Part shown: one piece after another, positions 1-64,000 of the stretch
Position numbering within the stretch: the stretch's first letter is position 1
How the letters are laid out: each line of letters begins with the position of its first letter
Assembly: GCF_018402175.1 (NCBI RefSeq)
Contig: NZ_JAGYJK010000014.1
Span: 1 to 64,000 of the forward strand
DNA from: Yoonia sp.
GTDB taxonomy: Bacteria; Pseudomonadota; Alphaproteobacteria; Rhodobacterales; Rhodobacteraceae
Length of the DNA stretch: 64,000 nucleotides
Reading direction: 5' to 3'
The notes under the pieces: model-generated
What the model saw: only the letters and a program-made list of their open reading frames with translations
What the model was told of the DNA's origin: nothing
The model's database searches: none
Position numbers and translations under genes: made by a program

Positions 1-306
1 CCGCCAAATGCGTCTGATAACACTGGGTAATTTTATCTATAGCGCTCCTGTTACCATAACAGCTCCCCAATGGCTTGGGCGCTTGCCGCAGCACCCCCCC
101 ATGAAAAAACCCGCACTTTGCCGACCCCACCCGGGGGGTACCCCCCTATTTCAGTAAGGGACTCCGGGATCGCCATACATGATATTTTGCTCAGGCGATG
201 ACCTGTGTTTTGTGTGACCCAAGAGCTTCGGCTCAGAGTTGACGCCAGAGCGTGCTTTTTGTACCCCCAAAACTGACTCCACAGACCCAAAACTGCATGC
301 TAGCTT
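1..306. other. Non-coding lead-in before the MORN gene
   Basis: I see no convincing gene here; the short open frames have no recognisable product. A perfect 14-bp palindrome (six G, TA, six C) sits at 133-146. It could be a hairpin or terminator remnant, but no T-tract follows it. The promoter of the MORN gene should lie toward the right end, but no clear -35/-10 pair stands out. Confidence 0.5.
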
Positions 307-2481
307 ATGTCCATGAGACACCTGACCACCCAGCTAGGCCTAATTTGTGCATCACTCATGTTGAGCGCTTCTGGGGCTTGGGCTTTGCCAAAGTGTCCGG
401 ACGATCCAAACGCATATTGGTCAAATTGTGTTGGCACCCACACCTTTGCCAATGGCGACATTTACGATGGTGAGCACAAGGATAACAAAGCCAACGGCCA
501 AGGCACCTACGCTTATGCCAGTGGCGCCACATACGTTGGTGAGTGGCTAGACGGTAAACGCAACGGCCAAGGCGCCTATACCTTTGCTGATGGCGAGAAT
601 TACGTTGGTAAGTTCAAGGATAACATACCCAATGGTCAAGGCACCTACACTTTTGCCAGTGGCGCCACATACGTTGGCGAGTTCGAGGGTTGGTTAAAAC
701 AAGGCCTAGGCACCTTCACCTATGCCAATGGCGAGGTATACGTTGGTGAGTTTAAAGACGATAAACGCAACGGCCAAGGCACCTACACCTATGCCAATGG
801 CGACATTTACGTTGGCGATTTTAAAGACAATAACTTCCACGGCCAAGGCACCGCCACTTATGGTGATGGCGCCACATATGTTGGTAGGTGGCTAGACGAT
901 AAACGCAACGGCCATGGCGCCGCCACTTATGCCAATGGCAACAAATACTTTGGTGAGCACAAAGACGATAAACGCAACGGCCAAGGCACCTACACCTTTG
1001 CCAATGGTGACATTTACGTTGGCGATTTTAAAGACAATAACTTCCACGGCCATGGTACCGCCACCTATGCTGATGGCGCCACATATGTTGGTGAGTGGCT
1101 AGACGATAAACGCAACGGCCAAGGCACCTACACTTATACCAATGGCGACATTTACGTTGGCGAGTTTAAAGACAATAATTTCCACGGCCAAGGCACCACC
1201 ACTTATGCCAGTGGCACCACGTACGCTGGTGAGTACAAAGACGGCAAAGCTAACGGCCAAGGCACCTACACGTGGCCTAACGGCGAGGTATACGTTGGTG
1301 AGAACAAAGACGATAAACGTAACGGCCAAGGCACCTACACTGATGCCAATGGCGCCACATACGTTGGCGATTTTAAAGACAATAACTTCCACGGCCAAGG
1401 CGCCATCACTTATGCCAGTGGCACCACGTACGTTGGTGAGTACAAAGATGGCAAAGCTAACGGCCAAGGCACCTACACGTGGCCTAATGGCGAGAAATAC
1501 GTTGGTGAGTACAAAGACGATAAACGTAACGGCCAAGGCACCTACACTTATGCCAATGGCAACATATACGTTGGTGAGTACAAAGACGGTAAAGCTAACG
1601 GCCAAGGCACCATCACTTATGCCAATGGCGCCACATATGTTGGTGAGTGGCTAGACGGTAAACGCAACGGCCAAGGCACCTACACTTCTGCCAGTGGCAC
1701 CACGTACGTTGGCGAGTACAAAGATGGCAAAGCTAACGGCCAAGGCACCTACACGTGGCCTAATGGCGAGAAATACGTTGGTGAGTACAAAGACGATAAA
1801 CGTAACGGCCAAGGCACCTACACTTATGCCAATGGCAACATATACGTTGGTGAGTACAAAGACGATAAACGTAACGGCCAAGGCATCTACACTTATGCCA
1901 ATGGCAACATATACGTTGGTGAGTACAAAGACGGCAAAGCTAACGGCCAAGGCACCATCACTTATGCCAGTGGCGCCACATATGTTGGTGAGTGGCTAGA
2001 AGGTAAACGCAACGGCCTAGGCACCTTCACCTATGCCAATGGCGACATATACGTTGGTGAGCTTAAAGACGGTAAACGCAACGGCGAAGGCACCTACACT
2101 TCTGCCAGTGGCGCCACATACGTTGGTGAGTGGCTAGACAGTAAAATGCACGGCCAAGGCGTTCTTACCCTCGCCGATGGAACAGTTCAGGAAGGGATTT
2201 TTAAAAATGGTGTTTTCCAATATGCACAGAAAACTCCGTACTCTTCAAACCCATCGTTCTTGCAGGTAGCATTTAATGATCTGTCCCAGTTTCAACGTAA
2301 ACAAGTGCAATCAATCTTGTCTAATTTGGGTTTCTACACCGCCTCAATTGATGGGCTCTATGGACGAGGAACCTCAGCCGCACTTACTGAATACAACAAT
2401 CAATATCTAAGTGGCTCCGACCTCACGAACTCAGACAACGTGAGACGACTGATAGATGCCATTCTATCAGTTAAAATTTAG
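307..2481 (+). CDS. Secreted MORN-repeat protein with peptidoglycan-binding-like C-terminus
   Basis: The 724-residue product starts with a signal peptide: basic MSMRHLTTQ, a hydrophobic stretch, and a likely cut after the AWA near residue 26. About 25 consecutive 23-residue MORN units follow (consensus YVGEYKDxKxNGQGTYTYANG), from roughly residue 48 to 622. The last ~70 residues (LSQFQRKQVQSIL, then GLYGRGTSAALTEYNN) resemble a peptidoglycan-binding PGRP/PGB_1 fold. MORN repeats form elongated beta-hairpin solenoids, so an exported, wall-associated binding or scaffold protein is likely; no enzymatic domain is visible. A second in-frame ATG lies two codons downstream and no good ribosome site separates the two. 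Base composition is lower in GC than in neighbouring genes, and it sits alone beside an integrase, which suggests acquisition. Confidence 0.85.
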   Translation: MSMRHLTTQLGLICASLMLSASGAWALPKCPDDPNAYWSNCVGTHTFANGDIYDGEHKDNKANGQGTYAYASGATYVGEWLDGKRNGQGAYTFADGENYVGKFKDNIPNGQGTYTFASGATYVGEFEGWLKQGLGTFTYANGEVYVGEFKDDKRNGQGTYTYANGDIYVGDFKDNNFHGQGTATYGDGATYVGRWLDDKRNGHGAATYANGNKYFGEHKDDKRNGQGTYTFANGDIYVGDFKDNNFHGHGTATYADGATYVGEWLDDKRNGQGTYTYTNGDIYVGEFKDNNFHGQGTTTYASGTTYAGEYKDGKANGQGTYTWPNGEVYVGENKDDKRNGQGTYTDANGATYVGDFKDNNFHGQGAITYASGTTYVGEYKDGKANGQGTYTWPNGEKYVGEYKDDKRNGQGTYTYANGNIYVGEYKDGKANGQGTITYANGATYVGEWLDGKRNGQGTYTSASGTTYVGEYKDGKANGQGTYTWPNGEKYVGEYKDDKRNGQGTYTYANGNIYVGEYKDDKRNGQGIYTYANGNIYVGEYKDGKANGQGTITYASGATYVGEWLEGKRNGLGTFTYANGDIYVGELKDGKRNGEGTYTSASGATYVGEWLDSKMHGQGVLTLADGTVQEGIFKNGVFQYAQKTPYSSNPSFLQVAFNDLSQFQRKQVQSILSNLGFYTASIDGLYGRGTSAALTEYNNQYLSGSDLTNSDNVRRLIDAILSVKI
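448..2172 (+). repeat. Tandem 69-bp repeat array (MORN units)
   Basis: About 25 in-frame 69-bp units encode the MORN repeats. The array has higher-order structure: the block near 1400-1680 (units GTTYVGEYKDGKANG, then TWPNGEKYVGEYKDD, then TYANGNIYVGEYKDG, then GATYVGEWL) recurs almost unchanged at about 1690-2030, with one extra unit in the second copy. This points to recent segmental duplication. Such arrays expand and contract by slippage or unequal exchange, so copy number may vary between strains. Confidence 0.9.
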
Positions 2482-2631
2482 GAGCCTGCGCCAGCGCGTG
2501 CCCGTAATGGCGCGCGCTACGGCAGACAGCGATTTGAATTTACATCCCTGCAAGTCGAAGCCATCCTTCAGCACGGTGACTGTGTGCTCAATCCCGTCCC
2601 ATTTGCGGATAAGCTTGGTTCCCTCCACCTC

Positions 2632-3786
2632 TCATCCGAGTGCCTCACATAAGTTTTGTGCCACCGCGTCCGCCGCCATCCGCACTGGTTCAGCCGCGAG
2701 GTGGGCGTAGCGCGCCGTGGTCTGGACCTGCGTGTGCCCAAGGAGCTTGCCGATCATGGGCAGGCCCTGGCCGGATGCCACGGCCGCAGAAGCAAAAGTA
2801 TGGCGAAGGTCGTGGATCCGAACATCTTTGACCCCGGCGCGGGCGCGGACGCGCTGCCAGAAGGGCTGGAGGTCACTGAGAGGCTTGCCGGGCAGGGTGC
2901 CGGTGATGACCCAAGGATTGCTATCGATGCGCTGGGCGCCTCCCAACAGATCTATGACGGGCTGACCGACGTGAACGACCTTCGCACCCGTCTTGGAATC
3001 CGGCAGGCGCAGGGCAGGGCCGTCAAAATCGATGTGAGACCACTGCAACGACATGATTTCGTTCAAACGACAGCCAGTCAGGATCAGTAAGCGTGCGGCA
3101 AGGATCGCTGACGGCAACTCGATACGCTCGCTTTCCATCTCGCGCAGAACCTCGCCAATCCGGCGCAGTTCAGCCGCACTGAGGAAGCGTTCACGCTTCT
3201 CCTCTGGATACTTCCTGATGTGCTTGCGCGGGTTTGTCCCATCTGGACGCAGGCCCCACATTTCGGACAGGCTGAACATTTTTGATATCACTTCGAGGCA
3301 GCGGTTGGCTTGATAGGGGATGTGGCGCAGGTCGTGGTGGAACTTCGCGACATCGGCGCGGGTGACCCCCGTGACCGTTAGTTGGCCGAGCGCGGGCAGA
3401 ATGAAGCGCTGCAGGTTCCGGCGATACTCTTTGCCGGTGCTGGCCTTCACGCGGATGGCGATATGCTCCTTGTCGAACCGCTCCGCCAATTCCTTAATCG
3501 TGATGGCTTTGCGCCCTGCGTCGCGTTCAGCGGCAGGATCCTCGCCATTGCGGGCGGCGGCGACGATGGTGATGGCCCGGATACGCGCCTGCTCGCAGGT
3601 CAGCACCGTATTTGGCCCAAGGCTGATCCGCCGCGACCGACGTCCTGCGCGGTATTGCACGACATAGCCCTTGCGCCCGCTGGGCAGCACTCGCAAGCCG
3701 AAGCCTGGAATATCGCTGTCCCAGACAAAGTATTCGGTGGGCTGGGTCTCTGCGGCGTCGATGAGGCGCTTCGTGAGTTTTGGCAT
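2632..3786 (-). CDS. Tyrosine site-specific integrase
   Basis: The 384-residue protein has the full architecture of island/prophage integrases. A DUF4102-type N-terminal arm (MPKLTKRLIDAAE) is followed by a SAM-like core-binding region near residues 95-180 and a C-terminal catalytic domain. The catalytic set is complete: R240 in TGCRLNEI, H325 and R328 in HDLRHTF, H351 in LLGHTQ, and nucleophile Y360 in TTARYAH. It should mediate integration and excision of the element whose decayed cargo follows (4011-8039). No tRNA lies next to it and I could not identify att sites. The gene looks intact, unlike its neighbours. Confidence 0.93.
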   Translation of the reverse strand: MPKLTKRLIDAAETQPTEYFVWDSDIPGFGLRVLPSGRKGYVVQYRAGRRSRRISLGPNTVLTCEQARIRAITIVAAARNGEDPAAERDAGRKAITIKELAERFDKEHIAIRVKASTGKEYRRNLQRFILPALGQLTVTGVTRADVAKFHHDLRHIPYQANRCLEVISKMFSLSEMWGLRPDGTNPRKHIRKYPEEKRERFLSAAELRRIGEVLREMESERIELPSAILAARLLILTGCRLNEIMSLQWSHIDFDGPALRLPDSKTGAKVVHVGQPVIDLLGGAQRIDSNPWVITGTLPGKPLSDLQPFWQRVRARAGVKDVRIHDLRHTFASAAVASGQGLPMIGKLLGHTQVQTTARYAHLAAEPVRMAADAVAQNLCEALG

Positions 3787-4010
3787 GGGAAATCAGCTTT
3801 CAAGTTGTCTGGCTTCCACAGTGCGCACTGTGAAAGGCTAGTCAACGAACACATTGAAATTGCGTAATAAAAGGAAAATGGTGCGTAGCCGCTCTAGCGG
3901 CAAAACATTATTCTGTTGGAGTTCAAACCGGTATTGACCTCGAATCAGCGTGGGCGTTTCGTTCGTCGCATACCGCTGTTAGTGTGGTTATGAATTGACA
4001 CGGATTTCCA

Positions 4011-5450
4011 ATGGCATCGAAGACCACCTTGAACGCAAAGAACCTCGAGACGCTGGGCGCCGCGCGTCTGGCTGAACTGTTGATCGAAATCAGTACCGGC
4101 TCTGCCGTGGCGAAGAGGCGATTGCGCCTGGAGCTGGCGGGAGCGGAAAGCCCGAAAGAGGCTGGGCGCGAGGTGGCCAAGCGCCTGACCAGCATTGCGC
4201 GGGCGCGCAGCTTTGTGAACTGGAAGAACCGCAAGCCCCTGGTTACCGATCTTGAGAGCCAGCTTCGGGCCATCAAGGGAGCAGATCGCCCCGCCGATCC
4301 GTCCGAGGGGCTGGCGCTGCTGGGGCGATTCATGCAGGTTGCAACGTCGCTGTTCGAGCGCTGCGATGACAGCAGTGGCATCGTCATTGGCGTGTTTCAC
4401 GACGCTTGCGTATTGCTCGGCGAGATCGCACTTGCCGCTGGACGCCTCCGAAGGGCTGGCTGACGCGGTGGTCGAAGCCCTGCGTGACAATGGCTATGGC
4501 CAGTATGACGGGTTGATCGCAATCCTCACGCCCGCGCTGGGAGCCGAAGGGCTAGAGCTTCTCAAGCAGCGGATAGAGGCGATGGCAGCGACGCCGGTTC
4601 CCGTGCCACCAAAAGATGAGTGGGAGGCAGTGGGATATGGTAGTGGCGGGACCACCTACGCGCATCAGATGGAAGAGCGCTCGCGGCAAAGCATGGTGGG
4701 GATGGCGCTGAAAGACATCGCCGATGCCATGGGCGACGTAGATGCCTTCATTGCCCAGTATGATCCGAAATCGCGAAAGGTACCAAAGATTGCGGCCGAA
4801 ATAGCGGCGCGCCTACTGGCAGCTGGCAGGGCACTGGGATGCGATTGGCTTCATCGAACGTGCCGAGGTAGACAACGACCGATGGGTGCCCCGCGAGTGG
4901 CAGGACGCTCTGACTTGAGGTGCTTGAGGCGCTTGATCGCAAGGAGGAGGCACAGGCTTTCCGTTGGAGCTGTTTCGAGAGCACTCTAAATTCGGAACAC
5001 CTGCGCGATTTTCTAAAGCGGCTTCCTGACTTCGAGGATATTGATGCCGAGGAAAGGGCTATGGACCATGCAGCGGCGCGGCCGCGCGTGACGCCGGCCT
5101 TGGGCTTCTTTCTGGACTGGCCATCGCCAGACCGCGCAGCCCGGCTTCTGATTGACCGTCACGCCGAAATCAACGGCGACCACTACGAGTTTCTCGTGCC
5201 CGCAGCTGAGGCTACCTCGGAGCGTCACCCGCTTGCCGCCACCCTGGCATTGAGAGCCATGATCGACTTCACACTGTCGAAGGCCAGATCAAAGCGCTAC
5301 GGCTATGCCGCCCAGCACTTGGCCGAATGCGCTGCACTTGCCAGCCGGATTGAGAATTACGGGGCGTTTGAGCCTCACGCCACCTATGTTGCCCGGTTGA
5401 AGCAAGAGCATGGTCGGAAATATGGGTTCTGGTCTCTGACCGAGGCCTGA
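4011..5450 (+). pseudogene. DUF6880-like gene broken by three frameshifts
   Basis: Three frames together read as one alphaproteobacterial DUF6880-type protein of unknown function. The first part (MASKTTLNAKNLETLGAARL) runs to about 4438. It continues in the next frame (ASEGLADAVVEALRDNGYG) to about 4835. A short piece (IGFIERAEVDNDRW) lies in the third frame, and from about 4913 (LEVLEALDRKEEAQAFRW) the first frame returns to a stop at 5450. Each shift is a single-base change, and no piece alone would be a whole domain. The family assignment is from recognition of the N-terminal pattern. It lies between the integrase and a broken topB, so it was probably cargo of the same element. Confidence 0.65.
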
Positions 5451-5584
5451 TGGAAATGCTCACGGATTATTACGCTGCGGCTCTGCACCAGCATTGTGGG
5501 GCCTCTTAAGAGTTAATTTTCGAATGACATTTGTTCACTTTACGTTCTATCTTGGCGGAATTCTGGATTCCGAACGAGAGCGTC

Positions 5585-8039
5585 ATGGCCGATCAGATTG
5601 TCATCACCGAGAAAACCAGCCAGGCGAAAGACGTCCGCGCCGCCATTGGGTCTCGTTACGGCATGGTTTTGCCCGCCGAGGGACACTTGTTTGACTTGCT
5701 CGAACCAGAGGATGTGGTGCCGGAATGGAAGCGTTGGTCCCCGGTCCTGCTGCGCCCCGAGGGACTTTACGGCACATGTCCGGCAAAAGGCGGCAACAAG
5801 GCGGCCAAGCTGAAAGCCATTCGTGAGGCGCTTCGCTCGGCCAAGCAGGTCTGGCTTGCCACAGATTGCGACCGGGAGGGGCAGCTCATCGGCCAGGAGA
5901 TCCTCGAACATTACAAGTATCGAGGGCAGGTCATGCGGGTTCTGTTTACCGCTCAGGACGCCCAGACTATACGCCAGTCATTCGAACGGGCAAAACCCAA
6001 TTCAGAATACGCCCGGCTCTACGCCGCCGCTGTTGCACGCCGCCAGGCCGATCAGATCTATAATCTGTCACTTACCCGCACGGCGACCGTCATTCTTGGC
6101 AAAGGTGCACGAGGTGTGATTGGCGTCGGCCGTGTTAAAACCCCTACCTTGGCCATCGTCTGCAAGCGTGAACTGGAAATCCGCGATTTCGTTCCCGTCA
6201 CGTATTTCGAGATTGTTGCTACGGCCATGGTTGCGGGTGGTGAATTTAAGATGCGACATGCACCACGGGATCGAATTTTAAAGCACAAGGATGCTCAGGC
6301 CGTGGTCCTGGCCGCGCTCAACTTCGAGGGGCCGCTCAGCGTGTGCGTCGAGGACAAGCGTCAACAACCGCCCAAGCTGCATGATTTACCATCACTCCAG
6401 AAACTCTGCGCCTCGCGTTTCGGCTGGACCGCTGCAAAGACACTGGAGATCGCTCAGGAGCTTTATGACGGTCAAGGCAAGAAGATCATCACCTATCCTC
6501 GTGCAGAAGTGCGCTACCTGCCCGAGACGCTGATCGGGGATGTGCCGCAGATCGTCGCCGGACTGCAAGTGGGGCAATCGTTCAGTGCGATCCCTGTGCC
6601 AGCACAGCCGATAATCCGAAAGGGCAAGAGCGGCAGTTTCTATGACAAGGGATTGAGGGGGCCAGCCACCATGCGGTCATCCCTAACGTCAACACGATCG
6701 AGAGCTTGCGAGACGTCTGGCCGCGCCTGTCTGCCGACGAGAAAAAACTGTTTGACGTGATCGCGCGGGCGTATCTGGCCGCTGTCATGCCGGACTTCCG
6801 CTATCGCCAGACAACCGCAACGCTTGACGTGGGCGGCTTTCCGTTCAAGGCCACTGGCCGCCAACACATTGATCTCGGTTGGCGGGCGGCATTTCCGGAA
6901 TGGCAACCTGCCGACGAAAAGGGTGACGATGCGCAGTTGCTCCCGCAGATGCGAAACGGCGAGACCGCTACGGTTACGGAACCCGGCCATTGAGGACAAG
7001 GAAACCCGGCCACCGCCGCGCTATAACGAAGGTACTTTGATCGATGCGATGCAGCAGGCCTGGCGCTTTGTCGAGGACGCGGTTCTGCGCGACAGGCTCA
7101 AAGAAGCCAAGGGCATCGGCACCCCTGCGACCCGCGCCGAGATCATTGGTGGGTTGAAACGACAGAAATTTCTGATGGTCCAGGGCAAGAACATTGTGCC
7201 CACCGAAACCGGATTGAGTTTGTTTGGTGTACTCCAGCAGGCTGACCCGGCTTTGGTCGACCCGGGCGTAACGGCGCAACTTGAATGCCTGCTCGACGAT
7301 GTTGTCGTCGGCAAACAGGAAATGGTTGGTGCCATTGATGCTGTCTGCAACGTCGCCCAGCGTATTATCGGCAAGCTCGTCGAAGGTCCGCCGGGCGGTG
7401 TGTCGCCTTTAGCCGGTTTTGCATCAGATCATGCGGGTCGTCGGACGGCCACCAACACGCCGCAATGAAGCGTTTCGCCGACAGCATCGCCCGTCAGAAG
7501 GGCATAAAGCCTCCAGCGGGTTACACAAAATCGGGATCGGTCTGCCGCTCGTTCCTTGAGCAGCATGCCCCCAAGAAACCGAGGGCGTTGGCGGGAATAC
7601 AGGAGGCGGCCTTGGAGCAAGACCCCCAAGTCCGGCACAATTGTCATTCGCCGAGAGCATATCGCGGGAAAAAGGTGTTGCGATAACCGACGAAGCTAAA
7701 GCCAACTCTGCGGCTATGTCTGCCTGGATTGACAAGAACCAAGGGTCAAAACCTGGCAAGGGCCGTCGCAAGACGATTGCGAAGAATTCTAAACCAGTAG
7801 CGACAAAATGCACAAAGCCGACAAAGCAGCCAAGAAAGCCCAAGGATAGTGCGGCTTTGGTGGATGCGACGTGCTCGCCGGTGGCAGAGCAGCGTGATAC
7901 CTCTGCTAACACGACACTGCGTATTCCCTACGGCAACAAGGAAGCCGCACAAAAGCTCGGTGGCAGATACGCCGAAGGTGGATGGTATGCACCACCTGGC
8001 GTTGATCTGACCGAGTTTAAATTGAAGGGATGGCTGTGA
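5585..8039 (+). pseudogene. topB: DNA topoisomerase III, multiply frameshifted
   Basis: The gene begins MADQIVITEKTSQAKDVRAA, the TOPRIM start of type IA topoisomerase III. It includes the acidic motif ATDCDREGQLIG and the catalytic-tyrosine region IITYPRAEVRYLPE. The frame breaks in a G-run near 6655 and returns as NTIESLRDVWPRLSADE. It breaks again near 6980 (C-run) and returns as RPPPRYNEGTLIDAM, the conserved topo III motif. Further breaks lie near 7440 and 7630. The C-terminus carries two related units (KRFADSIARQKG and LSFAESISREKG) and a DUF5710-like end (LRIPYGNKEAAQKLGGRY). Such long topo III genes are typical cargo of integrative elements. At least four indels make it non-functional as read, unless some are sequencing errors. 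Confidence 0.85.
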
Positions 8040-8239
8040 GGAGTCATGTCGATCTTCGACGACATTGAGGGCGGGCCCGACCATTAGCGGCTCCGGCATC
8101 CAACGACTGCTGTGCGCAGATAGCGACATTTGCAAAGTTGCGAACCATGGTCGCCTATCGAGACGCGCCCGGCCCAAAGCTGACAGACGGGGCACCGAAG
8201 GTTACCGCGGCGCAGCAAGACATTTGACGGAGCATCCAC

Positions 8240-9859
8240 CTATAACGCGAGGTGCTCAAAAAGGCGTGCCACTGCTTCGGCACCGGGATCGACATTGCCC
8301 TGTAGTTGCTCGGCATTGATATAAGTCGCGCGTCCTGCCTTAGCGCGGGTCAGTGTCGCGGTGTAATCCGCACCTTCGCGCGCCGCACGCGCCGCCGCCG
8401 CCAGACCGGAGGGCAATGCATCCAGCGCGGGCAACAAGGCATCGACCATCGTACGGTCGCCCAGATTTGCACCACCGATCTGGCGCATCCGGTCTAATCC
8501 CTTCTTCAGCGCATCACGCATTGGCAGGCCGGAGGAAGACGCATCCCCCGCAGCCGCAAAGAAGATCGCCAGCAGCACGCCGGACGACCCGCCCATTGTC
8601 TGGCTCAACTCCAGCCCAATGGCACGGTAAAGCTGTGTGTGGTCAGCCAAAGGCAGACGGTCCATTGCGCCGATAAGCGCGCGTGCCGCGGTGGCAAGGG
8701 TGGACCCAGTGTCGCCATCGCCGGATTTTGCGTCGAGCGCGTTCAGATCCGCCTCGGCCTCGATCAGGATATTGCAGCAGTCGGTCAGAAATGCCTGCGT
8801 CGCCACATGGGGTGACGCGGGTGCGCGGATCGGTGAAAGTCCGTCGGGTAACGGCAGTACCCTTGAAATGGTGACCGGTTTGCACCCTGGCCAGCCCGGC
8901 AACGCAACAGGCTGCGCCAGAAGCTCTGCATCGCCGTTGTCCAGTTCCATAACCGACACCGAAAAGCCATGCATATCCAGCGCCGTCATCATCGCATCCG
9001 GCCCAATGATGAAGCGCAGGTGCTGGCCGATCTGCGATTTCAGCAGGTCATTGGCGAGGATTGCCATTTCCAGCACCGACGATCCTCCCAGATTGTTCAA
9101 AAGTACCACATGCGGTGTCGGCGGCATGGTTGCCGCCAGCTTTTCTACGACTTTGGCCATCGCATCATGCGCGCCGTTGGCAGCGACCTGTTCCACGCCT
9201 GCCTCGCCATGGATGCCAAGGCCAAGCTCGGCCATGCCTTGCGGGATCCGGTCTTCTTTCAACGCCCCCGGCACGGTGCAGGTATCCAGCGACATGCCGA
9301 TACTGCGGCTGCTTTTTACGACACGTTCGGCAGCAAGCGTGCAAGCTTCAAGGTTGGCCCCTGCCTCTGCCATCGCGCCCACGATCTTGTGGACAAACAA
9401 CGTGCCCGCCAGCCCGCGCGCCTGCGGCAGGTCGGGCAGCGCTACATCATCATCCACGATCACAATGCTGACCTTGTGCCCGAAAGATCGTGCGCGTTCC
9501 GCCGCAAGACCAAAGTTCAGCCGGTCTCCCGTATAATTTTTGACGATCAGCAGACATCCCGCAGGCCCCGTGACGGCCAAGATGCCCGCCAGCACCGCAT
9601 CGACCGAAGGCGAGGCGAACACATCGCCGCAAACCGCCGCCGTCAGCATTCCGCGCCCAACGAAACCGGCATGCGCCGGCTCATGCCCCGACCCGCCACC
9701 ACTCACCAGTGCCACCTTGGATTTGTCCCAATCCGCACGCACAACGACGCGGATATGAGGATAGCCGTCCAGCCGTGTCAGCGCACCGCCAGAGGCTGCA
9801 ATGGTGCCGTCAATGGCATCGATGACCATGTTTTCCTTGGCGTTGATGAATTGTTTCAT
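8240..9859 (-). CDS. Dihydroxyacetone kinase-family protein (DhaK-DhaL fusion)
   Basis: The 539-residue protein joins the DhaK substrate domain (about 1-325) to the DhaL nucleotide domain (about 350-539). DhaK shows SGGGSGHEPAHAGFVG and GLGIHGEAG, whose H217 would form the covalent hemiaminal with the keto substrate. DhaL shows the Mg-ADP motif KSGDGDTGSTLA. This is the ATP-dependent single-chain form, like the Citrobacter freundii enzyme. It is the last gene of the ABC operon and starts 12 bp after the ATPase gene. Homologues can act on dihydroxyacetone, glyceraldehyde or tetruloses such as erythrulose; the partner transporter suggests the kinase traps a catabolite of an imported polyol or sugar. 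Substrate is unproven. Confidence 0.9.
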   Translation of the reverse strand: MKQFINAKENMVIDAIDGTIAASGGALTRLDGYPHIRVVVRADWDKSKVALVSGGGSGHEPAHAGFVGRGMLTAAVCGDVFASPSVDAVLAGILAVTGPAGCLLIVKNYTGDRLNFGLAAERARSFGHKVSIVIVDDDVALPDLPQARGLAGTLFVHKIVGAMAEAGANLEACTLAAERVVKSSRSIGMSLDTCTVPGALKEDRIPQGMAELGLGIHGEAGVEQVAANGAHDAMAKVVEKLAATMPPTPHVVLLNNLGGSSVLEMAILANDLLKSQIGQHLRFIIGPDAMMTALDMHGFSVSVMELDNGDAELLAQPVALPGWPGCKPVTISRVLPLPDGLSPIRAPASPHVATQAFLTDCCNILIEAEADLNALDAKSGDGDTGSTLATAARALIGAMDRLPLADHTQLYRAIGLELSQTMGGSSGVLLAIFFAAAGDASSSGLPMRDALKKGLDRMRQIGGANLGDRTMVDALLPALDALPSGLAAAARAAREGADYTATLTRAKAGRATYINAEQLQGNVDPGAEAVARLFEHLAL

Positions 9860-9871
9860 GGTGCTCTCTCC

Positions 9872-10867
9872 TTAAGCGACGCGCGCGCCATCGGCGGCGA
9901 AGTAGAATGGTTGTCTGGGGCTGATGCGGACGATATCGCCTTCTTTCAGGTTGGTATGCGGGTCCGTCACCGTAATCAGGTCGTGGGATTTGAACGTCAG
10001 ATGCAGGCGGGTCTGGTCGCCTAGCCGTTCGACACGCTGCACCATGCTGTCCTCGCCTTGACCCTGCACGATCTGTTCAGGCCGCAGCCCGATATGCGTG
10101 GCACTCGGCGGCGCGCCGCCAAAGACATCCGCGGGCAGGATGTTAATACGCGGCTGGCCAAGGCGGCTGGCGGCATAGATGCTGACGGGGTTTTGGTAAA
10201 TCTCACGCGGGGTACCGAATTGCACCAGCCGCCCGCGATCCAGTACGCCGACATGGGTGGCCATCGTCATCGCTTCGATCTGGTCGTGAGTGACGTAAAG
10301 CAAAGTTGCGCCGGAATTTGCCTGAATGCTTTTAAGCTCGATCCGCAGATCGGACCGCAATTTGGCATCCAGCGAACTCAGCGGTTCATCCATCAGATAG
10401 ACAGACGGATCACGCACCAGTGCGCGCCCGATGGACACACGCTGCATCTCGCCCCCCGACAGCGCTGTCGCTTTGTTGCCGAGCTTATGGCTTATCTGCA
10501 GGATTTCGGCCACTTCGCCGACCTTGCGGTCGATCTCGGCCTGCGGGGTGCGCAGGATCGGGGATTTCAGGGGAAATTCCAGATTTTGCCGCACAGTCAG
10601 ATGCGGATAAAGCGAGTATTGCTGGAACACCATCGCCACATCGCGCTGCGCGGGCGTCAGCCCTGTCATTTCGCGCCCGCCGATGGTGATGCGGCCAAGG
10701 TCGGGTCTGTCCAGCCCCGACACCATCCGCAGGGTCGTCGTCTTGCCCGCCCCCGTCGGCCCGAGCAGGACGACGAAAGACCCGTCTGGAATGGTCATCG
10801 TCACATCGTCCAGCGCCGAGGTCGCGCCAAAGGATTTGAAGATACCTTGCAGGGTGACTTCAGCCAT
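9872..10867 (-). CDS. Sugar ABC transporter ATP-binding protein (second)
   Basis: This MalK/UgpC-type ATPase has Walker A GPTGAGKTTT, signature LSGGEMQRVSIGRAL, Walker B VYLMDEPLSSLDAKL, the switch histidine in [14 protein letters not shown] and a C-terminal TOBE-like regulatory part (IGLRPEQIV). I chose the ATG giving MAEVTLQGIFKSFG; it overlaps the end of the preceding ATPase gene by 8 bp, so the two are translationally coupled. The signature reads LSGGEMQR rather than LSGGQxQR. Two adjacent, different ATPases in one operon suggest a heterodimeric motor, as in GlpS/GlpT of the rhizobial glycerol importer. The substrate is not evident. Confidence 0.9.
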   Translation of the reverse strand: MAEVTLQGIFKSFGATSALDDVTMTIPDGSFVVLLGPTGAGKTTTLRMVSGLDRPDLGRITIGGREMTGLTPAQRDVAMVFQQYSLYPHLTVRQNLEFPLKSPILRTPQAEIDRKVGEVAEILQISHKLGNKATALSGGEMQRVSIGRALVRDPSVYLMDEPLSSLDAKLRSDLRIELKSIQANSGATLLYVTHDQIEAMTMATHVGVLDRGRLVQFGTPREIYQNPVSIYAASRLGQPRINILPADVFGGAPPSATHIGLRPEQIVQGQGEDSMVQRVERLGDQTRLHLTFKSHDLITVTDPHTNLKEGDIVRISPRQPFYFAADGARVA

Positions 10868-11957
10868 GCCCCAACACTCCTTCATTGGCTTCGGACCGCA
10901 GCGCCTGTCCGGTCTTGGCGTCAAAGATCGTGACGGTGCGCGGATCGAAGGTCAGGCCGGTCGTGACGCCGGTGGCGACGTGATCGCTGCTCGCGACACG
11001 GGCCTTGACCGCGCCATTGGTGGTGTCGAGCGTCACGATCTGCGTCGTGCCAAGATATTCCGTCGCCACCACCCGCCCGCGATAGGGCGCACTGTCATCC
11101 AGCCGCACATGTTCGGGGCGCACCCCAAAAGTCAGCGCGCCGGATGCACCATGACGGCTTTGCGGGACCTGCATGGTGATCCCCTCCAGCGCGATTTGGT
11201 CCGCGCCCGCGTCGATGCTGCCGTGGAAATCCAGAAAATTCATCGGCGGCGATCCGATGAACTGCGCTACGAATTTCGTTGCGGGCCAGTCATAGATATC
11301 CTGCGGCACCCCAAATTGTTCGACCGATCCGTGGTTCATCACGACGATCTTGTCGCCCATCTGCATCGCCTCCAGCTGGTCATGGGTGACATAGACGGTC
11401 GTGGCCCCCATTCGGTCATGCAGGGCGCGCAGTTCCTCGGACATATGTTCGCGGAATTCGGCATCCAGCGCGCCAAGCGGTTCATCCATCAGGAAGGCCT
11501 TGGGTTCGCGCACGATGGCGCGGGCGAGGGCCACGCGCTGCCGATCGCCGCCCGACAACCCGCCGACGGGACGGTCGAGGATATTCGTTATCCCAAGGAT
11601 TTCAGCGATCTCATGCACCTTGGCCGTCACCTGCGCGCGCGGCATGCCTTGGCTGACCAACGGATAGCTGATGTTCTTGCGCACGTTCATATGTGGGTAC
11701 AGCGCGAACATCTGGAAAACAAAAGCGATATCGCGCTGGCTGGCGGGTTTCTGGCCCACCTCCTGCCCGTCGATGTAAATCTCGCCTGATGTCGGCAGTT
11801 CCAGCCCAGCCATCATGCGCAAGGTCGTGGTCTTACCGCAGCCGGACGGCCCCAGCAGCATGAAGAATTCGCCATCCTCCACCGTAAAGGTCGAGGATTT
11901 GACAGCATTGAACGCCCCGAAATCCTTGCGCAGATTTTCGATCCTAATCTGAGCCAT
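10860..11957 (-). CDS. Sugar ABC transporter ATP-binding protein (first)
   Basis: The protein begins MAQIRIENLRKDFGAFNAVK and carries Walker A GPSGCGKTTTL, signature LSGGDRQRVALARAI, Walker B AFLMDEPLGALDAEF and switch VYVTHDQLEAM. A C-terminal TOBE-like region (TFGVRPEHV) follows. The chosen ATG lies 2 bp after the stop of the upstream 62-residue gene; the open frame extends further upstream only because it reads through that gene. It is probably one half of a heterodimeric ATPase with the next gene. Position in the operon after the permeases is as expected for CUT1-type carbohydrate importers. Confidence 0.9.
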   Translation of the reverse strand: MAQIRIENLRKDFGAFNAVKSSTFTVEDGEFFMLLGPSGCGKTTTLRMMAGLELPTSGEIYIDGQEVGQKPASQRDIAFVFQMFALYPHMNVRKNISYPLVSQGMPRAQVTAKVHEIAEILGITNILDRPVGGLSGGDRQRVALARAIVREPKAFLMDEPLGALDAEFREHMSEELRALHDRMGATTVYVTHDQLEAMQMGDKIVVMNHGSVEQFGVPQDIYDWPATKFVAQFIGSPPMNFLDFHGSIDAGADQIALEGITMQVPQSRHGASGALTFGVRPEHVRLDDSAPYRGRVVATEYLGTTQIVTLDTTNGAVKARVASSDHVATGVTTGLTFDPRTVTIFDAKTGQALRSEANEGVLGHG

Positions 11958-11959
11958 GA

Positions 11960-12148
11960 TTACTCCGGGAAATGGCTGACGATGATGAACATCACCGTGC
12001 CGACAAGGGTGACGACGAAGGAATAGGTATAAAGCACCAACACGAAGGGCTGCATCAGCATCACGACACCAAGGCCGATCAGCACTGTCGCCAGCATCTC
12101 CCAAGGACCGCGCCGCAGCCGCACCAGACCGTTGATAAACCCGCTCAT
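11960..12148 (-). CDS. Small membrane protein of the ABC operon
   Basis: A 62-residue protein (MSGFINGLVRLRRGPWEMLA) has two hydrophobic segments, around 19-38 and 40-58. Its ATG overlaps the stop of the permease gene (ATGA) and the first ATPase gene starts 2 bp after its end, so it is made as part of the operon. I do not recognise the family. The rhizobial glycerol transporter operon also has a small membrane protein (GlpU), but this sequence lacks the features I recall for that DUF2160 type. A transporter accessory or assembly subunit is a guess based only on position. Confidence 0.7.
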   Translation of the reverse strand: MSGFINGLVRLRRGPWEMLATVLIGLGVVMLMQPFVLVLYTYSFVVTLVGTVMFIIVSHFPE

Positions 12149-13083
12149 TTGCGCACCGCCCCGAATGTGATCCCGCGCAGCAGGTGTTTGCGCAAAAGGA
12201 TGGTGAACACCATGACGGGGATCAGAAAGATCGTGGCACCAGCGGCGACGGCGGGCCAGTCCTTGCCGCTTGTGCCGATGATCGTGGGGATGAACGGCGG
12301 GGCTGTCTGCGCATTGCCCGATGTCAGCAGCACTGCAAAGGCATATTCGTTCCACGCAAAGATCAGGCAGAAGATCGCGGTCGAGGCGATCCCCGTCGCC
12401 GCCTGTGGCAACACGATCTTGTAGAATGCCTGAAACCGCGTGTAGCCGTCGATCAGGGCGGCCTCTTCATATTCAACTGGGATTTCGTCGATGAACCCCT
12501 TGAGCAACCAGACCGACAGCGACAGGTTGACGGCCGTATAAAGCAGGATCATCCCCAGATGCGTATCGCTGAGCCCCAGATTGCGGAACATCAGAAAGAT
12601 CGGGATAGCGACGGCAATCGGCGGCATCATCCGCGTGGACAGGATGAAGAACATCAGATCGTCCTTCAGCGGCACACGGAACCGGCTGAATGCATAGGCC
12701 GCCGCAGTGCCGAGGATCATGCAAAGTGCCGTGGACCCGAAACCGATGATGACCGAATTCAGGAACCTCTCGCCATATCGCGACGGGCCGGTAATGACGG
12801 TACCACGGTTCTGGGCGATCTCGTCGTACCAGGTTTCCGGCGGGCCTGCGTCCTTGAGCATTTGCGGGGTGGCGCGGGTGCGGTCGGTGAACAGGTTGAC
12901 GTAACCTTCCATCGTTGGCTCGAATAAGATGACGGGCGGATAGGCGATGGAATCATTGGGCGACTTGAAGCCTGTGGCGATGATCCAGAGCAGTGGCACC
13001 ATCGTGATGATCGCGTAGCCGACGACAAGGATGCCTGCCAACCATTTGGTTCCCATACGCGGTTCGGTGACGGAAAAGCTCAT
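12145..13083 (-). CDS. Carbohydrate ABC transporter permease (MalG type)
   Basis: The protein starts MSFSVTEPRMGTKWLAGILV and has about six membrane segments. The EAA-loop motif EYEEAALIDGYTRFQAFYKIVLP, which contacts the ATPase, is present, as is the typical MalG-class C-terminus (LLRGITFGAVRK). The start overlaps the stop of the first permease gene by four bases (ATGA). An unusually long periplasmic segment (ATPQMLKDAGPPETWYDEIA) lies between the first two membrane segments. It should form the channel with the upstream permease. Confidence 0.9.
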   Translation of the reverse strand: MSFSVTEPRMGTKWLAGILVVGYAIITMVPLLWIIATGFKSPNDSIAYPPVILFEPTMEGYVNLFTDRTRATPQMLKDAGPPETWYDEIAQNRGTVITGPSRYGERFLNSVIIGFGSTALCMILGTAAAYAFSRFRVPLKDDLMFFILSTRMMPPIAVAIPIFLMFRNLGLSDTHLGMILLYTAVNLSLSVWLLKGFIDEIPVEYEEAALIDGYTRFQAFYKIVLPQAATGIASTAIFCLIFAWNEYAFAVLLTSGNAQTAPPFIPTIIGTSGKDWPAVAAGATIFLIPVMVFTILLRKHLLRGITFGAVRK

Positions 13084-14033
13084 CGTTGTTTGACCTTGTT
13101 CAGGGCTTTGACATAGATCGACGCAAGGCCAAATACGGTCACGAAAAGGATCACGGCATAGGCGGATGAATAGCCCGTGCGCCAACGCTCGAACGCCTCT
13201 CGTTTCAGGTCTATAGAGGTCAGCGTGGTTGTGTTGCCCGGCCCGCCGCCGGTCAGTTGCACGACCAGATCGAACATCTTGAAGTTCTCGATCCCGCGAA
13301 ACAGCACCGCCAGCATCAGGAAAGGCAGCGCCATCGGCACGGTGATCGTCCAGAACTGGCGCCATTTGCTGGCGCGGTCGCATTCGGCGGCTTCATAGAT
13401 GCTGTCGGGTATCGACCTCAGACCCGCCAGACAGATCAGCATCACAAACGGCGTCCACATCCACGTGTCCACAATGATGATCGCCCAAGGTGCCAGATGC
13501 ACGTCGCCGATCATCGAAAAACTCGCAGCGTCGGCGCCAGTGAAAAAGGCCACGACGTAATTGAACAGCCCGATCTGCGGCTGATAAAGAAAGGTCCAGA
13601 AATTGCCGACAACGGCAGGCGACAGCATCATCGGAAACACGATGATCGTGGTCCAGAGGTCGTTGCCCTTGAATTTCATGTTGATCAGATAGGCAAGCGT
13701 GAAACCGATCAGCACCTGCAGGATGATCGTCCAGATCAGGAAATGCGCTGTCGCCTGCATCGTGTCCCAGATCGCGGGGTCCGACAGGATGCGTTCGTAA
13801 TTGCGTAGCCCCACCCATGACACTTCGTTGTTGGGGCGGTTGACTCGGTAATCTGTAAAGCTGAGCCGGATCGTCCAGATCAGCGGAAAGATATTGACCG
13901 CCAGCAACAGAAAGATCGTGGGTGCGACAAAGATCCAGGCGATCGTCCTGTCGGACAGGCCACGAATACGGCGAGCCACCCCGTGGGGCGTGCCGGCAGC
14001 CGCCCTATCGATGGGGGAAATGGTCATCAGCAT
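13080..14033 (-). CDS. Carbohydrate ABC transporter permease (MalF type)
   Basis: A 317-residue membrane protein with a first helix in IFVAPTIFLLLAVNIFPLIW and the EAA-like loop YEAAECDRASKWRQFWTITVP. The end (VKALNKVKQR) is typical of MalF/UgpA-class permeases. It is separated from the binding-protein gene by about 100 bp holding a stable hairpin, which probably lowers expression of the permease relative to the binding protein. An in-frame ATG two codons later (MTISPIDRAA) is an alternative start. Confidence 0.88.
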   Translation of the reverse strand: MLMTISPIDRAAAGTPHGVARRIRGLSDRTIAWIFVAPTIFLLLAVNIFPLIWTIRLSFTDYRVNRPNNEVSWVGLRNYERILSDPAIWDTMQATAHFLIWTIILQVLIGFTLAYLINMKFKGNDLWTTIIVFPMMLSPAVVGNFWTFLYQPQIGLFNYVVAFFTGADAASFSMIGDVHLAPWAIIIVDTWMWTPFVMLICLAGLRSIPDSIYEAAECDRASKWRQFWTITVPMALPFLMLAVLFRGIENFKMFDLVVQLTGGGPGNTTTLTSIDLKREAFERWRTGYSSAYAVILFVTVFGLASIYVKALNKVKQR

Positions 14034-14063
14034 CGTCCTTCGGGCGCGGTTTTCGGAAAATCA

Positions 14064-14098
14064 GCCCCAGCCGAGAGATAGAAAAAAACGGCTGGGGC
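14064..14098 (-). terminator. Intercistronic hairpin between binding protein and permease
   Basis: Perfect 10-bp arms (14064-14073 and 14089-14098, GCCCCAGCCG and its complement) flank a 15-nt loop that is T-rich on the transcribed strand. It begins 34 bp after the binding-protein stop. Such hairpins stabilise upstream mRNA or cause partial termination, giving excess binding protein. Confidence 0.75.
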
Positions 14099-14132
14099 GA
14101 TGGCACCGCCCATGAAAGGCGGCGTCAGAGGA

Positions 14133-15455
14133 TCAGAGCTTGCCTTCGTCCTCGAAGATTTCGGTCCAGTCGGCGACCAGTCCGTCAAGAGCCTCTTGTG
14201 CTGTGCCTTGGCCCGCGACCGCGTAGTTATGCACACGGTTCTGCATCGCCAGCAAAAGGTCAGCATAGGCAGGTTCGGCCCAGAAATCCTTCACGATCGC
14301 CATGCTGTCGAGAAAGGTCTGCGCATAGGGCTGGCTGGTTGCGAAACCAGGGTCCTCGACCACGGCGCGCAACGCGGAATAGCCACCGAGCTCCCACCAT
14401 TTCGCCTGCACTTCAGGCTGTGCGAACCACTGGATATACTCCAAAGCGGCATTCTGCTTGGACGAATAGGCGACGACTGAAATGCCCTGCCCGCCAAGCT
14501 GGGCGAATTGTCCGGCAGGTCCGGCAGGGTTCGGGAAATAACCCGCACGGCCACCGCCGACGTTTTCATCCGCCTCGACACCCGGCCAAATGAAGGCAAA
14601 GTTCATCTGCATCGCGACCTGACCTGACCGGAAAGCGTCGATATTCTCGCCCATGTACCAGTTCGACGAACCGGGGGGTGTCGCGGTGTCATAAAGCTCT
14701 TTGTAGAATTCAAGGCCCGCGACGGCCCCGGCAGAGTTCACGAACCCTTCCAGATCGTAAGGCTGGTCGGGGTTTTCATACTGGAAGCCGTAGTTATAAA
14801 GCGCGTTAGTCACGCCCATCGTGATCCCTTCGGACCCCCGTTCCGTATAGATCGCCGCACCGTAAACCGTGGTGCCGTCGATATCGCGGCCTTGGAAAAA
14901 CTGCGCGATATCTTTGAGTTCTTCCAGCGTGGCAGGCACGTCCAGCGCGCGGCCATAGGTTTCCTGAAACTCAGCCTGCAGTTCGGGGCGCTCGAACCAA
15001 TCCTTACGATAGGTCCAACCGACAACGTCGCCAAAAGCAGGCAGCGCCCAGTAGTTGGGCGTATTCTTAGGCCATTCGGAATAGCCCGTCACGGTTGCCG
15101 GAATGAAATCATTCATGCTGATGCCGTTGGCATCGAAAAAGTCATTCAGTTTAACATAATGGCCATTCTCAGCGCCGCCGCCGATCCACTGACTGTCGCC
15201 GATCATCAGGTCGCACAATTGCCCGCCGGAGTTCAATTCATTCAGCATCCTGTCGGCAAAGCTGGTCCACGGCACGAATTCGAACCGCATTGTGTGGCCG
15301 GATTGCGCCTCGAAATCCTTGCTCAGCTCGATCAGCGCGTTGGCGGGGTCCCATGCCGCCCAGCACAGCGTCAGGGTTTCAGCTTGGGCTGCGGATGCGA
15401 GGCTGGCCAATGCCAGCGCGCCTGCCGCCGTTGTCGTCATAAAACTGCGTTTCAT
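14133..15455 (-). CDS. Carbohydrate ABC transporter substrate-binding protein
   Basis: The 440-residue protein has a Sec signal peptide (MKRSFMTTTAAGALALASLA, then ASAAQA before ETLTLCWAAWDPAN). The body is a MalE/UgpB-like extracellular solute-binding protein (SBP_bac_1 type). It is the first gene of the operon, transcribed away from the LacI regulator, and a hairpin after its stop fits its need for high expression. The ligand cannot be read from sequence. With a DhaK-DhaL kinase in the operon, a polyol, a triose or tetrose derivative, or a glycoside is plausible. Confidence 0.9.
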   Translation of the reverse strand: MKRSFMTTTAAGALALASLASAAQAETLTLCWAAWDPANALIELSKDFEAQSGHTMRFEFVPWTSFADRMLNELNSGGQLCDLMIGDSQWIGGGAENGHYVKLNDFFDANGISMNDFIPATVTGYSEWPKNTPNYWALPAFGDVVGWTYRKDWFERPELQAEFQETYGRALDVPATLEELKDIAQFFQGRDIDGTTVYGAAIYTERGSEGITMGVTNALYNYGFQYENPDQPYDLEGFVNSAGAVAGLEFYKELYDTATPPGSSNWYMGENIDAFRSGQVAMQMNFAFIWPGVEADENVGGGRAGYFPNPAGPAGQFAQLGGQGISVVAYSSKQNAALEYIQWFAQPEVQAKWWELGGYSALRAVVEDPGFATSQPYAQTFLDSMAIVKDFWAEPAYADLLLAMQNRVHNYAVAGQGTAQEALDGLVADWTEIFEDEGKL

Positions 15456-15528
15456 TCCGTGTCCTCCTCCTCAGGATCTGTGACCGGCCCAGCCTCGTCG
15501 CTGTACCTGCCGCCTGACATGACGGTAA

Positions 15529-15574
15529 TGAGGCACGTGCATCATGACAAGCGTTTTTTGAGACACGTGCATCA
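15529..15574. promoter_or_regulatory. Two LacI-type operator candidates, 30 bp apart
   Basis: The divergent region between the ABC operon and its regulator contains TGAGGCACGTGCATCA (15529-15544) and TGAGACACGTGCATCA (15559-15574). The first is palindromic at 14 of 16 positions and the second at 12 of 16. They are identical except at one base and lie exactly 30 bp apart, close to three helical turns, so bound dimers would face the same side. A central palindrome with CG at the axis is typical of LacI-family operators. The neighbouring regulator (15653-16702) is the likely ligand; this is inference. Confidence 0.7.
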
Positions 15575-15652
15575 AGATCTGCTATGTCGGGGTATCAAAG
15601 CACTGCTGATGCTTGGGTTACTTACGGGCAAATCACTGATAAGCTGATCAAA

Positions 15653-16702
15653 ATGAACAGAAGTCTAGACCAGAAAACAATGTTGCGGCCCACGACAAAG
15701 GACTTGGCCAAAACCGCCGGAGTCAGCCGCGCCACCGTAGACCGCGTCCTGAACGGGCGCGAGGGCGTGCGTCAGGAGACCGTCGACCGCGTGAACGATG
15801 CCATCGCAGAGTTGGGATTCGTGCGCAATTTGCAGGCCGCCAATCTGGCCAGATCGCAAAGCTATCAGTTCATTTTTGCGCTGCCGCGCTCAGGAGACCA
15901 GTTTCTTGGTCAGATCGTTCGCCGTATTCAGGAGGCAGAGACGCTGTTCTCTGCTGATCATGTCTGGTGCGATGTGCATCACATCAACGAAAACGACCCG
16001 CACAGTATTTCCGCCTATCTGTCGTCCTTGTCCAAGACCGATGTGGCAGGTGTGGCGATCATGTCGCCTGAATCGCCGCAAGTGCGCGACGCGATTACCC
16101 GTTTGCAGGAACGCGGGGTCGCTACCTTGCCGTTCATCTCCAACCAGACGCTTATGGATGCCGACTGGGTCGGGATCGACAACCGCGCGGCGGGGGCGAC
16201 GGCGGGTCTTTTGCTCGGGCAGTTAGCAGGGGGGCGCCGGGGCACCCTTATGGTCATTGCCGAAAGCATGCAGTCGCGCGACAGTCTGGAGCGTCGGCTG
16301 GGCTTTGATCGGGAGATTTGCGAAAACTTCCCCGGACTGCGCGCGCTGCCGTCGCTGGAAACCTACGGCAACGCCGACCGCGCCCGCGCTATCATCGGCG
16401 CCAGCCTTGCGGTACATCCTGACATCGTCGGCATCTACATCATGGCGTCAGAGGCGCGCACGCCCCTATCGATCATCACCGACATGCATGTACCGCGCAG
16501 CGTCATCAGGATCGCGCATGAACGCACGCCCTTTACAGAACAGGCGTTGCGTGACCGCACGCTGGACGGCATCATCGCGCAGGATGCAGGTCACCTTGTG
16601 CGCAGCGCCATCCGGCGGTTGAAAGGGATCGTTGATCGCCGCAAAACACTCTTATCACAAGAGCAGATCAGGATCGAAATATTGCTGCGGACGAATATTT
16701 GA
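15653..16702 (+). CDS. LacI-family transcriptional regulator
   Basis: I place the start at MNRSLDQKTMLRPTTKDLAK. A helix-turn-helix (KDLAKTAGVSRATVDRVLNG) is followed by the hinge helix region and a periplasmic-binding-like ligand domain. The DNA-binding part is complete. It is divergent from the binding-protein operon, with two palindromic operator candidates between, so it probably represses or activates that operon in response to the imported sugar or its phosphate. ATGs at 15584 and 15680 are alternative starts; 15584 would put the operator-proximal DNA inside the gene and is less likely. Confidence 0.9.
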   Translation: MNRSLDQKTMLRPTTKDLAKTAGVSRATVDRVLNGREGVRQETVDRVNDAIAELGFVRNLQAANLARSQSYQFIFALPRSGDQFLGQIVRRIQEAETLFSADHVWCDVHHINENDPHSISAYLSSLSKTDVAGVAIMSPESPQVRDAITRLQERGVATLPFISNQTLMDADWVGIDNRAAGATAGLLLGQLAGGRRGTLMVIAESMQSRDSLERRLGFDREICENFPGLRALPSLETYGNADRARAIIGASLAVHPDIVGIYIMASEARTPLSIITDMHVPRSVIRIAHERTPFTEQALRDRTLDGIIAQDAGHLVRSAIRRLKGIVDRRKTLLSQEQIRIEILLRTNI

Positions 16703-17119
16703 GAAAGTATCGGTAACCTGGGTGGGTCAGCGATGTAAACTTTGCTCACCGAATTAACTCTAATTCTTGCAATCACCAGCCTAGCCGAAGTGTTTGAGAC
16801 CAGTCGCGCTCCACTGGATGGGAGTTCGGGCCTGCTACTTCCTACCTGTGGAATACTTCCACGTCGTCTTCATCCCCCAGCCGGGATTCTTATCGCCTAT
16901 TTTGTTCGCTGTGCCACACCTACCTGGACGTGAGCTTTCACATGGCCATGGACTGATTTTCGCACGTCCGCAGCGAAGGTCGGCTCCCAGCACTCCTTGT
17001 CACAATTTCTACCACCACGATGATGCGCTCACTCAAATATGCAAATAAGCCCACAATCTTTCCGGCTGACAACACCAACACAAAACCGTAGTGTGCGATA
17101 ACGCTGGAGGTACAGCACG
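16703..17119. other. Intergenic stretch with mobile-element-like right end
   Basis: No credible gene is visible between the LacI regulator and the fragment at 17120. The right end (about 17078-17117, from ACACAAAACCG to GGAGGTACAGCA) matches a stretch at about 50626-50665 with about five mismatches over 40 bases. A shared mobile-element leader is the simplest explanation. Confidence 0.45.
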
Positions 17120-17203
17120 ATGGTCGCACTCAAACCTGATACGCATGTGCTGCTGGACGGCGCTGTAAAGGTCTACCTGCGCGGCAACAGCAGGTTGACT
17201 TAA
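17120..17203 (+). pseudogene. Possible N-terminal scrap of an integrase
   Basis: A 27-codon frame (MVALKPDTHVLLDGAVKVYL and seven more residues) is preceded by a strong ribosome site (CTGGAGG, then 10 bases, then ATG) and stops at once at 17201. The pattern KPDT, DGAVKVYLRGNS is reminiscent of the first strand of some alphaproteobacterial tyrosine recombinases, but the match is from memory and short. The leader recurs near 50626. It may be only the stump of a deleted integrase. Confidence 0.3.
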
Positions 17204-18015
17204 CTTCGCAAGTTGTCGTGTAACGACGATACGTCAGCACAAATTTCTGTGAGTGCGTCGAAGACCTGAGGTGCGGCAGCAAGAACCCGTCCACCGCGTG
17301 TCAACATATGGTCCATGACAAAGCCTTCGGTGCGTCCGCCAGCCTCCTCGACCATGAGAAAGCCACCGAGACAATCCCAAGCATTCATATGCGGCTCAAA
17401 ATAACCGGCGAGCCGCCCTGCTGCGACATCGGCAAGCATCATCGCTCCTGACCCGCTGCGGTAATAGGCGCCGCCCGCCTGCAGAAGCCTTTCGATCACA
17501 CCTGCTGCGTCGGTAGGGGGCGTCCTGTGGCTTGCGCCGATCGCAGTCATCGCATCCGTGATCGCAAGTTTGGGCGATATTTGCTGAAGGACCCCGTCGC
17601 AGCGGAAGCCCCCGCCCAGTCGCGCATCGTAAAGGAGGTCGTGAGCGGGCGCAAAAGTGGCGGCAGCTACAACGCGATCCCTTTCGACTACGGCGATAGC
17701 CACGCACCAATGCGGCAGTCCTGATAGGAATGGCATGGTACCATCGATTGGATCGATCACCCACGTAAAGCCGCTGATGCCTGGCGTCGGAGAGCCTTCC
17801 TCGCCAATGATAGCATCCTCTGGGAAGGCTTTCGAGATCGCGTCGCGGATCAGCACTTCAACCTCACGGTCGGCGCGGCTAACCACGTCCTGCCGGGCCG
17901 CTTTGGCCTCAACAGCAAGGGTGTCGCGTCGGTTAAAAAAGTCGAGTGCTGCCACACCTGCGTGGCGGGCCAAATCACAAGCATAGGCATGGCGTTTCAT
18001 GATCGCGTCGGTCAT
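17200..18015 (-). CDS. Inositol-monophosphatase-family phosphatase
   Basis: The 271-residue protein starts MTDAIMKRHAYACDLARHAG and has the metal and phosphate motifs of the IMPase/FBPase superfamily. These are IGEEGSP (E72/E73), WVIDPIDGTMPF (D88, D91) and, near residue 215, AWDCLGG with the third aspartate. The usual GTxNF reads GTMPF. It is the last gene after an AfuABC-like importer, starting 10 bp after the ATPase stop, so a role in dephosphorylating an imported sugar or cyclitol phosphate is plausible. A start at 18057 is possible but would overlap the ATPase gene. Confidence 0.88.
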   Translation of the reverse strand: MTDAIMKRHAYACDLARHAGVAALDFFNRRDTLAVEAKAARQDVVSRADREVEVLIRDAISKAFPEDAIIGEEGSPTPGISGFTWVIDPIDGTMPFLSGLPHWCVAIAVVERDRVVAAATFAPAHDLLYDARLGGGFRCDGVLQQISPKLAITDAMTAIGASHRTPPTDAAGVIERLLQAGGAYYRSGSGAMMLADVAAGRLAGYFEPHMNAWDCLGGFLMVEEAGGRTEGFVMDHMLTRGGRVLAAAPQVFDALTEICADVSSLHDNLRS

Positions 18016-18025
18016 TTTGGCTCCG

Positions 18026-19057
18026 TCAATCAAGGCGGATGACGCCTGCAGGATCAATTTGAAGGTGAACAGCGGCGCCGGGTTCTAAACGCGTCTCGGG
18101 AATTGGTCGCGACACAAGAAGTGACATACCTCCGCTTATTACGCCATACTCCATTCGGCTGCCAAGATAGGTGGCACTCTCGATACGGGCCGTGCCCCCA
18201 GTCGCCAGTGCGATGCGCTCAGGCCGGATTGATAGTGACGCGGGGCCGTCATTGCCTGAGACAGGCAGATCCAAACCAGCGCCAGTAAATCGACTGGACT
18301 GCACCCGTCCCGCGATCAGGTTGGCGTCGCCAATGAAACTTGAAATAAAGGCTGACGCTGGACGTTCGTACAGGTCCTCAGGCGTGCCAACCTGCGCAAT
18401 TTGGCCCTTTTCCATTACGACGATCCGGTCGGATACGGCCAGGGCCTCTTCCTGATCGTGGGTTACGTAGACCGCGGTCAGCCCGAATTCCTGTTGCAAT
18501 GCGCGGATCTCAGACCGAACCCGGCGGCGCAGCTTGGCGTCCACGTTTGACAGCGGTTCGTCGAAGAGGATCACGTCTGGCTGTTGAACGATAGCGCGTG
18601 CGACCGCGACGCGCTGTTGTTGCCCGCCTGACAGTTCTGACGGCAGGCGTTGATGCAGCCCGCCCAGCCCGATTTGATCGAGGATCGTGCGGGCCTTGTC
18701 GTGGGCTTCAGCCTTTTTTAAGCCGCGGATACTCGGGCCGTAGGCCACATTTTCCAGCACGCTGAGATGCGGAAACAGGGCGTAGGACTGGAACACCATT
18801 CCGACATTGCGTTCCGACGCGGGGTCACGGCTGACGTCGCGACCCGCAATCAACAACCGGCCCTCGCTTGGCAATTCGAGCCCGGCGATTAGGCGCAGGC
18901 TGGTGGTCTTGCCACAGCCAGAGGGGCCGAGAAAGGTGACAAGCTCGCCGCGCTGGATCGACAGGTTGAGCCCATTAACGGCGACGGCATCGCCGTAGCG
19001 TTTGATAACACCTTCAAACTCGATCGCGGTTTCTGTCACGCTGTCAATGTCCTTCAT
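18026..19057 (-). CDS. AfuC/FbpC-like ABC transporter ATP-binding protein
   Basis: The protein begins MKDIDSVTETAIEFEGVIKR and has Walker A GPSGCGKTTSL, signature LSGGQQQRVAVARAI, Walker [16 protein letters not shown] and switch VYVTHDQEEAL. A C-terminal TOBE-like part (LSIRPERIALATGG) follows. It starts 4 bp after the fused permease. The order binding protein, double-length permease, ATPase is the FbpABC/AfuABC arrangement. This family covers iron(III), phosphonate and, in Actinobacillus AfuABC, hexose phosphates; the phosphatases around it favour the last. Assignment of substrate is inference. Confidence 0.88.
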   Translation of the reverse strand: MKDIDSVTETAIEFEGVIKRYGDAVAVNGLNLSIQRGELVTFLGPSGCGKTTSLRLIAGLELPSEGRLLIAGRDVSRDPASERNVGMVFQSYALFPHLSVLENVAYGPSIRGLKKAEAHDKARTILDQIGLGGLHQRLPSELSGGQQQRVAVARAIVQQPDVILFDEPLSNVDAKLRRRVRSEIRALQQEFGLTAVYVTHDQEEALAVSDRIVVMEKGQIAQVGTPEDLYERPASAFISSFIGDANLIAGRVQSSRFTGAGLDLPVSGNDGPASLSIRPERIALATGGTARIESATYLGSRMEYGVISGGMSLLVSRPIPETRLEPGAAVHLQIDPAGVIRLD

Positions 19058-19061
19058 CCAA

Positions 19062-21227
19062 TCACTCCGCAGTTTGGGCGGCTGGCGCACCCTGCAATTC
19101 CGTGCGCCGCCCGAGGTTACGGTGCCCGACGGCGAACTGGATCAACGCCACGCAGGCGATCATCACGATCATCAGCACCGCTGAATATGCGATAGCCAGC
19201 GCGTATTCGCCGTTTTCGACCCGGCCCATGATGTAGGCGGTCGCCATGTTGTGCCGCGCTGAGACAAGGAAGATCACCGCCGATACCGCCGTCATTGCGG
19301 TGACGAAAGAATAAACCAGCGCGGTGAAGATCGCGGGGCGGATCAGTGGCAACACGACGTCGCGCAGGGTGCGTGCTCCGCCTGCGCCCATCGTCTGGCT
19401 TGCCTCTTCCATGCTGCGGTCGATCTGGGCAAGTGCCGCCATACCCGCACGCATGCCCACAGGCATATTGCGGAACATGAAGCAGATTACGAGGATCACC
19501 ATCGTCCCGGTAATGTCGACAGGCGGTACGTTGAACGCCACGATGTAGCTAACGCCCACCACTGTGCCGGGAATGGCGAAGGATAGCATCGTGCCGAACT
19601 CGAACGCGCGCCGGCCAAAGAAGTCCTGCCGCATCACCAGCCACGCCGTCAGAATGCCGATGCCCATGGTCAGCGGGGCTGACAGCGCTGACACCCAGAG
19701 CGTTGTGATGAGCGAATCCCAGGCTGAGCCGTAGAGGCGCAGGCCTTCGGCCCCGATCTCGAAGGAAAAGGCTGTCCAGATGTGGCTGACAGTTGGCGTC
19801 AGATCGAGCCGTCCCAGGTCGGTTACGAACCCGCCAAAGAGCACGATTGTATAGACCGCGAGAGTGAAGACGACGAAAGGCACGACCGCGGCGATCGCAG
19901 CGACACGCACCCAGCGCGGGACGGGTGCTGCAAGTCCCGCATCGCTTCGTCCGCTGACGGTGACGTAGCTCGCGCGGCCAAGCCACCGGGTCTGCACCCA
20001 GAAGGCCGCAAGCGTCAGCGCCAGCAGCACGATGGCAAGGGTAGCCGCATTGCCGAGGTCATATTGTGCACCGACCACGGCAAAGAAGATTTTCGTCGAC
20101 AGGACATCATAGCCACCCCCCAACACGATCGGGTTGCCGAAGTCGGCAAGGCTTTCGATGAAGGCCAGTAGGAAGGCCGCCGCGATGCCAGGCCGCAGCA
20201 GTGGCCACGTGATCTTGCGGAAGGTGACAAATGGCTTGGCGCCGAGCGTGCCCGAGGCTTCCTCGAGCGTCGGATTGATCGCTTCGAGGGTTCCGAGAAG
20301 TACGAGAAAGGTAACCGGCGTAAAAGCCAGCACCTGTGCAAGCAGGATGCCGGGCAGGCCGTAGATCCAGCGTCCGGGGCGGACACCGAACCAGTCAGCA
20401 ACCTCTGCGGTGACGACTCCGCTGCGCCCGAACAGCACGATGATCGCCACGCCAACGACGAAGGGCGGCGTTATAATCGGCAGGATTGAGATCGCTCGAA
20501 GTGTCCGCTTTAGCCGGAAATCGGTGCGCGCGACGAGCAGCGCCAGCGCCAGCCCCAGACCGGTGGCAAAAGCGGCTGACAGCACGCCCAAAACGACAGT
20601 ATTAATGACGACACCGCAACTGTAGCGCGATGTCAGACAGGCTAGCCCCCACAGTTCCGCACCCGAGATGCGGGTGAGAAACGGGGTTATGGCCAAAGCG
20701 CCTTCGGCATCGGTGAAGGCCGCAGTGCCAAGCTTGATAATGGGAAAGAAGACGAAGAGCGACAGCAAGGCCACGATGATGACGACACAGGCAGCGGCGA
20801 AGCGCTCGCCCCGGCAGAACCCACGTGCCGCCAGCGCGTCCGAGATCAACCCAAGAAACGCCAGCCCCGTCACCAGCCCGCCAAGACCGATACCCGACTG
20901 ACCCTGCTCCGCCGTCGGATAGATTGCCGCGATCCCCGGAATTAATGGCCCGTTGAGACCGATTGCGAAGCCCTGAAGCGTCATCAGCACGAGGCCCGCA
21001 ATGCTCAGCGGCAGGATCGCCACATGTCGACGCCAGTCATCGACGGTCAGGGCGAGGCCGGCTAGCAGGACCGCCGAAACCGCGATCGGCAGAAGCCATG
21101 GCTGCGTACCCAGTCCTTCGCCCAGGGCGGACGCACCGAAGTCACCGCCGCGGTACCACGGCAATATCAGCACGGAGAACAGCAGAAGACCGAGCCAGCC
21201 AAAGCTGGCCCGGTCAAACTGTTTCAT
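19062..21227 (-). CDS. AfuB/FbpB-like fused ABC transporter permease
   Basis: About 720 residues contain two MetI-type permease halves in one chain, with many membrane segments. The first half has the coupling loop LEEASGTLGAKPFVTFRKITWP and the second has MEEASQTMGAGGARTLRDVVLP. Four hydrophobic segments precede the first half, making it longer than typical FbpB proteins (about 500-690). I chose the ATG giving MKQFDRASFGWL, 14 bp after the binding-protein stop. A TTG six codons earlier overlaps that stop (TTGA) and is an equally possible coupled start. Confidence 0.88.
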   Translation of the reverse strand: MKQFDRASFGWLGLLLFSVLILPWYRGGDFGASALGEGLGTQPWLLPIAVSAVLLAGLALTVDDWRRHVAILPLSIAGLVLMTLQGFAIGLNGPLIPGIAAIYPTAEQGQSGIGLGGLVTGLAFLGLISDALAARGFCRGERFAAACVVIIVALLSLFVFFPIIKLGTAAFTDAEGALAITPFLTRISGAELWGLACLTSRYSCGVVINTVVLGVLSAAFATGLGLALALLVARTDFRLKRTLRAISILPIITPPFVVGVAIIVLFGRSGVVTAEVADWFGVRPGRWIYGLPGILLAQVLAFTPVTFLVLLGTLEAINPTLEEASGTLGAKPFVTFRKITWPLLRPGIAAAFLLAFIESLADFGNPIVLGGGYDVLSTKIFFAVVGAQYDLGNAATLAIVLLALTLAAFWVQTRWLGRASYVTVSGRSDAGLAAPVPRWVRVAAIAAVVPFVVFTLAVYTIVLFGGFVTDLGRLDLTPTVSHIWTAFSFEIGAEGLRLYGSAWDSLITTLWVSALSAPLTMGIGILTAWLVMRQDFFGRRAFEFGTMLSFAIPGTVVGVSYIVAFNVPPVDITGTMVILVICFMFRNMPVGMRAGMAALAQIDRSMEEASQTMGAGGARTLRDVVLPLIRPAIFTALVYSFVTAMTAVSAVIFLVSARHNMATAYIMGRVENGEYALAIAYSAVLMIVMIACVALIQFAVGHRNLGRRTELQGAPAAQTAE

Positions 21228-21241
21228 TCGGGCTGTCGCAA

Positions 21242-22258
21242 TCAATTCGGCAGTGCGCCGATTTCAGCGTCCCACCGTGCCAGCAGGCGCGAGCGGGTTT
21301 CGCTGGAGCCATACTCTGCAAAGTCGTAGTCGATCAGCTTGATGTCGGCGAGCCTCGGTGCTTCCGGCGGGGTCTTTGCTTTTGCATTCGACGGCACTTG
21401 ATAGCTGTTTGCAGTTGCGCCGATTTCCTGCGCCGCAGGCGACAGTGCCCAGTCATACCAGACTTTCGCGCTTTCAGGGTTTGGACCGCCTTCGATGATC
21501 GACATCGAACCGACCTCATAGCCGGTGCCCTCGCAGGGTGCGACTGTCACGATTGGCGCGCCCTGTACTGTTTGCGCTACAGCATCGTGCTGAAAGACGA
21601 TACCTACTGCCGTCTCGCCCGTCGCAGCCGCGCGGATTGGTGCGCTACCGGACTTGGTATACTGGCTGATGTTGCTGTGGAGCTCAGTAAAGTATTCAAA
21701 TGCCTCTTCCTCGCCCATCAGCTGCACCATGGTCGCCAGCATAGTATAGGAGGTGCCTGAGGAGTTTGGATTTGCGACCTGCACATCATCGCGGAACCGT
21801 TCATCAAGGAGATCAGCCCAGCAGGCCGGTGGATTATCCGAAACCAGATCGCTGTTGTACCCGAAGCCAAGTGCGCCCGCATAGATGCCGATCGTGCGGT
21901 AGCCGCCAGTCTCGGCCTGAGCGACAGCCCAGTCTTGAAGCTCGTCCAGCATGGGTGAGCGATATTCCATCGTCAGGCCCTCTTGCGCAGCCTGCAAATG
22001 AGGATCGCCGGTGCCGCCCCACCACACGTCGCCGCGCGGCTGGCCTTCTTCAGCCTTGATCTGGGCGTAGGTCTCACCTGAAGACTTGCGCGTCATCAGA
22101 ACGTTGATCCCGGTCTCGCGGCTGAAAGCTTCCGATTGCGCACGGCACCACTCCTCGCCGACTGAGCAATAGAGGACCAGTTCCTTCGACTGTGCATGTG
22201 CTCCAGGTGCCAAAAGCATGGCCATTGCCGAAGCCGCCATAACATATGAATTTTTCAT
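21242..22258 (-). CDS. AfuA/FbpA-like periplasmic binding protein
   Basis: The 338-residue protein has a signal peptide (MKNSYVMAASAMAMLLAPGA, cut before QSKELVLYCS). The start VLYCSVGEEWCRAQSEAF and the region GDVWWGGTGDPHLQAAQ are typical of the iron/thiamine/phosphonate cluster of SBPs that also includes sugar-phosphate binder AfuA. The paired tyrosines that bind ferric iron in FbpA are not obvious to me. It is the first gene of the operon, divergent from a histidine phosphatase. A phosphorylated organic ligand is the favoured guess. Confidence 0.85.
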   Translation of the reverse strand: MKNSYVMAASAMAMLLAPGAHAQSKELVLYCSVGEEWCRAQSEAFSRETGINVLMTRKSSGETYAQIKAEEGQPRGDVWWGGTGDPHLQAAQEGLTMEYRSPMLDELQDWAVAQAETGGYRTIGIYAGALGFGYNSDLVSDNPPACWADLLDERFRDDVQVANPNSSGTSYTMLATMVQLMGEEEAFEYFTELHSNISQYTKSGSAPIRAAATGETAVGIVFQHDAVAQTVQGAPIVTVAPCEGTGYEVGSMSIIEGGPNPESAKVWYDWALSPAAQEIGATANSYQVPSNAKAKTPPEAPRLADIKLIDYDFAEYGSSETRSRLLARWDAEIGALPN

Positions 22259-22452
22259 TATCTCACTTCCCTATGAATGCTGTCTCCAACGGTCGCCTAT
22301 TGACCGAATGTAACCCGACTATGACAACCCGGTGATTGCTTGCCAATAGTTTTGGTTCGGAGATGCCAGTCTCTAGCCGACGGATCTGCAGGTTGCAGCG
22401 CGATAAAATACCGAGTAGTTTGCACTTGGCCAACGTTGAGGATTCCGACCCC

Positions 22453-23028
22453 ATGATCGCGAAACGTATCCATTTCATTCGTCACGCCCAGTCCGAACAC
22501 AATGCTCGCGCGGCCGAGGTACGGGATGAGGATGTTCTGCGCCGTGATCCGGCGCTGCGAGATGCGCGTTTGACCGAGTTAGGTCAAAGTCAGGCAAAGG
22601 CGCTTGCAAGCGAAATATCGCGCCTTCACGACATTAAACTGGTGGTAGTATCGCCGCTCAGCAGGGCGATCCAGACCGCAATCGCCGCTTTTGAGGGACA
22701 TCCCGCACCGCGCCTCATCCAACCGCTGCACCGCGAGATGCAGGAAAGCTACTGTGATATCGGCCAGTCGCCGGTCCATCTGGCGAAAGCCTTCCCCACG
22801 TTCGCTTTCGATCATCTTGACGATCCGTGGTGGCACAACGACATCGATGATGGATCGCCTTATCCGCGCGAAACTCTTGACGCTTTCGAACGACGGGTGA
22901 CTGTCTTCAAAGATTGGCTCATCGGGCGGCCCGAAGACTGCATCGCCGTGGTTGGGCACGGTACTTTTCTCAAGCGCCTGACCGGGACGGTCTTTGACAA
23001 TGCGCAACGTGTGGAAATTGTGTTATAA
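22453..23028 (+). CDS. Histidine phosphatase (phosphoglycerate-mutase-like)
   Basis: The 191-residue protein starts MIAKRIHFIRHAQSEHNARA, where RH at residues 10-11 is the catalytic phosphohistidine motif. It continues with LTELGQSQAKALASEI, VVSPLSRAIQTA and, near the end, the second catalytic histidine in CIAVVGHGTFLKRLTG. No signal peptide, so it acts in the cytoplasm. It is divergent from the AfuABC-like operon and could act on the imported phosphate ester or its products; small-molecule phosphatase is certain only at family level. Confidence 0.85.
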   Translation: MIAKRIHFIRHAQSEHNARAAEVRDEDVLRRDPALRDARLTELGQSQAKALASEISRLHDIKLVVVSPLSRAIQTAIAAFEGHPAPRLIQPLHREMQESYCDIGQSPVHLAKAFPTFAFDHLDDPWWHNDIDDGSPYPRETLDAFERRVTVFKDWLIGRPEDCIAVVGHGTFLKRLTGTVFDNAQRVEIVL

Positions 23029-23310
23029 AAGGTATGGAAATTTGGCGTAAAATGCCGACGAACTGTGAAGTATAAAGGAGCGCACGACGAATTGCAGCTC
23101 GCTGTCACAGCGCAGAGCCTCATAAAGCTCGATAAGCTCATCTAACCACCGTTAATCGCACAAACAGCGTGACAGAGATGCCCCATGCCCAGCATTAAGG
23201 CTGTATCAGTACCGGCTGAAACAGCGAGTTTTTCAACAGAATAGGCCGATTGCTGATGGTCACGAATGGCTGCACAAGACCTGCGACCAGAACATTTCAA
23301 ATAGAAGCGG
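23029..23310. other. Short intergenic region with no recognised gene
   Basis: This stretch between the histidine phosphatase and the integrase fragment shows no supported gene, strong hairpin or tRNA. It marks the junction between the transport locus and the phage debris. Confidence 0.4.
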
Positions 23311-23820
23311 TCAATTTCGCCGGTTCATGGCCTCGACCGCAGATTGCATGTGGTTTGGCGCATGATGCGCATAGACGCGCTCGATTGTCTCAACCGAGGT
23401 GCCAAAATACCCTGCCACGTCCCACATTGTTGCCCCGCGCTGCAGCGCCCATGTAATCGCCGTGTGTTTGAGGGTGTGTGGCGTCACATCGGAGAGGTTG
23501 ATTGCGATACCATGTTTGGCTGCGAGGTCTGTTGCCAGCAATCGGGCTTTATTCCAGCCGGTTTTGATATCTCCGATCCTGCGGCCTTTGTAATCTTCGA
23601 CGACATAATTTCGACCATGCGCAGCCTGCCGACGCAGGTGTGCGAGGTATTTTGCCGGGAGGCGGGCAGGGGGTTGCCGCTTTTTCGTCTCGCTCTTGGC
23701 CCCGGGTCGCCGGTAGATCAGCCCGTTGACCGTGTCGACGTGCCCGCCAGTCAAGCTTGCGGCCTTGGCGCTACAAGCCCGGTCACACACTGCGCCTAAC
23801 TGACTGCCCCACCTTTCTCT
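23311..23820 (-). pseudogene. C-terminal fragment of a tyrosine integrase
   Basis: From about codon LTGGHVDTVNGLIYRRPG the frame reads as the catalytic domain of a phage-type integrase. TPHTLKHTAITWALQRG holds the HxLKH variant of the HxLRH box, and GYFGTSVETIERVYAHH holds the nucleophilic tyrosine. The first catalytic arginine (normally TGARxxEI) is missing because the sequence upstream of about 23772 leaves the frame. The N-terminal half is not found nearby. The fragment is a remnant of an element that also left the truncated ParB-like gene next to it. Confidence 0.75.
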
Positions 23821-24051
23821 TCCGTCCAGCCTTGACCTCGTGCCCGTTGGTCGCTGCCAGCGCTCCTGACCCCCACCCCTTGGGTCCCCTTCGTGGCATG
23901 GAACGTATGCGGCGCGCCTTGGCGCCATATTTGCGCGTTTTTTTTAATTCTAAAAACCCATTACGTTATGTTTTGGTCAGCCTCGGTCGGCCGCCTTTGG
24001 CCCGCCCTTGCAGGCTGTAGTGCGCTGTCCTAAACCCGACGGAGTGACCAC

Positions 24052-24633
24052 TTGGCCCCCATCATAAAACCCACCACTGGCCGCCTTGATGTTGCTCGGT
24101 GGCCTGCCTCGAAGATCGAAATGTGGCAGGTCGCAGACCTCGCACCTTACGTCAAAAACGCCCGGACGCACCCGCAGGCGCAGGTCAATCAGATCGCGGC
24201 GTCGATGGAACGGTTCGGTTTCACGATCCCGATGCTGATCGCGGAGAACGGCACAATCATCGCGGGCCACGGACGGCTATTGGCTGCGGCGCAGCTTGGC
24301 ATGGCCGAGGTCCCGGTGATGGTGGCGCGGGGCTGGTCTGACGAAGACCGGCGGATTTACACGCTTGCCGACAACCGCCTTGCGGAGACGTCAGAGTGGG
24401 ACCCAGAGACGCTGCAGATCGAGTGGGATGAGTTGCACGCGCTCGGTCTTGGCGATGATCTTTCGATGATTGGGCTCTCCGATGAGGACCTGAAGGACAT
24501 TCTGCCCACCGCGATGCTTGAGGTGACTGGCGGCTTGACCGACCCGGATGATGTTCCTGAGGTCGACGAGGCCCAGCCGATCATGCGGCGGCTCGGGGTC
24601 TCCCACGCGTTGTTCCGAGAAAGTAACAGGTAG
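24052..24633 (+). pseudogene. Phage ParB-like protein, truncated methyltransferase fusion
   Basis: The first ~110 residues are a ParB/Srx-type domain (YVKNARTHPQAQVNQIAASM, PMLIAENGTIIAGHGRLLAA, EVPVMVARG), and YTLADNRLAETSEWDPETL follows. In alphaproteobacterial phages this head normally continues into an N6-adenine methyltransferase with a CGDST motif. Here the frame ends shortly after VDEAQPIMRRLGVSHALF with no methyltransferase part, so the 3' portion was probably deleted at about 24590. It is next to a broken integrase and is best read as prophage debris. The residual ParB domain might still be expressed. Confidence 0.65.
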
Positions 24634-25452
<819 letters not shown>

Positions 25453-25462
25453 GACCCTGACC

Positions 25463-26761
25463 ATGACCCTTGGCCGTATCACCCGCATCCTTGCCCGCGA
25501 CATCCGCTTTCCCACATCGCGTGCGCTTGACGGCTCGGATGCGATGAACCTGGCGCCGGATTATTCGGCGGCCTATGTTACAGTTGAAACTGCCGGCGGG
25601 CTGGTGGGTCACGGATTTACCTTCACGATAGGGCGCGGAAACGAGCTTTGCGTGGCCGCCGCCCGCGCCCTTGCGCCGCGTCTTGAGGGGCGCGATGGCG
25701 ATGACCTGTTGGCCGACATGGGCGAAACATGGCGCCATATCACCGGCGATAGCCAACTGCGCTGGACCGGTCCGGACAAGGGCGTGATCCATCTGGCCAC
25801 CGCTGCGATCGTTAACGCGCTTTGGGACCTCAAGGGCAAGGCCGAGGGCAAACCGGTCTGGCGGCTCTTGTCCGAGATGTCGCCCGACGAGATCGTCGCG
25901 CTGGTCGACTGGCGTTGGCTGTCGGATGCGCTTGATCCGGGCGAAGCGCGCGCGCGACTTGCCGCCAGGCTAGACGGCAGACTGGCCCGCATGGCTGCGC
26001 TGCGCGCAATTGGGTTTCCGGCCTATACCACATCGGCGGGCTGGCTCGGCTATTCCGACGACAAGTTGCGCGCGCTGGTCCGCGCCGCCCTTGGACAGGG
26101 CTGGTCGCATTTCAAGATGAAGGTGGGGGGCGATCTTGCCGACGATATCCGTCGGGCGCGCATCATTCGGCAAGAGATCGGTCCGGACCGCAAGCTGATG
26201 ATGGATGCCAATCAGGTCTGGGGCGTGGACACTGCCATCGCCCAGATGCGCGCGCTGGCCGAATTCGACCCTTGGTGGATCGAGGAACCAACCAGCCCCG
26301 ACGATGTGCTGGGCCATGCCCGCATCGTCCGCGACATTGCGCCGATTGCGGTGGCCACGGGCGAACATTGTCAGAACGCGGTGATGTTCAAGCAGTTCAT
26401 GCAAGCGGGTGCACTGCGCTTCGTGCAGCTCGACGGCGCGCGTCTGGCTGGCGTGAACGAGGTGGTGGCGGTGCTGCTTCTAGCCGAAAAATTCGGGCTG
26501 CCCGTATGTCCGCACGCCGGCGGGGTGGGTTTGTGTGAACTGGTCCAGCATGCCAGCTATTTCGACTATGTCGCGGTCGGCGGCAGTTTCGAGGATCGCG
26601 TGCTGGAATATGTCGACCATCTGCACGAACATTTCGCGGTGCCCGTCATCGTGCGCGATGGCCGTTATATGCCGCCCGAAGCACCGGGCCTTTCGACTGA
26701 GATGTTCGCCACAAGCCTTGAGGCGCATGCCTACCCGCATGGCGCCGCGTGGGCGAGCTGA
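25463..26761 (+). CDS. L-fuconate dehydratase (enolase superfamily)
   Basis: The 432-residue product (MTLGRITRILARDIRFPTSR) has the capping and barrel domains of mandelate-racemase-like enolases. Visible active-site elements are the lysines in HFKMKVGGD, metal ligands D in LMMDANQVWG and E in WIEEPTSPDD, E in VATGEHCQN, and the late VCPHAGGVGLCE segment. Length and the block KGVIHLATAAIVNALWDLKG match L-fuconate dehydratases. It dehydrates L-fuconate to 2-keto-3-deoxy-L-fuconate. It follows the fucose dehydrogenase gene by 10 bp and is convergent with the next SDR across a hairpin. Confidence 0.87.
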   Translation: MTLGRITRILARDIRFPTSRALDGSDAMNLAPDYSAAYVTVETAGGLVGHGFTFTIGRGNELCVAAARALAPRLEGRDGDDLLADMGETWRHITGDSQLRWTGPDKGVIHLATAAIVNALWDLKGKAEGKPVWRLLSEMSPDEIVALVDWRWLSDALDPGEARARLAARLDGRLARMAALRAIGFPAYTTSAGWLGYSDDKLRALVRAALGQGWSHFKMKVGGDLADDIRRARIIRQEIGPDRKLMMDANQVWGVDTAIAQMRALAEFDPWWIEEPTSPDDVLGHARIVRDIAPIAVATGEHCQNAVMFKQFMQAGALRFVQLDGARLAGVNEVVAVLLLAEKFGLPVCPHAGGVGLCELVQHASYFDYVAVGGSFEDRVLEYVDHLHEHFAVPVIVRDGRYMPPEAPGLSTEMFATSLEAHAYPHGAAWAS

Positions 26762-26946
26762 CGGCGTAAGGTTGCTCGCCGCAGAAAAGAAGGTTTCAGC
26801 GGTTGGTTCGGATGGGTCCGTCCCGCGCAATGTGACGCGGCCCATGTGCCGCACACCGGTGCGCGATGCGAAAAATAGCTGCGCTCCGCTGCGGCGATGC
26901 CGGATCACGGGCGTGCAGCCGCACAAGCCTCGGCCGCCCGCACGCC

Positions 26947-26971
26947 GCCTGACGCCGGGGCGGCGTCAGGC
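26947..26971. terminator. Hairpin between convergent fuconate genes
   Basis: Ten-base arms GCCTGACGCC (26947-26956) and GGCGTCAGGC (26962-26971) form a perfect stem with a five-base loop between the convergent dehydratase and SDR genes. There is no long T-tract on either side, so it may act as a bidirectional, weakly intrinsic terminator or mRNA end stabiliser. Confidence 0.6.
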
Positions 26972-26979
26972 GTCTTGGG

Positions 26980-27726
26980 TCAGGTGTTCGCCCAGCCCCC
27001 ATCAATGCCGATGGCCTGACCGGTGACAAAACCGCTTTCGTCCGACCCGAGATAGACGGCCAACGCTGCGATTTCTTCGGGTTGGCCTATGCGCCCCATC
27101 GGCTGGCGCGCGATGAACGCGGTGCGGGCGGCTGCCACCCCAGCCTTGGTGCGGCCTTGCGCGCGCAGGCGGCCATGCCAGCTGGGCGATTCCACCGTGC
27201 CGGGGCAGATCGCATTGGCGCGGATGCCTTGCGTCACGAAATCGGCGGCCACCGATTTCATCATCCCGATCACGGCGGCCTTTGTCGCGCCATAGACAAA
27301 ACGGTTGGGCGCTGCGATCATCGTCGACACCGCCGAGGCCACATAAATCACTGACCCTCCGCCGGCACCCAGCATGGCCGGCAACAGCGCCCGCGTAACC
27401 GCGTAGTTCGCCTTGACGTTCAGCTCCATAGAAAAGTCAAAGGCTGCCTCGTCGCAATCGAGGATCGAGCCGTGATGGACAAAGCCCGCGCAGTTGAACA
27501 AGATATCCACAGCCCCGACCGCAGCCGCCGTGGCGTAGATGGCCTCTGCATCGCGCACATCAAGCCGCTGGGTCCGGATGCGCCCGCCCTCAAGGGCGGC
27601 GAGCGCCTCGGCATCGATGTCGGTCGCGATCACCTCGGCCCCTTCGGCTGCAAAGGCCAGTGCGGTGGCCCGCCCAATCCCGGCGCCTGCTGCGGTCACC
27701 AATGCCGTCTTGCCTGACAGTCTCAT
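26980..27726 (-). CDS. 2-keto-3-deoxy-L-fuconate dehydrogenase-like SDR
   Basis: The 248-residue protein ([20 protein letters not shown]) is an SDR of the BDH2/DHRS6 branch. The blocks [36 protein letters not shown] and [12 protein letters not shown] are close to that family, which includes bacterial 2-keto-3-deoxy-L-fuconate 4-dehydrogenases. Catalytic serine (VASAVS) and YxxxK are intact. It would oxidise the dehydratase product to the 2,4-diketo acid. It lies 11 bp after the UxaA-family gene, with GGGAG as ribosome site. A 4-carbon hydroxy acid substrate cannot be excluded. Confidence 0.85.
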
Positions 27727-27737
27727 GCCGCCGCTCC

Positions 27738-29261
27738 CTACATGACCGCGCCGATTTGCCATGGCACGAATTCCACCCCGCCAAAACCCAGTTCTTCACT
27801 TTTCGTCTTTTCCCCCGAGGCCACGCGCAAGAACAACTCGAAGATCTCGCCCCCCTTGTCCTCGACGCTGACGCCATCGGTGATGATATCGCCGCAATTT
27901 ATGTCCATGTCCTCGGCCATGCGGTCGTACATCTCGGAATGGGTGGCCAGCTTGACACAGGGCGTGGGCTTGTAGCCCGACACCGACCCCCGCCCGGTCG
28001 TGAAGGCGATAAGGTTCGCGCCGCTTGCGATCTGGCCCGTGACCGAACAGGGATCATATCCGGGGCTGTCCATGTAGACAAAACCTGGGGTCGTGATCGG
28101 TTCGGCAAATCGGTAAACCCCGGCAAGCGGGGCTGTGCCACCTTTGGCCACGGCACCCAGTGATTTTTCAAGGATGGTGGTCAGCCCACCACGCTTGTTG
28201 CCGGGCGAGGGGTTGTTGTTCATCTCGCCCCCATTGCGGGCGGTATAATCCTCCCACCACAAGATCCGATCGACCAGCGCCTGTCCCACCTCGGGGCGCA
28301 CCGCGCGGCGGGTAAGCAAATGTTCGGCGCCATAGATTTCGGGTGTTTCCGAAAGGATGGTTGTGCCCCCATGCTGCACCAAAAGGTCCGAGGCCACCCC
28401 AAGCGCGGGGTTGGCGGTGATCCCAGAATAGCCATCCGACCCGCCGCATTGCAGCCCCACCGTCAGATGTGACACCGGCGCCGGGCGCCGTTCGGCGGTG
28501 CGCGCCACCTCGGCCATTTCATGCAAGACCGCCATGCTGCGCGCGATCGTGCGCCGTGTGCCGCCGGTCTGCTGGATTGTCATGTAACGGAAATTGCCGT
28601 CTGCACGCATGCGCCCCGCGCCGATCAGGTCGGGGATCTGCATCACTTCGCATCCCAACCCAAGCAACAAGATACCCGCGAAATTGGGATTGCGCGCGTA
28701 TCCGGCCAATGTGCGAAACAGCGTGTCATAGCCTTCGTCGTTGCCCGCCATGCCACAGCCCGTGCCATGAACGATCGGCACCACACCGTCGATGCCGGGA
28801 TAATCGGCCAGCCAGCCTTCGCGGTCGACAGCCTCGGCCACGAAGCGGGCGACCGACCCCGAGCAGTTCACCGAGGTCAGGATGCCCAGATAGTTGCGCG
28901 TGCCCACCTGCCCATCGGCGCGGTGATAGCCCATGAAGCTGCTCTGCGTCTGTGCCGGCACAAGCGCGCGGAAGTCGGCCCCAAAGGCATGGTCTTGCCG
29001 GTGGTCGCCCATTCCAAGATTGTGGCTGTGCACATGCCCACCCGCCAGGATTTGCGCGGTGGCCACGCCGATCATCTGACCATAGCGATAGACAGGCGCA
29101 CCCGGCGCGATTGCCTCCAACGCCACCTTGTGGCCGCGCTTGATCTGTTCCAAGGTTGCGGCCCCGCCCGGCAAGGCGCTAGCGGGCTCCAGATCGGCAA
29201 GTGCGACCCCAATATTATCCATCGGGTTCAGGCGGATCACACGGGGCGGGGCGTTGGTCAT
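27738..29261 (-). CDS. UxaA/GarD-family sugar-acid dehydratase
   Basis: The 507-residue protein joins an N-terminal SAF-like domain ([15 protein letters not shown]) to the large altronate/galactarate dehydratase domain ([23 protein letters not shown]-like cysteine sites in HGTGCGMAG and [10 protein letters not shown], then [18 protein letters not shown]). These are Fe-dependent sugar-acid dehydratases. In the Campylobacter jejuni fucose locus a UxaA homologue does the fuconate dehydratase step, so here it may duplicate or extend the enolase-type dehydratase. It may instead serve a second sugar acid. It starts the minus-strand operon with the BDH2-like SDR. Confidence 0.87.
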
Positions 29262-29338
29262 CTTGTGCTCCGGCAGGGGGCGTGCAGACTTGACTCTGCA
29301 TGGCCCAAAGCTAACGTATTACCATGTTACAGATACAT

Positions 29339-29960
29339 TATGGTCATCCGCAAGGCCTCGTCGAAGAGCGTATGCTACTGCGGCCATTGTCCGACTTTTT
29401 GGGGTCGCTGGCCAATCGGTCTTATCTGGCGCTTCGTGGCACGCTTCTCGATGGATGAGATCCGCGAGGGCGCGTTTTTGCGCGAAGCGATCGAACTGGC
29501 CGCCGTCGAGGTCATAGTCCCGCTCCTGACCGACGAGCAGCTGGTCCAGTCGCGGCGCAATCTGCGCCTGCAAGACATCTTGGTGGCCGATGGCGATTTT
29601 CGCGGCTTTTATGCGCTCGATGACGAGATGCGTGAGCTGATTTTGTCGTTCACCGGATTGAAGAAACTTGCGTATGACGCTGATACCGCTTGGCTTCATG
29701 TGAATCGCGCACAGCAATTGATCCTGCCGATGCCTGGCCAGGTCGCTGAAATGCTCGAGGAACACAAAGCCATTCTCGCGGCGCTTGAAACGCGCGACCC
29801 TGATGCCGCCCGACAGGCGATACGCGCCCATCTGGGACGGCTCATCACCTTTCTGGAGCCTTTGAAACTCGAACACCCCGAATTTTTGCCCCGTGCTGAC
29901 ACAAAGGATTGCCATGACCGTTCCCTCTTACAACCGCCCCCGCTATGCGGCGCGGCTTAA
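29339..29960 (+). pseudogene. GntR-family regulator lacking its DNA-binding domain
   Basis: From SMDEIREGAFLREAIELAAV onward the frame is a typical FCD effector domain of GntR regulators, with metal-site elements in FYALDDEMRELI and MLEEHKAILAALETRD. The ~70-residue winged helix that should precede it is absent. Only about 110 bases separate ATG 29339 (MVIRKASSKS) from the FCD start, and no frame there encodes a helix-turn-helix. An internal deletion is likely. The frame overlaps the next gene by 47 bp. If translated from 29339 or 29451 it would give a ligand-binding protein without DNA contact. Confidence 0.7.
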
Positions 29961-30888
29961 CGCGTTCAAGCGTGCCGGGGGAGCTGTCATTTCCGGTATG
30001 ATCGCCAGTGCCGGGCGCGTCGGCACTCTTGATGCCGCCGATCTGAATTATCCTGACCATTTCGACGCTCAGACGCCGGCCCAACTGGCGCGGATGCTGG
30101 GCGATGCGGGGCTGGCGCTGAATGGACTGGCGATGCGCTACTATACCCATCCCGCCTTTGCCATCGGGGCGTTCACCAACCCCGATCCGGCGGTTCGGCG
30201 CGTGGCGATCGACCTGACCAAACGCGGCATCGACGCGGGGCTGGAAATGGACGGGCGGCTGATGACCCTCTGGATGGGACAAGACGGGTTCGATTACGCC
30301 TTTCAGGGCGATTATGGGCGCATGTGGGATGATACCATCGCGGCCCTGATCGAAGTTGCCAATCACGCCCCCGAGGTCGACATTGCCATCGAATACAAGC
30401 CCAATGAACCGCGCGCCTTTTCGCTCATGCCCGATGTTGGCACCACGCTTCTGGCCGTGCGCGAGACAGGGCGGGGCAACATCGGCGTGACGCTCGACTT
30501 CGCGCATGTGCTTTATGCCGACGAGATGCCGGCCCATACTGCCTATCTGATCGACCGGCATTCCCGCCTGCTGGGCGTGCATCTTAACGATGGCTATGGC
30601 AAGCGCGACGACGGGCTGATGGCGGGAACCGTCCACCCGGTGCAGACCGTTGCGCTGTTCGTGGAACTTGAGCGTATCGGCTATGACGGCGTGATCTACT
30701 TTGACACCTTTCCCGATCATTCCGGCCTCGATCCGATCGAGGAGGCACGCACTAATGTGCGGCTCGTGGAACGCTTGCGCGCAGTGGCGGCGGGTCTGTC
30801 CGGGGATCGGGCCCTGACCGAAGCCATTGCGCGTCAGGATGCAGCGCTTAGCCAGCGCATCGTGGCCGAGGCTTTGTTCGGTGCATGA
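29914..30888 (+). CDS. Sugar (phosphate) isomerase/epimerase, TIM barrel
   Basis: The 324-residue protein (MTVPSYNRPRYAARLNAFKR) is an AP-endonuclease-2/xylose-isomerase-like barrel. Likely metal ligands are E in AIEYKPNEP, D in GVTLDFAHV, H in LLGVHLNDGYG and E or D in YFDTFPDH. Members interconvert keto and aldo sugars or epimerise ketoses. The next gene is a PfkB kinase whose GTG start overlaps its stop, so isomerisation followed by phosphorylation of the same sugar is likely. An AAAGGA site lies before the ATG. Confidence 0.8.
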   Translation: MTVPSYNRPRYAARLNAFKRAGGAVISGMIASAGRVGTLDAADLNYPDHFDAQTPAQLARMLGDAGLALNGLAMRYYTHPAFAIGAFTNPDPAVRRVAIDLTKRGIDAGLEMDGRLMTLWMGQDGFDYAFQGDYGRMWDDTIAALIEVANHAPEVDIAIEYKPNEPRAFSLMPDVGTTLLAVRETGRGNIGVTLDFAHVLYADEMPAHTAYLIDRHSRLLGVHLNDGYGKRDDGLMAGTVHPVQTVALFVELERIGYDGVIYFDTFPDHSGLDPIEEARTNVRLVERLRAVAAGLSGDRALTEAIARQDAALSQRIVAEALFGA

Positions 30889-31786
30889 GCCCGCGATCCT
30901 TGTGGTCGGCGCGCTGCATCTTGATGTGGTGGTCGATGCGCCGCATCTGCCCGCGCTCGATGAAACCGTGGTGGGTCATGGCGTGGCTTATCGCTTTGGC
31001 GGCAAGGGCGGCAATCAGGCCGTGGCGGCGGCTCGCATGGGCGGACGTATCGCCATGGCTGGCTGTGTCGGCCCCGACCGCTTCGGCGACCAGATTCTTG
31101 CTGCGCTGGACAGCGCCGGGGTGGACCGGAGTGGCGTTCTGACGGTTCTGGGCGCATCTGGAATGAGCGTGGCCATCGTGGATGCGGCGGGCGACTATGG
31201 CGCGGTGATCGTGTCGGGCGTCAATCGCGCGCTCGATGGCACGGCTGTCCGCCTGTCGCCAGCTTTGCGCACGATCTTGTTGCAAAATGAGGTGCCCGAC
31301 TCGGTCAACCGGGCCATAGCGGCACGTGCGGCGCCCGCTGTCCGGATCATCCTGAACGCGGCACCCGCCCGGCCGATTGCCCCCGACCTGATGGCGCGCG
31401 TCGATGTGTTGATCGTCAACCGTGGCGAGGCGGCGGCCCTTGCCGGCACTGCTGACCCCGATGTGGCCGCGGCCCGCCTGTTGGATCAGGGCCCCGGTGC
31501 CGTGATCGTGACTATGGGCGCTGATGGTCTGATCTGCGCCCGCCCCGGCGAGGCGCTGCTGATCCATGGCGCGCCGCCCGTCAAGGTGATCTCGACGCAT
31601 GGGGCGGGTGACGCCTTTGCCGGGGCACTGGCGGCTGTCTTGACGCAAGGTACCGCGCTGCCCGATGCGCTCGCCTTTGCCCAAGGCATGGCGGCGCTGA
31701 CGGTCGCCACACCCCCGACGCGCGTGCCGCCATCACGCCTGATGCCGTGCGCGCCTTTTGCGCCAGCCTATAGGCCCAGCCGGTAG
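30881..31786 (+). CDS. PfkB/ribokinase-family sugar kinase, frameshifted tail
   Basis: Reading from GTG 30881 gives MHEPAILVVGALHLDVVVDA, with YRFGGKGGNQAVAAARMGG (sugar lid/A motif) and HGAGDAFAGALAAVL (catalytic DTGAGD-type motif with THGAGDAF). The last ~25 residues as read (RVPPSRLMPCAPFAPAY) are unlike the family. One base earlier or later at the C-run 31712-31716 the end becomes DARAAITPDAVRAFCASL with a stop at 31770-31772, a typical ribokinase tail. So a single indel, or sequencing error, replaced the tail; the core enzyme may be active. It is coupled to the isomerase gene. Confidence 0.82.
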   Translation: MHEPAILVVGALHLDVVVDAPHLPALDETVVGHGVAYRFGGKGGNQAVAAARMGGRIAMAGCVGPDRFGDQILAALDSAGVDRSGVLTVLGASGMSVAIVDAAGDYGAVIVSGVNRALDGTAVRLSPALRTILLQNEVPDSVNRAIAARAAPAVRIILNAAPARPIAPDLMARVDVLIVNRGEAAALAGTADPDVAAARLLDQGPGAVIVTMGADGLICARPGEALLIHGAPPVKVISTHGAGDAFAGALAAVLTQGTALPDALAFAQGMAALTVATPPTRVPPSRLMPCAPFAPAYRPSR

Positions 31787-32610
31787 AATTCGGACGCGGT
31801 GCCGCCATAGACGCGGGCGCGCTCTGCCTCGGTCAGGCCCGCCGTCAATTCCGCCGCCGCCGCGCGCCAGTCGCCATATTCGCAGCGCAACCGGCACACG
31901 GGCCAATCCGACCCCCACATCACCCGATCCGCCCCGAAGCAGTCGAACACATGCGCCACATAGGGGCGCAGATCCTCCAGCGTCCAGGCGGCATCCGCCT
32001 CGGTCACAAGGGCCGAAAACTTGCAACAGGCGCCCGTCTCATGGGCGATGCGCGCTATGCCATCGGCCCAGAAGCGGAAATTCGCTTCCGAATGGTCGCG
32101 GATCTGCGGCTTCATGCAATGATCGACCACCACGCGCAGGTCTGGGTAGCGCTTGATGATCGTCAGGAAATTCGCCAGATGCCGCGGAAAGCCCAGCGCG
32201 TCAAAGGTCAGCCCCAGATCGGCGACCGCGCGAAAGCCCCATTGCACATCGTCGCGGAACATCCAATTGTCATCGGAAATGTCCTGAATCATCGGCCGCA
32301 CGCCGACGAATTTGGGATGACCTGCCAACCGCTTCAGATGCGCCAGATCGCGGGACCGTTCAAAATCGATCCAGCCGACCACGGCCGCGACCGATGGTGT
32401 CGCATCGGCCAGCCCCAGCATGTATTCCGTTTCCTGCACCGTGGCGGCGGCCTGAACCAGAACGGTATGGCCGATGCCATGGGCCGCGATCTGGGGCGCC
32501 AGATCGGCCGGGCCATAGGCCCGCGCCAGCGTGGCGTCATCCATGGGCATCCAGTCGTAATCCCCGCGCGCGGGGTGCCAGTAATGCTGGTGGGCGTCGA
32601 TCTGAACCAT
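31768..32610 (-). CDS. L-fuconolactone hydrolase-like amidohydrolase (COG3618)
   Basis: The 280-residue protein opens with MVQIDAHQHYWHPARGDYDW, the metal-binding HxH of the amidohydrolase superfamily. It continues through KFVGVRPMIQD, VVVDHCMKP and ends with DRVMWGSDWPVCRL, the late metal aspartate. COG3618 members include sugar lactonases for L-fuconolactone and L-rhamnonolactone. It lies 3 bp after the aldo-keto reductase gene, a natural dehydrogenase-lactonase pair. It would open the lactone made by either fucose dehydrogenase to L-fuconate. Confidence 0.86.
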   Translation of the reverse strand: MVQIDAHQHYWHPARGDYDWMPMDDATLARAYGPADLAPQIAAHGIGHTVLVQAAATVQETEYMLGLADATPSVAAVVGWIDFERSRDLAHLKRLAGHPKFVGVRPMIQDISDDNWMFRDDVQWGFRAVADLGLTFDALGFPRHLANFLTIIKRYPDLRVVVDHCMKPQIRDHSEANFRFWADGIARIAHETGACCKFSALVTEADAAWTLEDLRPYVAHVFDCFGADRVMWGSDWPVCRLRCEYGDWRAAAAELTAGLTEAERARVYGGTASEFYRLGL

Positions 32611-32613
32611 GTG

Positions 32614-33642
32614 TCACTCCGTCGGCGCGTCGGCGCGCATCAATCCCTTGTCTTTCAGCTCCTGCCAGAGCGCAGGCGGTATCCTCGCCGTCGCGGCCTG
32701 CAGGTTCGATGCCATCTCGGCCTGACCCTGCCCGCCGGGGATGACCGACACGACCGCCGGGTGGCAGAGCGGAAACTGGAACGCCGCATCCACCAGTCGC
32801 ACGTCATGGGCGGCACAGACCGCCGCGATCGCCGCGACCCTGTCAAGGATCGCCTGCGGTGCGGGATCATAGTTGTAGAATGCGCCCGGACGCGCCCCGG
32901 TGGCAAGCACCCCCGAATTGTAGGGGCCGCCGATCACTACGCCGATGCCGCGCGCGGCACAAAGCGGCAAAAAGCTGTCCAGCGCCTCTTGCTCCAGCAA
33001 GGTGTAGCGCCCGGCCAGCAAAAACAGGTCGAAATCGCCCCGTTCGGCCAGCCACTGGCTTGGCTGCCATTCGTTGAGCCCGGCCCCGAAGGCTGCGATC
33101 ACGCCTTGCGCGCGCAATTCCATGAGCGCGCGGTATCCACCCTCCATGAAGGTTGCCAATCGTGCATCGAGCGCGGCTTGCGTGCCATGGTTGACGATGT
33201 CGAGATCATGGGCATACAGGATATCGACCCGGTCAAGCCCTAGACGTTCCAGCGAGAATTCAAACGACCGCATGGTCGCATCATAGCCATAATCATAAAC
33301 CTCGTTGCGCGCGGGCACCTCGAACCATTTGCCAAAGCCGTCACGCTTGTCTGGTGTCGTGGCGCGCAACAGCCGCCCCACCTTGGTCGACAGAACATAG
33401 CTGTCGCGCGGCTTGCCGCGCAGGAAGCGGTTCAGCCGCGTTTCCGACAGGCCCAGCCCATAAAGCGGTGCGGTATCGAAATGACGCACACCTCCCGCCC
33501 ATGCCTGATCCAGAATCGCCTCGGCTTTGGCATCCGATATCGCGCGATAAAGATTGCCCAAGGGCGCGGCGCCGAACCCCAGTTCAGTAAAGCTCAAGCC
33601 GCCGGTGCCCAACCTGTCCCAATGCCGTGTGCGTTGTGTCAT
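32614..33642 (-). CDS. Aldo-keto reductase, L-fucose/D-threo-aldose dehydrogenase type
   Basis: The 342-residue barrel (LGFGAAPLGNLYRAISDAKA) has the AKR catalytic set: D and Y in HFDTAPLYGLG, K in VLSTKVGRLL and H in ILYAHDLDIV. The layout is that of D-threo-aldose 1-dehydrogenases, which oxidise L-fucose and related sugars to lactones. It is the first gene of a two-gene operon with the COG3618 lactonase. With the SDR at 24709 this makes two candidate fucose dehydrogenases in one locus; they may differ in cofactor or in sugar. Confidence 0.85.
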   Translation of the reverse strand: MTQRTRHWDRLGTGGLSFTELGFGAAPLGNLYRAISDAKAEAILDQAWAGGVRHFDTAPLYGLGLSETRLNRFLRGKPRDSYVLSTKVGRLLRATTPDKRDGFGKWFEVPARNEVYDYGYDATMRSFEFSLERLGLDRVDILYAHDLDIVNHGTQAALDARLATFMEGGYRALMELRAQGVIAAFGAGLNEWQPSQWLAERGDFDLFLLAGRYTLLEQEALDSFLPLCAARGIGVVIGGPYNSGVLATGARPGAFYNYDPAPQAILDRVAAIAAVCAAHDVRLVDAAFQFPLCHPAVVSVIPGGQGQAEMASNLQAATARIPPALWQELKDKGLMRADAPTE

Positions 33643-33747
33643 CTGCGCGATCCTCCCGACACACAGGCTAGTATGAATGACCCTTGGGGGCCAAGGAATT
33701 CCACGCTAAGCTGCCGCCTAAGACGCGATCCGAAATGAGGGGGGGGC

Positions 33748-34560
33748 ATGGAACGATTCAGGCAGGTGTTTGGCACTGCGCGACCGGTGATCGGCATGGT
33801 GCATCTTGGCGCCATGCCCGGCGCGCCGCTTTTTGACGCGGGCGGCGGGATCGAGCGGCTGGTGGCTGACGCCCGGGCCGATCTTGCGGCCCTTCAGGCG
33901 GCAGGCTTTGACGCGGTGATGTTTGGCAACGAAAATGACCGTCCCTATGAATTCGACGTTGATCGTGCCTCGACCGCCACGATGGCCCATATCATCGGGC
34001 GGCTGCGGGGCGACATCCGCGTGCCCTTTGGCGTCAATGTCTTGTGGGACCCCATGTCCACCATCGCCCTTGCTGCCGCCACCGGCGCGGCCTTTGTGCG
34101 CGAAATCTTTACCGGCACCTATGCCTCTGACATGGGGCCGTGGATGCCTGATGCGGGCCGGGCGATGCGCTACCGCGACCGGCTGGGCCGGCGTGATTGC
34201 CTGATGCTTTACAATGTCTCGGCCGAATTCGCCGACAGTCTTGACCGCCGCCCGCTGCCCGACCGGGCGCGCAGCGCGGTCTTTTCGTCGATCCCCGATG
34301 CCGTTCTGGTTTCGGGCCAGATCACCGGAGAAGCGGCGGCGCTGTCAGACCTTGAAGCCGTCAAGGCGGTGCTGCCCCATGTTCCGGTGATGGCCAATAC
34401 CGGGGTCAAGCATGATACGGTGGCCGATGTTCTGCGCGTGGCCGATGGCTGCGTGGTGGGTTCGGCGCTCAAGGTTGACGGCAACACATGGAACCCGGTC
34501 GATCCGGCGCGGGCGGCGGATTTCATGGCGCGGGTGCGCGCCGTGCGGGGCACGTCATGA
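33748..34560 (+). CDS. BtpA/SgcQ-family TIM-barrel protein
   Basis: The 270-residue protein (MERFRQVFGTARPVIGMVHL) has hallmark BtpA blocks: GMVHLGAMPGAPLF, AVMFGNENDRPYEF, VPFGVNVLWDP, and the phosphate-binding-like end VMANTGVKHDTVADVLRVAD then VGSALKVDGNTWNPVD. The fold resembles class I aldolases and phosphate-binding barrels; the biochemical activity of the SgcQ group is not established to my knowledge. A purine-rich ribosome site (GAGGGGGGGC) precedes ATG. It begins a five-gene coupled operon; its ATG-proximal region is divergent from the aldo-keto reductase. Confidence 0.85.
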   Translation: MERFRQVFGTARPVIGMVHLGAMPGAPLFDAGGGIERLVADARADLAALQAAGFDAVMFGNENDRPYEFDVDRASTATMAHIIGRLRGDIRVPFGVNVLWDPMSTIALAAATGAAFVREIFTGTYASDMGPWMPDAGRAMRYRDRLGRRDCLMLYNVSAEFADSLDRRPLPDRARSAVFSSIPDAVLVSGQITGEAAALSDLEAVKAVLPHVPVMANTGVKHDTVADVLRVADGCVVGSALKVDGNTWNPVDPARAADFMARVRAVRGTS

Positions 34561-35660
34561 AGGACCGCATTCGCCAGGATCTGATCGCCCTGATGTTGAT
34601 CCCCGGCCTTTCCGGCCATGAGGACCGCGTGCGCCGGCATATAGCCGCCAGCCTGCCGAACCTGCCGCACCTGCCGCGCACCGACCGGCTGGGCAATCTG
34701 ATCGTGACCATTCCCGGCAACCCGCAGGCGCCATCGGTCATGGTGTTCACCCATATGGACCAGCTCGGCTTTTTTGTGCGCAAGATCGAGGATGATGGCT
34801 TGATCCGGGTCGAACGCATGGGCGGCGTGCCCGAACGGGCGTTGGCGGCACAGGCGGTGCTGCTGTGTGTCGGTCCCGGCCGTGACGTGCCTGGCATCAT
34901 CTGCAACAAGAGCCATCACGCCACCTCGCCGGACGAGAAATATCACGTCATCAAGGCACCTGATCTGTTGATTGACACCGGCCACGGCTCGCGCGCCGCG
35001 GTCGAGGCTGTGGGTGTTCGCATCGGCACGCCCGTGGTCTATCGGCCCAATGTCCTCGAGATGGGCGGCGACCGGATCGCCGGCACCAGCATCGACGACC
35101 GTGCCGGTTGCGCCGTGCTGATCGAGCTGGCCCGCGCCCTTGCCACCCGGCAAGGCGGGCCGACCGTGCATCTGGTCTTTTCGGTGCAGGAGGAATTCAA
35201 CCTGCGCGGTGCGCTGGTCGCCGCCCAGACCCTCAAGCCCGACATCGCCATCCAGATCGATCTGATGTTGGCCTGTGACACACCCGACATGGCGTCACGG
35301 GGCGACATGCGGATGGGCGGCGGGCCGGGGATGTCGCTCTATTCCTTTCACGGGCGCGGTACGCTCAACGGCGTGATCCCGCACCCCGCCGCCGTCCGGC
35401 TGATCGAACAGACCGCACAGGCCCAAGCCATCCCCCTTCAGCACAGCGCACAGGTGGGTGTTCTGACTGACCTGTCATATGTGCAGCTTGTGGGCGAGGG
35501 GGTGGTTTCGGTCGATCTGGGCTTCCCCTGTCGCTACACCCACTCGGCGCTTGAGATGTGCGACCTTAATGATCTGGTCGCCTTGGCGCGGCTGCTGGAA
35601 TGCGCGCTTGCGGGCATCGGTCCCGATTTTGCGCTGTCACGCGATGAGGGCACGCCATGA
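34557..35660 (+). CDS. M42-family metallopeptidase/aminoacylase-like (SgcX type)
   Basis: The 367-residue protein starts MKDRIRQDLIALMLIPGLSG. Metal ligands of the M42 family are visible: H66 and D68 in VFTHMDQLGF, D180/D181 in TSIDDRAG, E212/E213 in SVQEEFNLRG, D235 near IQIDLM and H329 in CRYTHSALE. E. coli sgcX encodes a similar protein beside sgcQ. The ATG overlaps the BtpA stop (ATGA). M42 proteins are aminopeptidases or deblocking enzymes, so in a sugar operon it may remove an acyl or aminoacyl group from a modified sugar; this is inference. Confidence 0.85.
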   Translation: MKDRIRQDLIALMLIPGLSGHEDRVRRHIAASLPNLPHLPRTDRLGNLIVTIPGNPQAPSVMVFTHMDQLGFFVRKIEDDGLIRVERMGGVPERALAAQAVLLCVGPGRDVPGIICNKSHHATSPDEKYHVIKAPDLLIDTGHGSRAAVEAVGVRIGTPVVYRPNVLEMGGDRIAGTSIDDRAGCAVLIELARALATRQGGPTVHLVFSVQEEFNLRGALVAAQTLKPDIAIQIDLMLACDTPDMASRGDMRMGGGPGMSLYSFHGRGTLNGVIPHPAAVRLIEQTAQAQAIPLQHSAQVGVLTDLSYVQLVGEGVVSVDLGFPCRYTHSALEMCDLNDLVALARLLECALAGIGPDFALSRDEGTP

Positions 35661-37144
35661 CCTGCACGCTTGGCATCGACATCGGTACCTTCGAATCCAA
35701 GGGTGTTCTCGTGGACCAGAACGGCCGGATCCTTGCCGAGGCCCGCCACCCCCACAAGATGCTGGTCCCACGCCCCGGCTGGGCCGAACATCGCGCCGAC
35801 GAAGACTGGTGGGGCGATATGGTGCGTATCACGCGCGCCATTCTGGCCACGCCGGGCGTGTCGGCGCGCGATATCGCCTGTATCGCCACAAGCGCGATCG
35901 GCCCGTGCATGCTGCCGGTCGATGCGGAGGGCCACCCGCTGATGAATGGGGTGCTCTATGGCGTGGACACCCGCGCAAGCGCCGAGATTGCGGAGCTGAC
36001 GGGCCGCATCGGTGCCGACGCGATCCTTGATCGCTGCGGAAATGCGCTGACCTCGCAATCGGTCGGGCCAAAGATCTTGTGGCTCAAACGCCATCACCCC
36101 GAGATCTTTGCAAAGACCGCCAAGATCCTGACATCGACCAGCCATGTGGTTTTCCGTCTGACCGGCGCGCATGTGATCGATCATTACACCGCCGCCAATT
36201 TCAGCCCGCTCTATGATGTGGCCACCCAGGATTGGACGACGGCATTGGCTGACGACATCATCGGCGCCGACAGGCTGCCGCGCCTGATGTGGTCGACCCA
36301 GATCGCAGGCCAGGTGACCGAGGTGGCGGCGGCCGAAACCGGGCTTGTGGCTGGCACACCCGTCACCTGCGGCACCATCGATGCCGCCGCCGAGGCCATC
36401 AGCGTGGGCGTACGGCATGCGGGTGACATGATGATGATGTATGGCTCGACCATCTTCATGATCGCGCTGACAGCCGATCGGGTGCGCGACGCGCGGCTGT
36501 GGTATGCGCCATGGCTGTTTCCGGGGGTCCATGCCTCGATGGCGGGGCTGGCCACAAGCGGCACGCTGACCCATTGGTTTCGCGACCAGATGGCGTGCGA
36601 CCTTGCCCCGGAAACGGCTTTCGCCACCCTCGCCGAAGAGGCCGCCGCTTCGCCCGCCTGCGCCAACGGCCTGCTGATGCTGCCCTATTTCTCGGGCGAG
36701 CGTACACCGCTGCACGATCCGCTGGCCAAGGGCGCATTCTATGGGCTGAACCTGACGCATCGGCGGGGCGACATGTATCGCGCCCTGCTCGAAGGCATTG
36801 CGATGGGTAGCGCCCATGTCATCGACTGTTACCGCGACGTCGGGCAGGCGCCGGGGCGGGTCATGGCCGTCGGGGGTGGCACGAAGAACGCCGTCTGGCT
36901 GCAATCCACCTCGGATTTCGGGGGGGTGGCGCAAATCCTGTGCGACAAGACCCTGGGTGCAAGCTATGGCAACGCTTTTCTGGCGGCCATGGCCGTCGGT
37001 TTGGCCGATCCGGCCGATATCGACAGATGGAACCCGGCGGTGCGCCGCGTCGATCCCGCCGGTGGCCCGGATCACCACAGGCATTATGACCTGTTCCGAA
37101 AGCTTTACACCCAGACACGGGACATTGCGCATGCGCTTGGCTGA
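35657..37144 (+). CDS. FGGY-family carbohydrate kinase (xylulokinase-like)
   Basis: The 495-residue protein has the N-terminal FGGY phosphate loop LGIDIGTFESKGVLVD, the hinge/catalytic region GVLYGVDTRASAEI with the likely base aspartate, and the C-terminal ATP motif VMAVGGGTKNAVWLQ. The xylulokinase-like block MLPYFSGERTPLHDPLAKG is present. It should phosphorylate a ketose or polyol in the cytoplasm. Its ATG overlaps the M42 stop (ATGA) and it overlaps the next gene by 14 bp, so product levels are coupled. Substrate is unknown; the PHI-like isomerase downstream suggests the product is a hexulose or pentulose phosphate. Confidence 0.88.
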   Translation: MTCTLGIDIGTFESKGVLVDQNGRILAEARHPHKMLVPRPGWAEHRADEDWWGDMVRITRAILATPGVSARDIACIATSAIGPCMLPVDAEGHPLMNGVLYGVDTRASAEIAELTGRIGADAILDRCGNALTSQSVGPKILWLKRHHPEIFAKTAKILTSTSHVVFRLTGAHVIDHYTAANFSPLYDVATQDWTTALADDIIGADRLPRLMWSTQIAGQVTEVAAAETGLVAGTPVTCGTIDAAAEAISVGVRHAGDMMMMYGSTIFMIALTADRVRDARLWYAPWLFPGVHASMAGLATSGTLTHWFRDQMACDLAPETAFATLAEEAAASPACANGLLMLPYFSGERTPLHDPLAKGAFYGLNLTHRRGDMYRALLEGIAMGSAHVIDCYRDVGQAPGRVMAVGGGTKNAVWLQSTSDFGGVAQILCDKTLGASYGNAFLAAMAVGLADPADIDRWNPAVRRVDPAGGPDHHRHYDLFRKLYTQTRDIAHALG

Positions 37145-37697
37145 CGGGGCGCTTTATCAGACGGCTCTGGCCGAACTTGGTGATGTGACGGCGCGCATCA
37201 CCGCCGCCGAAACGGCGGCGGCATGCGCCTTGATCGCCGATGCGGGGCAGTTGGTGCTTTACGGCTGTGGCCGCGAGGGGCTTTTGGTGCGAGGCTTTGC
37301 CATGCGGCTGCATCATCTGGGGCTGCGCGTGGCCATGCAGGGCGACATGGCCTGTCCGCCGGTCGGGCCGGGTGATCTTTTCATCGCATCTGCCGGACCC
37401 GGAGAACTGTCGACCGTTACGGCCCTGATGCAGGTGGCGCGCGGAGCCGGGGCGGATGTGCTGTTCTTGACGGCGGAACCCGCCACGCCCACAGCCCGGC
37501 TTGCGACACAGGTTCTGACCATCCCGGCCCAGACCATGGCGCGCGATACCGCGCCGGGCGCAAGCACGGTCTTGCCGATGGGTTCGATCTATGAGGGGGC
37601 GCTGTTCGTGCTGTTTGAAATCATGGTGCTTCGGCTGCGCGAGCGGCTTGGCGCAACGCCCGAGGCCATGCGCGCCCGGCACACAAATCTGGAGTGA
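37131..37697 (+). CDS. SIS-domain isomerase resembling 6-phospho-3-hexuloisomerase
   Basis: The 188-residue protein (MRLADGALYQTALAELGDVT) is a single SIS domain. It follows the HxlB/PHI plan closely: LYGCGREGLLVRGFAMRLHHLG, GDLFIASAGPGELSTV, a TMARDTAPGAS segment, VLPMGSIYEGALFVLFEIM and the end AMRARHTNLE, which mirrors the RHANLE ending of PHI enzymes. PHI converts 3-hexulose 6-phosphate to fructose 6-phosphate. There is no recognisable HPS (HxlA) partner; the BtpA barrel occupies that genomic place. The ATG lies 14 bp inside the kinase gene. Confidence 0.82.
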   Translation: MRLADGALYQTALAELGDVTARITAAETAAACALIADAGQLVLYGCGREGLLVRGFAMRLHHLGLRVAMQGDMACPPVGPGDLFIASAGPGELSTVTALMQVARGAGADVLFLTAEPATPTARLATQVLTIPAQTMARDTAPGASTVLPMGSIYEGALFVLFEIMVLRLRERLGATPEAMRARHTNLE

Positions 37698-37701
37698 TCC
37701 G

Positions 37702-38451
37702 ATGCGGTTCGAACTTATGCGCCCCTACCAGATCCGCGATACCATCGCGCGCGATGTGGCTGTGGTTTTGCCCATCGGTGTGATGGAATATCATGGGGAA
37801 CACATGGGCGTCGGCATGGATTTGCTGGCCGTGACCCGTGTTCTCGACAGGCTTGAGGCCGAGGCGCCGGACAAGATCGTGATCTTGCCGCCCTTTGCCT
37901 ATGGCGCGGCCAGCTATGCCGTCGCCGCCCCCGAAGGCAGCGGCACGCTGCATGTGGACGCCGGGCGCATTGCACCGATGGCACAAGAGATGTTTCTTGG
38001 TCTTTTGCGCATCGGATTTCGCAATATCCACGGTTTGATCCATCACCAGACCGAAAACTTTGCCGCCGGCATGCCAACCGATCTGGCGTTTCGGTTTGCC
38101 GGGCGGCAGGCCGTTTTCCAATTTCTCGAAAGCGAACGGGGCGAGGGGTGGTGGGGCCGAAACGACATGCAAGACTACTATGCCCGCCAGTCTGCGGGCG
38201 ATGACCCGTTCAACTGGGTGCGTGTGCATCCGCTGATGACGCCCGAGATCACCGCCATCTATCCCTTTGATCATGCCGGGGTCGGGGAGACCTCGCTGAT
38301 GTTGGCGCTGGCGCCCGATGTGGTCGAAATGGACAGGCTGGCCGCCAACACCGCCTGGTACACGGCCAGCGCCGTTGAGGCCACGGCAGAGTTGGGCGAA
38401 CGCGGGGTCGCCGCGATCCTTGCGCATCTGCGGCGGGTGCTTGGGGTCTGA
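37702..38451 (+). CDS. Creatininase-family metallohydrolase
   Basis: The 249-residue protein (MRFELMRPYQIRDTIARDVA) has the creatininase metal motif VLPIGVMEYHGEHMGVGMD, a variant of the central HGGN box (LIHHQTENFAAGMP) and GVGETSLMLAL in place of HAGExETS. Family members hydrolyse cyclic amides or formamide bonds (creatinine, formamidopyrimidine). It is the fifth gene of the operon, 4 bp after the isomerase. The HGGN change suggests a divergent substrate. Ring opening of a lactam or amide sugar is one possibility; this is inference. Confidence 0.82.
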   Translation: MRFELMRPYQIRDTIARDVAVVLPIGVMEYHGEHMGVGMDLLAVTRVLDRLEAEAPDKIVILPPFAYGAASYAVAAPEGSGTLHVDAGRIAPMAQEMFLGLLRIGFRNIHGLIHHQTENFAAGMPTDLAFRFAGRQAVFQFLESERGEGWWGRNDMQDYYARQSAGDDPFNWVRVHPLMTPEITAIYPFDHAGVGETSLMLALAPDVVEMDRLAANTAWYTASAVEATAELGERGVAAILAHLRRVLGV

Positions 38452-38455
38452 GACC

Positions 38456-39373
38456 TTATTTGACCGCGCCGGCGGCCATGCCCTTGATGATGTATTTCTC
38501 AAGCAAGATGGCCACTAAGATCAGCGGCAAGATCGCGGCCGACGACAGCGCCGCCATCGACCACCACGAAATGCCCTGTGAGCCCGTCTGGCTTGCGACC
38601 ATCACGGGCAAGGTGTTGGCATTGGTCGATGTCAGCAGCGCGGCAAAGAAATATTCGTTCCACGTCAGCACCAACGACAAGATGAAGGCCGCGACCATAC
38701 CGGGCAGGGCGATAGGCAAGATGATCGTCACAAAGGCGCCCCAGATCGACAGCCCGTCCACCAGCGCGGCTTCCTCCAGCTCGGTCGGGATGGAGCTGAA
38801 CTGATCGCGCATGATCCAGATGACGATCGGCATCACTGTCAGCGTGTAAAGCAAGATCAGCCCGATGCGCGTGTCCAGCAGCGCCAGCTCCTTGTAAAGC
38901 ACAAGGAAAGGCAGGGCGAGCACGACGGGTGGCAAGATCAGCTGGCTGAGGAAGAAAAACGAGATATCCGCGTTCTTCATGAAGCTGAAGCGATAGTTGA
39001 ACCGGCTCAGCCCATAGGCCGCCATGCTTCCTAAGACCAGCGCCAGTGCCGACGAACACAGCGCCACGATGACCGAATTCCAGAACCGCTTCAGGAATTC
39101 TGCGCGAACCGTGGATTCGGCAAAGATCGTTTCGGGCGACAGGCCCAGCGACCGCAGGCCCAGCATCTTGGGTTCGAAATCCACCCAAGGCACCAGATTG
39201 CCCTGCATCACATCGGGCGCCGCCTTGAACGAGGTCGTCAGCGTCCAATAGATCGGAAACAGACAGATGAACGCCCAAACCAGCAAGACCGCATAGATCG
39301 CCGCCCGGCCAAGGAACCAGCTGGGACGAAAGGCGCGATCGGCGTCGCTGTCACGAAAAATCTGTTGCGTCAT
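38456..39373 (-). CDS. Carbohydrate ABC transporter permease (MalG type)
   Basis: The 305-residue protein has about six membrane helices, the EAA loop LEEAALVDGLSIWGAFVTIILP and the MalG-class end EKYIIKGMAAGAVK. Its start is 1 bp after the stop of the first permease gene. It ends 4 bp from the convergent creatininase gene. It forms the channel for the sugar system served by the Tat-exported binding protein. Confidence 0.9.
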   Translation of the reverse strand: MTQQIFRDSDADRAFRPSWFLGRAAIYAVLLVWAFICLFPIYWTLTTSFKAAPDVMQGNLVPWVDFEPKMLGLRSLGLSPETIFAESTVRAEFLKRFWNSVIVALCSSALALVLGSMAAYGLSRFNYRFSFMKNADISFFFLSQLILPPVVLALPFLVLYKELALLDTRIGLILLYTLTVMPIVIWIMRDQFSSIPTELEEAALVDGLSIWGAFVTIILPIALPGMVAAFILSLVLTWNEYFFAALLTSTNANTLPVMVASQTGSQGISWWSMAALSSAAILPLILVAILLEKYIIKGMAAGAVK

Positions 39374-39374
39374 C

Positions 39375-40484
39375 TCAGTACCTCGGTCGCATCCAGCGGT
39401 CGGCCAGCTTCATCAAGATCGTCATCGCGATCACGATCAGCACCAGATAGACAATGGCCAGCAGCGTGCCATAGCCCACGTTCGAGCGGTCGCGGTATTC
39501 GCGGAAAATGAAGCTGGTGACGCTGTCGGTTGCCCCGCCCGGGCCACCGGCGGTGATGTTGATGATGATATCGGCCAGCTTCAGCTTGAAGATGATCCGG
39601 ATCAGGATGGCGGTGATCGACACCGGCAGCATCAGTGGAAACGTGATTTCCCAAAACCGGCGCCAGCCCGATGCGCCATCGACCTCGGCGGCTTCGTGTA
39701 ATTCCTTGGGGATGGCCTGCAGACCGGCAAGGATCATGATCATCATAAAGGGTATAAAGGTCCATGCATCCATCGCCATGATCATGAAGCGCGCCATCTC
39801 GGGCGACCCGAAGAACGAGATCTGATCAAAGCCCAGCTCGCGCACCAGGTGCGCCACAGGGCCAAAGCGAATTTCGAGCATCGACTTGCCGATCATCCAG
39901 CTGACCGCCACCGGCGACAACATCAGCGGCAACAGGAATGCCACGCGAAAGAACTTGCGCGCCCGGATCTGGGCATTCAGCGCCAGCGCCAAGCCAAAGG
40001 CGATGGCATATTCCACCACGATGGCCAACGTGTACCAGACCATGTTTTTCAGGGCATTCCAATAGAATGGGTCGCCCCACATCTGTCGGATATTGTCGAG
40101 CCCGTTGAACTGACGCCCTGTGGGCGAAGACAGGTTCCAATTTGAAAAAGCGATGCCCAGCGCAAATATGAGCGGGAATACCACCATCGCCACTGCAAAC
40201 AACGCAGCCGGCAGCACAAACAGCGCCAGCTTGCCCCTTTCGCCATAGAGCAGTACCTGACCCCAGCACAGGCAGCTTGCCCAGATCAAAAAGGCGTAAA
40301 GCGTGGGCCGCCATGTTTCAAAGCCCAGCGAAACGATGCCCTGACTGTCGAGATATTGCACCAGACCCACAACACAAAGCAGCGCCGCAGAGGCCCACAT
40401 GATCGTTTTGCCGAAGCGGATGCGTGCAGCTGATATATTGTCGGCCGTCACGATGTGCAGATAATCGGCCTCGGTCGATACCAT
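39375..40484 (-). CDS. Carbohydrate ABC transporter permease (MalF type)
   Basis: I take the start at MVSTEADYLHIVTADNISAA, just after a hairpin. The ~369-residue protein has two extra N-terminal hydrophobic segments (TIMWASAALLCVVGLVQYL and a second), then the usual six-helix core with the coupling loop LHEAAEVDGASGWRRFWEITFP. The ATG used here has TTGCCATCT-type sequence upstream on the other strand and a weak AAGGA site. It is longer than most MalF-type permeases of this group. Confidence 0.88.
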   Translation of the reverse strand: MVSTEADYLHIVTADNISAARIRFGKTIMWASAALLCVVGLVQYLDSQGIVSLGFETWRPTLYAFLIWASCLCWGQVLLYGERGKLALFVLPAALFAVAMVVFPLIFALGIAFSNWNLSSPTGRQFNGLDNIRQMWGDPFYWNALKNMVWYTLAIVVEYAIAFGLALALNAQIRARKFFRVAFLLPLMLSPVAVSWMIGKSMLEIRFGPVAHLVRELGFDQISFFGSPEMARFMIMAMDAWTFIPFMMIMILAGLQAIPKELHEAAEVDGASGWRRFWEITFPLMLPVSITAILIRIIFKLKLADIIINITAGGPGGATDSVTSFIFREYRDRSNVGYGTLLAIVYLVLIVIAMTILMKLADRWMRPRY

Positions 40485-40508
40485 TGCGGTTCCTTGCCAT
40501 CTTTTGGT

Positions 40509-40537
40509 CACAGGCCGGGCTTGCAGCCCGGCCTGTG
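40509..40537 (-). terminator. Intercistronic hairpin after the binding-protein gene
   Basis: Perfect 12-base arms CACAGGCCGGGC (40509-40520) and its complement (40526-40537) enclose a five-base loop between the binding protein and permease genes. No T-tract follows, so it is more likely an mRNA-stabilising element that raises binding-protein yield than a full terminator. The DhaK-type ABC operon has the same arrangement. Confidence 0.75.
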
Positions 40538-40564
40538 TGTTGTCCTGTCAGCGCCGTGCGCGGA

Positions 40565-42205
40565 TTATACCCCCAGAGATGCCTTGTAGAGAGCGATCTG
40601 GCTGTCGCGCCCGATCTGGTCGGTGATCCGTTCCCACGCGGCGGCGATGGCATCTGCCGTTTCCTGCGCGCTGGCATACTGGCCTGCAAAGCCCTTTGCC
40701 AGTTCGTCTTCGGCCACCGAGTAGTACTGGAAAATGCCAGGGATGCGCGGTTCGACGGCCGCGTTGGGGTGGTTGTAGCTGTCGGCATTGGACCCAAGAT
40801 AGTCCTCGACGAAAGCGCGGTCATATCCTGCGGCTTCCCACTCTTCGTAGTTGAAGTGCGAGTTGCGATAGGGCTGGAACCCAGAAGGATAAGCCGACAT
40901 CCACAGCGACAGATCCTTGCCGCCCAGATGTGCCGCGGCCGACCATGCGGCCTTGCGCTTCGCTTCATCGCCCGACACGCGTGCCGTGACATAGATGCCC
41001 CAGCCGATATAGGCCATCTGCGGTGCCTCGTTTGCCACATCCTCCCAAGCGCCGGCGGCCGCGTTGTAGCGGCGGTCCGAACCGGGGTTGATACCAAAGC
41101 CGACCACATCGCCCACCACCGAGGTATCCGAGGTGCGCGCCGAAGACCCCACGTCGCCCCACCACATCAGCATGGAGCCCGTGCCGGCAAGGAACTGCTG
41201 GAACGCGGTCGTGCCCGGGTCGGCGTTGATCTGGTCGGCCGGATAGGCGCCTGGCGTCGCGATCAGGTCCATCACGTCCTGGATTGCCTGCACCCAGCCG
41301 GGGTTGTTCACCCTGGGCTTCATCGTGTCGGCATCGAACAGCCAGGCCGGATCGTCGGGGTGTTTCACATAGGCGGTGGCGCGGTTGGCGATGAAGTAGA
41401 AGCCAAAGCCGCCCCAGCCCTTCAACGGGTCAAGATAGCCATGCGCGGGCAGGCCGGTCAGCGGGTCTGTCTGGCCGGCCAGCGCCTTGGACGCCGCGTT
41501 CACCTCCTGCCAGGTGGAGGGCACGGTCTCGCCACCGATCGCGCCGGCACCGAAATAGTCCTTGCGGTAGGCGAAGGTGTGGCAGTCGCCGTCGATCGTT
41601 ACGCGGTACTTCTTGTCGTCCCATGTGCCGACGGGGGGCTGCAGATAGCCCACCAGATCGCTTTCGTCGATCTGCTCGGACACCCAGCCGGGCATTTCGT
41701 CCAAAAGCCCGCGTCCTGCGGTGTCGCCTTCGAAGGGCGCGCCCATCTCGAGGATGTCGAAATCGACCGTGCCCGTCGCAATCGCTTGCTGCAGGCGCGC
41801 GTTATAGTCAGCTTGCGCCAAATCGATCCAGTTGATCTTGGCTCCGGTATAGGCTTCCCAGGGCTTGAGAAACCCGCGGAATAAAAAGTTGTGCAGATTC
41901 TGGTTGTTGAGCCCCATAAAGGTCAGCTCGACACCGGCAAACTCGCCCTGGGCGACCCGCTCCATGGTCGGGCCAAGGCACATTTCGCCCACTTTCTGCC
42001 AATCGGCATCGGTTGGCGATCCCATACCCACACCAGGGACCTTGAGGATTTCGGCACGCACATTCCCATGCCCGCCTGCCAGCGCGCGACCTGCGGGCGC
42101 AAGCCCGCCAAGTGCGGCCAGCGCGCCGACACTTGCAGCGCCCTTCAACAGCCCGCGGCGGGTCAACCCAGCTGCGACCGCGTATTTGTAGAGATCGATT
42201 TTCAC
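40565..42205 (-). CDS. Tat-exported sugar ABC transporter binding protein
   Basis: The 546-residue protein opens with a twin-arginine signal (AAGLTRRGLLKGAASVGALA) and cleavage probably near GRALAGGHG. The remainder is a long SBP_bac_1-type carbohydrate-binding protein, larger than the usual ~420 residues, with many aromatic residues (GGFGFYFIANRATAYVKHPD). Tat export implies folding in the cytoplasm. It begins the minus-strand transport operon and is divergent from the ATPase gene at 42440. The ligand is unknown; the neighbouring genes suggest L-fucose, a fucoside, or the substrate of the BtpA module. Confidence 0.9.
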   Translation of the reverse strand: MKIDLYKYAVAAGLTRRGLLKGAASVGALAALGGLAPAGRALAGGHGNVRAEILKVPGVGMGSPTDADWQKVGEMCLGPTMERVAQGEFAGVELTFMGLNNQNLHNFLFRGFLKPWEAYTGAKINWIDLAQADYNARLQQAIATGTVDFDILEMGAPFEGDTAGRGLLDEMPGWVSEQIDESDLVGYLQPPVGTWDDKKYRVTIDGDCHTFAYRKDYFGAGAIGGETVPSTWQEVNAASKALAGQTDPLTGLPAHGYLDPLKGWGGFGFYFIANRATAYVKHPDDPAWLFDADTMKPRVNNPGWVQAIQDVMDLIATPGAYPADQINADPGTTAFQQFLAGTGSMLMWWGDVGSSARTSDTSVVGDVVGFGINPGSDRRYNAAAGAWEDVANEAPQMAYIGWGIYVTARVSGDEAKRKAAWSAAAHLGGKDLSLWMSAYPSGFQPYRNSHFNYEEWEAAGYDRAFVEDYLGSNADSYNHPNAAVEPRIPGIFQYYSVAEDELAKGFAGQYASAQETADAIAAAWERITDQIGRDSQIALYKASLGV

Positions 42206-42439
42206 CAGAATTCCTCCCTGAATAACCGGCGCGTGCTCTCAGCGGCAGCGCCAAGATCTTGTGCGACCCCTGCATGGAAAAACCCCGATGTCCCTGCCGT
42301 GGCGCAACGTAACTGAGCATTTCAGTCGCTATGAGGCCTGTCAAGTTTCTTTCGTGTTAGTTTAGTATGGTCAACTTGTGGACAGGCTGTGCCCGCTGGG
42401 CTAGTCGTTGTGGTAACGCGGTGATACGGGCGGTGCGCA
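42206..42439. promoter_or_regulatory. Divergent promoter region of the sugar island
   Basis: This 234-bp gap separates the divergent binding-protein and ATPase genes and must hold promoters for both arms. I see no clear palindromic operator comparable to the LacI sites at 15529. The only regulator encoded inside the island is the HTH-less GntR remnant, so the controlling regulator is probably elsewhere. Confidence 0.4.
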
Positions 42440-43501
42440 ATGGCAGAAGTCAGGGTCAGGGATCTTCAAAAGGCCTATGGCGATGTTGGGGTCATTCATG
42501 GCCTTGATGTCGACATTGCCGATGGCGCCTTTGTGGTGCTGGTGGGGCCATCGGGCTGCGGTAAGTCCACGCTTTTGCGCATGATCGCGGGACTCGAGGG
42601 AATCACCTCGGGCACCATTCATATCGGGGAGCGGTTGGTGAACAACCTGCCGCCCGCCGAGCGCGACATTGCCATGGTGTTTCAGAACTACGCGCTCTAC
42701 CCGCACAAGACGGTCGAGGCGAACATGGCTTTTGCCCTGCGGATGCGAAAGATGGACAAGGCCGAGATCAAGGCCAAGGTGGACCGCGCGGCCGAGGTGC
42801 TGGGCCTGACGCCCTATCTGCACCGATACCCCCGCGCCTTGTCGGGTGGTCAGCGCCAGCGCGTTGCCATGGGCCGCGCCATCGTCCGCGACCCGGAGGT
42901 GTTCTTGTTCGATGAACCCTTGTCGAACCTTGATGCCAAGCTCCGGGTGCAGATGCGCACCGAGATCCGCGAATTGCACCAGCGTCTGGGAACCACGACG
43001 GTCTATGTCACCCATGACCAGATCGAAGCGATGACCATGGCCGACAAGATCGTCGTGATGCAGGGCGGGCGGATCGAACAGATGGGCACACCGCTTGAGG
43101 TCTATGACAAACCCGCCAATCTGTTTGTCGCGGGGTTCATCGGATCTCCCTCTATGAACATGTTCGATGCCGTGGTGCGTCATATCGACGGCGCCGTGGT
43201 GGCTGAGGTTGCGGGTGCGCATGTGCTGCTCGATCAGCCCGGGCTTGCCGATGGGCAGGAGATCGTTCTGGGCGTTCGGCCCGAGCATCTTGTGCCCGGT
43301 GAAACGGGCCTTTCGGGCCAGATCGTTGTGGTCGAACCGACAGGCGCGGAAACCTATCTGTTTGTCCGCTTGGGCGCCAAGGAGGTGACGGCCGTCTTGC
43401 GCGAACGCCGCGATGTGCGCCCGGGGCAAGACATCCGGCTTGGCGTGACACCCCGCGCGCCGCATGTGTTTGACCGAAAGACCGGCATGCGGATCGGTTA
43501 G
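42440..43501 (+). CDS. MalK/UgpC-type sugar ABC transporter ATPase
   Basis: The 353-residue protein ([20 protein letters not shown]) has Walker [12 protein letters not shown], signature [15 protein letters not shown], Walker [16 protein letters not shown] and switch [11 protein letters not shown], plus a TOBE/regulatory domain ([22 protein letters not shown]). It is the only ATPase of the island and so should energise the permeases at 38456-40484. The C-terminal domain could be a regulatory docking site as in MalK. Confidence 0.92.
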
Positions 43502-43505
43502 GCGG

Positions 43506-44138
43506 GTGCGGTCCGTATTGGCATATGGGGACTCCAACACGCACGGTACGGTGCCGATGCGGCATGCGCATGATATCCGCCGGTATGATCATGAGATCCG
43601 TTGGACATGGCATGCGGCCGCCTGTTTGCCGAGCGACGTCCATATTATCGAAGAAGGCCACCCCGGGCGCACGACGCTGCATGACGATCCGATCGAAAGC
43701 GCGCACAAGAACGGGCTGACGGTTCTGCCTGCGCTTCTTGAAACTCATCGCCCTCTCGATGCGGTGGTCCTGATGCTGGGAACAAACGACATGAAGGCCC
43801 GCTTTCCGGTGACAGAAATGGATGTGGCGCGCGCGGTCGAGCGGCTGGCCATGGTTGTGATTGGCTCGGGTGCAGGCCCCGATCTTGGGTGCCCGAAGCT
43901 TTTGATCGTGGCGCCACCCCCGATCCAAGAGGTGGGCTGTTTGGCCGAGATGTTCCAAAGTGGTTCCGCGCGATTGCATCGGCTGGGCGCGGCGATGGCG
44001 GCTCGCATGGGCATCAGCTTTGTTGATGCAGGCCAGCACATCACCGTGTCGCCGACAGATGGCATCCATTTCGAGCCCGAGGCGCATGCGGTCCTTGGGC
44101 GCACCATCGGTGCGGCACTTGCGCGGTTGCTGGATTAA
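43506..44138 (+). CDS. SGNH/GDSL-type hydrolase
   Basis: Reading from GTG 43506, just after the ATPase stop, gives a 210-residue protein beginning with block I SVLAYGDSNTHG (nucleophile serine). It includes VVLMLGTNDMKARF (block III, GxND) and DGIHFEPEAHAVLGRTIG (block V, DxxH). The family includes arylesterases and carbohydrate esterases. There is no signal peptide, so it acts inside the cell. Placement after the sugar importer suggests removal of acyl groups from imported sugar; this is inference. Confidence 0.85.
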   Translation: MRSVLAYGDSNTHGTVPMRHAHDIRRYDHEIRWTWHAAACLPSDVHIIEEGHPGRTTLHDDPIESAHKNGLTVLPALLETHRPLDAVVLMLGTNDMKARFPVTEMDVARAVERLAMVVIGSGAGPDLGCPKLLIVAPPPIQEVGCLAEMFQSGSARLHRLGAAMAARMGISFVDAGQHITVSPTDGIHFEPEAHAVLGRTIGAALARLLD

Positions 44139-44215
44139 GCACTTGCTTTGCCGCGCCGTCTGGAGCGCAATGGTGAAAGGGGGCCGCATTGACCGGCCAG
44201 ATGGGGGGAGGATAA

Positions 44216-44668
44216 ATGCTCAAGGGATTGGATCCGCGACTGAACGCGGATGTGCTGCATGTGCTGCGGGCGATGGGGCATGGCGATGCGCTGGTGATCG
44301 GGGATGTGAATTTCCCCTCTGACTCGGTGGCGCGGGAAACCGTCTATGGCGATCTGCTGCGGATGGACAACCTGACCGCCGCCGAATGCGTGAACGCGGT
44401 GCTGTCGGTCATGCCGCTCGACACCTTTGTCGATGATTTTGCGGGCCGGATGGAGATCGTGGGCGATCGCGACACCGTGCCACCCGTGCAGGCCGAGGTT
44501 CAGGCCGAGATCGATCACGCCGAGGGCGCAAGCCGCCCGATGATCGGGATCGAGCGCTTTGATTTCTACGACCGAGCCAAACAGGCCTATGCCGTCATCC
44601 AAACTGGCGAGCGCCGATTTTATGGCTGTTTCATCTTGCGCAAGGGCGTCATCCCCCCAGATGCGTAA
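44216..44668 (+). CDS. fucU: L-fucose mutarotase (FucU/RbsD family)
   Basis: The 150-residue protein (MLKGLDPRLNADVLHVLRAM) has the RbsD/FucU hallmarks: the catalytic histidine in AMGHGDALVIGDVNFP, the middle PLDTFVDDFAGRME and the FucU-like C-terminal block IERFDFYDRAKQAYAVIQTGERRFYGCFILRKG. It interconverts alpha and beta anomers so that anomer-specific dehydrogenases are fed. A GGGGGGAGG-type site precedes ATG. Its presence strongly supports L-fucose as a substrate of the locus. Confidence 0.88.
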   Translation: MLKGLDPRLNADVLHVLRAMGHGDALVIGDVNFPSDSVARETVYGDLLRMDNLTAAECVNAVLSVMPLDTFVDDFAGRMEIVGDRDTVPPVQAEVQAEIDHAEGASRPMIGIERFDFYDRAKQAYAVIQTGERRFYGCFILRKGVIPPDA

Positions 44669-44702
44669 ATACAAGGGCAGGGTGGGCAAGAGGGCGGAAA
44701 AG

Positions 44703-45626
44703 ATGGCTGGAAAGATCGTGATCCTTGGCGTTTTTGTTGCTGATACCGCCTATCGCGCGGCGCGCCAGCCGCGCATGGGCGAAACCATCCTCGGGCAAAG
44801 CTTTGTTCTGGGACCCGGCGGCAAGGGTTCGAATCAATCGGTTGCGGCGGCACAGGCGGGGGGGGATGTGCACTTCATCACCCGGCTTGGCGACGATGCC
44901 TTTGCCGACATGGCCCGCGATACATGGGCGCGCGCAGGCGTGACGCCCGAGATCACTCTCGATCCCCAAAGCTATACCGGCGCGGCCTATATCTTTGTCG
45001 AAGACGGCACCGGCAACAACGCCATCATCATCGCGCCGGGCGCGGCTGCGCGGATTTCATGCGATGATGTGGATGCGCAGGCCGCGCTTATTTCGGGGGC
45101 TGCCGTCTTTGTCACCCAGTTGGAACAGCCGATGGCGGCAGCGCATCGCGCGCTTGCCATCGCGCGCAGGGGCGGGGTGCGGACGATCCTGAACCCGGCA
45201 CCTGCCGCCGCCATTTCCGACGAGATGCTGGCGCTGTGCGATATCGTCACGCCCAACGAAACCGAGGCCGAAGGCATCACGGGTATCGCTGTCACCGATA
45301 TCGAGACCGCAAGACAGGCCGCCGCCGCGCTGCTGGCGCGTGGTGCGGGGGCTGCCATCATTACCTTGGGTGAAAACGGCGCGCTTTATCACGATCACAC
45401 ACAGACCGTGCATGTGGCCGCGTTTAATGCAGGCGCTGTCGTGGAAACGACGGGCGCCGGCGATGCCTTTAACGGCGGTTTGGCCACGGCGCTTGCCGAA
45501 GGCCAGAATCCGATCGCTGCTGTGCGGTTTGGCTGTGCAACGGCCGCCATCTCGGTCACCCGGCCGGGAACAGCTCCTTCGATGCCGTCGCGAACTGAAA
45601 TCGAGGCATTGCTGGCACGCTGGTAA
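44703..45626 (+). CDS. Ribokinase-like PfkB sugar kinase
   Basis: The 307-residue protein (MAGKIVILGVFVADTAYRAA) has the ribokinase A motif FVLGPGGKGSNQSVAAAQAGG, the adenine-side region and catalytic VETTGAGDAFNGGLATAL (GAGD). It follows FucU by 34 bp. In ribose operons RbsD mutarotase pairs with RbsK kinase; here the pairing is FucU-like mutarotase plus ribokinase. An upstream ATG at 44661 in frame is a weaker start. Which pentose or deoxy-hexose it phosphorylates is not known. Confidence 0.87.
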   Translation: MAGKIVILGVFVADTAYRAARQPRMGETILGQSFVLGPGGKGSNQSVAAAQAGGDVHFITRLGDDAFADMARDTWARAGVTPEITLDPQSYTGAAYIFVEDGTGNNAIIIAPGAAARISCDDVDAQAALISGAAVFVTQLEQPMAAAHRALAIARRGGVRTILNPAPAAAISDEMLALCDIVTPNETEAEGITGIAVTDIETARQAAAALLARGAGAAIITLGENGALYHDHTQTVHVAAFNAGAVVETTGAGDAFNGGLATALAEGQNPIAAVRFGCATAAISVTRPGTAPSMPSRTEIEALLARW

Positions 45627-45980
45627 CGCGCACAAAGGCCATGTTCGCCCTTGTACGCAACGCAATGCGGCCTTGCCGCACGAATGGGGCGATGGCAAAC
45701 GCCACGATTTGGCGCGGTTGGGAGTGCATGGACTCAAGCCGATGGGTGCCGCCCGGGGCATGACAGCACCCAACAATGCCACCGTTAGGCAGCGCGCCAC
45801 GCGCCACCACCGCCGCGGGTCAAAAGCCAAGCAAGGGCGCTTGCATCACGGTCGGCCGGCAGGGGCCAGCAGTTCGTTTCCCAATCTTGGGTTCATCACC
45901 GTGATAATTGCAGAGGACGTGGCGCCCTCTGCGTGACGTCCTCATAAAAAAACTACACGAGCAACAAAGAGGATCAGGGC
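45627..45980. other. Intergenic region between sugar island and lysis genes
   Basis: No gene is supported here. A small hairpin (GCAGAGG at 45910-45916 with CCTCTGC at about 45926-45932) lies shortly before the lysis cassette and could be a terminator remnant or part of its promoter region. The boundary of the mobile segment probably falls in this gap. Confidence 0.4.
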
Positions 45981-46304
45981 ATGGGGCAGGATTGGGTCTC
46001 GGGCATTCCCGCAGTGATTTACTTCATCATAGGTTTGGGCGGCGTCTCCGGCGCGATCCTTGCCATCGTCAAGCTTTGGCAAACAATCCGGCCCAAGCTG
46101 GACAACACCGAGCGAGACATCGAGACGATAAAGACAGACGTCCACGATATCCGTGGCCGCGTTGTCGCGCTCGAGATCGAGTTGGCCAAGATCGACCAGC
46201 CTGCCATCGTGAAGCGGTTCGATGGCATCGAAGGCAAAATCGACCGCCTTTACGAGTTCCTGCTTGAGCGTTTTTCTGACGGCTCGCCCGACCGCAAGCG
46301 CTGA
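45981..46304 (+). CDS. Holin-like phage membrane protein
   Basis: The 107-residue protein (MGQDWVSGIPAVIYFIIGLG) has one N-terminal membrane segment (about 10-30) followed by a coiled-coil-rich, charged region (NTERDIETIKTDVHDIRGRV) and a basic tail. This layout is common for phage proteins encoded just before endolysin in alphaproteobacterial prophages and gene transfer agents. It is the first gene of a four-gene lysis cassette. Holin function is inferred from position and topology, not from a family match. Confidence 0.6.
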   Translation: MGQDWVSGIPAVIYFIIGLGGVSGAILAIVKLWQTIRPKLDNTERDIETIKTDVHDIRGRVVALEIELAKIDQPAIVKRFDGIEGKIDRLYEFLLERFSDGSPDRKR

Positions 46305-46425
46305 AAGGGCGCCGGAGCGGGCCCAGAAATGCCCGCTTAACCTTTCCGCAGCACAAGCCAAACTTGGACCCTGAACACACCCCAGCGCCCGCTCTTGCGG
46401 GCTTTCTCAGCTTATGGAGGTACCC

Positions 46426-47361
46426 ATGACCCCTTACGCCATTGCGCAGACCTATATCGGCACCAAAGAGGCCCCTGGACCCGCCAACAACCCAGTCATC
46501 ATGGGAATGTATTCGACAGTCGGTCACGACTGGGTCGAGCATGACGCTGTGGCTTGGTGTGCGGCCTTCACTGGCCACTGCATCGAGCGCGCGGGCCTTC
46601 GGTCAACTCGAAAGCTGAACGCCCGCTCTTACCTCGACTGGGGGATCCCTGTTGACCTTGCCGATGCGCAGGAAGGCGACGTGGTGATATTTTCCCGCGG
46701 TGACCCCAGCGGCTGGCAAGGACATGTCGGCTTCTTTGTCGACACTGTTGGCGCCTCGATCGAGGTGCTCGGGGGCAATCAGGCGGACGCGGTCAATGTG
46801 AAGCGCTACTCAAACGCCCGCCTGCTTGGCGTTCGCCGGGCTGGCAACCTGGCCCCAGCCGTCACGATGGGCGTCCGGGAGGTCCAAACGCGCTTGCGAG
46901 AGCTTGGGTATCATGAGGTCGGTGCGGCCGATGGCGATTTGGGCCCACGCACCCGTGCGGCGATCCTTGCCTTTCGGGATGATAATGCGCTGCAGCTGGT
47001 TCCGATCATCGACGTGGCCCTCGTAGATGCGCTGACCGACGCGCGGCCTCGCGGCGTGCCACTGGCACGTGCCGCCGGAGCCCCAGTCGAGAGCCGGATC
47101 GTCACCGCCGCCAATGCCCAAATCGGGCTTGGTGTCATGGGGGCCGTCGGAACGGTTGGGTCGCAGGTCGCTCCCGCTGTCGCAGAGGCGGAAAACGTCC
47201 GAGCTCTCGCGGAGCGGGCCTTTGCTATCCTCGGGCTTGATGGTTGGCTCTCAGCCGCCCTCCCGTGGATCGGCGTGGCCGTATTCGTTGGCGTGATCGT
47301 CTACGCTGTGAAAGCGCGAAACGCGCGGATCGAGGATCACCGCACCGGAAAGACCCCGTGA
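46426..47361 (+). CDS. Phage endolysin: CHAP/NlpC-like with PG-binding domain
   Basis: I start at MTPYAIAQTYIGTKEAPGPA because GGAGG lies 8 bases before; an ATG at 46414 is inside that site. The first ~140 residues are a TIGR02594-type peptidase: Cys in DAVAWCAAFTGHCIERAG and His in GHVGFFVDTVG. A peptidoglycan-binding module (VREVQTRLRELGYHEVGAAD) follows, then a hydrophobic C-terminal segment (LSAALPWIGVAVFVGVIVYA). It would cleave peptidoglycan peptides during lysis. The C-terminal membrane segment is unusual for a freely diffusing endolysin and may anchor or delay it. Confidence 0.82.
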   Translation: MTPYAIAQTYIGTKEAPGPANNPVIMGMYSTVGHDWVEHDAVAWCAAFTGHCIERAGLRSTRKLNARSYLDWGIPVDLADAQEGDVVIFSRGDPSGWQGHVGFFVDTVGASIEVLGGNQADAVNVKRYSNARLLGVRRAGNLAPAVTMGVREVQTRLRELGYHEVGAADGDLGPRTRAAILAFRDDNALQLVPIIDVALVDALTDARPRGVPLARAAGAPVESRIVTAANAQIGLGVMGAVGTVGSQVAPAVAEAENVRALAERAFAILGLDGWLSAALPWIGVAVFVGVIVYAVKARNARIEDHRTGKTP

Positions 47362-47639
47362 TGGGAGCGCTGATTACTTCGTTCTTATCCTGGCTCGGCC
47401 GTCGGTTCTCCCTTTGGGTCGCGCTGGTGGCTGCTATCGGTTTCGCTGTCTGGGTTTTGATCCGGCGGGGCCGCCTTGAAGCCGCGGCGCAGCTGGCGAT
47501 CCGCCAAGCCGACGCCCGCATCCGGTCGATGCAAATATCCAAGGAGATCCGCCATGAGGTTAAGAATGCTCACCGCGCTGATCTTGATCGGCGCGCTGAC
47601 CGCTGGATGCGCGACGGTCCCGCGCCACCTTCGAAGTGA
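47361..47639 (+). CDS. Rz-like inner-membrane spanin (i-spanin)
   Basis: The 92-residue protein (MGALITSFLSWLGRRFSLWV) has one N-terminal membrane segment and then a helical, charged region ending before DRRADRW. Its ATG shares a base with the endolysin stop (TGATG). The last part overlaps a complete lipoprotein gene in another frame, the arrangement known for Rz/Rz1 spanin pairs. Such pairs fuse inner and outer membranes at the last step of lysis. Sequence similarity is not expected; assignment rests on topology and overlap. Confidence 0.7.
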   Translation: MGALITSFLSWLGRRFSLWVALVAAIGFAVWVLIRRGRLEAAAQLAIRQADARIRSMQISKEIRHEVKNAHRADLDRRADRWMRDGPAPPSK

Positions 47640-47757
47640 CTGCGACTGGGCGGAGCCAATCCGCCCTTCGCGCAACGATGTTTTATCTGACGGGACGCTG
47701 GCCCAGATTGTAGCCCATAACGAGATTGGTGAACGGGTCTGCCACTGGCGGCCATAA
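47554..47757 (+). CDS. Rz1-like outer-membrane lipoprotein spanin, nested
   Basis: A 67-residue lipoprotein (MRLRMLTALILIGALTAGCA) has a clear lipobox LTAGC with Cys at about residue 19. The short mature part carries CDWAEPIRPSRND, including prolines as often seen in o-spanins. AAGGAG lies before the ATG. It begins inside the Rz-like gene in a different frame and extends past it, the 'overlapped' spanin layout. A strong terminator follows 25 bp after its stop. Confidence 0.78.
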   Translation: MRLRMLTALILIGALTAGCATVPRHLRSDCDWAEPIRPSRNDVLSDGTLAQIVAHNEIGERVCHWRP

Positions 47758-47781
47758 AGCCAACGAGACACGAGAGACAGT

Positions 47782-47826
47782 AAAAAGCCCCCTGCTTTGG
47801 CCGAGTGCCGAGCGGGGGGCTTTTTT
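47782..47826 (+). terminator. Rho-independent terminator of the lysis cassette
   Basis: A long stem (AAAAAGCCCCCTGCT pairing with AGCGGGGGGCTTTTT, one mismatch) with a 15-base loop and T-tail directly follows the Rz1-like gene. It is the strongest terminator in the window and marks the end of the four-gene lysis operon. Confidence 0.9.
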
Positions 47827-47859
47827 GCGTTTATGGACCACGATTTGGTCGGGACTAAG

Positions 47860-48209
47860 CGACCGCCGTCGCCATTTCGTCAGGGTGTTGACCGATGAAT
47901 GCCTGACCGAGGTGGCCGTCACCAGCCCAAGGGTGCGCGCCATCCTCGCCGTGATCCACCGATTGCGAGCGCCACCGCTATGCGCGTGACCGCGACCCAC
48001 GCTCAAACTGAACGAAAGCGGCAGGACAGGTCTGCCAGCTGCGCTGAAAAACGACGCCCCGAGCTAGAACCCAGCGGCTTCCCGGTTTGATCCGCCCAGT
48101 TCCAGCAGCATGCGCGACCGCAGACGCCGTTCGGGGAGAAAAACGCTTGTACAGAGGTCGGATTCAGGCGATCTCCACGTCAGTAGGCACACCACTTGGG
48201 GAATGTCGG
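47860..48209 (+). mobile_element. IS1380-type remnant A (3' end)
   Basis: The frame reading TEVAVTSPRVRAILAVIHRL and a few more residues to a stop at 47989 is the C-terminus of an IS1380-family transposase. About 200 bases of shared 3' non-coding DNA follow, ending in CACTTGGGGAATGTCGGG. The same C-terminus and end occur inverted at 49220-49640 and 51940-52320. The 5' part of the element is absent. Its right end lies 1-2 bases from the methyltransferase stop codon. Confidence 0.72.
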
Positions 48210-48210
48210 G

Positions 48211-49206
48211 TTAGTTTTTTCCGGACGTCCACGCGGCAAGACGTCTGCGCAGTTTTCTTACTTTGGACGCGGCCCGAAATATGTGTTTGGACGCAAATCC
48301 CGCCGGCCTGCGACCCTTGGCATAGGGTGCGGCTCCCATGTTTTCTACGACACGGCGCAACAGGACTTGGCGGCGTTCATAAAACGCGGCGTCGGTCTCT
48401 GGCACCGATGCGGCACCATCCGGCTTGCGCAAATGGACATAAAACTCCAGCCCGACTGTTTGGCTAACCTCGACGACATCGAAACTAATCAGCCCCAGCT
48501 TGCGCAGGTCGGTCAAAAGCAATTCCAGACTTTCTGGAAAAAACACGCTACAATGTGCGTCGCGGTACTCGCCGGGCTGCGCTTTGTCGCGTTTATAGAC
48601 ATCGTAGGCCGCATCAAGCGCCTGATGTGGCACGAATCCGGCAGGATCGTCGGAGGCGATATTGCACCCCGGATGCGTTTTGCCTTGCGCTATATACCAG
48701 GCGCCCATTGCGGCGCCGTCAAATAAAATCTCTGAACTTGGCTGCTTGCGGCCTTCGTGAAACGCGGCTAGCCAATCGGCCAACCGCGTTGGCATTCTGA
48801 AGAAATCAAAACAGGCGCGGCAATCGGGCACTGCCATGCTTAACACGCCGCCAGGCTTTAATGCCGCATATGCGCCCTGCAAAAATAGAATGGGATTAGG
48901 CAAATGTTCAAAATTATGTGACGAAATGATGAAGCCGATCTGCCCTTCAAGATTTGCACCACGGACCAGGTCCCCAATGTGAGACGCATCGCCAACCAAA
49001 TCGACATCTTCGATCTCTGCAAGCCGCGACTCCGGAATGAGGGCATCGGTCGTTGCATTTTGGCGTAACCTGTCTGTGTCGAATACATCAAGTACAAGAA
49101 TGTCATTGCCGTCACCCTTGCGCAGCGTCGGGTTAAAATAAGGCGCGACCTCAATGCCTTTTTGCGAAATATCTGCGTGTTTCAGTATTTGATCTGTCCG
49201 CGCCAC
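48211..49206 (-). CDS. Class I SAM-dependent methyltransferase
   Basis: The protein from GTG 49206 (VARTDQILKHADISQKGIEV) has a strong GGGAGG site upstream; the frame also runs further up to a TTG within IS DNA, which I reject. Motifs include ILVLDVFDTDRL, an acidic VDLVGDASHI and IISSHNFEHLPNPILFLQGA (post-I region), then LKPGGVLSMAVPD. The C-terminus is basic (RKLRRRLAAWTSG). Such proteins often occur beside glycosyltransferases in envelope or glycan modification, but no partner is near. The gene is bounded on both sides by inverted IS1380 ends. Confidence 0.8.
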   Translation of the reverse strand: MARTDQILKHADISQKGIEVAPYFNPTLRKGDGNDILVLDVFDTDRLRQNATTDALIPESRLAEIEDVDLVGDASHIGDLVRGANLEGQIGFIISSHNFEHLPNPILFLQGAYAALKPGGVLSMAVPDCRACFDFFRMPTRLADWLAAFHEGRKQPSSEILFDGAAMGAWYIAQGKTHPGCNIASDDPAGFVPHQALDAAYDVYKRDKAQPGEYRDAHCSVFFPESLELLLTDLRKLGLISFDVVEVSQTVGLEFYVHLRKPDGAASVPETDAAFYERRQVLLRRVVENMGAAPYAKGRRPAGFASKHIFRAASKVRKLRRRLAAWTSGKN

Positions 49207-49219
49207 TGTGCCCTCCCAT

Positions 49220-49640
49220 CCGGCATTCCCCAAGTGGCATGTCGTTTCACGATAAGATCGCTTGATTGCGCCAGTCGATCAAGTGTTTTCCGGCCTGTGC
49301 GTTGCAGGAGGTCGCGAAAGCACCCGTAGTTGGACGGATTGGGCCGAAAGTCCGCGGCATCCCGGGCCGGCGGCACAGTTTTTCAATGCGGCGAACGGAC
49401 CTGTCCTGTCGCTTTCGTTCAGTTTGGGTCTGGATCGCGGTCATGCGCATAACGGTGGTGCTTGTAATCGGCGAATGGTGGCAAGGATGGCGCGCACTAT
49501 CGGACCGGCGACGGCCACGTCGGCCAACTGGAATGTGCTGGCGCGAACGTGACGGACGTCGCGGGCACCGATCTTGATCAGTTTGAATTGCAACAGGCTT
49601 GTCAGCTACCATTGGGCCGTTTACTCGGGTAACTCGATAC
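49220..49640 (-). mobile_element. IS1380-type remnant B (3' end, inverted)
   Basis: On the minus strand a degraded transposase C-terminus is readable (FKLIKIGARDVRHVRASTFQ, then LADVAVAGPIVRAILA) with an in-frame stop near its start. It is followed by the common 3' region and the end CACTTGGGGAATGCCGG at about 49220-49236. It faces remnant A across the methyltransferase gene. The end lies about 14 bases before the methyltransferase GTG, just outside its ribosome site. Confidence 0.72.
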
Positions 49641-49951
49641 AGCGCTGTAACGTTGCCACGTTTGGGTTTGAGCGCGTTGGTCGTTGCTGTGCCGCGCGAG
49701 TGAAGCGCACCGTAAGTGGCGTTTTCATTCGCGTGAACCAGACTGCCACAATGCATTGAGTGTCAAAGTTGGGTGTCGTTTTCTATGAGTTCAAGATCAG
49801 GGGTTTTTCACACGCGTTTGATTAGCCGCTACAATTTGCAGCTATCTGGGCGGATCAGCATTTTGTCGAAAATGAGGTGGTTAACGTGCGTTGCCAGGTG
49901 GCTTTACATATTTTGCCATCGCGGAGTCAGTGGTGGTTAAAGGGGTGACGC
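49641..49951. other. Intergenic debris with no recognised gene
   Basis: Between IS remnant B and the direct repeat there is no supported gene. The composition is lower in GC than the surrounding chromosome. It is probably decayed mobile DNA. Confidence 0.4.
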
Positions 49952-50061
49952 GGTGTCAGATGGTGTCAGTTGGGGCACTCGAAAGATGGCGAAACGGGTC
50001 GAAAGCGGGAACAAATCCGGAAAACAGTGCGAACATGCAGTACAGGGTTGTCCTCCAAAGG
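49952..50061. repeat. Direct repeat copy 1 (att-like)
   Basis: About 105 bases beginning GGTGTCAGATGGTGTCAG recur at 53382-53513. The last 51 bases (50006-50056, starting CGGGAACAAATCCGG and ending GTTGTCCTCC) are identical in both copies. Copy 1 then reads AAAGGC where copy 2 reads GAAGGC and continues as a tRNA 3' half. The stretch CCTCCRAAGGC resembles the anticodon loop of tRNA-Arg, a plausible crossover core. Confidence 0.75.
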
Positions 50062-50158
50062 CTATGGCTAGGAGTGCTAAGTGTTTGTAATGTTTGGGTT
50101 AAATAGGCTCTAAAAAGGGGTTTGGTGTCAGTTAGGGTTATTTTGCCCACAAAATTAT

Positions 50159-50235
50159 GGTCCCGTAGCTCAGTTGGATAGAGTGCTCGCCTCCGAAGCG
50201 AGAGGTCACAGGTTCGAATCCTGTCGGGACCACCA
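50159..50235 (+). tRNA. tRNA-Arg (anticodon CCG)
   Basis: A complete cloverleaf is readable: acceptor GGTCCCG pairs with CGGGACC, the D-arm is GCTCAGTTGGATAGAGT, and the anticodon stem CTCGC/GCGAG encloses loop CTCCGAA with anticodon CCG. The T-arm is CAGGTTCGAATCCTG, discriminator A and encoded CCA. It is the only intact tRNA gene in the window and lies about 100 bases after direct repeat copy 1. Confidence 0.95.
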
Positions 50236-50769
50236 GACACCAATTGCATCAATTTCTTGCTTGGAAAGAGACATTAGGGTGTATTGTTTTACCGTCTTTT
50301 CCCCAGACCAACGTGGACTTCATACTTTCTTTCGTTGAAACGCTGCGGCTCTACTGGGCCGGCATTAGCCGCTGTGCCGATGAACGATGACCGAATTTCG
50401 TGGGTGCAGCATTCGACACGCAGGGCGGGAAGCGGACTTGCGGCAGCGCAGAATGTTTGAGGCAGCCGATAGAACCAACGTCACCGTGTTTGCTGCTACT
50501 AACTTTCGGGTGGGGAACACAATATTAGAGCACCAGATCCAATCTATTGAATACCCTGGAAGAGTTCAAAAAACGCCTTCTGGTCGAATAATTCTGGATC
50601 TTGACGTGTATAACTTTCAATGTAGACACAAACCCGTTGTATGCGATAACGCTGGAGGAACAGCAGGGGGACACACTCCTTGTATGGCACTTTATGTTCT
50701 GAATGCTTCAACGCACTTGACGACCTAATTACTTGGTCCAAATGCTGACAAAACGATGGAGGAAACCAG
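50236..50769. other. Non-coding region with a mobile-element leader copy
   Basis: A 113-codon open frame at 50387-50728 has no recognisable features and I do not call it a gene. Around 50626-50665 (ACACAAACCCG to GGAGGAACAGCA) the sequence repeats that at 17078-17117 with about five mismatches in 40 bases. The downstream ATG of the first copy is not preserved. The promoter of the secreted protein at 50770 should be near the right end. Confidence 0.45.
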
Positions 50770-51117
50770 ATGAAAGAAATCTACTTTGCAGCTTTGCTGG
50801 CCGTGACGGCCTCAGCAGCTACTGCGCAAACCATGGCAACGGGCGACCAGATCACCGCTTCAATCGCTGGTAACACGGTACAAGGCAGCATGCTGGCTGC
50901 TGGTGCCTATACCGAGTTCTATCAGGCCGACGGCGTGATCAAGGGCGCAGACTACACCGGAAAGTGGACAGTCAAAGACGATCAGATGTGCTTTGACTAC
51001 GGCGAAGGGGCAAGCTGCTGGTCTGTCCGACTGGATGGGGACGACGTAACCTGGGTCAAGGATGGTGTGGATGACGGCACTGGAACAATCGTTTCGGGTA
51101 ATGCAAACAAATACTGA
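50770..51117 (+). CDS. Small secreted protein of unknown function
   Basis: The 115-residue protein has a signal peptide (MKEIYFAALLAVTASAATAQ) and a mature part with GKWTVKDDQMCFDYGEGASC, a pattern seen in small exported proteins that resemble DUF995-type lipocalin-like domains. Two cysteines (CFDYGEGASC) could form a disulfide. ATGGAGGAAACCAG before the ATG is a strong ribosome site. It stands alone between a tRNA and IS debris. I do not assign a function. Confidence 0.7.
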   Translation: MKEIYFAALLAVTASAATAQTMATGDQITASIAGNTVQGSMLAAGAYTEFYQADGVIKGADYTGKWTVKDDQMCFDYGEGASCWSVRLDGDDVTWVKDGVDDGTGTIVSGNANKY

Positions 51118-51297
51118 GCATAACTCGGCCAAAGCTATGCTGCCTTTGGCTTGGCCGCGCTTAGGGTATCTGCTGCTGTTAGAGGGTTATCACTGCGAGA
51201 CATGATATATTTGAACTTCAACTAGCAACATAGGGGTGTGAGCTGTTCACAACGAAAGCCGGTGGACTACTAGATGGCAAGCTTTGACACCTGCCTC

Positions 51298-51939
51298 TCA
51301 GCTTTCAACTACAATCCCGACTACGATCAGCACCTGATAGTCCTGCTTGCTGCAGCCCTCAACGGCAGGCATCACTTTGCCGGTCGTCATGGGGAAAACA
51401 CTGAGGGGCGCTTTGTCAGGAGTGCAGGATTGGCCCGGTTCCTTTTCCGTGTAAAGTGCTGCGCGGCATCCCAAATGAGTGACGTCATAAACGCTGGCCC
51501 CGTTGGCAAGGCTCCAAGCCTGCCTGCCAATAGCGTCAGGTTCTTCCACTGTCAGCACTGAAGCCACATCCCGCCCACCAGTTACAACATACTGACCAGC
51601 CGGAAGGGGAAAGCTAGGAGCTTCCATGATGCGGCCATATTCTTCGAGCCACCAAGCCGTAGGATCAAACTTCCAGCCGTGCGGGGCCACAGCGGCATTG
51701 GCAACCAAATCTACATAATCTTTGAGATAGACACCGCGCGGGCCGGGATCAATCTCCCAAAGCCCCCAAGTCTCGGCATCGGTGCCTGATGAAGCCTGCG
51801 GATCAGCAAGTGCCGCAATGTATTGCGTCGGAATGCGTACAAAGTTTGTTTCCGCATGTGCTGGGAGAGTAGTCTGGATCAAAGCTGCAGCCGTGACGGC
51901 AAGGCCAATCCCACGAAATAGTTCTGCTGAAATCTTCAT
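51298..51939 (-). CDS. Secreted protein of unknown function
   Basis: I start at ATG 51939 (MKISAELFRGIGLAVTAAAL), giving a 213-residue protein with a signal peptide ending near AHA. The mature part has four cysteines (LGCRAALYTEK, SCTPDK, EGCSKQ) and no family I recognise. The ATG follows directly on the end of IS remnant C (CTTGGGGAATGTCAG then ATG), so GGGGAA from the IS end may serve as the ribosome site. Earlier in-frame codons lie within IS DNA. Confidence 0.65.
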   Translation of the reverse strand: MKISAELFRGIGLAVTAAALIQTTLPAHAETNFVRIPTQYIAALADPQASSGTDAETWGLWEIDPGPRGVYLKDYVDLVANAAVAPHGWKFDPTAWWLEEYGRIMEAPSFPLPAGQYVVTGGRDVASVLTVEEPDAIGRQAWSLANGASVYDVTHLGCRAALYTEKEPGQSCTPDKAPLSVFPMTTGKVMPAVEGCSKQDYQVLIVVGIVVES

Positions 51940-52320
51940 CTGACATTCCCCAAGTAGCATGGTGGCTGATGCGAAGATCGCCTGATTTTGCTCGTTGGAC
52001 AAGCATTTTTCGCCCTGACTGGCGTCTTCGGTCGCGCAAGCTGCAGGAACAGGGCGGATCAGACCGCGAGGCCGCCGTGTTCTGGCTCAGCGGCGGTGTT
52101 TTTCAGCGCAGCGGACGGAACTGTCCTGCCGCTTTCGTTCAGTTTGGGCGTGGATCGCGGCGCCATGGTGCGTACCATCGGGCCGGTGACGGCCACCTCG
52201 GCCAGTTGGAAGGTAATGGCGCGGGCGTGACGGATGACGTGGGCACCAATCTTGATCAGTTTGAGTTGCAGGCTGGTCAGCGACCATTGGGCCATTTCCT
52301 CGGGCAGTTCGATTTGCCCA
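51940..52320 (-). mobile_element. IS1380-type remnant C (3' end)
   Basis: This is the best preserved of the three. The transposase C-terminus is readable on the minus strand as MAQWSLTSLQLKLIKIGAHV then RHARAITFQLAEVAVTGPMV, in agreement with IS1380-family C-termini. The common 3' region follows and ends TACTTGGGGAATGTCAG at 51940-51956. The N-terminal 80% of the transposase is missing. Its end touches the start codon of the secreted-protein gene. Confidence 0.75.
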
Positions 52321-52411
52321 AAAGGTATTTTTAGAGATTTTCTCTGACAGTGAACGGTCGGTTCGGCGCAGAGGCGGGCCTGATAACCTGGCCCAAATTG
52401 GAGTAGATTGA

Positions 52412-52762
52412 TTAGAGCTTGAAATCAAAATGCTTGCGTACCGCTTCTTGGATCTCCCAAGTTCCCTTGAAGTCCGCTTCGACGACGAAGGCATCTCCAG
52501 CTTGCACAGTGACTGGCAAACCGCCGTCGGGGGTGATAACGATTCGGCCCGAGATCATATGTACAAATTCATAAGCAGAATATGTGGCATAGTATGTACC
52601 GGGTGTTGCCTCCCACATGCCTGACAGCATGCTGCCATCTGCATTTTTATGCAAAGCCCATGTGCGCATCGTTGGACTGCCGTCAACAACAACCCAGCCA
52701 TCCAAATCATTGGTGTCTGGCATAGCACTTGGGTCGACCGAGAGCTTGGTAATGGTGTTCAT
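52412..52762 (-). CDS. Cupin-domain protein
   Basis: The 116-residue protein (MNTITKLSVDPSAMPDTNDL) is a DUF861-type cupin. The blocks SGMWEATPGTYYATYSAYEF, VHMISGRIVITPDGG and VQAGDAFVVEADFKGTWEI are the two cupin motifs. AAAGGTCTCACA precedes the ATG; an earlier ATG (52798) is in frame but lacks this spacing. Similar proteins are ethanolamine- or ureidoglycolate-pathway relatives of unknown role. It stands alone among IS fragments. Confidence 0.8.
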   Translation of the reverse strand: MNTITKLSVDPSAMPDTNDLDGWVVVDGSPTMRTWALHKNADGSMLSGMWEATPGTYYATYSAYEFVHMISGRIVITPDGGLPVTVQAGDAFVVEADFKGTWEIQEAVRKHFDFKL

Positions 52763-52982
52763 TGTGAGACCTTTGAGAATTGGATCGATTTTTTTCATAA
52801 GCTTGACTGACCAACATCTACTATGGCCAAGGTCTGCAGTCACCAACGATCATAAGCTTTTTGGTCGGGCGCACGATTGAAGCACCACCACCCGCAATGC
52901 GACTAGAGGGCACCTCTATAAATTGCCCTGATCTCTGCGCTGCGGTATGATTGAACATTGAAGCGGCAAAGGGAATGCAGCG

Positions 52983-53095
52983 ATGGCGCAAATGGGTTTC
53001 TTCGATCTCTCGGACCGTTACGCGAGTTTGGACGCTAAGAAAGACCCGCTGCTTGAGATCGATGCTGTGGTGCCATGGGAGTAGTTTCGCCCGGC
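52983..53095 (+). pseudogene. IS5-type transposase N-terminal fragment
   Basis: The frame MAQMGFFDLSDRYASLDAKK then DPLLEIDAVVPWE, an internal TAG, and FRPALDWLE is the start of IS5/IS1182-like transposases (GFFDLSDRYASLDxxxDPL). It is cut by a stop in place of a glutamate codon and then diverges. No further transposase sequence follows. It is a fossil insertion. Confidence 0.75.
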
Positions 53096-53381
53096 TCTTG
53101 ATTGGTTAGAGGCAAACCCGGGAAAAACAAGCGGTGACTATGCTTGTGAGGTCGCAGAACTGACCAGTGAGGTGATGTATGAGGTGTTGGCAGTAATGCC
53201 AATTGAAATTTAATTACCAGAGTGGGCTGTGCCAGCGTTTGAAAAAGAGGCCATGTAGAAATATCCCCCACCACGCCTTGATTTGGTCCGTCAGCGAAGT
53301 GTGCGTCGTGATTTGCGGTCTCGTTTGCTTTAACCCCGCATTTAGTGTGGCCGGATAATCAACAGATTTGCATCCTTATCG
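53096..53381. other. Decayed DNA after the IS5 fragment
   Basis: No supported gene. One frame reads LDWLEANPGKTSGDYACEVA to a stop at about 53212 but I do not recognise it. The stretch connects the IS5 fragment with direct repeat copy 2. Confidence 0.35.
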
Positions 53382-53513
53382 TGGTGTCAGATGGTGTCAG
53401 ATGGTGCCAGTTGGTGCCAGTTGGGGGCACATGAAAGATGACGAAACTGGTCTAAAACGGGAACAAATCCGGAAAACAGTGCGAACATGCAGTACAGGGT
53501 TGTCCTCCGAAGG
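53382..53513. repeat. Direct repeat copy 2 (att-like)
   Basis: Second copy of the repeat at 49952-50061. The identical core is 53458-53508. It has a partial internal duplication at its left end (GGTGTCAGATGGTGTCAGAT then GGTGCCAGTTGGTGCCAGTT). At the right end it runs without a break into a tRNA-Arg 3' half. Confidence 0.75.
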
Positions 53514-53549
53514 CAGAGGTCACTGGTTCGAATCCAGTCGGGTGCACCA
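53503..53549 (+). pseudogene. 3' half of a tRNA-Arg
   Basis: TCCTCCGAAGGCAGAGGTCA followed by CTGGTTCGAATCCAGT and CGGGTGCACCA is the anticodon-loop-to-3'-end part of a tRNA-Arg. It has an intact T-arm, acceptor strand and CCA, while the 5' half is replaced by the repeat. The acceptor strand (CGGGTGC) differs from that of the complete tRNA at 50159 (CGGGACC), so it comes from a different tRNA-Arg gene. Typical attachment-site scar. Confidence 0.85.
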
Positions 53550-53896
53550 ATATCACCAAGAAAACAGTATCTTGTGCGCTTTTCGTGCGAAGTGTTGTTC
53601 AGTTTTCGCCCTATGTTTCAGCGCAGGTTCAACATCACGCAGGAAACCGATGCTGTGTTTTGACGGATTGACCTTATGGCGCAGGGCGTGATCCGCAACG
53701 GCAATCTTGGCATCATGGCTTTCGATCAATGTCAATTTTCGTGTGAAGTTGCGCGTGAATCACCATCTGTCCCAGCCCGCCGCCAGGATCGCGGCAAACA
53801 GGCGTGAGGCAGGAAAGGTTCGGCCCAGCGCGTCACAGACGGCGCGCAGGAGGGGTGACCTCAGGGTGCAGGGCGGCAGGTGCCCCGGAACAATTG
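53550..53896. other. Gene-poor debris before the channel-like gene
   Basis: On the minus strand one frame from about 53880 to 53553 is open except for a single stop (LGRTFPASRLFAAILAAGWD, then RKLTLIESHDAKIAVADHAL). It may be the remnant of a gene that continued on this strand, but I do not recognise it. Nothing else is supported. Confidence 0.35.
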
Positions 53897-54598
53897 CTAT
53901 ACCTTTGTGCCAATTTCGCCGAGCTGCAGTTTCGCGGGTTCAGATGGTCGCGAGCCAACCCATGACTTCAGAAAAACGCCGAACACAATCGAGCCTGTCA
54001 GCCCGGCCAGCGACATGATGAATTTTGCGCTGGCGATCGTCAAAAGGTCGGACAGCGCCTTTTTGACCATATCGGGGTCAGTTCCCGATGCGGTGATGGA
54101 AACGCCGGCCCCGCGCAATGCGGCGATCAGACCAAGAAAGGTCAAAACCAGTCCAATGCCGACCAGCGTCCCCGGTACGATTCGCCAGATCCCAAGACGC
54201 AGACCAAGCGCCTCGCGCGACAGCGCCAACGCCGGATCAATTGGGCTCGCTGCGCGCCCAGATGCATCAGATGTGTACAGAAATTCTTCGCAAAATGCTG
54301 TCCAAACCCGCATCTGACGCGCAGAGACAGGCCCATAATTCCGTTTCGGAAGCGGGATATGAAGGCCAGTCACCAACGCACGCGTGATCGGGCGCTGTTC
54401 TCTTTTCAGAACATATGTCAGGTCTTTTGGATAAGAACAGGCGCGCCAAAACAGGATCTGGGCTGCCAGCATCATCCCACCTGTCGCCCCAAAAAGAACA
54501 AGCGCGACCAAGCCTGGTGCAGATGTCCCTTTCAGCAAGTCTGCGATGCCAAGGATCGCTTGCGCAAAACCTGCACCAATTCCCGCCAACGGTTCCAT
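53897..54598 (-). CDS. MotA/TolQ/ExbB-like channel protein, probably truncated
   Basis: The 233-residue protein has a first membrane pair (LVALVLFGATGGMMLAAQIL), a cytoplasmic stretch with EALGLRLGIWRIVPG, a helix TLVGIGLVLTFLGLIAALRG and another in KFIMSLAGLTGSIVFGVFLK. This is the plan of proton-channel stator proteins, and the block before the third helix resembles ZorA-like members. The C-terminus (GEIGTKV) ends soon after the last helix, lacking the long cytoplasmic domain and any ZorB/OmpA partner next door. I treat it as an orphan or truncated stator protein. Confidence 0.55.
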   Translation of the reverse strand: MEPLAGIGAGFAQAILGIADLLKGTSAPGLVALVLFGATGGMMLAAQILFWRACSYPKDLTYVLKREQRPITRALVTGLHIPLPKRNYGPVSARQMRVWTAFCEEFLYTSDASGRAASPIDPALALSREALGLRLGIWRIVPGTLVGIGLVLTFLGLIAALRGAGVSITASGTDPDMVKKALSDLLTIASAKFIMSLAGLTGSIVFGVFLKSWVGSRPSEPAKLQLGEIGTKV

Positions 54599-54730
54599 CT
54601 GGCTGCTCCCGCATTTTGTCGCTTTAGGGCGACAATAAGTTGCATTTTGGTATTAAAAGTTAGATGAGGTTAACTCAGATGCATTAATGAAAGCATTAAG
54701 CATGAATATAACAGAGTTTACAGTGCCTTA

Positions 54731-55411
54731 ATGAAACTACTTACGGTAATTACTTCCATCACGGCTACGGTCGTGCTGGTGACGCTTGGCAGCGTGAGCG
54801 CGGGCCTTGCATCGCGTGAGTTTTCGGCCGCCTTTGTCGATCCCGACGAGGGGGCGTCCTCTATCCTGTTCTGGACGGCGCCGCCGGTTGTCTTGCCCGT
54901 CTCCTCGGGAAGCGGTCATCAACGCCGGTTGTTGTCGAGCTGCCTTTTTCTTTTGACAGCGCAGGAATTTGCTTTTCAGGCCGCAGAAGTACAACAACAA
55001 AGTACCGCCAATTGCGCGATGCAAGCACGCCATGCGCAGGCATCGGGGCTAGAACTGTCCGAAATATATGCCGTTTTGGCGTTTGAGCATCTGGCTGCGG
55101 GTGATCTTGTTGGCGTGGACAAGATGCTCCGGCATTCTGTGGTGCTGGCACCCACCGATCTGGCGATGATCATTTACCGTATCCGGCTTGGATTTCTTGC
55201 CTTTTCGGCGCAGGAACTGACGCAAAATGGCGGCCTGTTGGAAGGGGAGCTGCCTGTTCTGATCGGCTCTGGCCGTGGCGTGACGATTGCCGCATCGCTT
55301 TACGCGCAGGTGCCAGAACTTCGCCCCATTGTGGACCGGATCGCCGACGCGTTGCCCGCCCTCGACCGGCAAAGGTTCCTCGACGCCCTGCGGAGGGAAA
55401 TCCGTGGATAA
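54731..55411 (+). CDS. Membrane-anchored protein of unknown function, upstream of ligase
   Basis: The 226-residue protein (MKLLTVITSITATVVLVTLG) has an N-terminal membrane/signal segment and an alpha-helical remainder with a TPR-like feel (HAQASGLELSEIYAVLAFEH, DKMLRHSVVLAPTDLAMIIY). It overlaps the next gene (O-antigen-ligase-like) by 8 bp, so the two are one operon. This suggests a role in polysaccharide assembly, but I do not recognise the family. TAATGA-rich, lower-GC DNA lies before it. Confidence 0.65.
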   Translation: MKLLTVITSITATVVLVTLGSVSAGLASREFSAAFVDPDEGASSILFWTAPPVVLPVSSGSGHQRRLLSSCLFLLTAQEFAFQAAEVQQQSTANCAMQARHAQASGLELSEIYAVLAFEHLAAGDLVGVDKMLRHSVVLAPTDLAMIIYRIRLGFLAFSAQELTQNGGLLEGELPVLIGSGRGVTIAASLYAQVPELRPIVDRIADALPALDRQRFLDALRREIRG

Positions 55412-56159
55412 GGCGATTTCAGGGATACGGACACAATGGCCTGTGCGGGCGGCCGCAACAATCTGTTTGACGGTCGTTGTGATCGCGCCGATGGCGGTTG
55501 GGGGATTTCGCCCGCATTGGTGGTTGATGTTTGCAAGTGTTCTGTTTTTTGCCGCAGCACTCGTCACATATAGCTTGGTACAGTCAACCCGGCACATCCG
55601 CTTTTTGACCCATGGCGCGCCGGGATTGGCCCCGCTTTATCTGGTGTTTTTGGTGGGGCTGTGTCTGCATGTCTTGCGTGTTGGCGGCGCCGCGTCCGAC
55701 GCGGATGCAATTTATGGCCTGATCCGGCAATTATCCTACGCTGCCCTCGGCTGGACATTGTTGCAGGCGCTGACGCGTGGCCAGCGCGCGCTTGATTATG
55801 CGACGGTTTTGGTGGTCGGATTTCTGTTTTATGCGGTCTACGGGTTAATCACCATTGATCGCACGGAATGGCTTTTTTTCACCAAGGCCGATTATGGAGG
55901 TGTTGCCACAGGTCCTTTTGTGAACCGCAATTCCTTTGCAACATTCCTTGCAATGGGCATGAGCCTGACCTTGGCCAGCGCGCTTGCGGACGACACGGGC
56001 GTGGGCCGGCAGTACCGTAAGCACGACGCAAAAATTCCCGAACTCGAGCGCCGCAGGCGTGAGGTGCGGCGCGATTATGACGCGCTGCAATCCGCGCGAC
56101 CGCTGGAGCACCGGCGCGCAGATCACGATATTCCCGACGCGGAGGTCATAAGCCCGTGA
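55404..56159 (+). pseudogene. O-antigen ligase/Wzy-like protein, truncated
   Basis: Start GTG 55404 has a good CGGAGGGAAAT site. Six or so hydrophobic segments follow to GVATGPFVNRNSFATFLAMG, a conserved O-antigen ligase block (FVNRNSFA). Full ligases run to ~430 residues, with a large periplasmic loop and more helices after this point. Here the frame passes after LASALADDTG into a charged tail (KIPELERRRREVRRDYDALQ) that looks foreign. The C-terminal half has probably been lost by rearrangement. Confidence 0.7.
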
Positions 56160-56785
56160 CGCGCAAGGGTGTCACCGCGCGCAATCGCGCCAATGCCGCC
56201 TCAAGCACCGGCCCCAAGACGGCGGAGGGCAGGGCGGTGAGCGCCATGAATGCGCGCCGTCACGGCGCGACGGGCAAGCCGGACCAAGCCCTAGCGGGCA
56301 CATACTTGTCGGTCATTCTCGATCGGCCGCACCTCTCACTGGGCGATCTCGTGGCGCCCGATGAGGCCACGCAGAAGGCCATCGCCCTGGCGCAGGCCGA
56401 AGCCCGCCTCGTGGCGGCGCAGAACGCGCTGACCGCGTTTGAGGCGCAGGCCAGCGCCACCAATCCCCAAGGCTTCGGGGACGCGGACGCGATAGAGGAG
56501 GCTGCAACCTTCTGGCTCAACGATATCGGGTCGTCGGAAAAAAGCCGCAGACGCGACGCGCTGCGCCGTATCGCCGTGCTTGAGGGCTGCATCCGGCAGC
56601 AAAAAAAGCAGCGCGCGCCGAACCCCGCCCGCACGCAACGGCTGCTGATGCGCTACGTCAGCGAGGCCAAAGCGGCCCGCGGTCGCGCGCTCGCGGCGTG
56701 GCTGGCCACAAAATCCGAGCCAGTGCCACGGGTCGGCACGGGTCAGAAACGCAATTTACCGAAACGAAGCCAAATACAAGTATAG
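56156..56785 (+). CDS. Mobile-element-type hypothetical protein (NRANA...STGP)
   Basis: Reading from GTG 56156 gives VTRKGVTARNRANAASSTGP then KTAEGRAVSAMNARRHGATG. This N-terminal motif (xNRxNAxxSTGPxTxEGK...NAxxHG) is widespread in short proteins linked to transposons and phages. The rest is helical and rich in Ala/Arg. It overlaps the end of the truncated ligase frame by 4 bp. Function unknown; a DNA-associated role is a guess. Confidence 0.6.
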   Translation: MTRKGVTARNRANAASSTGPKTAEGRAVSAMNARRHGATGKPDQALAGTYLSVILDRPHLSLGDLVAPDEATQKAIALAQAEARLVAAQNALTAFEAQASATNPQGFGDADAIEEAATFWLNDIGSSEKSRRRDALRRIAVLEGCIRQQKKQRAPNPARTQRLLMRYVSEAKAARGRALAAWLATKSEPVPRVGTGQKRNLPKRSQIQV

Positions 56786-57016
56786 GTTGATTAAAGGGAG
56801 GTAGTGACGACGATTTGCGCAAAGCTGGTATTCAGGACCGCATGATGTCGCGAAGGGGCGGGGCAGAACGCCCCACATACCGCCGGTTTTTGCCATCGCG
56901 CGCCTGTTTGCCGCACAGCGGTAATCCGCCATGGTACGGAACTTGCTCAGCGTGTAGGTACCAAAACGGTACCCAATAGCGGCGCAGACCGCCCGCAGCA
57001 CAAAGAAGGCAAATCC
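56786..57016. other. Leader region of the NusG-like gene
   Basis: No gene is supported here. It probably contains the promoter of the antiterminator gene. I see no clear ops-like element, but I cannot exclude one. Confidence 0.4.
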
Positions 57017-57532
57017 GTGACACATCCAGACGACACTGACACCTGGCACATTGCGCAATTGCGGCCGAATGGTCTGTTGATGGCATTGCGCAATCTGGAG
57101 CGCCAGTCGGTGGCGCATTTCGCGCCGACAGAGCTGCGCACGGAACGCCGCGGCGCCAAATTCGTGACCCGCGATGTGCCGGCTTTCCCGGGCTATGTGT
57201 TCGTGCAGCCGAGCCCTGCATCAGGCGGCGTCATGGCTGTCAACAGCACGCGGGGCATCACCAAGCTTATCACGCTGGGGCAGGGGCCCGCGATCGTCCC
57301 CGCAGGGCTGATCGCGGCACTGCGGATCCGGTTCGCGCCCCCCGACATCACGCCCGCGCCGCAATTTGATCAGGGCGACTGGGTCAGGATCCTCGACGGC
57401 CCCTTCGCCGAGTTTGTGGCCCAGGTCGAGGCAACGCCCGCAGCCGAGCGGGTGTATTTGCTGATTGATCTGATGGGCCGCGCCACCCGCGTTGCCGTGG
57501 ACGCCAGAAGCCTCAAGCGCGAAGCCAGTTAA
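57017..57532 (+). CDS. NusG/RfaH-family transcription antiterminator
   Basis: The 171-residue protein (start GTG 57017, MTHPDDTDTWHIAQLRPNGL) has an NGN domain (WHIAQLRPN, VTRDVPAFPGYVFVQPSP, TRGITKLITLG) and a C-terminal KOW domain (FDQGDWVRILDGPFAEFVAQ). Specialised NusG paralogues of this size travel with long polysaccharide operons and suppress termination in them. It lies beside a truncated ligase, so it is probably the left-over controller of a damaged EPS/O-antigen locus. A strong terminator follows. Confidence 0.85.
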   Translation: MTHPDDTDTWHIAQLRPNGLLMALRNLERQSVAHFAPTELRTERRGAKFVTRDVPAFPGYVFVQPSPASGGVMAVNSTRGITKLITLGQGPAIVPAGLIAALRIRFAPPDITPAPQFDQGDWVRILDGPFAEFVAQVEATPAAERVYLLIDLMGRATRVAVDARSLKREAS

Positions 57533-57578
57533 GTGCCAGGCGTTGGTCTGCGGCATGACTTCATAATTTGTCCGCCTC

Positions 57579-57607
57579 AAAAAACGCCCCCTCGCGGGGC
57601 GTTTTTT
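57579..57607. terminator. Rho-independent terminator
   Basis: AAAAAACGCCCC, loop CTCG, CGGGGCGTTTTTTT forms a perfect stem followed by a T-run. It lies 47 bp after the NusG-like gene. Its A-rich left flank makes it functional in both directions; the convergent membrane-protein gene ends about 180 bp further on. Confidence 0.9.
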
Positions 57608-57787
57608 TATCTGCGCCTATGCCAAATTCCCGATAAGACTTAACAACAGTCCCGCCGCCGCGCCCAGCTGAGGCAAACCGGCGCTGCGACAGCGTGTCAC
57701 GAGGCGGCGTAACGTCAGCGCTGTGGCTGGCCCTACCCATCATCATGTCAAAGGCGCAGGCTCGACGCGACGTGTTGGAAAGTCCTG

Positions 57788-58348
57788 TTACGTCCGCGCC
57801 CGCCGGATCCATCGAAATACCAACATCAATATCACCATACACGCCAGCAGCCCGCCAAGGTCACCAATAAAATAGGCAGACGATGACCGAATGTCGGACC
57901 CGTAGAAATAAGATGTCCCAGCCACATTGATGACAGATGCAAAGCTTCCGGCGAGCACGATTTCGCGCCAAGATATCATCTTTGCCTGCTCCCGATGGAA
58001 ATCCATCCCCATCCTGGCAAAGAGCCAAAACGTCGATGTCGCGCAGATAATGCCAAAGAGTGAGGCGAAGAAATAATCGATTGAGAACGCGGCACTTCCA
58101 TGCAGATACGCATGCGTCAGCCAGCCGCCGGGCGCCAGAAGCAGTACCGCACGCCAGCCGAAGAGCCATGCCGTCAGAACGCGGACGCCGTGCGGGAGGA
58201 AAAGGATGCTCGCGTAGTTGGCAAACTCAGGCAGCACCATGCGCTGCGCTGGCATCAGCAACCCAAATGTGATCGCGAACGCGCCGACATACAAAACGGA
58301 CACAAGCGCAATTTCGACCAGAAAGTTTCTCACCAGTGAGGATTTCAC
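57788..58348 (-). CDS. Polytopic membrane protein, MASE1-like
   Basis: The 186-residue protein (MKSSLVRNFLVEIALVSVLY) has about five membrane segments. The block NYASILFLPHGVRVLTAWLF resembles the MASE1-type sensory membrane domain (PxxG near aromatic/hydrophobic helices), but no output domain is attached. Its ATG overlaps the stop of the upstream HTH gene (ATGA), so the pair is co-translated. It may act as a membrane sensor or simply a stand-alone membrane protein. Confidence 0.6.
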   Translation of the reverse strand: MKSSLVRNFLVEIALVSVLYVGAFAITFGLLMPAQRMVLPEFANYASILFLPHGVRVLTAWLFGWRAVLLLAPGGWLTHAYLHGSAAFSIDYFFASLFGIICATSTFWLFARMGMDFHREQAKMISWREIVLAGSFASVINVAGTSYFYGSDIRSSSAYFIGDLGGLLACMVILMLVFRWIRRART

Positions 58349-58650
58349 AAGGGCGATCGCGCGTTCACGAGGTAGCGGCCGTCTTTGCGCGGCCCCTCTC
58401 TGATCATGAGGTCTTTGTCGACGAGTTCCTTTAATGCCCGGTAGAAAGTAGGCCGTGACATGAGTGAGAGTATTGGGTGCCGTTTTACCGTGTCGCTGTG
58501 GACCAACTGGTTATCATCTGCGGCGAGACAGGCCGCATAGAACACATCTTTTTGAGGTTGAGAGAGCTTTTCAAGCCCGAACTCGACTTCCATCTGCCAC
58601 AGCATGTTACGCAGACCCGCAATTTTGTTATTCACGGCGATTTGCTCCAT
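58345..58650 (-). CDS. Small winged-helix transcriptional regulator
   Basis: The 101-residue protein has an N-terminal helix (MEQIAVNNKIAGLRNMLWQM), a central LSQPQKDVFYAACLAADDNQ and a winged helix (PILSLMSRPTFYRALKELVD, then KDLMIREGPRKDGRYLV). The layout suits a MarR/ArsR-like regulator restricted to Rhodobacterales. It is coupled to the membrane protein downstream by a 4-bp overlap and is preceded by a ~470-bp gene-free region likely to hold its promoter. Confidence 0.7.
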   Translation of the reverse strand: MEQIAVNNKIAGLRNMLWQMEVEFGLEKLSQPQKDVFYAACLAADDNQLVHSDTVKRHPILSLMSRPTFYRALKELVDKDLMIREGPRKDGRYLVNARSPL

Positions 58651-59122
58651 TCAGCGGAAACGGTGTCGGGAATTTCATAATGAAAATGAAACCCAGCTCA
58701 GAAAATGTCAAATTGACACAATATGCCTGCGAGAACATAAGTCAACCCAACCGGAACTTTGACGTCAATCGTCACCGCGCAGAATGCGTCAATTCGATCC
58801 ACCCAGCGGCACCTGCACAGTTTACGCCGCTCACGGATATGCCTGCGCAGCTCTTTTCAAGGCACGCGCTTGGTGAGGGGGCTTGTGGTTGTACAAGCTG
58901 CTCGGGTCGCCGACGGCGCCGGTTCAACCACGCACAGATCCGCGACTGACACGTTCGGGGCAGAGATGAGGCAGGACAGCAAAAACATCCATCAACCGAT
59001 GTGATGCATCACGGTGAATGCGCGGGGCATGGGGTTTGATGCCCCGCCCTGATGGGCCGACGGCGGGGGTTATTGGTTCCAATCCCGTCGGACGCAGCTT
59101 TTTCGCAAGCTGCAACGAAACA
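58651..59122. other. Intergenic region upstream of guaA 3' end
   Basis: No gene is supported. Near 59073-59098 a stretch GGTTCCAATCCCGTCGGACG looks like the T-arm/acceptor of a tRNA but the rest of a tRNA is missing, and a small stem (GCAGCTT at 59094, AAGCTGC at 59107) follows. It may be a decayed tRNA end or an attachment scar. Confidence 0.4.
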
Positions 59123-59153
59123 AAAACGCCGCCCGGATCAGGGGCGGCGTTTT
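59123..59153. terminator. Terminator at the guaA 3' end
   Basis: AAAACGCCGCCC pairs with GGGCGGCGTTTT around an 8-base loop, 4 bp after the guaA stop. The A-run on one side and T-run on the other suit termination in either direction. Confidence 0.85.
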
Positions 59154-59157
59154 GTGT

Positions 59158-60717
59158 TTACTCCCACTCGATCGTGCCGGGGGGTTTGGATGTGATGTCA
59201 TAGGTCACGCGGTTAATGCCCTGCACCTCGTTGATGATCCGTGTGGCGGTTTCGCCAAGGAAATCATGGGTGAAAGGGTAATAATCCGCCGTCATCCCGT
59301 CCACCGATGTTACCGCGCGCAGCGCACAGGCGAAATCATAGGTGCGCCCGTCACCCATCACGCCCACAGTGCGCACCGGCAGGATCGCCACAAAGGCCTG
59401 CCAGATGTCATCATAGAGCCCGTGTTTGCGGATCTGGTCGATGAACACCGCGTCAGCCTTGCGCAGGATATCCAGCTTTTCGCGGGTAATCTCGCCGGGG
59501 CAGCGGATGGCAAGGCCGGGGCCGGGGAAGGGGTGGCGCCCGATGAAACTGGGCGGCAGGCCGAGTTCGGCCCCCAAGGCGCGGACTTCGTCCTTGAACA
59601 ATTCGCGCAGGGGTTCGACCAGTTTCAACCCCATCTTTTCGGGCAGGCCGCCGACATTGTGGTGGCTTTTGATCGTCACAGACGGGCCGCCCGAAAACGA
59701 CACCGATTCGATCACATCGGGGTACAGCGTGCCTTGGGCCAGAAATTCCGCGCCTTCGATGCCATTGGCGTATTTCTGGAACACGTCGATGAACAGCCCG
59801 CCGATGATCTTGCGCTTTGTTTCGGGATCGCTGACACCGTCCAGCTTGCCAAGGAACAGTTCCTGCTCGTCGGCATGGATCAGCGGCATCTGGTAATGGT
59901 CGCGGAACATGGTCACGACCTCTTCGGCCTCGCCCTGCCGCAACAGCCCATGATCGACGAAAACGCAGGTCAGCTGGTCGCCGATCGCCTCGTGGATCAG
60001 CACAGCGGCGACCGATGAATCAACGCCCCCCGACAACCCGCAGATCACCTGCTTGTCGCCCACCTGCGCGCGGATCGCGGCGATGGCCTGTTCGCGGTAC
60101 GCGCTCATCGTCCAGTCGCCGGAAAAACCCGCGATGCGCACGAAGTTTTCATAAAGCCGCGCGCCATTCGGGGTGTGATGCACCTCGGGGTGGAATTGCA
60201 CGGCATAGAAATGCCGTTCCACATCCGCCGTGATCGCGAATGGCGCATTGGGCGATGTGCCGTAAACCGCAAAACCGGGGGCGATGGCGGACACATGGTC
60301 GCCATGGCTCATCCAGACCTGTTCGCGGTCGGTCAAAAACCAGCCTTCGAGCAGGTCGAGCTTTTCCACCGGCGTCACATAGGCGCGGCCGAATTCGGCG
60401 GTGCCATGCCCGCGTTCGACCTTGCCGCCCAGCACATGCATCATGACCTGCTGGCCATAGCAGATGCCCAAAATCGGCACGCCCAGATCGAACACCGATT
60501 GCGGCGGCATCGGTGCGCCATCCGCGAAAACCGACGCGGGCCCGCCCGAAAAGATCACCGCCTTGGGCGCGAATTCGGTCAGAAATGCATCCGTCACCTT
60601 GTTGAACGGGTGAATCTCGCAATAGACATTCAGCTCGCGCAGACGCCGCGCGATCAGTTGTGTCACCTGGCTGCCGAAATCAATGATCAGCAAGCGTTCA
60701 TATGTGCTGTTTTCCAT
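59158..60717 (-). CDS. guaA: GMP synthase (glutamine-hydrolysing)
   Basis: The 519-residue enzyme converts XMP to GMP. The class I glutamine amidotransferase domain shows GICYGQQVM with the nucleophilic cysteine and [11 protein letters not shown] with catalytic His/Glu. The ATP-pyrophosphatase domain has the PP-loop [14 protein letters not shown], and the dimerisation domain ends [17 protein letters not shown], the universal GuaA C-terminus. Start [17 protein letters not shown] was chosen over an upstream frame extension that lacks homology. Complete; length typical. Confidence 0.98.
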
Positions 60718-60867
60718 GCCGCAGTCGGTAAAGCCAGTCGCGCCCCTGTGCAAGAGCAAGACGCGCAACGCAGATGTCGTTTTCGCGTCTGAAGGGGCGT
60801 AAATACGGCAGGGCCGGGGCAGCGGGGACGCTAGAAAGACCCGAACTTTGCCCAAAGAGGAATCGCC

Positions 60868-62418
60868 ATGTCGGATGCATCAGTCATTTCACCCCGTCGC
60901 GCGCGCGGTGGCGGCGGGGCCGCGCGGCGGGCCGAACGCACGGCGGTCAGCGTAGAGACCGCAAAATACATCGAACGCAATATCCCCAATTACGAGGTCC
61001 TGACCGAAGAGGCCCTGCAGGTGATCGAGGCGAATGCCGAAACCGTTCTGGCCGAAATCGGTGTGAATTTCGTCGATAACCCTGCCGCGCTGGAATTATG
61101 GCGGGCCGCAGGGGCCGAGATCGACGGCGAACGTGTACGCATCCCGCGCGGTCTGGCGCGCAAGCTGTGTTCCACCGCGCCGTCCGAATATGTCCAGCAC
61201 GCGCGCAACCCCGACCGCAATGTCGTGGTGGGCGGCAAGAACCTTGTGCTGGCCCCTGTCTATGGCCCGCCCTTCGTGCGGGATGCGGCGGGCGGGCGGC
61301 GTTATGCGACCATGGCTGATTTCGAAAAGTTCGTGAAACTGGCGTACATGTCCAAATGGCTGCACCATTCGGGCGGCACCGTCTGCGAACCCACCGATAT
61401 TCCGGTGAACAAGCGGCATCTGGACATGCTGCTGGCGCATATGGTTTTAAGCGACAAGCCCTTCATGGGGTCCGTGACCGAACCCAGCCGCGCGCAAGAC
61501 AGTATCGAGATGTGCGAAATCCTGTTCGGCGCCGACTTCGTGCGCGACCACACGGTGATGACATCGCTGATCAATATCAACTCGCCGCTGACGTTTGATT
61601 CCGTGATGATGGGCGCGCTGGAAGTTTTCGCGCGCCATAATCAAGCCAGCATCATCAGCCCCTTCATCGTGGGTGGCGCGATGGCGCCCGTGTCCGTCGC
61701 GGGCACCTTGACGCAGGTGCTGGCCGAGGTGATGGCGGGCGTCGCCTATTCCCAATTGGTGCGCCCCGGTGCGCCGGTCGTATTCGGCACGTTCGTGGCC
61801 TCGATCGACATGAACTCCGGCGCGCCCACGTTCGGCACGCCAGAGGCCAGCCAGATCACCTATGGCGCGGGGCAACTGGCGCGGCGGATGGGGCTGCCTT
61901 ACCGGTCGGCGGGGTCGTTCTGCGGATCAAAACTGCCCGATGCGCAGGCCGCTTATGAAACGGCGAACAGCCTGAACATGGGGCTGTTGTCGGGTGTGAA
62001 TTTCATGCTGCATGCCTGCGGCTGGCTCGAAGGCGGTCTGGTCGCCAGTTTTGAAAAATTCGTGATGGACGCCGACCAATTGGGCACCTTGCACCATTTC
62101 GCGCGCGGCGTGGATATGTCCGAAAACGGGCAGGCCATGGATGCTTTGGCCGAGGTTGGCCCCGGCGGGCATTTTCTGGGCTGCGAACATACGCAATCGA
62201 ATTTCAAGGCGGCGTTCTGGCGGTCGGACCTGTTCGATTACAAACCTTTCGAGACTTGGGACGAAGAAGGCGCGCGTGACACGGTCGCCCTGGCCAGTGT
62301 GCGGGTCCAGAAACTGATCGACACCTATCAGCAGCCCCCCCTTGATCCCGAGATCGAGGCACGGCTGCGCGCCTATGTCGCCGAAAAAAAGGCGTCGATG
62401 CCAGACGCTTTTGCCTGA
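60868..62418 (+). CDS. Trimethylamine methyltransferase-family protein (non-Pyl MttB/MtgB type)
   Basis: The 516-residue protein belongs to the MttB superfamily, with blocks [40 protein letters not shown] and [20 protein letters not shown]. The frame has no in-frame TAG, so it lacks pyrrolysine. Non-Pyl members demethylate glycine betaine, proline betaine or related quaternary amines with a corrinoid protein, none of which is encoded nearby. In marine Rhodobacteraceae such genes are common near methylamine/betaine metabolism. The basic N-terminus ([17 protein letters not shown]) is a frequent extension. RBS AGAGGAA precedes ATG. Confidence 0.9.
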
Positions 62419-62711
62419 ACCGCGCGGGGTGCGGTTGCTGTCAGCATCCGCGCCTCGGCCGTGATGGCGATCAGCAATTCGACATGGCGGGCGGGCGAAT
62501 AATCGCCCGCTTTTGCCCGGCGCTTGGCCTCGGTCGCGGCTTCCAGATCCAGCAGGGCGATCACCGCCGCCGCAGGGCGCGGCACTTTTTCCGTTTTCAG
62601 CAAACGTGGCAATACCGCGTCGCGGCGATAGTCATCCGCGCCAAAACGGGCCGCCCGCGCCAGCAGGACAGGGCGGCGCAGAGTGCGGATCAGGGTCATG
62701 ACATCAAGCAT
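62373..62711 (-). CDS. DUF6477-like small protein
   Basis: The 112-residue protein (MLDVMTLIRTLRRPVLLARA) is rich in Arg/Ala helices (RRDAVLPRLLKTEKVPRPAA then ALLDLEAATEAKRRAKAGDY). It matches my memory of a small Rhodobacterales family (DUF6477). AAAGG precedes ATG. It overlaps the 3' end of the convergent MttB-like gene by 46 bp. Function unknown. Confidence 0.7.
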   Translation of the reverse strand: MLDVMTLIRTLRRPVLLARAARFGADDYRRDAVLPRLLKTEKVPRPAAAVIALLDLEAATEAKRRAKAGDYSPARHVELLIAITAEARMLTATAPRAVQAKASGIDAFFSAT

Positions 62712-62929
62712 GGGCAGGCCTTTCAATAAAATATCTGGGTATAGCATGGCACAACCGAAACGGGCGTTGCCTATTCATCAAAAGTTAAGAACGCTGCCCT
62801 CAGATTTATTTATCCTTTCGTAACAATGATTGACGGACGCAAAGCTGCGTTGGCACATTGGTCGTGATATGCTTTGGGTTGAGTCGTGGGCTTGGCCTGA
62901 ACGGATGCGGACAGGAAAGGAACAGGAAA

Positions 62930-64000
62930 ATGACGGTACGGCCGGGGCCAGAACGGTCCGATACTTACCCCGCCTGGGTGCCAGAGGCGGTCCGCAATTA
63001 TCTGGTGCATACACAGGACGGCATGTCGATCCGCGCCTTGGCGCGGGCGCAGGATTGTCACCCCTCCACGGTGCTGCGCCAGGTCCGCAAGCTGGAAATC
63101 CGCCGCGATGACCTGCTGATCGATGGCGCGTTGAAATCACTGTCGGCGCAGGCCGGCGCCGGTCCCCGCAACCTGCCGAAAGGAACCGCACCAATGACCC
63201 GCGATGCCCAGCTGCCCGCGCCCGACCAGACCGCGCCCCTGACCCAGGCTCGCATCGACCAAGAGGCACGGCGCATTCTGCGCCGGTTGTGCGAACCGGG
63301 GGCGGTGCTGGCGGCGGCGCGCGACATGCCGACAGCCGTGGTGGTGCGGCAGGGTCAGGCAGGCGACCAGCTGCGCACCACCAGCGTGGACCGCGAAATC
63401 GCCCAAGCCATGGCGCTGAAAGACTGGATCGCCTGCACCGACCCCGATGCGCGGGTTGCGCGCTATTTCATCACCGCGACCGGCCGTGCAGCACTGCGGC
63501 GGTTGACGGCGCAGGACGAAAACCGCGCCGGTGGCTTTGGCGACAAACCCAGCGCAGCGGCGGATGATATGGGCTGGGACATCGTCACCCTGGATCACGA
63601 TCACCGTGGCCAGATGCGCTATCACGTCACCGAAAGCCCGCTAATCGGGCTGGCCCGGCGGCGCGACCGCGATGGCGCATTGTTCTTGTCGCGCGATCTG
63701 GTCACCACCGGCGAACGGCTGCGCGAGGATTTTGAACTTGCACAGCTGGCCACCGGCGATGCGACAGGCTGGGATCAGGCCGCAATCGGGCAGCTGCCAG
63801 TGCTGCGCGCAGATGCAGCACCGGCAGCCAAGGCGGCCTATGACAGGGTGCGCGCCGCGCTGGCCGATCTTGGCCCCGGTCTGGGCGATGTGGTGCTGCG
63901 CTGCTGCTGCCTGCTCGAAGGGCTGGAGCAGACCGAAAAAACCATGGGCTGGTCGGCGCGGTCGGGCAAGATCGTGCTGCGCATCGCATTGGACCGGCTG
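62930..64000 (+). CDS. DUF6456-like HTH protein (runs off the window)
   Basis: The frame from ATG 62930 (MTVRPGPERSDTYPAWVPEA) is open to the end of the window, 357 codons. A helix-turn-helix-like segment GMSIRALARAQDCHPSTVLR lies near residue 33. The C-terminal half (DDMGWDIVTLDHDHRGQMRY, GLARRRDRDGALFLSRDLV, GERLREDFELAQLA) resembles the DUF6456 domain of alphaproteobacterial regulators. AGGAAAGGAACAGGAAA is the ribosome site. Probably a DNA-binding regulator; target unknown. The stop is outside the window. Confidence 0.8.
   Translation, partial: MTVRPGPERSDTYPAWVPEAVRNYLVHTQDGMSIRALARAQDCHPSTVLRQVRKLEIRRDDLLIDGALKSLSAQAGAGPRNLPKGTAPMTRDAQLPAPDQTAPLTQARIDQEARRILRRLCEPGAVLAAARDMPTAVVVRQGQAGDQLRTTSVDREIAQAMALKDWIACTDPDARVARYFITATGRAALRRLTAQDENRAGGFGDKPSAAADDMGWDIVTLDHDHRGQMRYHVTESPLIGLARRRDRDGALFLSRDLVTTGERLREDFELAQLATGDATGWDQAAIGQLPVLRADAAPAAKAAYDRVRAALADLGPGLGDVVLRCCCLLEGLEQTEKTMGWSARSGKIVLRIALDRL

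Follow-up and report, generated by a model that had tools for sequence, protein, structure and literature searches.

The closest described system to the module analysed here is the sgc operon (sgcXBCQAER) of Escherichia coli and Salmonella, in which SgcQ is a member of the BtpA family and SgcX is an M42 metallohydrolase with an HxRGTL motif. The operon imports by a phosphotransferase system (PTS) and includes a DeoR regulator, as do the DhaKL operons described below. A 2026 study still left sgc without a substrate or function; its ΔsgcC and ΔsgcX mutants grew without defect on standard substrates and on 190 Biolog carbon sources (PMC13343008).

Two other groups of operons also share features with the module. 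FGGY–BtpA–SDR–ABC operons on plasmids of Rhizobium, Shinella, Labrenzia and Salipiger likewise combine BtpA, an FGGY kinase and a sugar ABC importer; they differ in having an SDR, a DeoR regulator and often a HAD phosphatase, and no M42, SIS or creatininase gene in the stretches shown. PfkB–BtpA operons (with phosphotriesterase-like, GATase and M20 or TenA genes) resemble it in that BtpA has a sugar kinase, and in many cases also a C–N hydrolase, as a neighbour, whereas their kinase is of the PfkB family and their BtpA carries a different active site.

Gene layout and comparison with sgc

The window, which is the whole analysed stretch of 64,000 nucleotides from Yoonia sp., contains five consecutive genes on the plus strand. 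They encode a BtpA/SgcQ family protein (33748..34560; PF03437, 242.6 bits; TIGR00259, 239.2 against a cut-off of 153.4), an SgcX-class M42 metallohydrolase recognised by its H265-x-R-G-T-L270 motif and metal-site columns (34557..35660; PF05343, 248.3 bits), a xylulokinase-like FGGY sugar kinase (35657..37144; PF00370/PF02782, 151.9/91.4 bits), a SIS-domain protein that is HxlB-like overall (37131..37697; PF01380, 39.5 bits) and a creatininase-family hydrolase (37702..38451; PF02633, 98.1 bits). ATGA overlaps were found at both the BtpA/M42 and M42/FGGY junctions, and the FGGY/SIS and SIS/creatininase junctions consist of a 14-nt overlap and a 4-nt gap, respectively. The initial annotation had described five coupled genes that are produced jointly, and it was confirmed that they are real and tightly coupled.

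The MalG-type (38456..39373) and MalF-type (39375..40511) permeases of a linked ABC importer are encoded on the minus strand together with a large solute-binding protein of 546 aa (40565..42205), which is conserved beside the core, gave no NCBIfam match and had only weak solved relatives. A UgpC/MalK-type importer ATPase (42440..43501; NF008653, 503.6 against a cut-off of 432) follows on the plus strand, which also carries genes for an SGNH/GDSL hydrolase (43512..44138, start approximate), an RbsD/FucU-family mutarotase (44216..44668; PF05025, 129 bits; under the NCBIfam cut-offs) and a ribokinase (44690..45626, start approximate; TIGR02152, 300.4 against 299.65). An aldo/keto reductase (AKR) gene diverges from btpA on the minus strand (32614..33642). 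Among the best 80 of 142 loci, the AKR was near M42 in 71 and the SGNH/GDSL hydrolase in 12. Clustering of the unassigned frames in these 80 loci revealed no further core gene; a neighbour that we read as fumarylacetoacetase-like was seen by this means in 9 of them.

The resemblance to sgc noticed in the initial annotation held up: the best relatives of the window M42 in the plasmid collection were the SgcX proteins of E. coli and Salmonella, which lie in sgcQ operons and share HxRGTL. In contrast to the PTS of sgc, the window has an ABC importer and an FGGY kinase. SgcB/C-like genes were detected only in L133, L134 and L136 of the annotated BtpA set, which includes the window, and none is in the window itself. 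An SgcE-like epimerase likewise gave no match at E<1e-6 in the window and was restricted to the three sgc loci in that set. The proposed exchange of the PTS for an ABC importer was thereby borne out, whereas the proposed addition of a phospho-3-hexuloisomerase (PHI)-like enzyme was not, the SIS protein falling below the HxlB cut-off. No SIS or creatininase gene is listed for sgc; the window has both. These comparisons support the view that the window module is a putative widespread counterpart of sgc, with M42 corresponding to SgcX and BtpA to SgcQ. As the annotation had also supposed, no described pathway with this combination was found in the open-licence literature searched.

Distribution of the core genes and their optional neighbours

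The survey covered 123 distinct loci that encode a relative of the window M42, including stretches cut by contig ends, and linkage was defined as location within 6 kb. The relatives comprised the best 80 of 142 in one set, 41 loci from 49 genomes in another and 40 of 57 places sampled in a further set; L034 (= L077) and L140 (= L056) were dropped as identical before counting. FGGY was near M42 in 121 loci, BtpA in 114 and both in 113, which demonstrates the coupling of the three genes across the loci compared. Loci that pair FGGY with BtpA but showed no M42 were also common (11/13 in the class survey, plus several plasmid loci). SIS and creatininase genes lay within 6 kb of M42 in only 32 and 37 of the 123 loci, respectively, and therefore the five-gene set is not supported as one functional unit, contrary to the initial annotation. 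The conserved and widespread unit is instead that of BtpA, M42 and FGGY, to which SIS and creatininase are optional additions.

The five families do co-occur elsewhere: the complete set was found within 6 kb in 10/123 loci, a count that includes L050 and L051, which are near-copies of the window. One of the ten, L183, keeps the gene order of the window; its genome (G1038) is placed with Chloroflexota by grouping around G744. Contamination was rejected as the source of this module, since its tetranucleotide composition was native (correlation of 0.90–0.99 with eight other stretches, five of them on other contigs).

The genome carried BtpA elsewhere in all nine cases in which the locus had no BtpA within 6 kb (seven genomes in one check, plus L215 and L198 in G1106 and G1226). 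As a background, 41 of 292 genomes in the order of the window, about one in seven, have any BtpA; 29 of these 41 have a copy of at least 72% identity, and in five the best copy is 47–55% identical. The copies in the seven genomes of the first check were 47–58% identical and all of the E-type defined below. Replacement of the missing BtpA by another enzyme was rejected, the gap between AKR and M42 being only about 105–375 nt in L071, L072, L087, L093, L129 and L215. In L121 this gap was about 1.45 kb and held short unassigned frames; L126, which has neither FGGY nor BtpA near M42, has an SDR-like gene in the place of the AKR.

Active sites and identities of the enzymes

No solved structure matched the window BtpA by sequence better than E 0.2. 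Its AlphaFold2 model (pLDDT 87.2, pTM 0.89) matched phosphate-binding TIM barrels over nearly the full length, with Z scores of 17.3 to 18.9 among the 50 matches listed, and BtpA is accordingly predicted from the model to be such a barrel. The matches were synthases, epimerases, decarboxylases and aldolases, the last being among tied matches; the fold therefore does not choose between these reactions. In the open-licence literature searched, no catalytic role for the BtpA family and no paper on BtpA together with a sugar kinase were found; a search for BtpA with aldolase gave nothing on topic by title or abstract, one paper that it returned (PMC9175036) concerning cyanobacteria.

The alignment of 155 BtpA sequences, which excludes hits that contained stops, had an odd length or were low in coverage or identity, revealed two active-site types. 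The predicted E-type site of the window protein consists of E62, E119, N156, E160 and N217-T218. E160 was present in 104 of 106 FGGY-linked and 3/3 PTS-linked proteins, whereas K160 was present in 31 of 32 linked to PfkB kinases only. The single exception was L052, where the contig ends within an FGGY gene; this locus was relabelled FGGY for the tree. The tree, built from 63 of the 155 sequences after thinning at 80% identity, contained one E/K change, and its PTS-linked entry fell within the FGGY clade. The division of the aligned sequences by kinase is clear; since it is a single event in the tree, common descent alone may account for the link between partner and site. The E-type has one conserved lysine, K242, which is shared by the K-type. 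Columns that distinguish the types were not significantly concentrated at strand ends (10/15, compared with 33/75 conserved columns; Fisher p 0.08). Because the site types follow the kinase partner, BtpA most likely works on the phosphosugar made by the kinase, and the earlier suggestion that FGGY phosphorylates a sugar ahead of BtpA fits this pattern.

The window M42 keeps all the metal-site residues, whose roles we take to be those in M42 enzymes generally. In a motif survey that had sequence for 40 of 87 M42 places and overlapped loci already counted, HxRGTL was present in 9/9 M42 proteins that neighbour BtpA and in one further protein at the edge of a contig, and in 0/30 away from BtpA. 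The motif was also found in 3/3 SgcX and 0/7 outgroup M42 proteins. The motif aside, counts of unique residues shared with the window clade did not single out SgcX, which had six against seven for a Deinococcus M42 from a peptide-type locus.

The FGGY kinase scored below every equivalog cut-off listed in NCBIfam (xylulokinase, 282.7 vs. 380.25; L-fuculokinase, 98.9 vs. 470.9), and its nearest solved relative by sequence was 3ifr. The SIS protein shares its fold and whole-length similarity with the 6-phospho-3-hexuloisomerase HxlB but scored below the HxlB cut-off (TIGR03127, 137.7 vs. 160 bits) and has GREG and GPGE in place of the GRSG and GSGE of HxlB and the solved phosphohexuloisomerase relatives shown; E49 and G89-P90-G91 were invariant in 29 sequences. 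The PHI-like step that the initial annotation had assigned to it is thus doubtful. A hexulose-phosphate synthase (HPS)/PHI pair formed by BtpA and the SIS protein was rejected, neither having the motifs compared. The creatininase-family protein has PF02633 in common with creatininase and IolN and keeps the aligned E/H/D/E positions, the presumed metal ligands, but fell under both cut-offs (71.9 vs. 235 and 38.7 vs. 245, respectively, in NCBIfam); an IolN-like inositol route was rejected on the latter score.

A proposed route and its alternatives

A group of 12 loci carries the operon DeoR-BtpA-RbsC-M42-FGGY-RbsB-RbsA-RbsC-DhaK-DhaL, probably in members of the family Rhizobiaceae. It has the same three-gene core as the window, with M42 and FGGY proteins 61–66% and 57–60% identical to the best reference, respectively; it differs in having a ribose-type importer and the subunits of a dihydroxyacetone kinase. 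Unlike the window, these stretches showed no SIS or creatininase gene and no fucose gene. With gaps of no more than 155 nt, the operon could not accommodate a further lyase gene. That the 12 operons add a dihydroxyacetone kinase but no other lyase favours BtpA as the enzyme of C–C cleavage. That BtpA may be a sugar-phosphate aldolase is the weakest of our assignments, drawn solely from the DhaKL operons. DhaKL is limited to this one operon type (12/123 loci), and its substrate may be a different compound.

We tentatively favour, at somewhat less than an even chance, an enlarged BtpA–M42–FGGY catabolic core, a counterpart of sgc, in which phosphorylation would be followed by decapping by M42 and an aldol split by BtpA. 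The ABC importer would take up a sugar that is capped or derivatised, FGGY would phosphorylate it, and the SgcX-class M42 would then strip the cap from the phosphosugar. M42 is placed after phosphorylation because the only importer in sgc is a PTS. Cleavage of the phosphosugar by the E-type BtpA would yield a triose phosphate together with a small ketose, for example dihydroxyacetone; in the one operon group this ketose would be phosphorylated by DhaK/DhaL. The SIS and creatininase proteins would be optional side-entry enzymes. Both the use of the kinase product by BtpA and the order of the steps are what we infer from these comparisons.

The alternative that survives best, possible but carrying less weight, is that BtpA acts on the phosphosugar from FGGY or the PTS and epimerises, isomerises or decarboxylates it in the manner of UlaD or SgbH. 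In the ula (ascorbate) and yia systems, these TIM-barrel enzymes receive their substrate from a PTS or FGGY kinase after a hydrolase or reductase, and the PTS/FGGY exchange seen here is parallel to that arrangement. The fold belongs to the same superfamily, and the RPE-type epimerase SgcE of sgc is what formation of a pentulose phosphate would lead one to expect. However, SgcE-like genes are confined to the three sgc loci of the annotated set, and DhaKL is left unexplained. Furthermore, D-x-K-x-x-D, the strand 3 motif of the hexulose-phosphate synthase/KGPDC family, was found at any position in only 1/155 BtpA sequences, strand 3 of the window protein being GVNVLWDP.

The window module sits among L-fucose oxidation genes, a setting that the initial annotation had overlooked along with the DhaK of the sister operons, and it could be a branch of L-fucose catabolism in which a XylA-like isomerase forms L-fuculose, FGGY is a fuculokinase, BtpA is an L-fuculose-phosphate aldolase and M42 is incidental. 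An L-fucose dehydrogenase gene (24655-25452; NF052481, 367.2 against a cut-off of 300) and a fuconolactonase-like gene (31768-32610; L-fucono-1,5-lactonase, 194.4, below the cut-off of 400) are among the neighbours, and plus-strand genes for a xylose-isomerase-like TIM barrel (29893..30888) and a PfkB sugar kinase (30885..31786, start approximate) are linked here and in L183. A published reconstruction (PMC5507952) links a locus of Rhodobacteraceae bin08 and an ABC importer to L-fucose. Against this, 27/84 loci with this importer had no fucose-oxidation gene in the available stretch, nor had 17 of the 69 such stretches of at least 17 kb, and none was detected in L183 with its five genes. The score of FGGY is far below the fuculokinase cut-off (98.9 vs. 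470.9), and M42 accompanies FGGY too regularly (121/123 loci). We regard this branch as improbable. Searches of the open-licence literature for fucose with M42, FGGY or BtpA gave nothing on topic.

Still less probable is an ordinary aminopeptidase role for M42 in an operon handling a peptide- or amino-acid-linked sugar. The metal-site columns are all conserved, and M42 genes also occur beside PTS genes in frv-like and ypd regions; however, peptidase-type M42 proteins do not have the motif at the HxRGTL position, and the window protein is below every aminopeptidase cut-off listed in NCBIfam (best, 166.8 vs. 412). Chance packing of unrelated genes by genome compaction, which the ten five-gene loci among 123 might suggest, is extremely unlikely, being contradicted for the core by its presence in 113/123 loci and, further, by the same five genes in the same order, native by composition, in a genome grouped with another phylum.

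In a broader and somewhat less probable extension of the favoured route, E-type BtpA, with K242 as its sole conserved lysine, would be an unrecognised class of phosphosugar lyase and HxRGTL M42 proteins would be phosphosugar hydrolases rather than peptidases; with exchangeable FGGY and PTS, they would form one undescribed catabolic route in Rhodobacterales, Rhizobiaceae-like bacteria, enterics and Chloroflexota-grouped genomes. The BtpA family matters in that the literature searched gave it no catalytic role, yet it is present in 41/292 genomes of the order. Because sgc was still unsolved in the 2026 paper (PMC13343008), its relatives are of value, and comparing them suggests which enzymes cooperate. 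They offer three points of entry for experiments: an ATP-driven kinase stands where sgc has its PTS, some operons include DhaKL as well, and family members can be sorted ahead of any assay by two signatures, namely HxRGTL for M42 and the E/K type for BtpA.

The gene module and its co-occurrence across genomes

The five module genes (BtpA, M42, FGGY, SIS and creatininase; 33748-38451, plus strand) lie at the positions and on the single strand given in the initial annotation, and their family names were correct by Pfam. BtpA/M42 and M42/FGGY are joined by ATGA overlaps, FGGY and SIS overlap by 14 nt, and SIS and creatininase are separated by 4 nt. Among the NCBIfam models listed, the BtpA/SgcQ subfamily model was the only one passed by a module gene, and the M42, FGGY, SIS and creatininase proteins fell under all cut-offs listed. 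L-fucose oxidation genes are located left of the module, where an L-fucose dehydrogenase (above its NCBIfam cut-off), an SDR, a fuconolactonase-like amidohydrolase (below its cut-off), an aldo/keto reductase and two unrelated dehydratase-like genes, one of the enolase type (25412-26761) and one of the UxaA/galactarate-dehydratase type (27738-29261), were found. Right of the module come genes for a MalFGK-type ABC importer, whose binding protein has 546 aa, together with those for an SGNH hydrolase, a FucU-family mutarotase and a ribokinase. L-fucose loci with an ABC importer are among the reconstructions for Rhodobacteraceae bin08 described in PMC5507952. On the fucose side, the FCD/GntR-type regulator (29378-29957) is broken into a short N-terminal piece and an FCD part in different frames, with approximately 46 residues of the DNA-binding part gone; the match is unbroken in L051, a locus otherwise almost identical to the window. 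Separate from the module, the minus strand carries another gene group (8240-15455), in which a fused dihydroxyacetone-kinase-like gene (8240-9859; 539 aa) accompanies genes for a sugar ABC importer. The module looks accessory, because 15 same-genus genomes were listed without BtpA and genome G1395 carries a 52% copy only.

Scanning the genome collection with M42 as the anchor yielded 142 relatives, the best 80 of which were used, and searching 297 genomes that belong to a single family (centred on genome G557) yielded 49 matches, 41 of which were fetched. We take this family to be the Rhizobiaceae, since genes of loci L141 and L143 are 93-98% identical to Shinella plasmid genes. Together with L146 and L183, and after removal of duplicates, these formed a set of 123 loci. 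In this set, which includes the best 80 of the 142 relatives, FGGY lay no more than 6 kb from M42 in 121 loci, BtpA in 114, and both in 113. On the other hand, SIS and creatininase were present within the same distance in only 32 and 37 loci, respectively, and all five families in 10 (L050, L051, L053, L055, L114, L146, L207, L216, L219 and L183), L050 and L051 being near-copies of the window. The five families thus occur together outside the window, including in L183, from a genome grouped with Chloroflexota. The module proposed in the initial annotation is therefore real and conserved, but its unit is three genes, BtpA-M42-FGGY, rather than five.

L183 carries genes for a XylA-like TIM protein, PfkB, the five module proteins, the importer and FucU in the same order as the window, and its composition agrees with the remainder of its genome. 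Neither an aldo/keto reductase nor a fucose-oxidation gene was detected over ~42 kb of this contig. Furthermore, a fucose-oxidation gene was absent from the available stretch in 27 of the 84 loci carrying the window-type importer, and in 17 of 69 when only stretches of at least 17 kb were compared. These importer loci and L183 indicate that the importer and the core are independent of fucose oxidation.

M42, SIS and creatininase proteins

The top-scoring plasmid-collection relatives of the window M42 were SgcX proteins (37.7% identity), encoded in operons with sgcQ; a Deinococcus M42 from a peptide-type locus showed 38.1% identity. Every metal-site column compared was conserved. The motif H-x-R-G-T-L was found in all 120 window-clade M42 proteins of both scans, which are all near kin, in 3/3 SgcX proteins, and in a 40%-identical M42 of a Chloroflexota-grouped genome (L160/L244), and was absent from 7/7 outgroup M42 proteins. 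Two further surveys gave 87 M42 places, and sequence was compared for 40. Among these 40, the motif was present in 9/9 places beside BtpA and in L276 at a contig edge, and absent from 30/30 places not beside BtpA; for six of the 30, absence was judged by a six-frame look for H.RGTL, and in L246 a similar HSRGTM falls outside the M42 gene. The motif-bearing places overlap with the 123-locus set and represent three branches, which the tree does not resolve as a single clade. Judged by these comparisons, H-x-R-G-T-L marks M42 proteins beside BtpA. L239 and L240, M42 genes beside PTS genes in enteric frv-like and ypd regions, both lack it.

In the SIS alignment, the solved relatives have GRSG and GSGE, whereas the window protein has GREG and GPGE. 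E49 and GPG were invariant in 29 relatives, and three SIS proteins of other sugar loci have GREG or GRER, and GPG. Of the PHI-like step suggested in the initial annotation, the relationship to PHI stands on sequence grounds, and the PHI activity is doubtful. Creatininase residues E29, H31, D40, H115 and E196, which we take to be metal ligands, were kept in at least 37 of 38 sequences, and alignment to a solved creatininase agrees with this assignment. The window creatininase is probably an active metallohydrolase.

BtpA site types and BtpA encoded elsewhere

The window BtpA was modeled as a phosphate-binding TIM barrel (pLDDT 87.2, pTM 0.89), with near-tied fold matches to GGGPS, HPS/PHI, KDPGal aldolase, thiamin-phosphate synthase, dihydropteroate synthase and HisF. 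Two site types were distinguished among 155 BtpA proteins. E160 was found in 104 of 106 FGGY-linked and 3/3 PTS-linked proteins, together with E62, E119, N156 and N217-T218 (E-type), and K160 in 31 of 32 PfkB-only proteins, together with D156 and G217-S218 (K-type). The exceptions were FGGY-linked L025 and L045, with G at 160, and PfkB-only L052. The 14 proteins without a kinase within 4.5 kb comprised six E, six K and two with neither. K242, the only conserved lysine of the E-type, was kept in 153/155. The BtpA tree contained a single E/K change and placed SgcQ inside the FGGY clade; hence PTS and FGGY interchange within one BtpA type. This exchange would fit BtpA acting on a phosphorylated sugar.

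K-type loci often have phosphotriesterase-like and GATase genes along with M20 or TenA; L026:5138-10039, L141, L143-L145 and L150-L152, which combine K-type BtpA with PfkB, phosphotriesterase-like and GATase genes, and partly M20/TenA, are a second conserved BtpA system. The SDR of a Shinella FGGY–BtpA operon (L020:8871-9671) closely resembles quinuclidinone reductase 3ak4 of Agrobacterium (367.9 bits), whose natural role may be visible there.

Nine of the 123 loci lacked a BtpA gene within 6 kb of M42: seven from the first scan (best 80 of 142), L198 and L215. FGGY follows M42 in six of the seven, L126 being the exception, and the place of BtpA is unfilled in most BtpA-less loci. A BtpA elsewhere in the genome, E-type in every case and 47-58% identical to that of the window, was found in all seven genomes. 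The L215 genome encodes a BtpA elsewhere (68% identity), and the L198 genome one (73%) 5-6 kb off in the next gene group; genome G163, with M42 at a contig edge, has copies of 52% and 36% identity. Any BtpA was found in 41 of 292 genomes of the window's order, with a best-copy identity of at least 72% in 29, 47-55% in five, and at most 35% in seven. The difference between 7/7 and ~5/292, uncorrected for kinship, is far from chance even with some genomes related. Of the seven BtpA genes found elsewhere, three (L297, L298 and L299) lie within FGGY–BtpA–DeoR–SDR groups, three (L295, L296 and L300) had no partner within the 1.5 kb examined, and the L301 copy is closest to the L024 BtpA. Because these genomes encode BtpA elsewhere, we read one BtpA reaction as common to both operon kinds. 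In L198, an M42–FGGY–Rbs operon that includes neither BtpA nor DhaKL adjoins a DeoR–FGGY–HAD–BtpA group.

A candidate C–C cleavage step and the relation to sgc

An operon of the order DeoR-BtpA-RbsC-M42-FGGY-RbsB-RbsA-RbsC-DhaK-DhaL, with gaps of at most 155 nt, was found in 12 loci. Apart from BtpA, the enzymes encoded there are one hydrolase and two kinases; DhaKL scored below its cut-offs. Since a kinase for C3/C4 ketoses follows a kinase for larger ketoses, a lyase is needed between these steps, and by elimination BtpA is the sole candidate inside the operon. We infer that the BtpA reaction is cleavage, in which BtpA would split a phosphosugar between the FGGY and DhaKL steps; it may instead be an epimerase or decarboxylase.

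In PMC5797941, sgc is presented as a PTS operon whose sugar is unknown. As reported in a 2026 atlas (PMC13343008), sgc is induced on some nitrogen-containing substrates, a growth defect is absent in Δsgc mutants, and the annotation is termed putative. No published work on the present enzyme set was found among open-licence papers, in line with the initial annotation, which knew of no described pathway with this combination. The window M42 shares H-x-R-G-T-L with SgcX. The module is a variant of the sgc kind, and is new as a variant.
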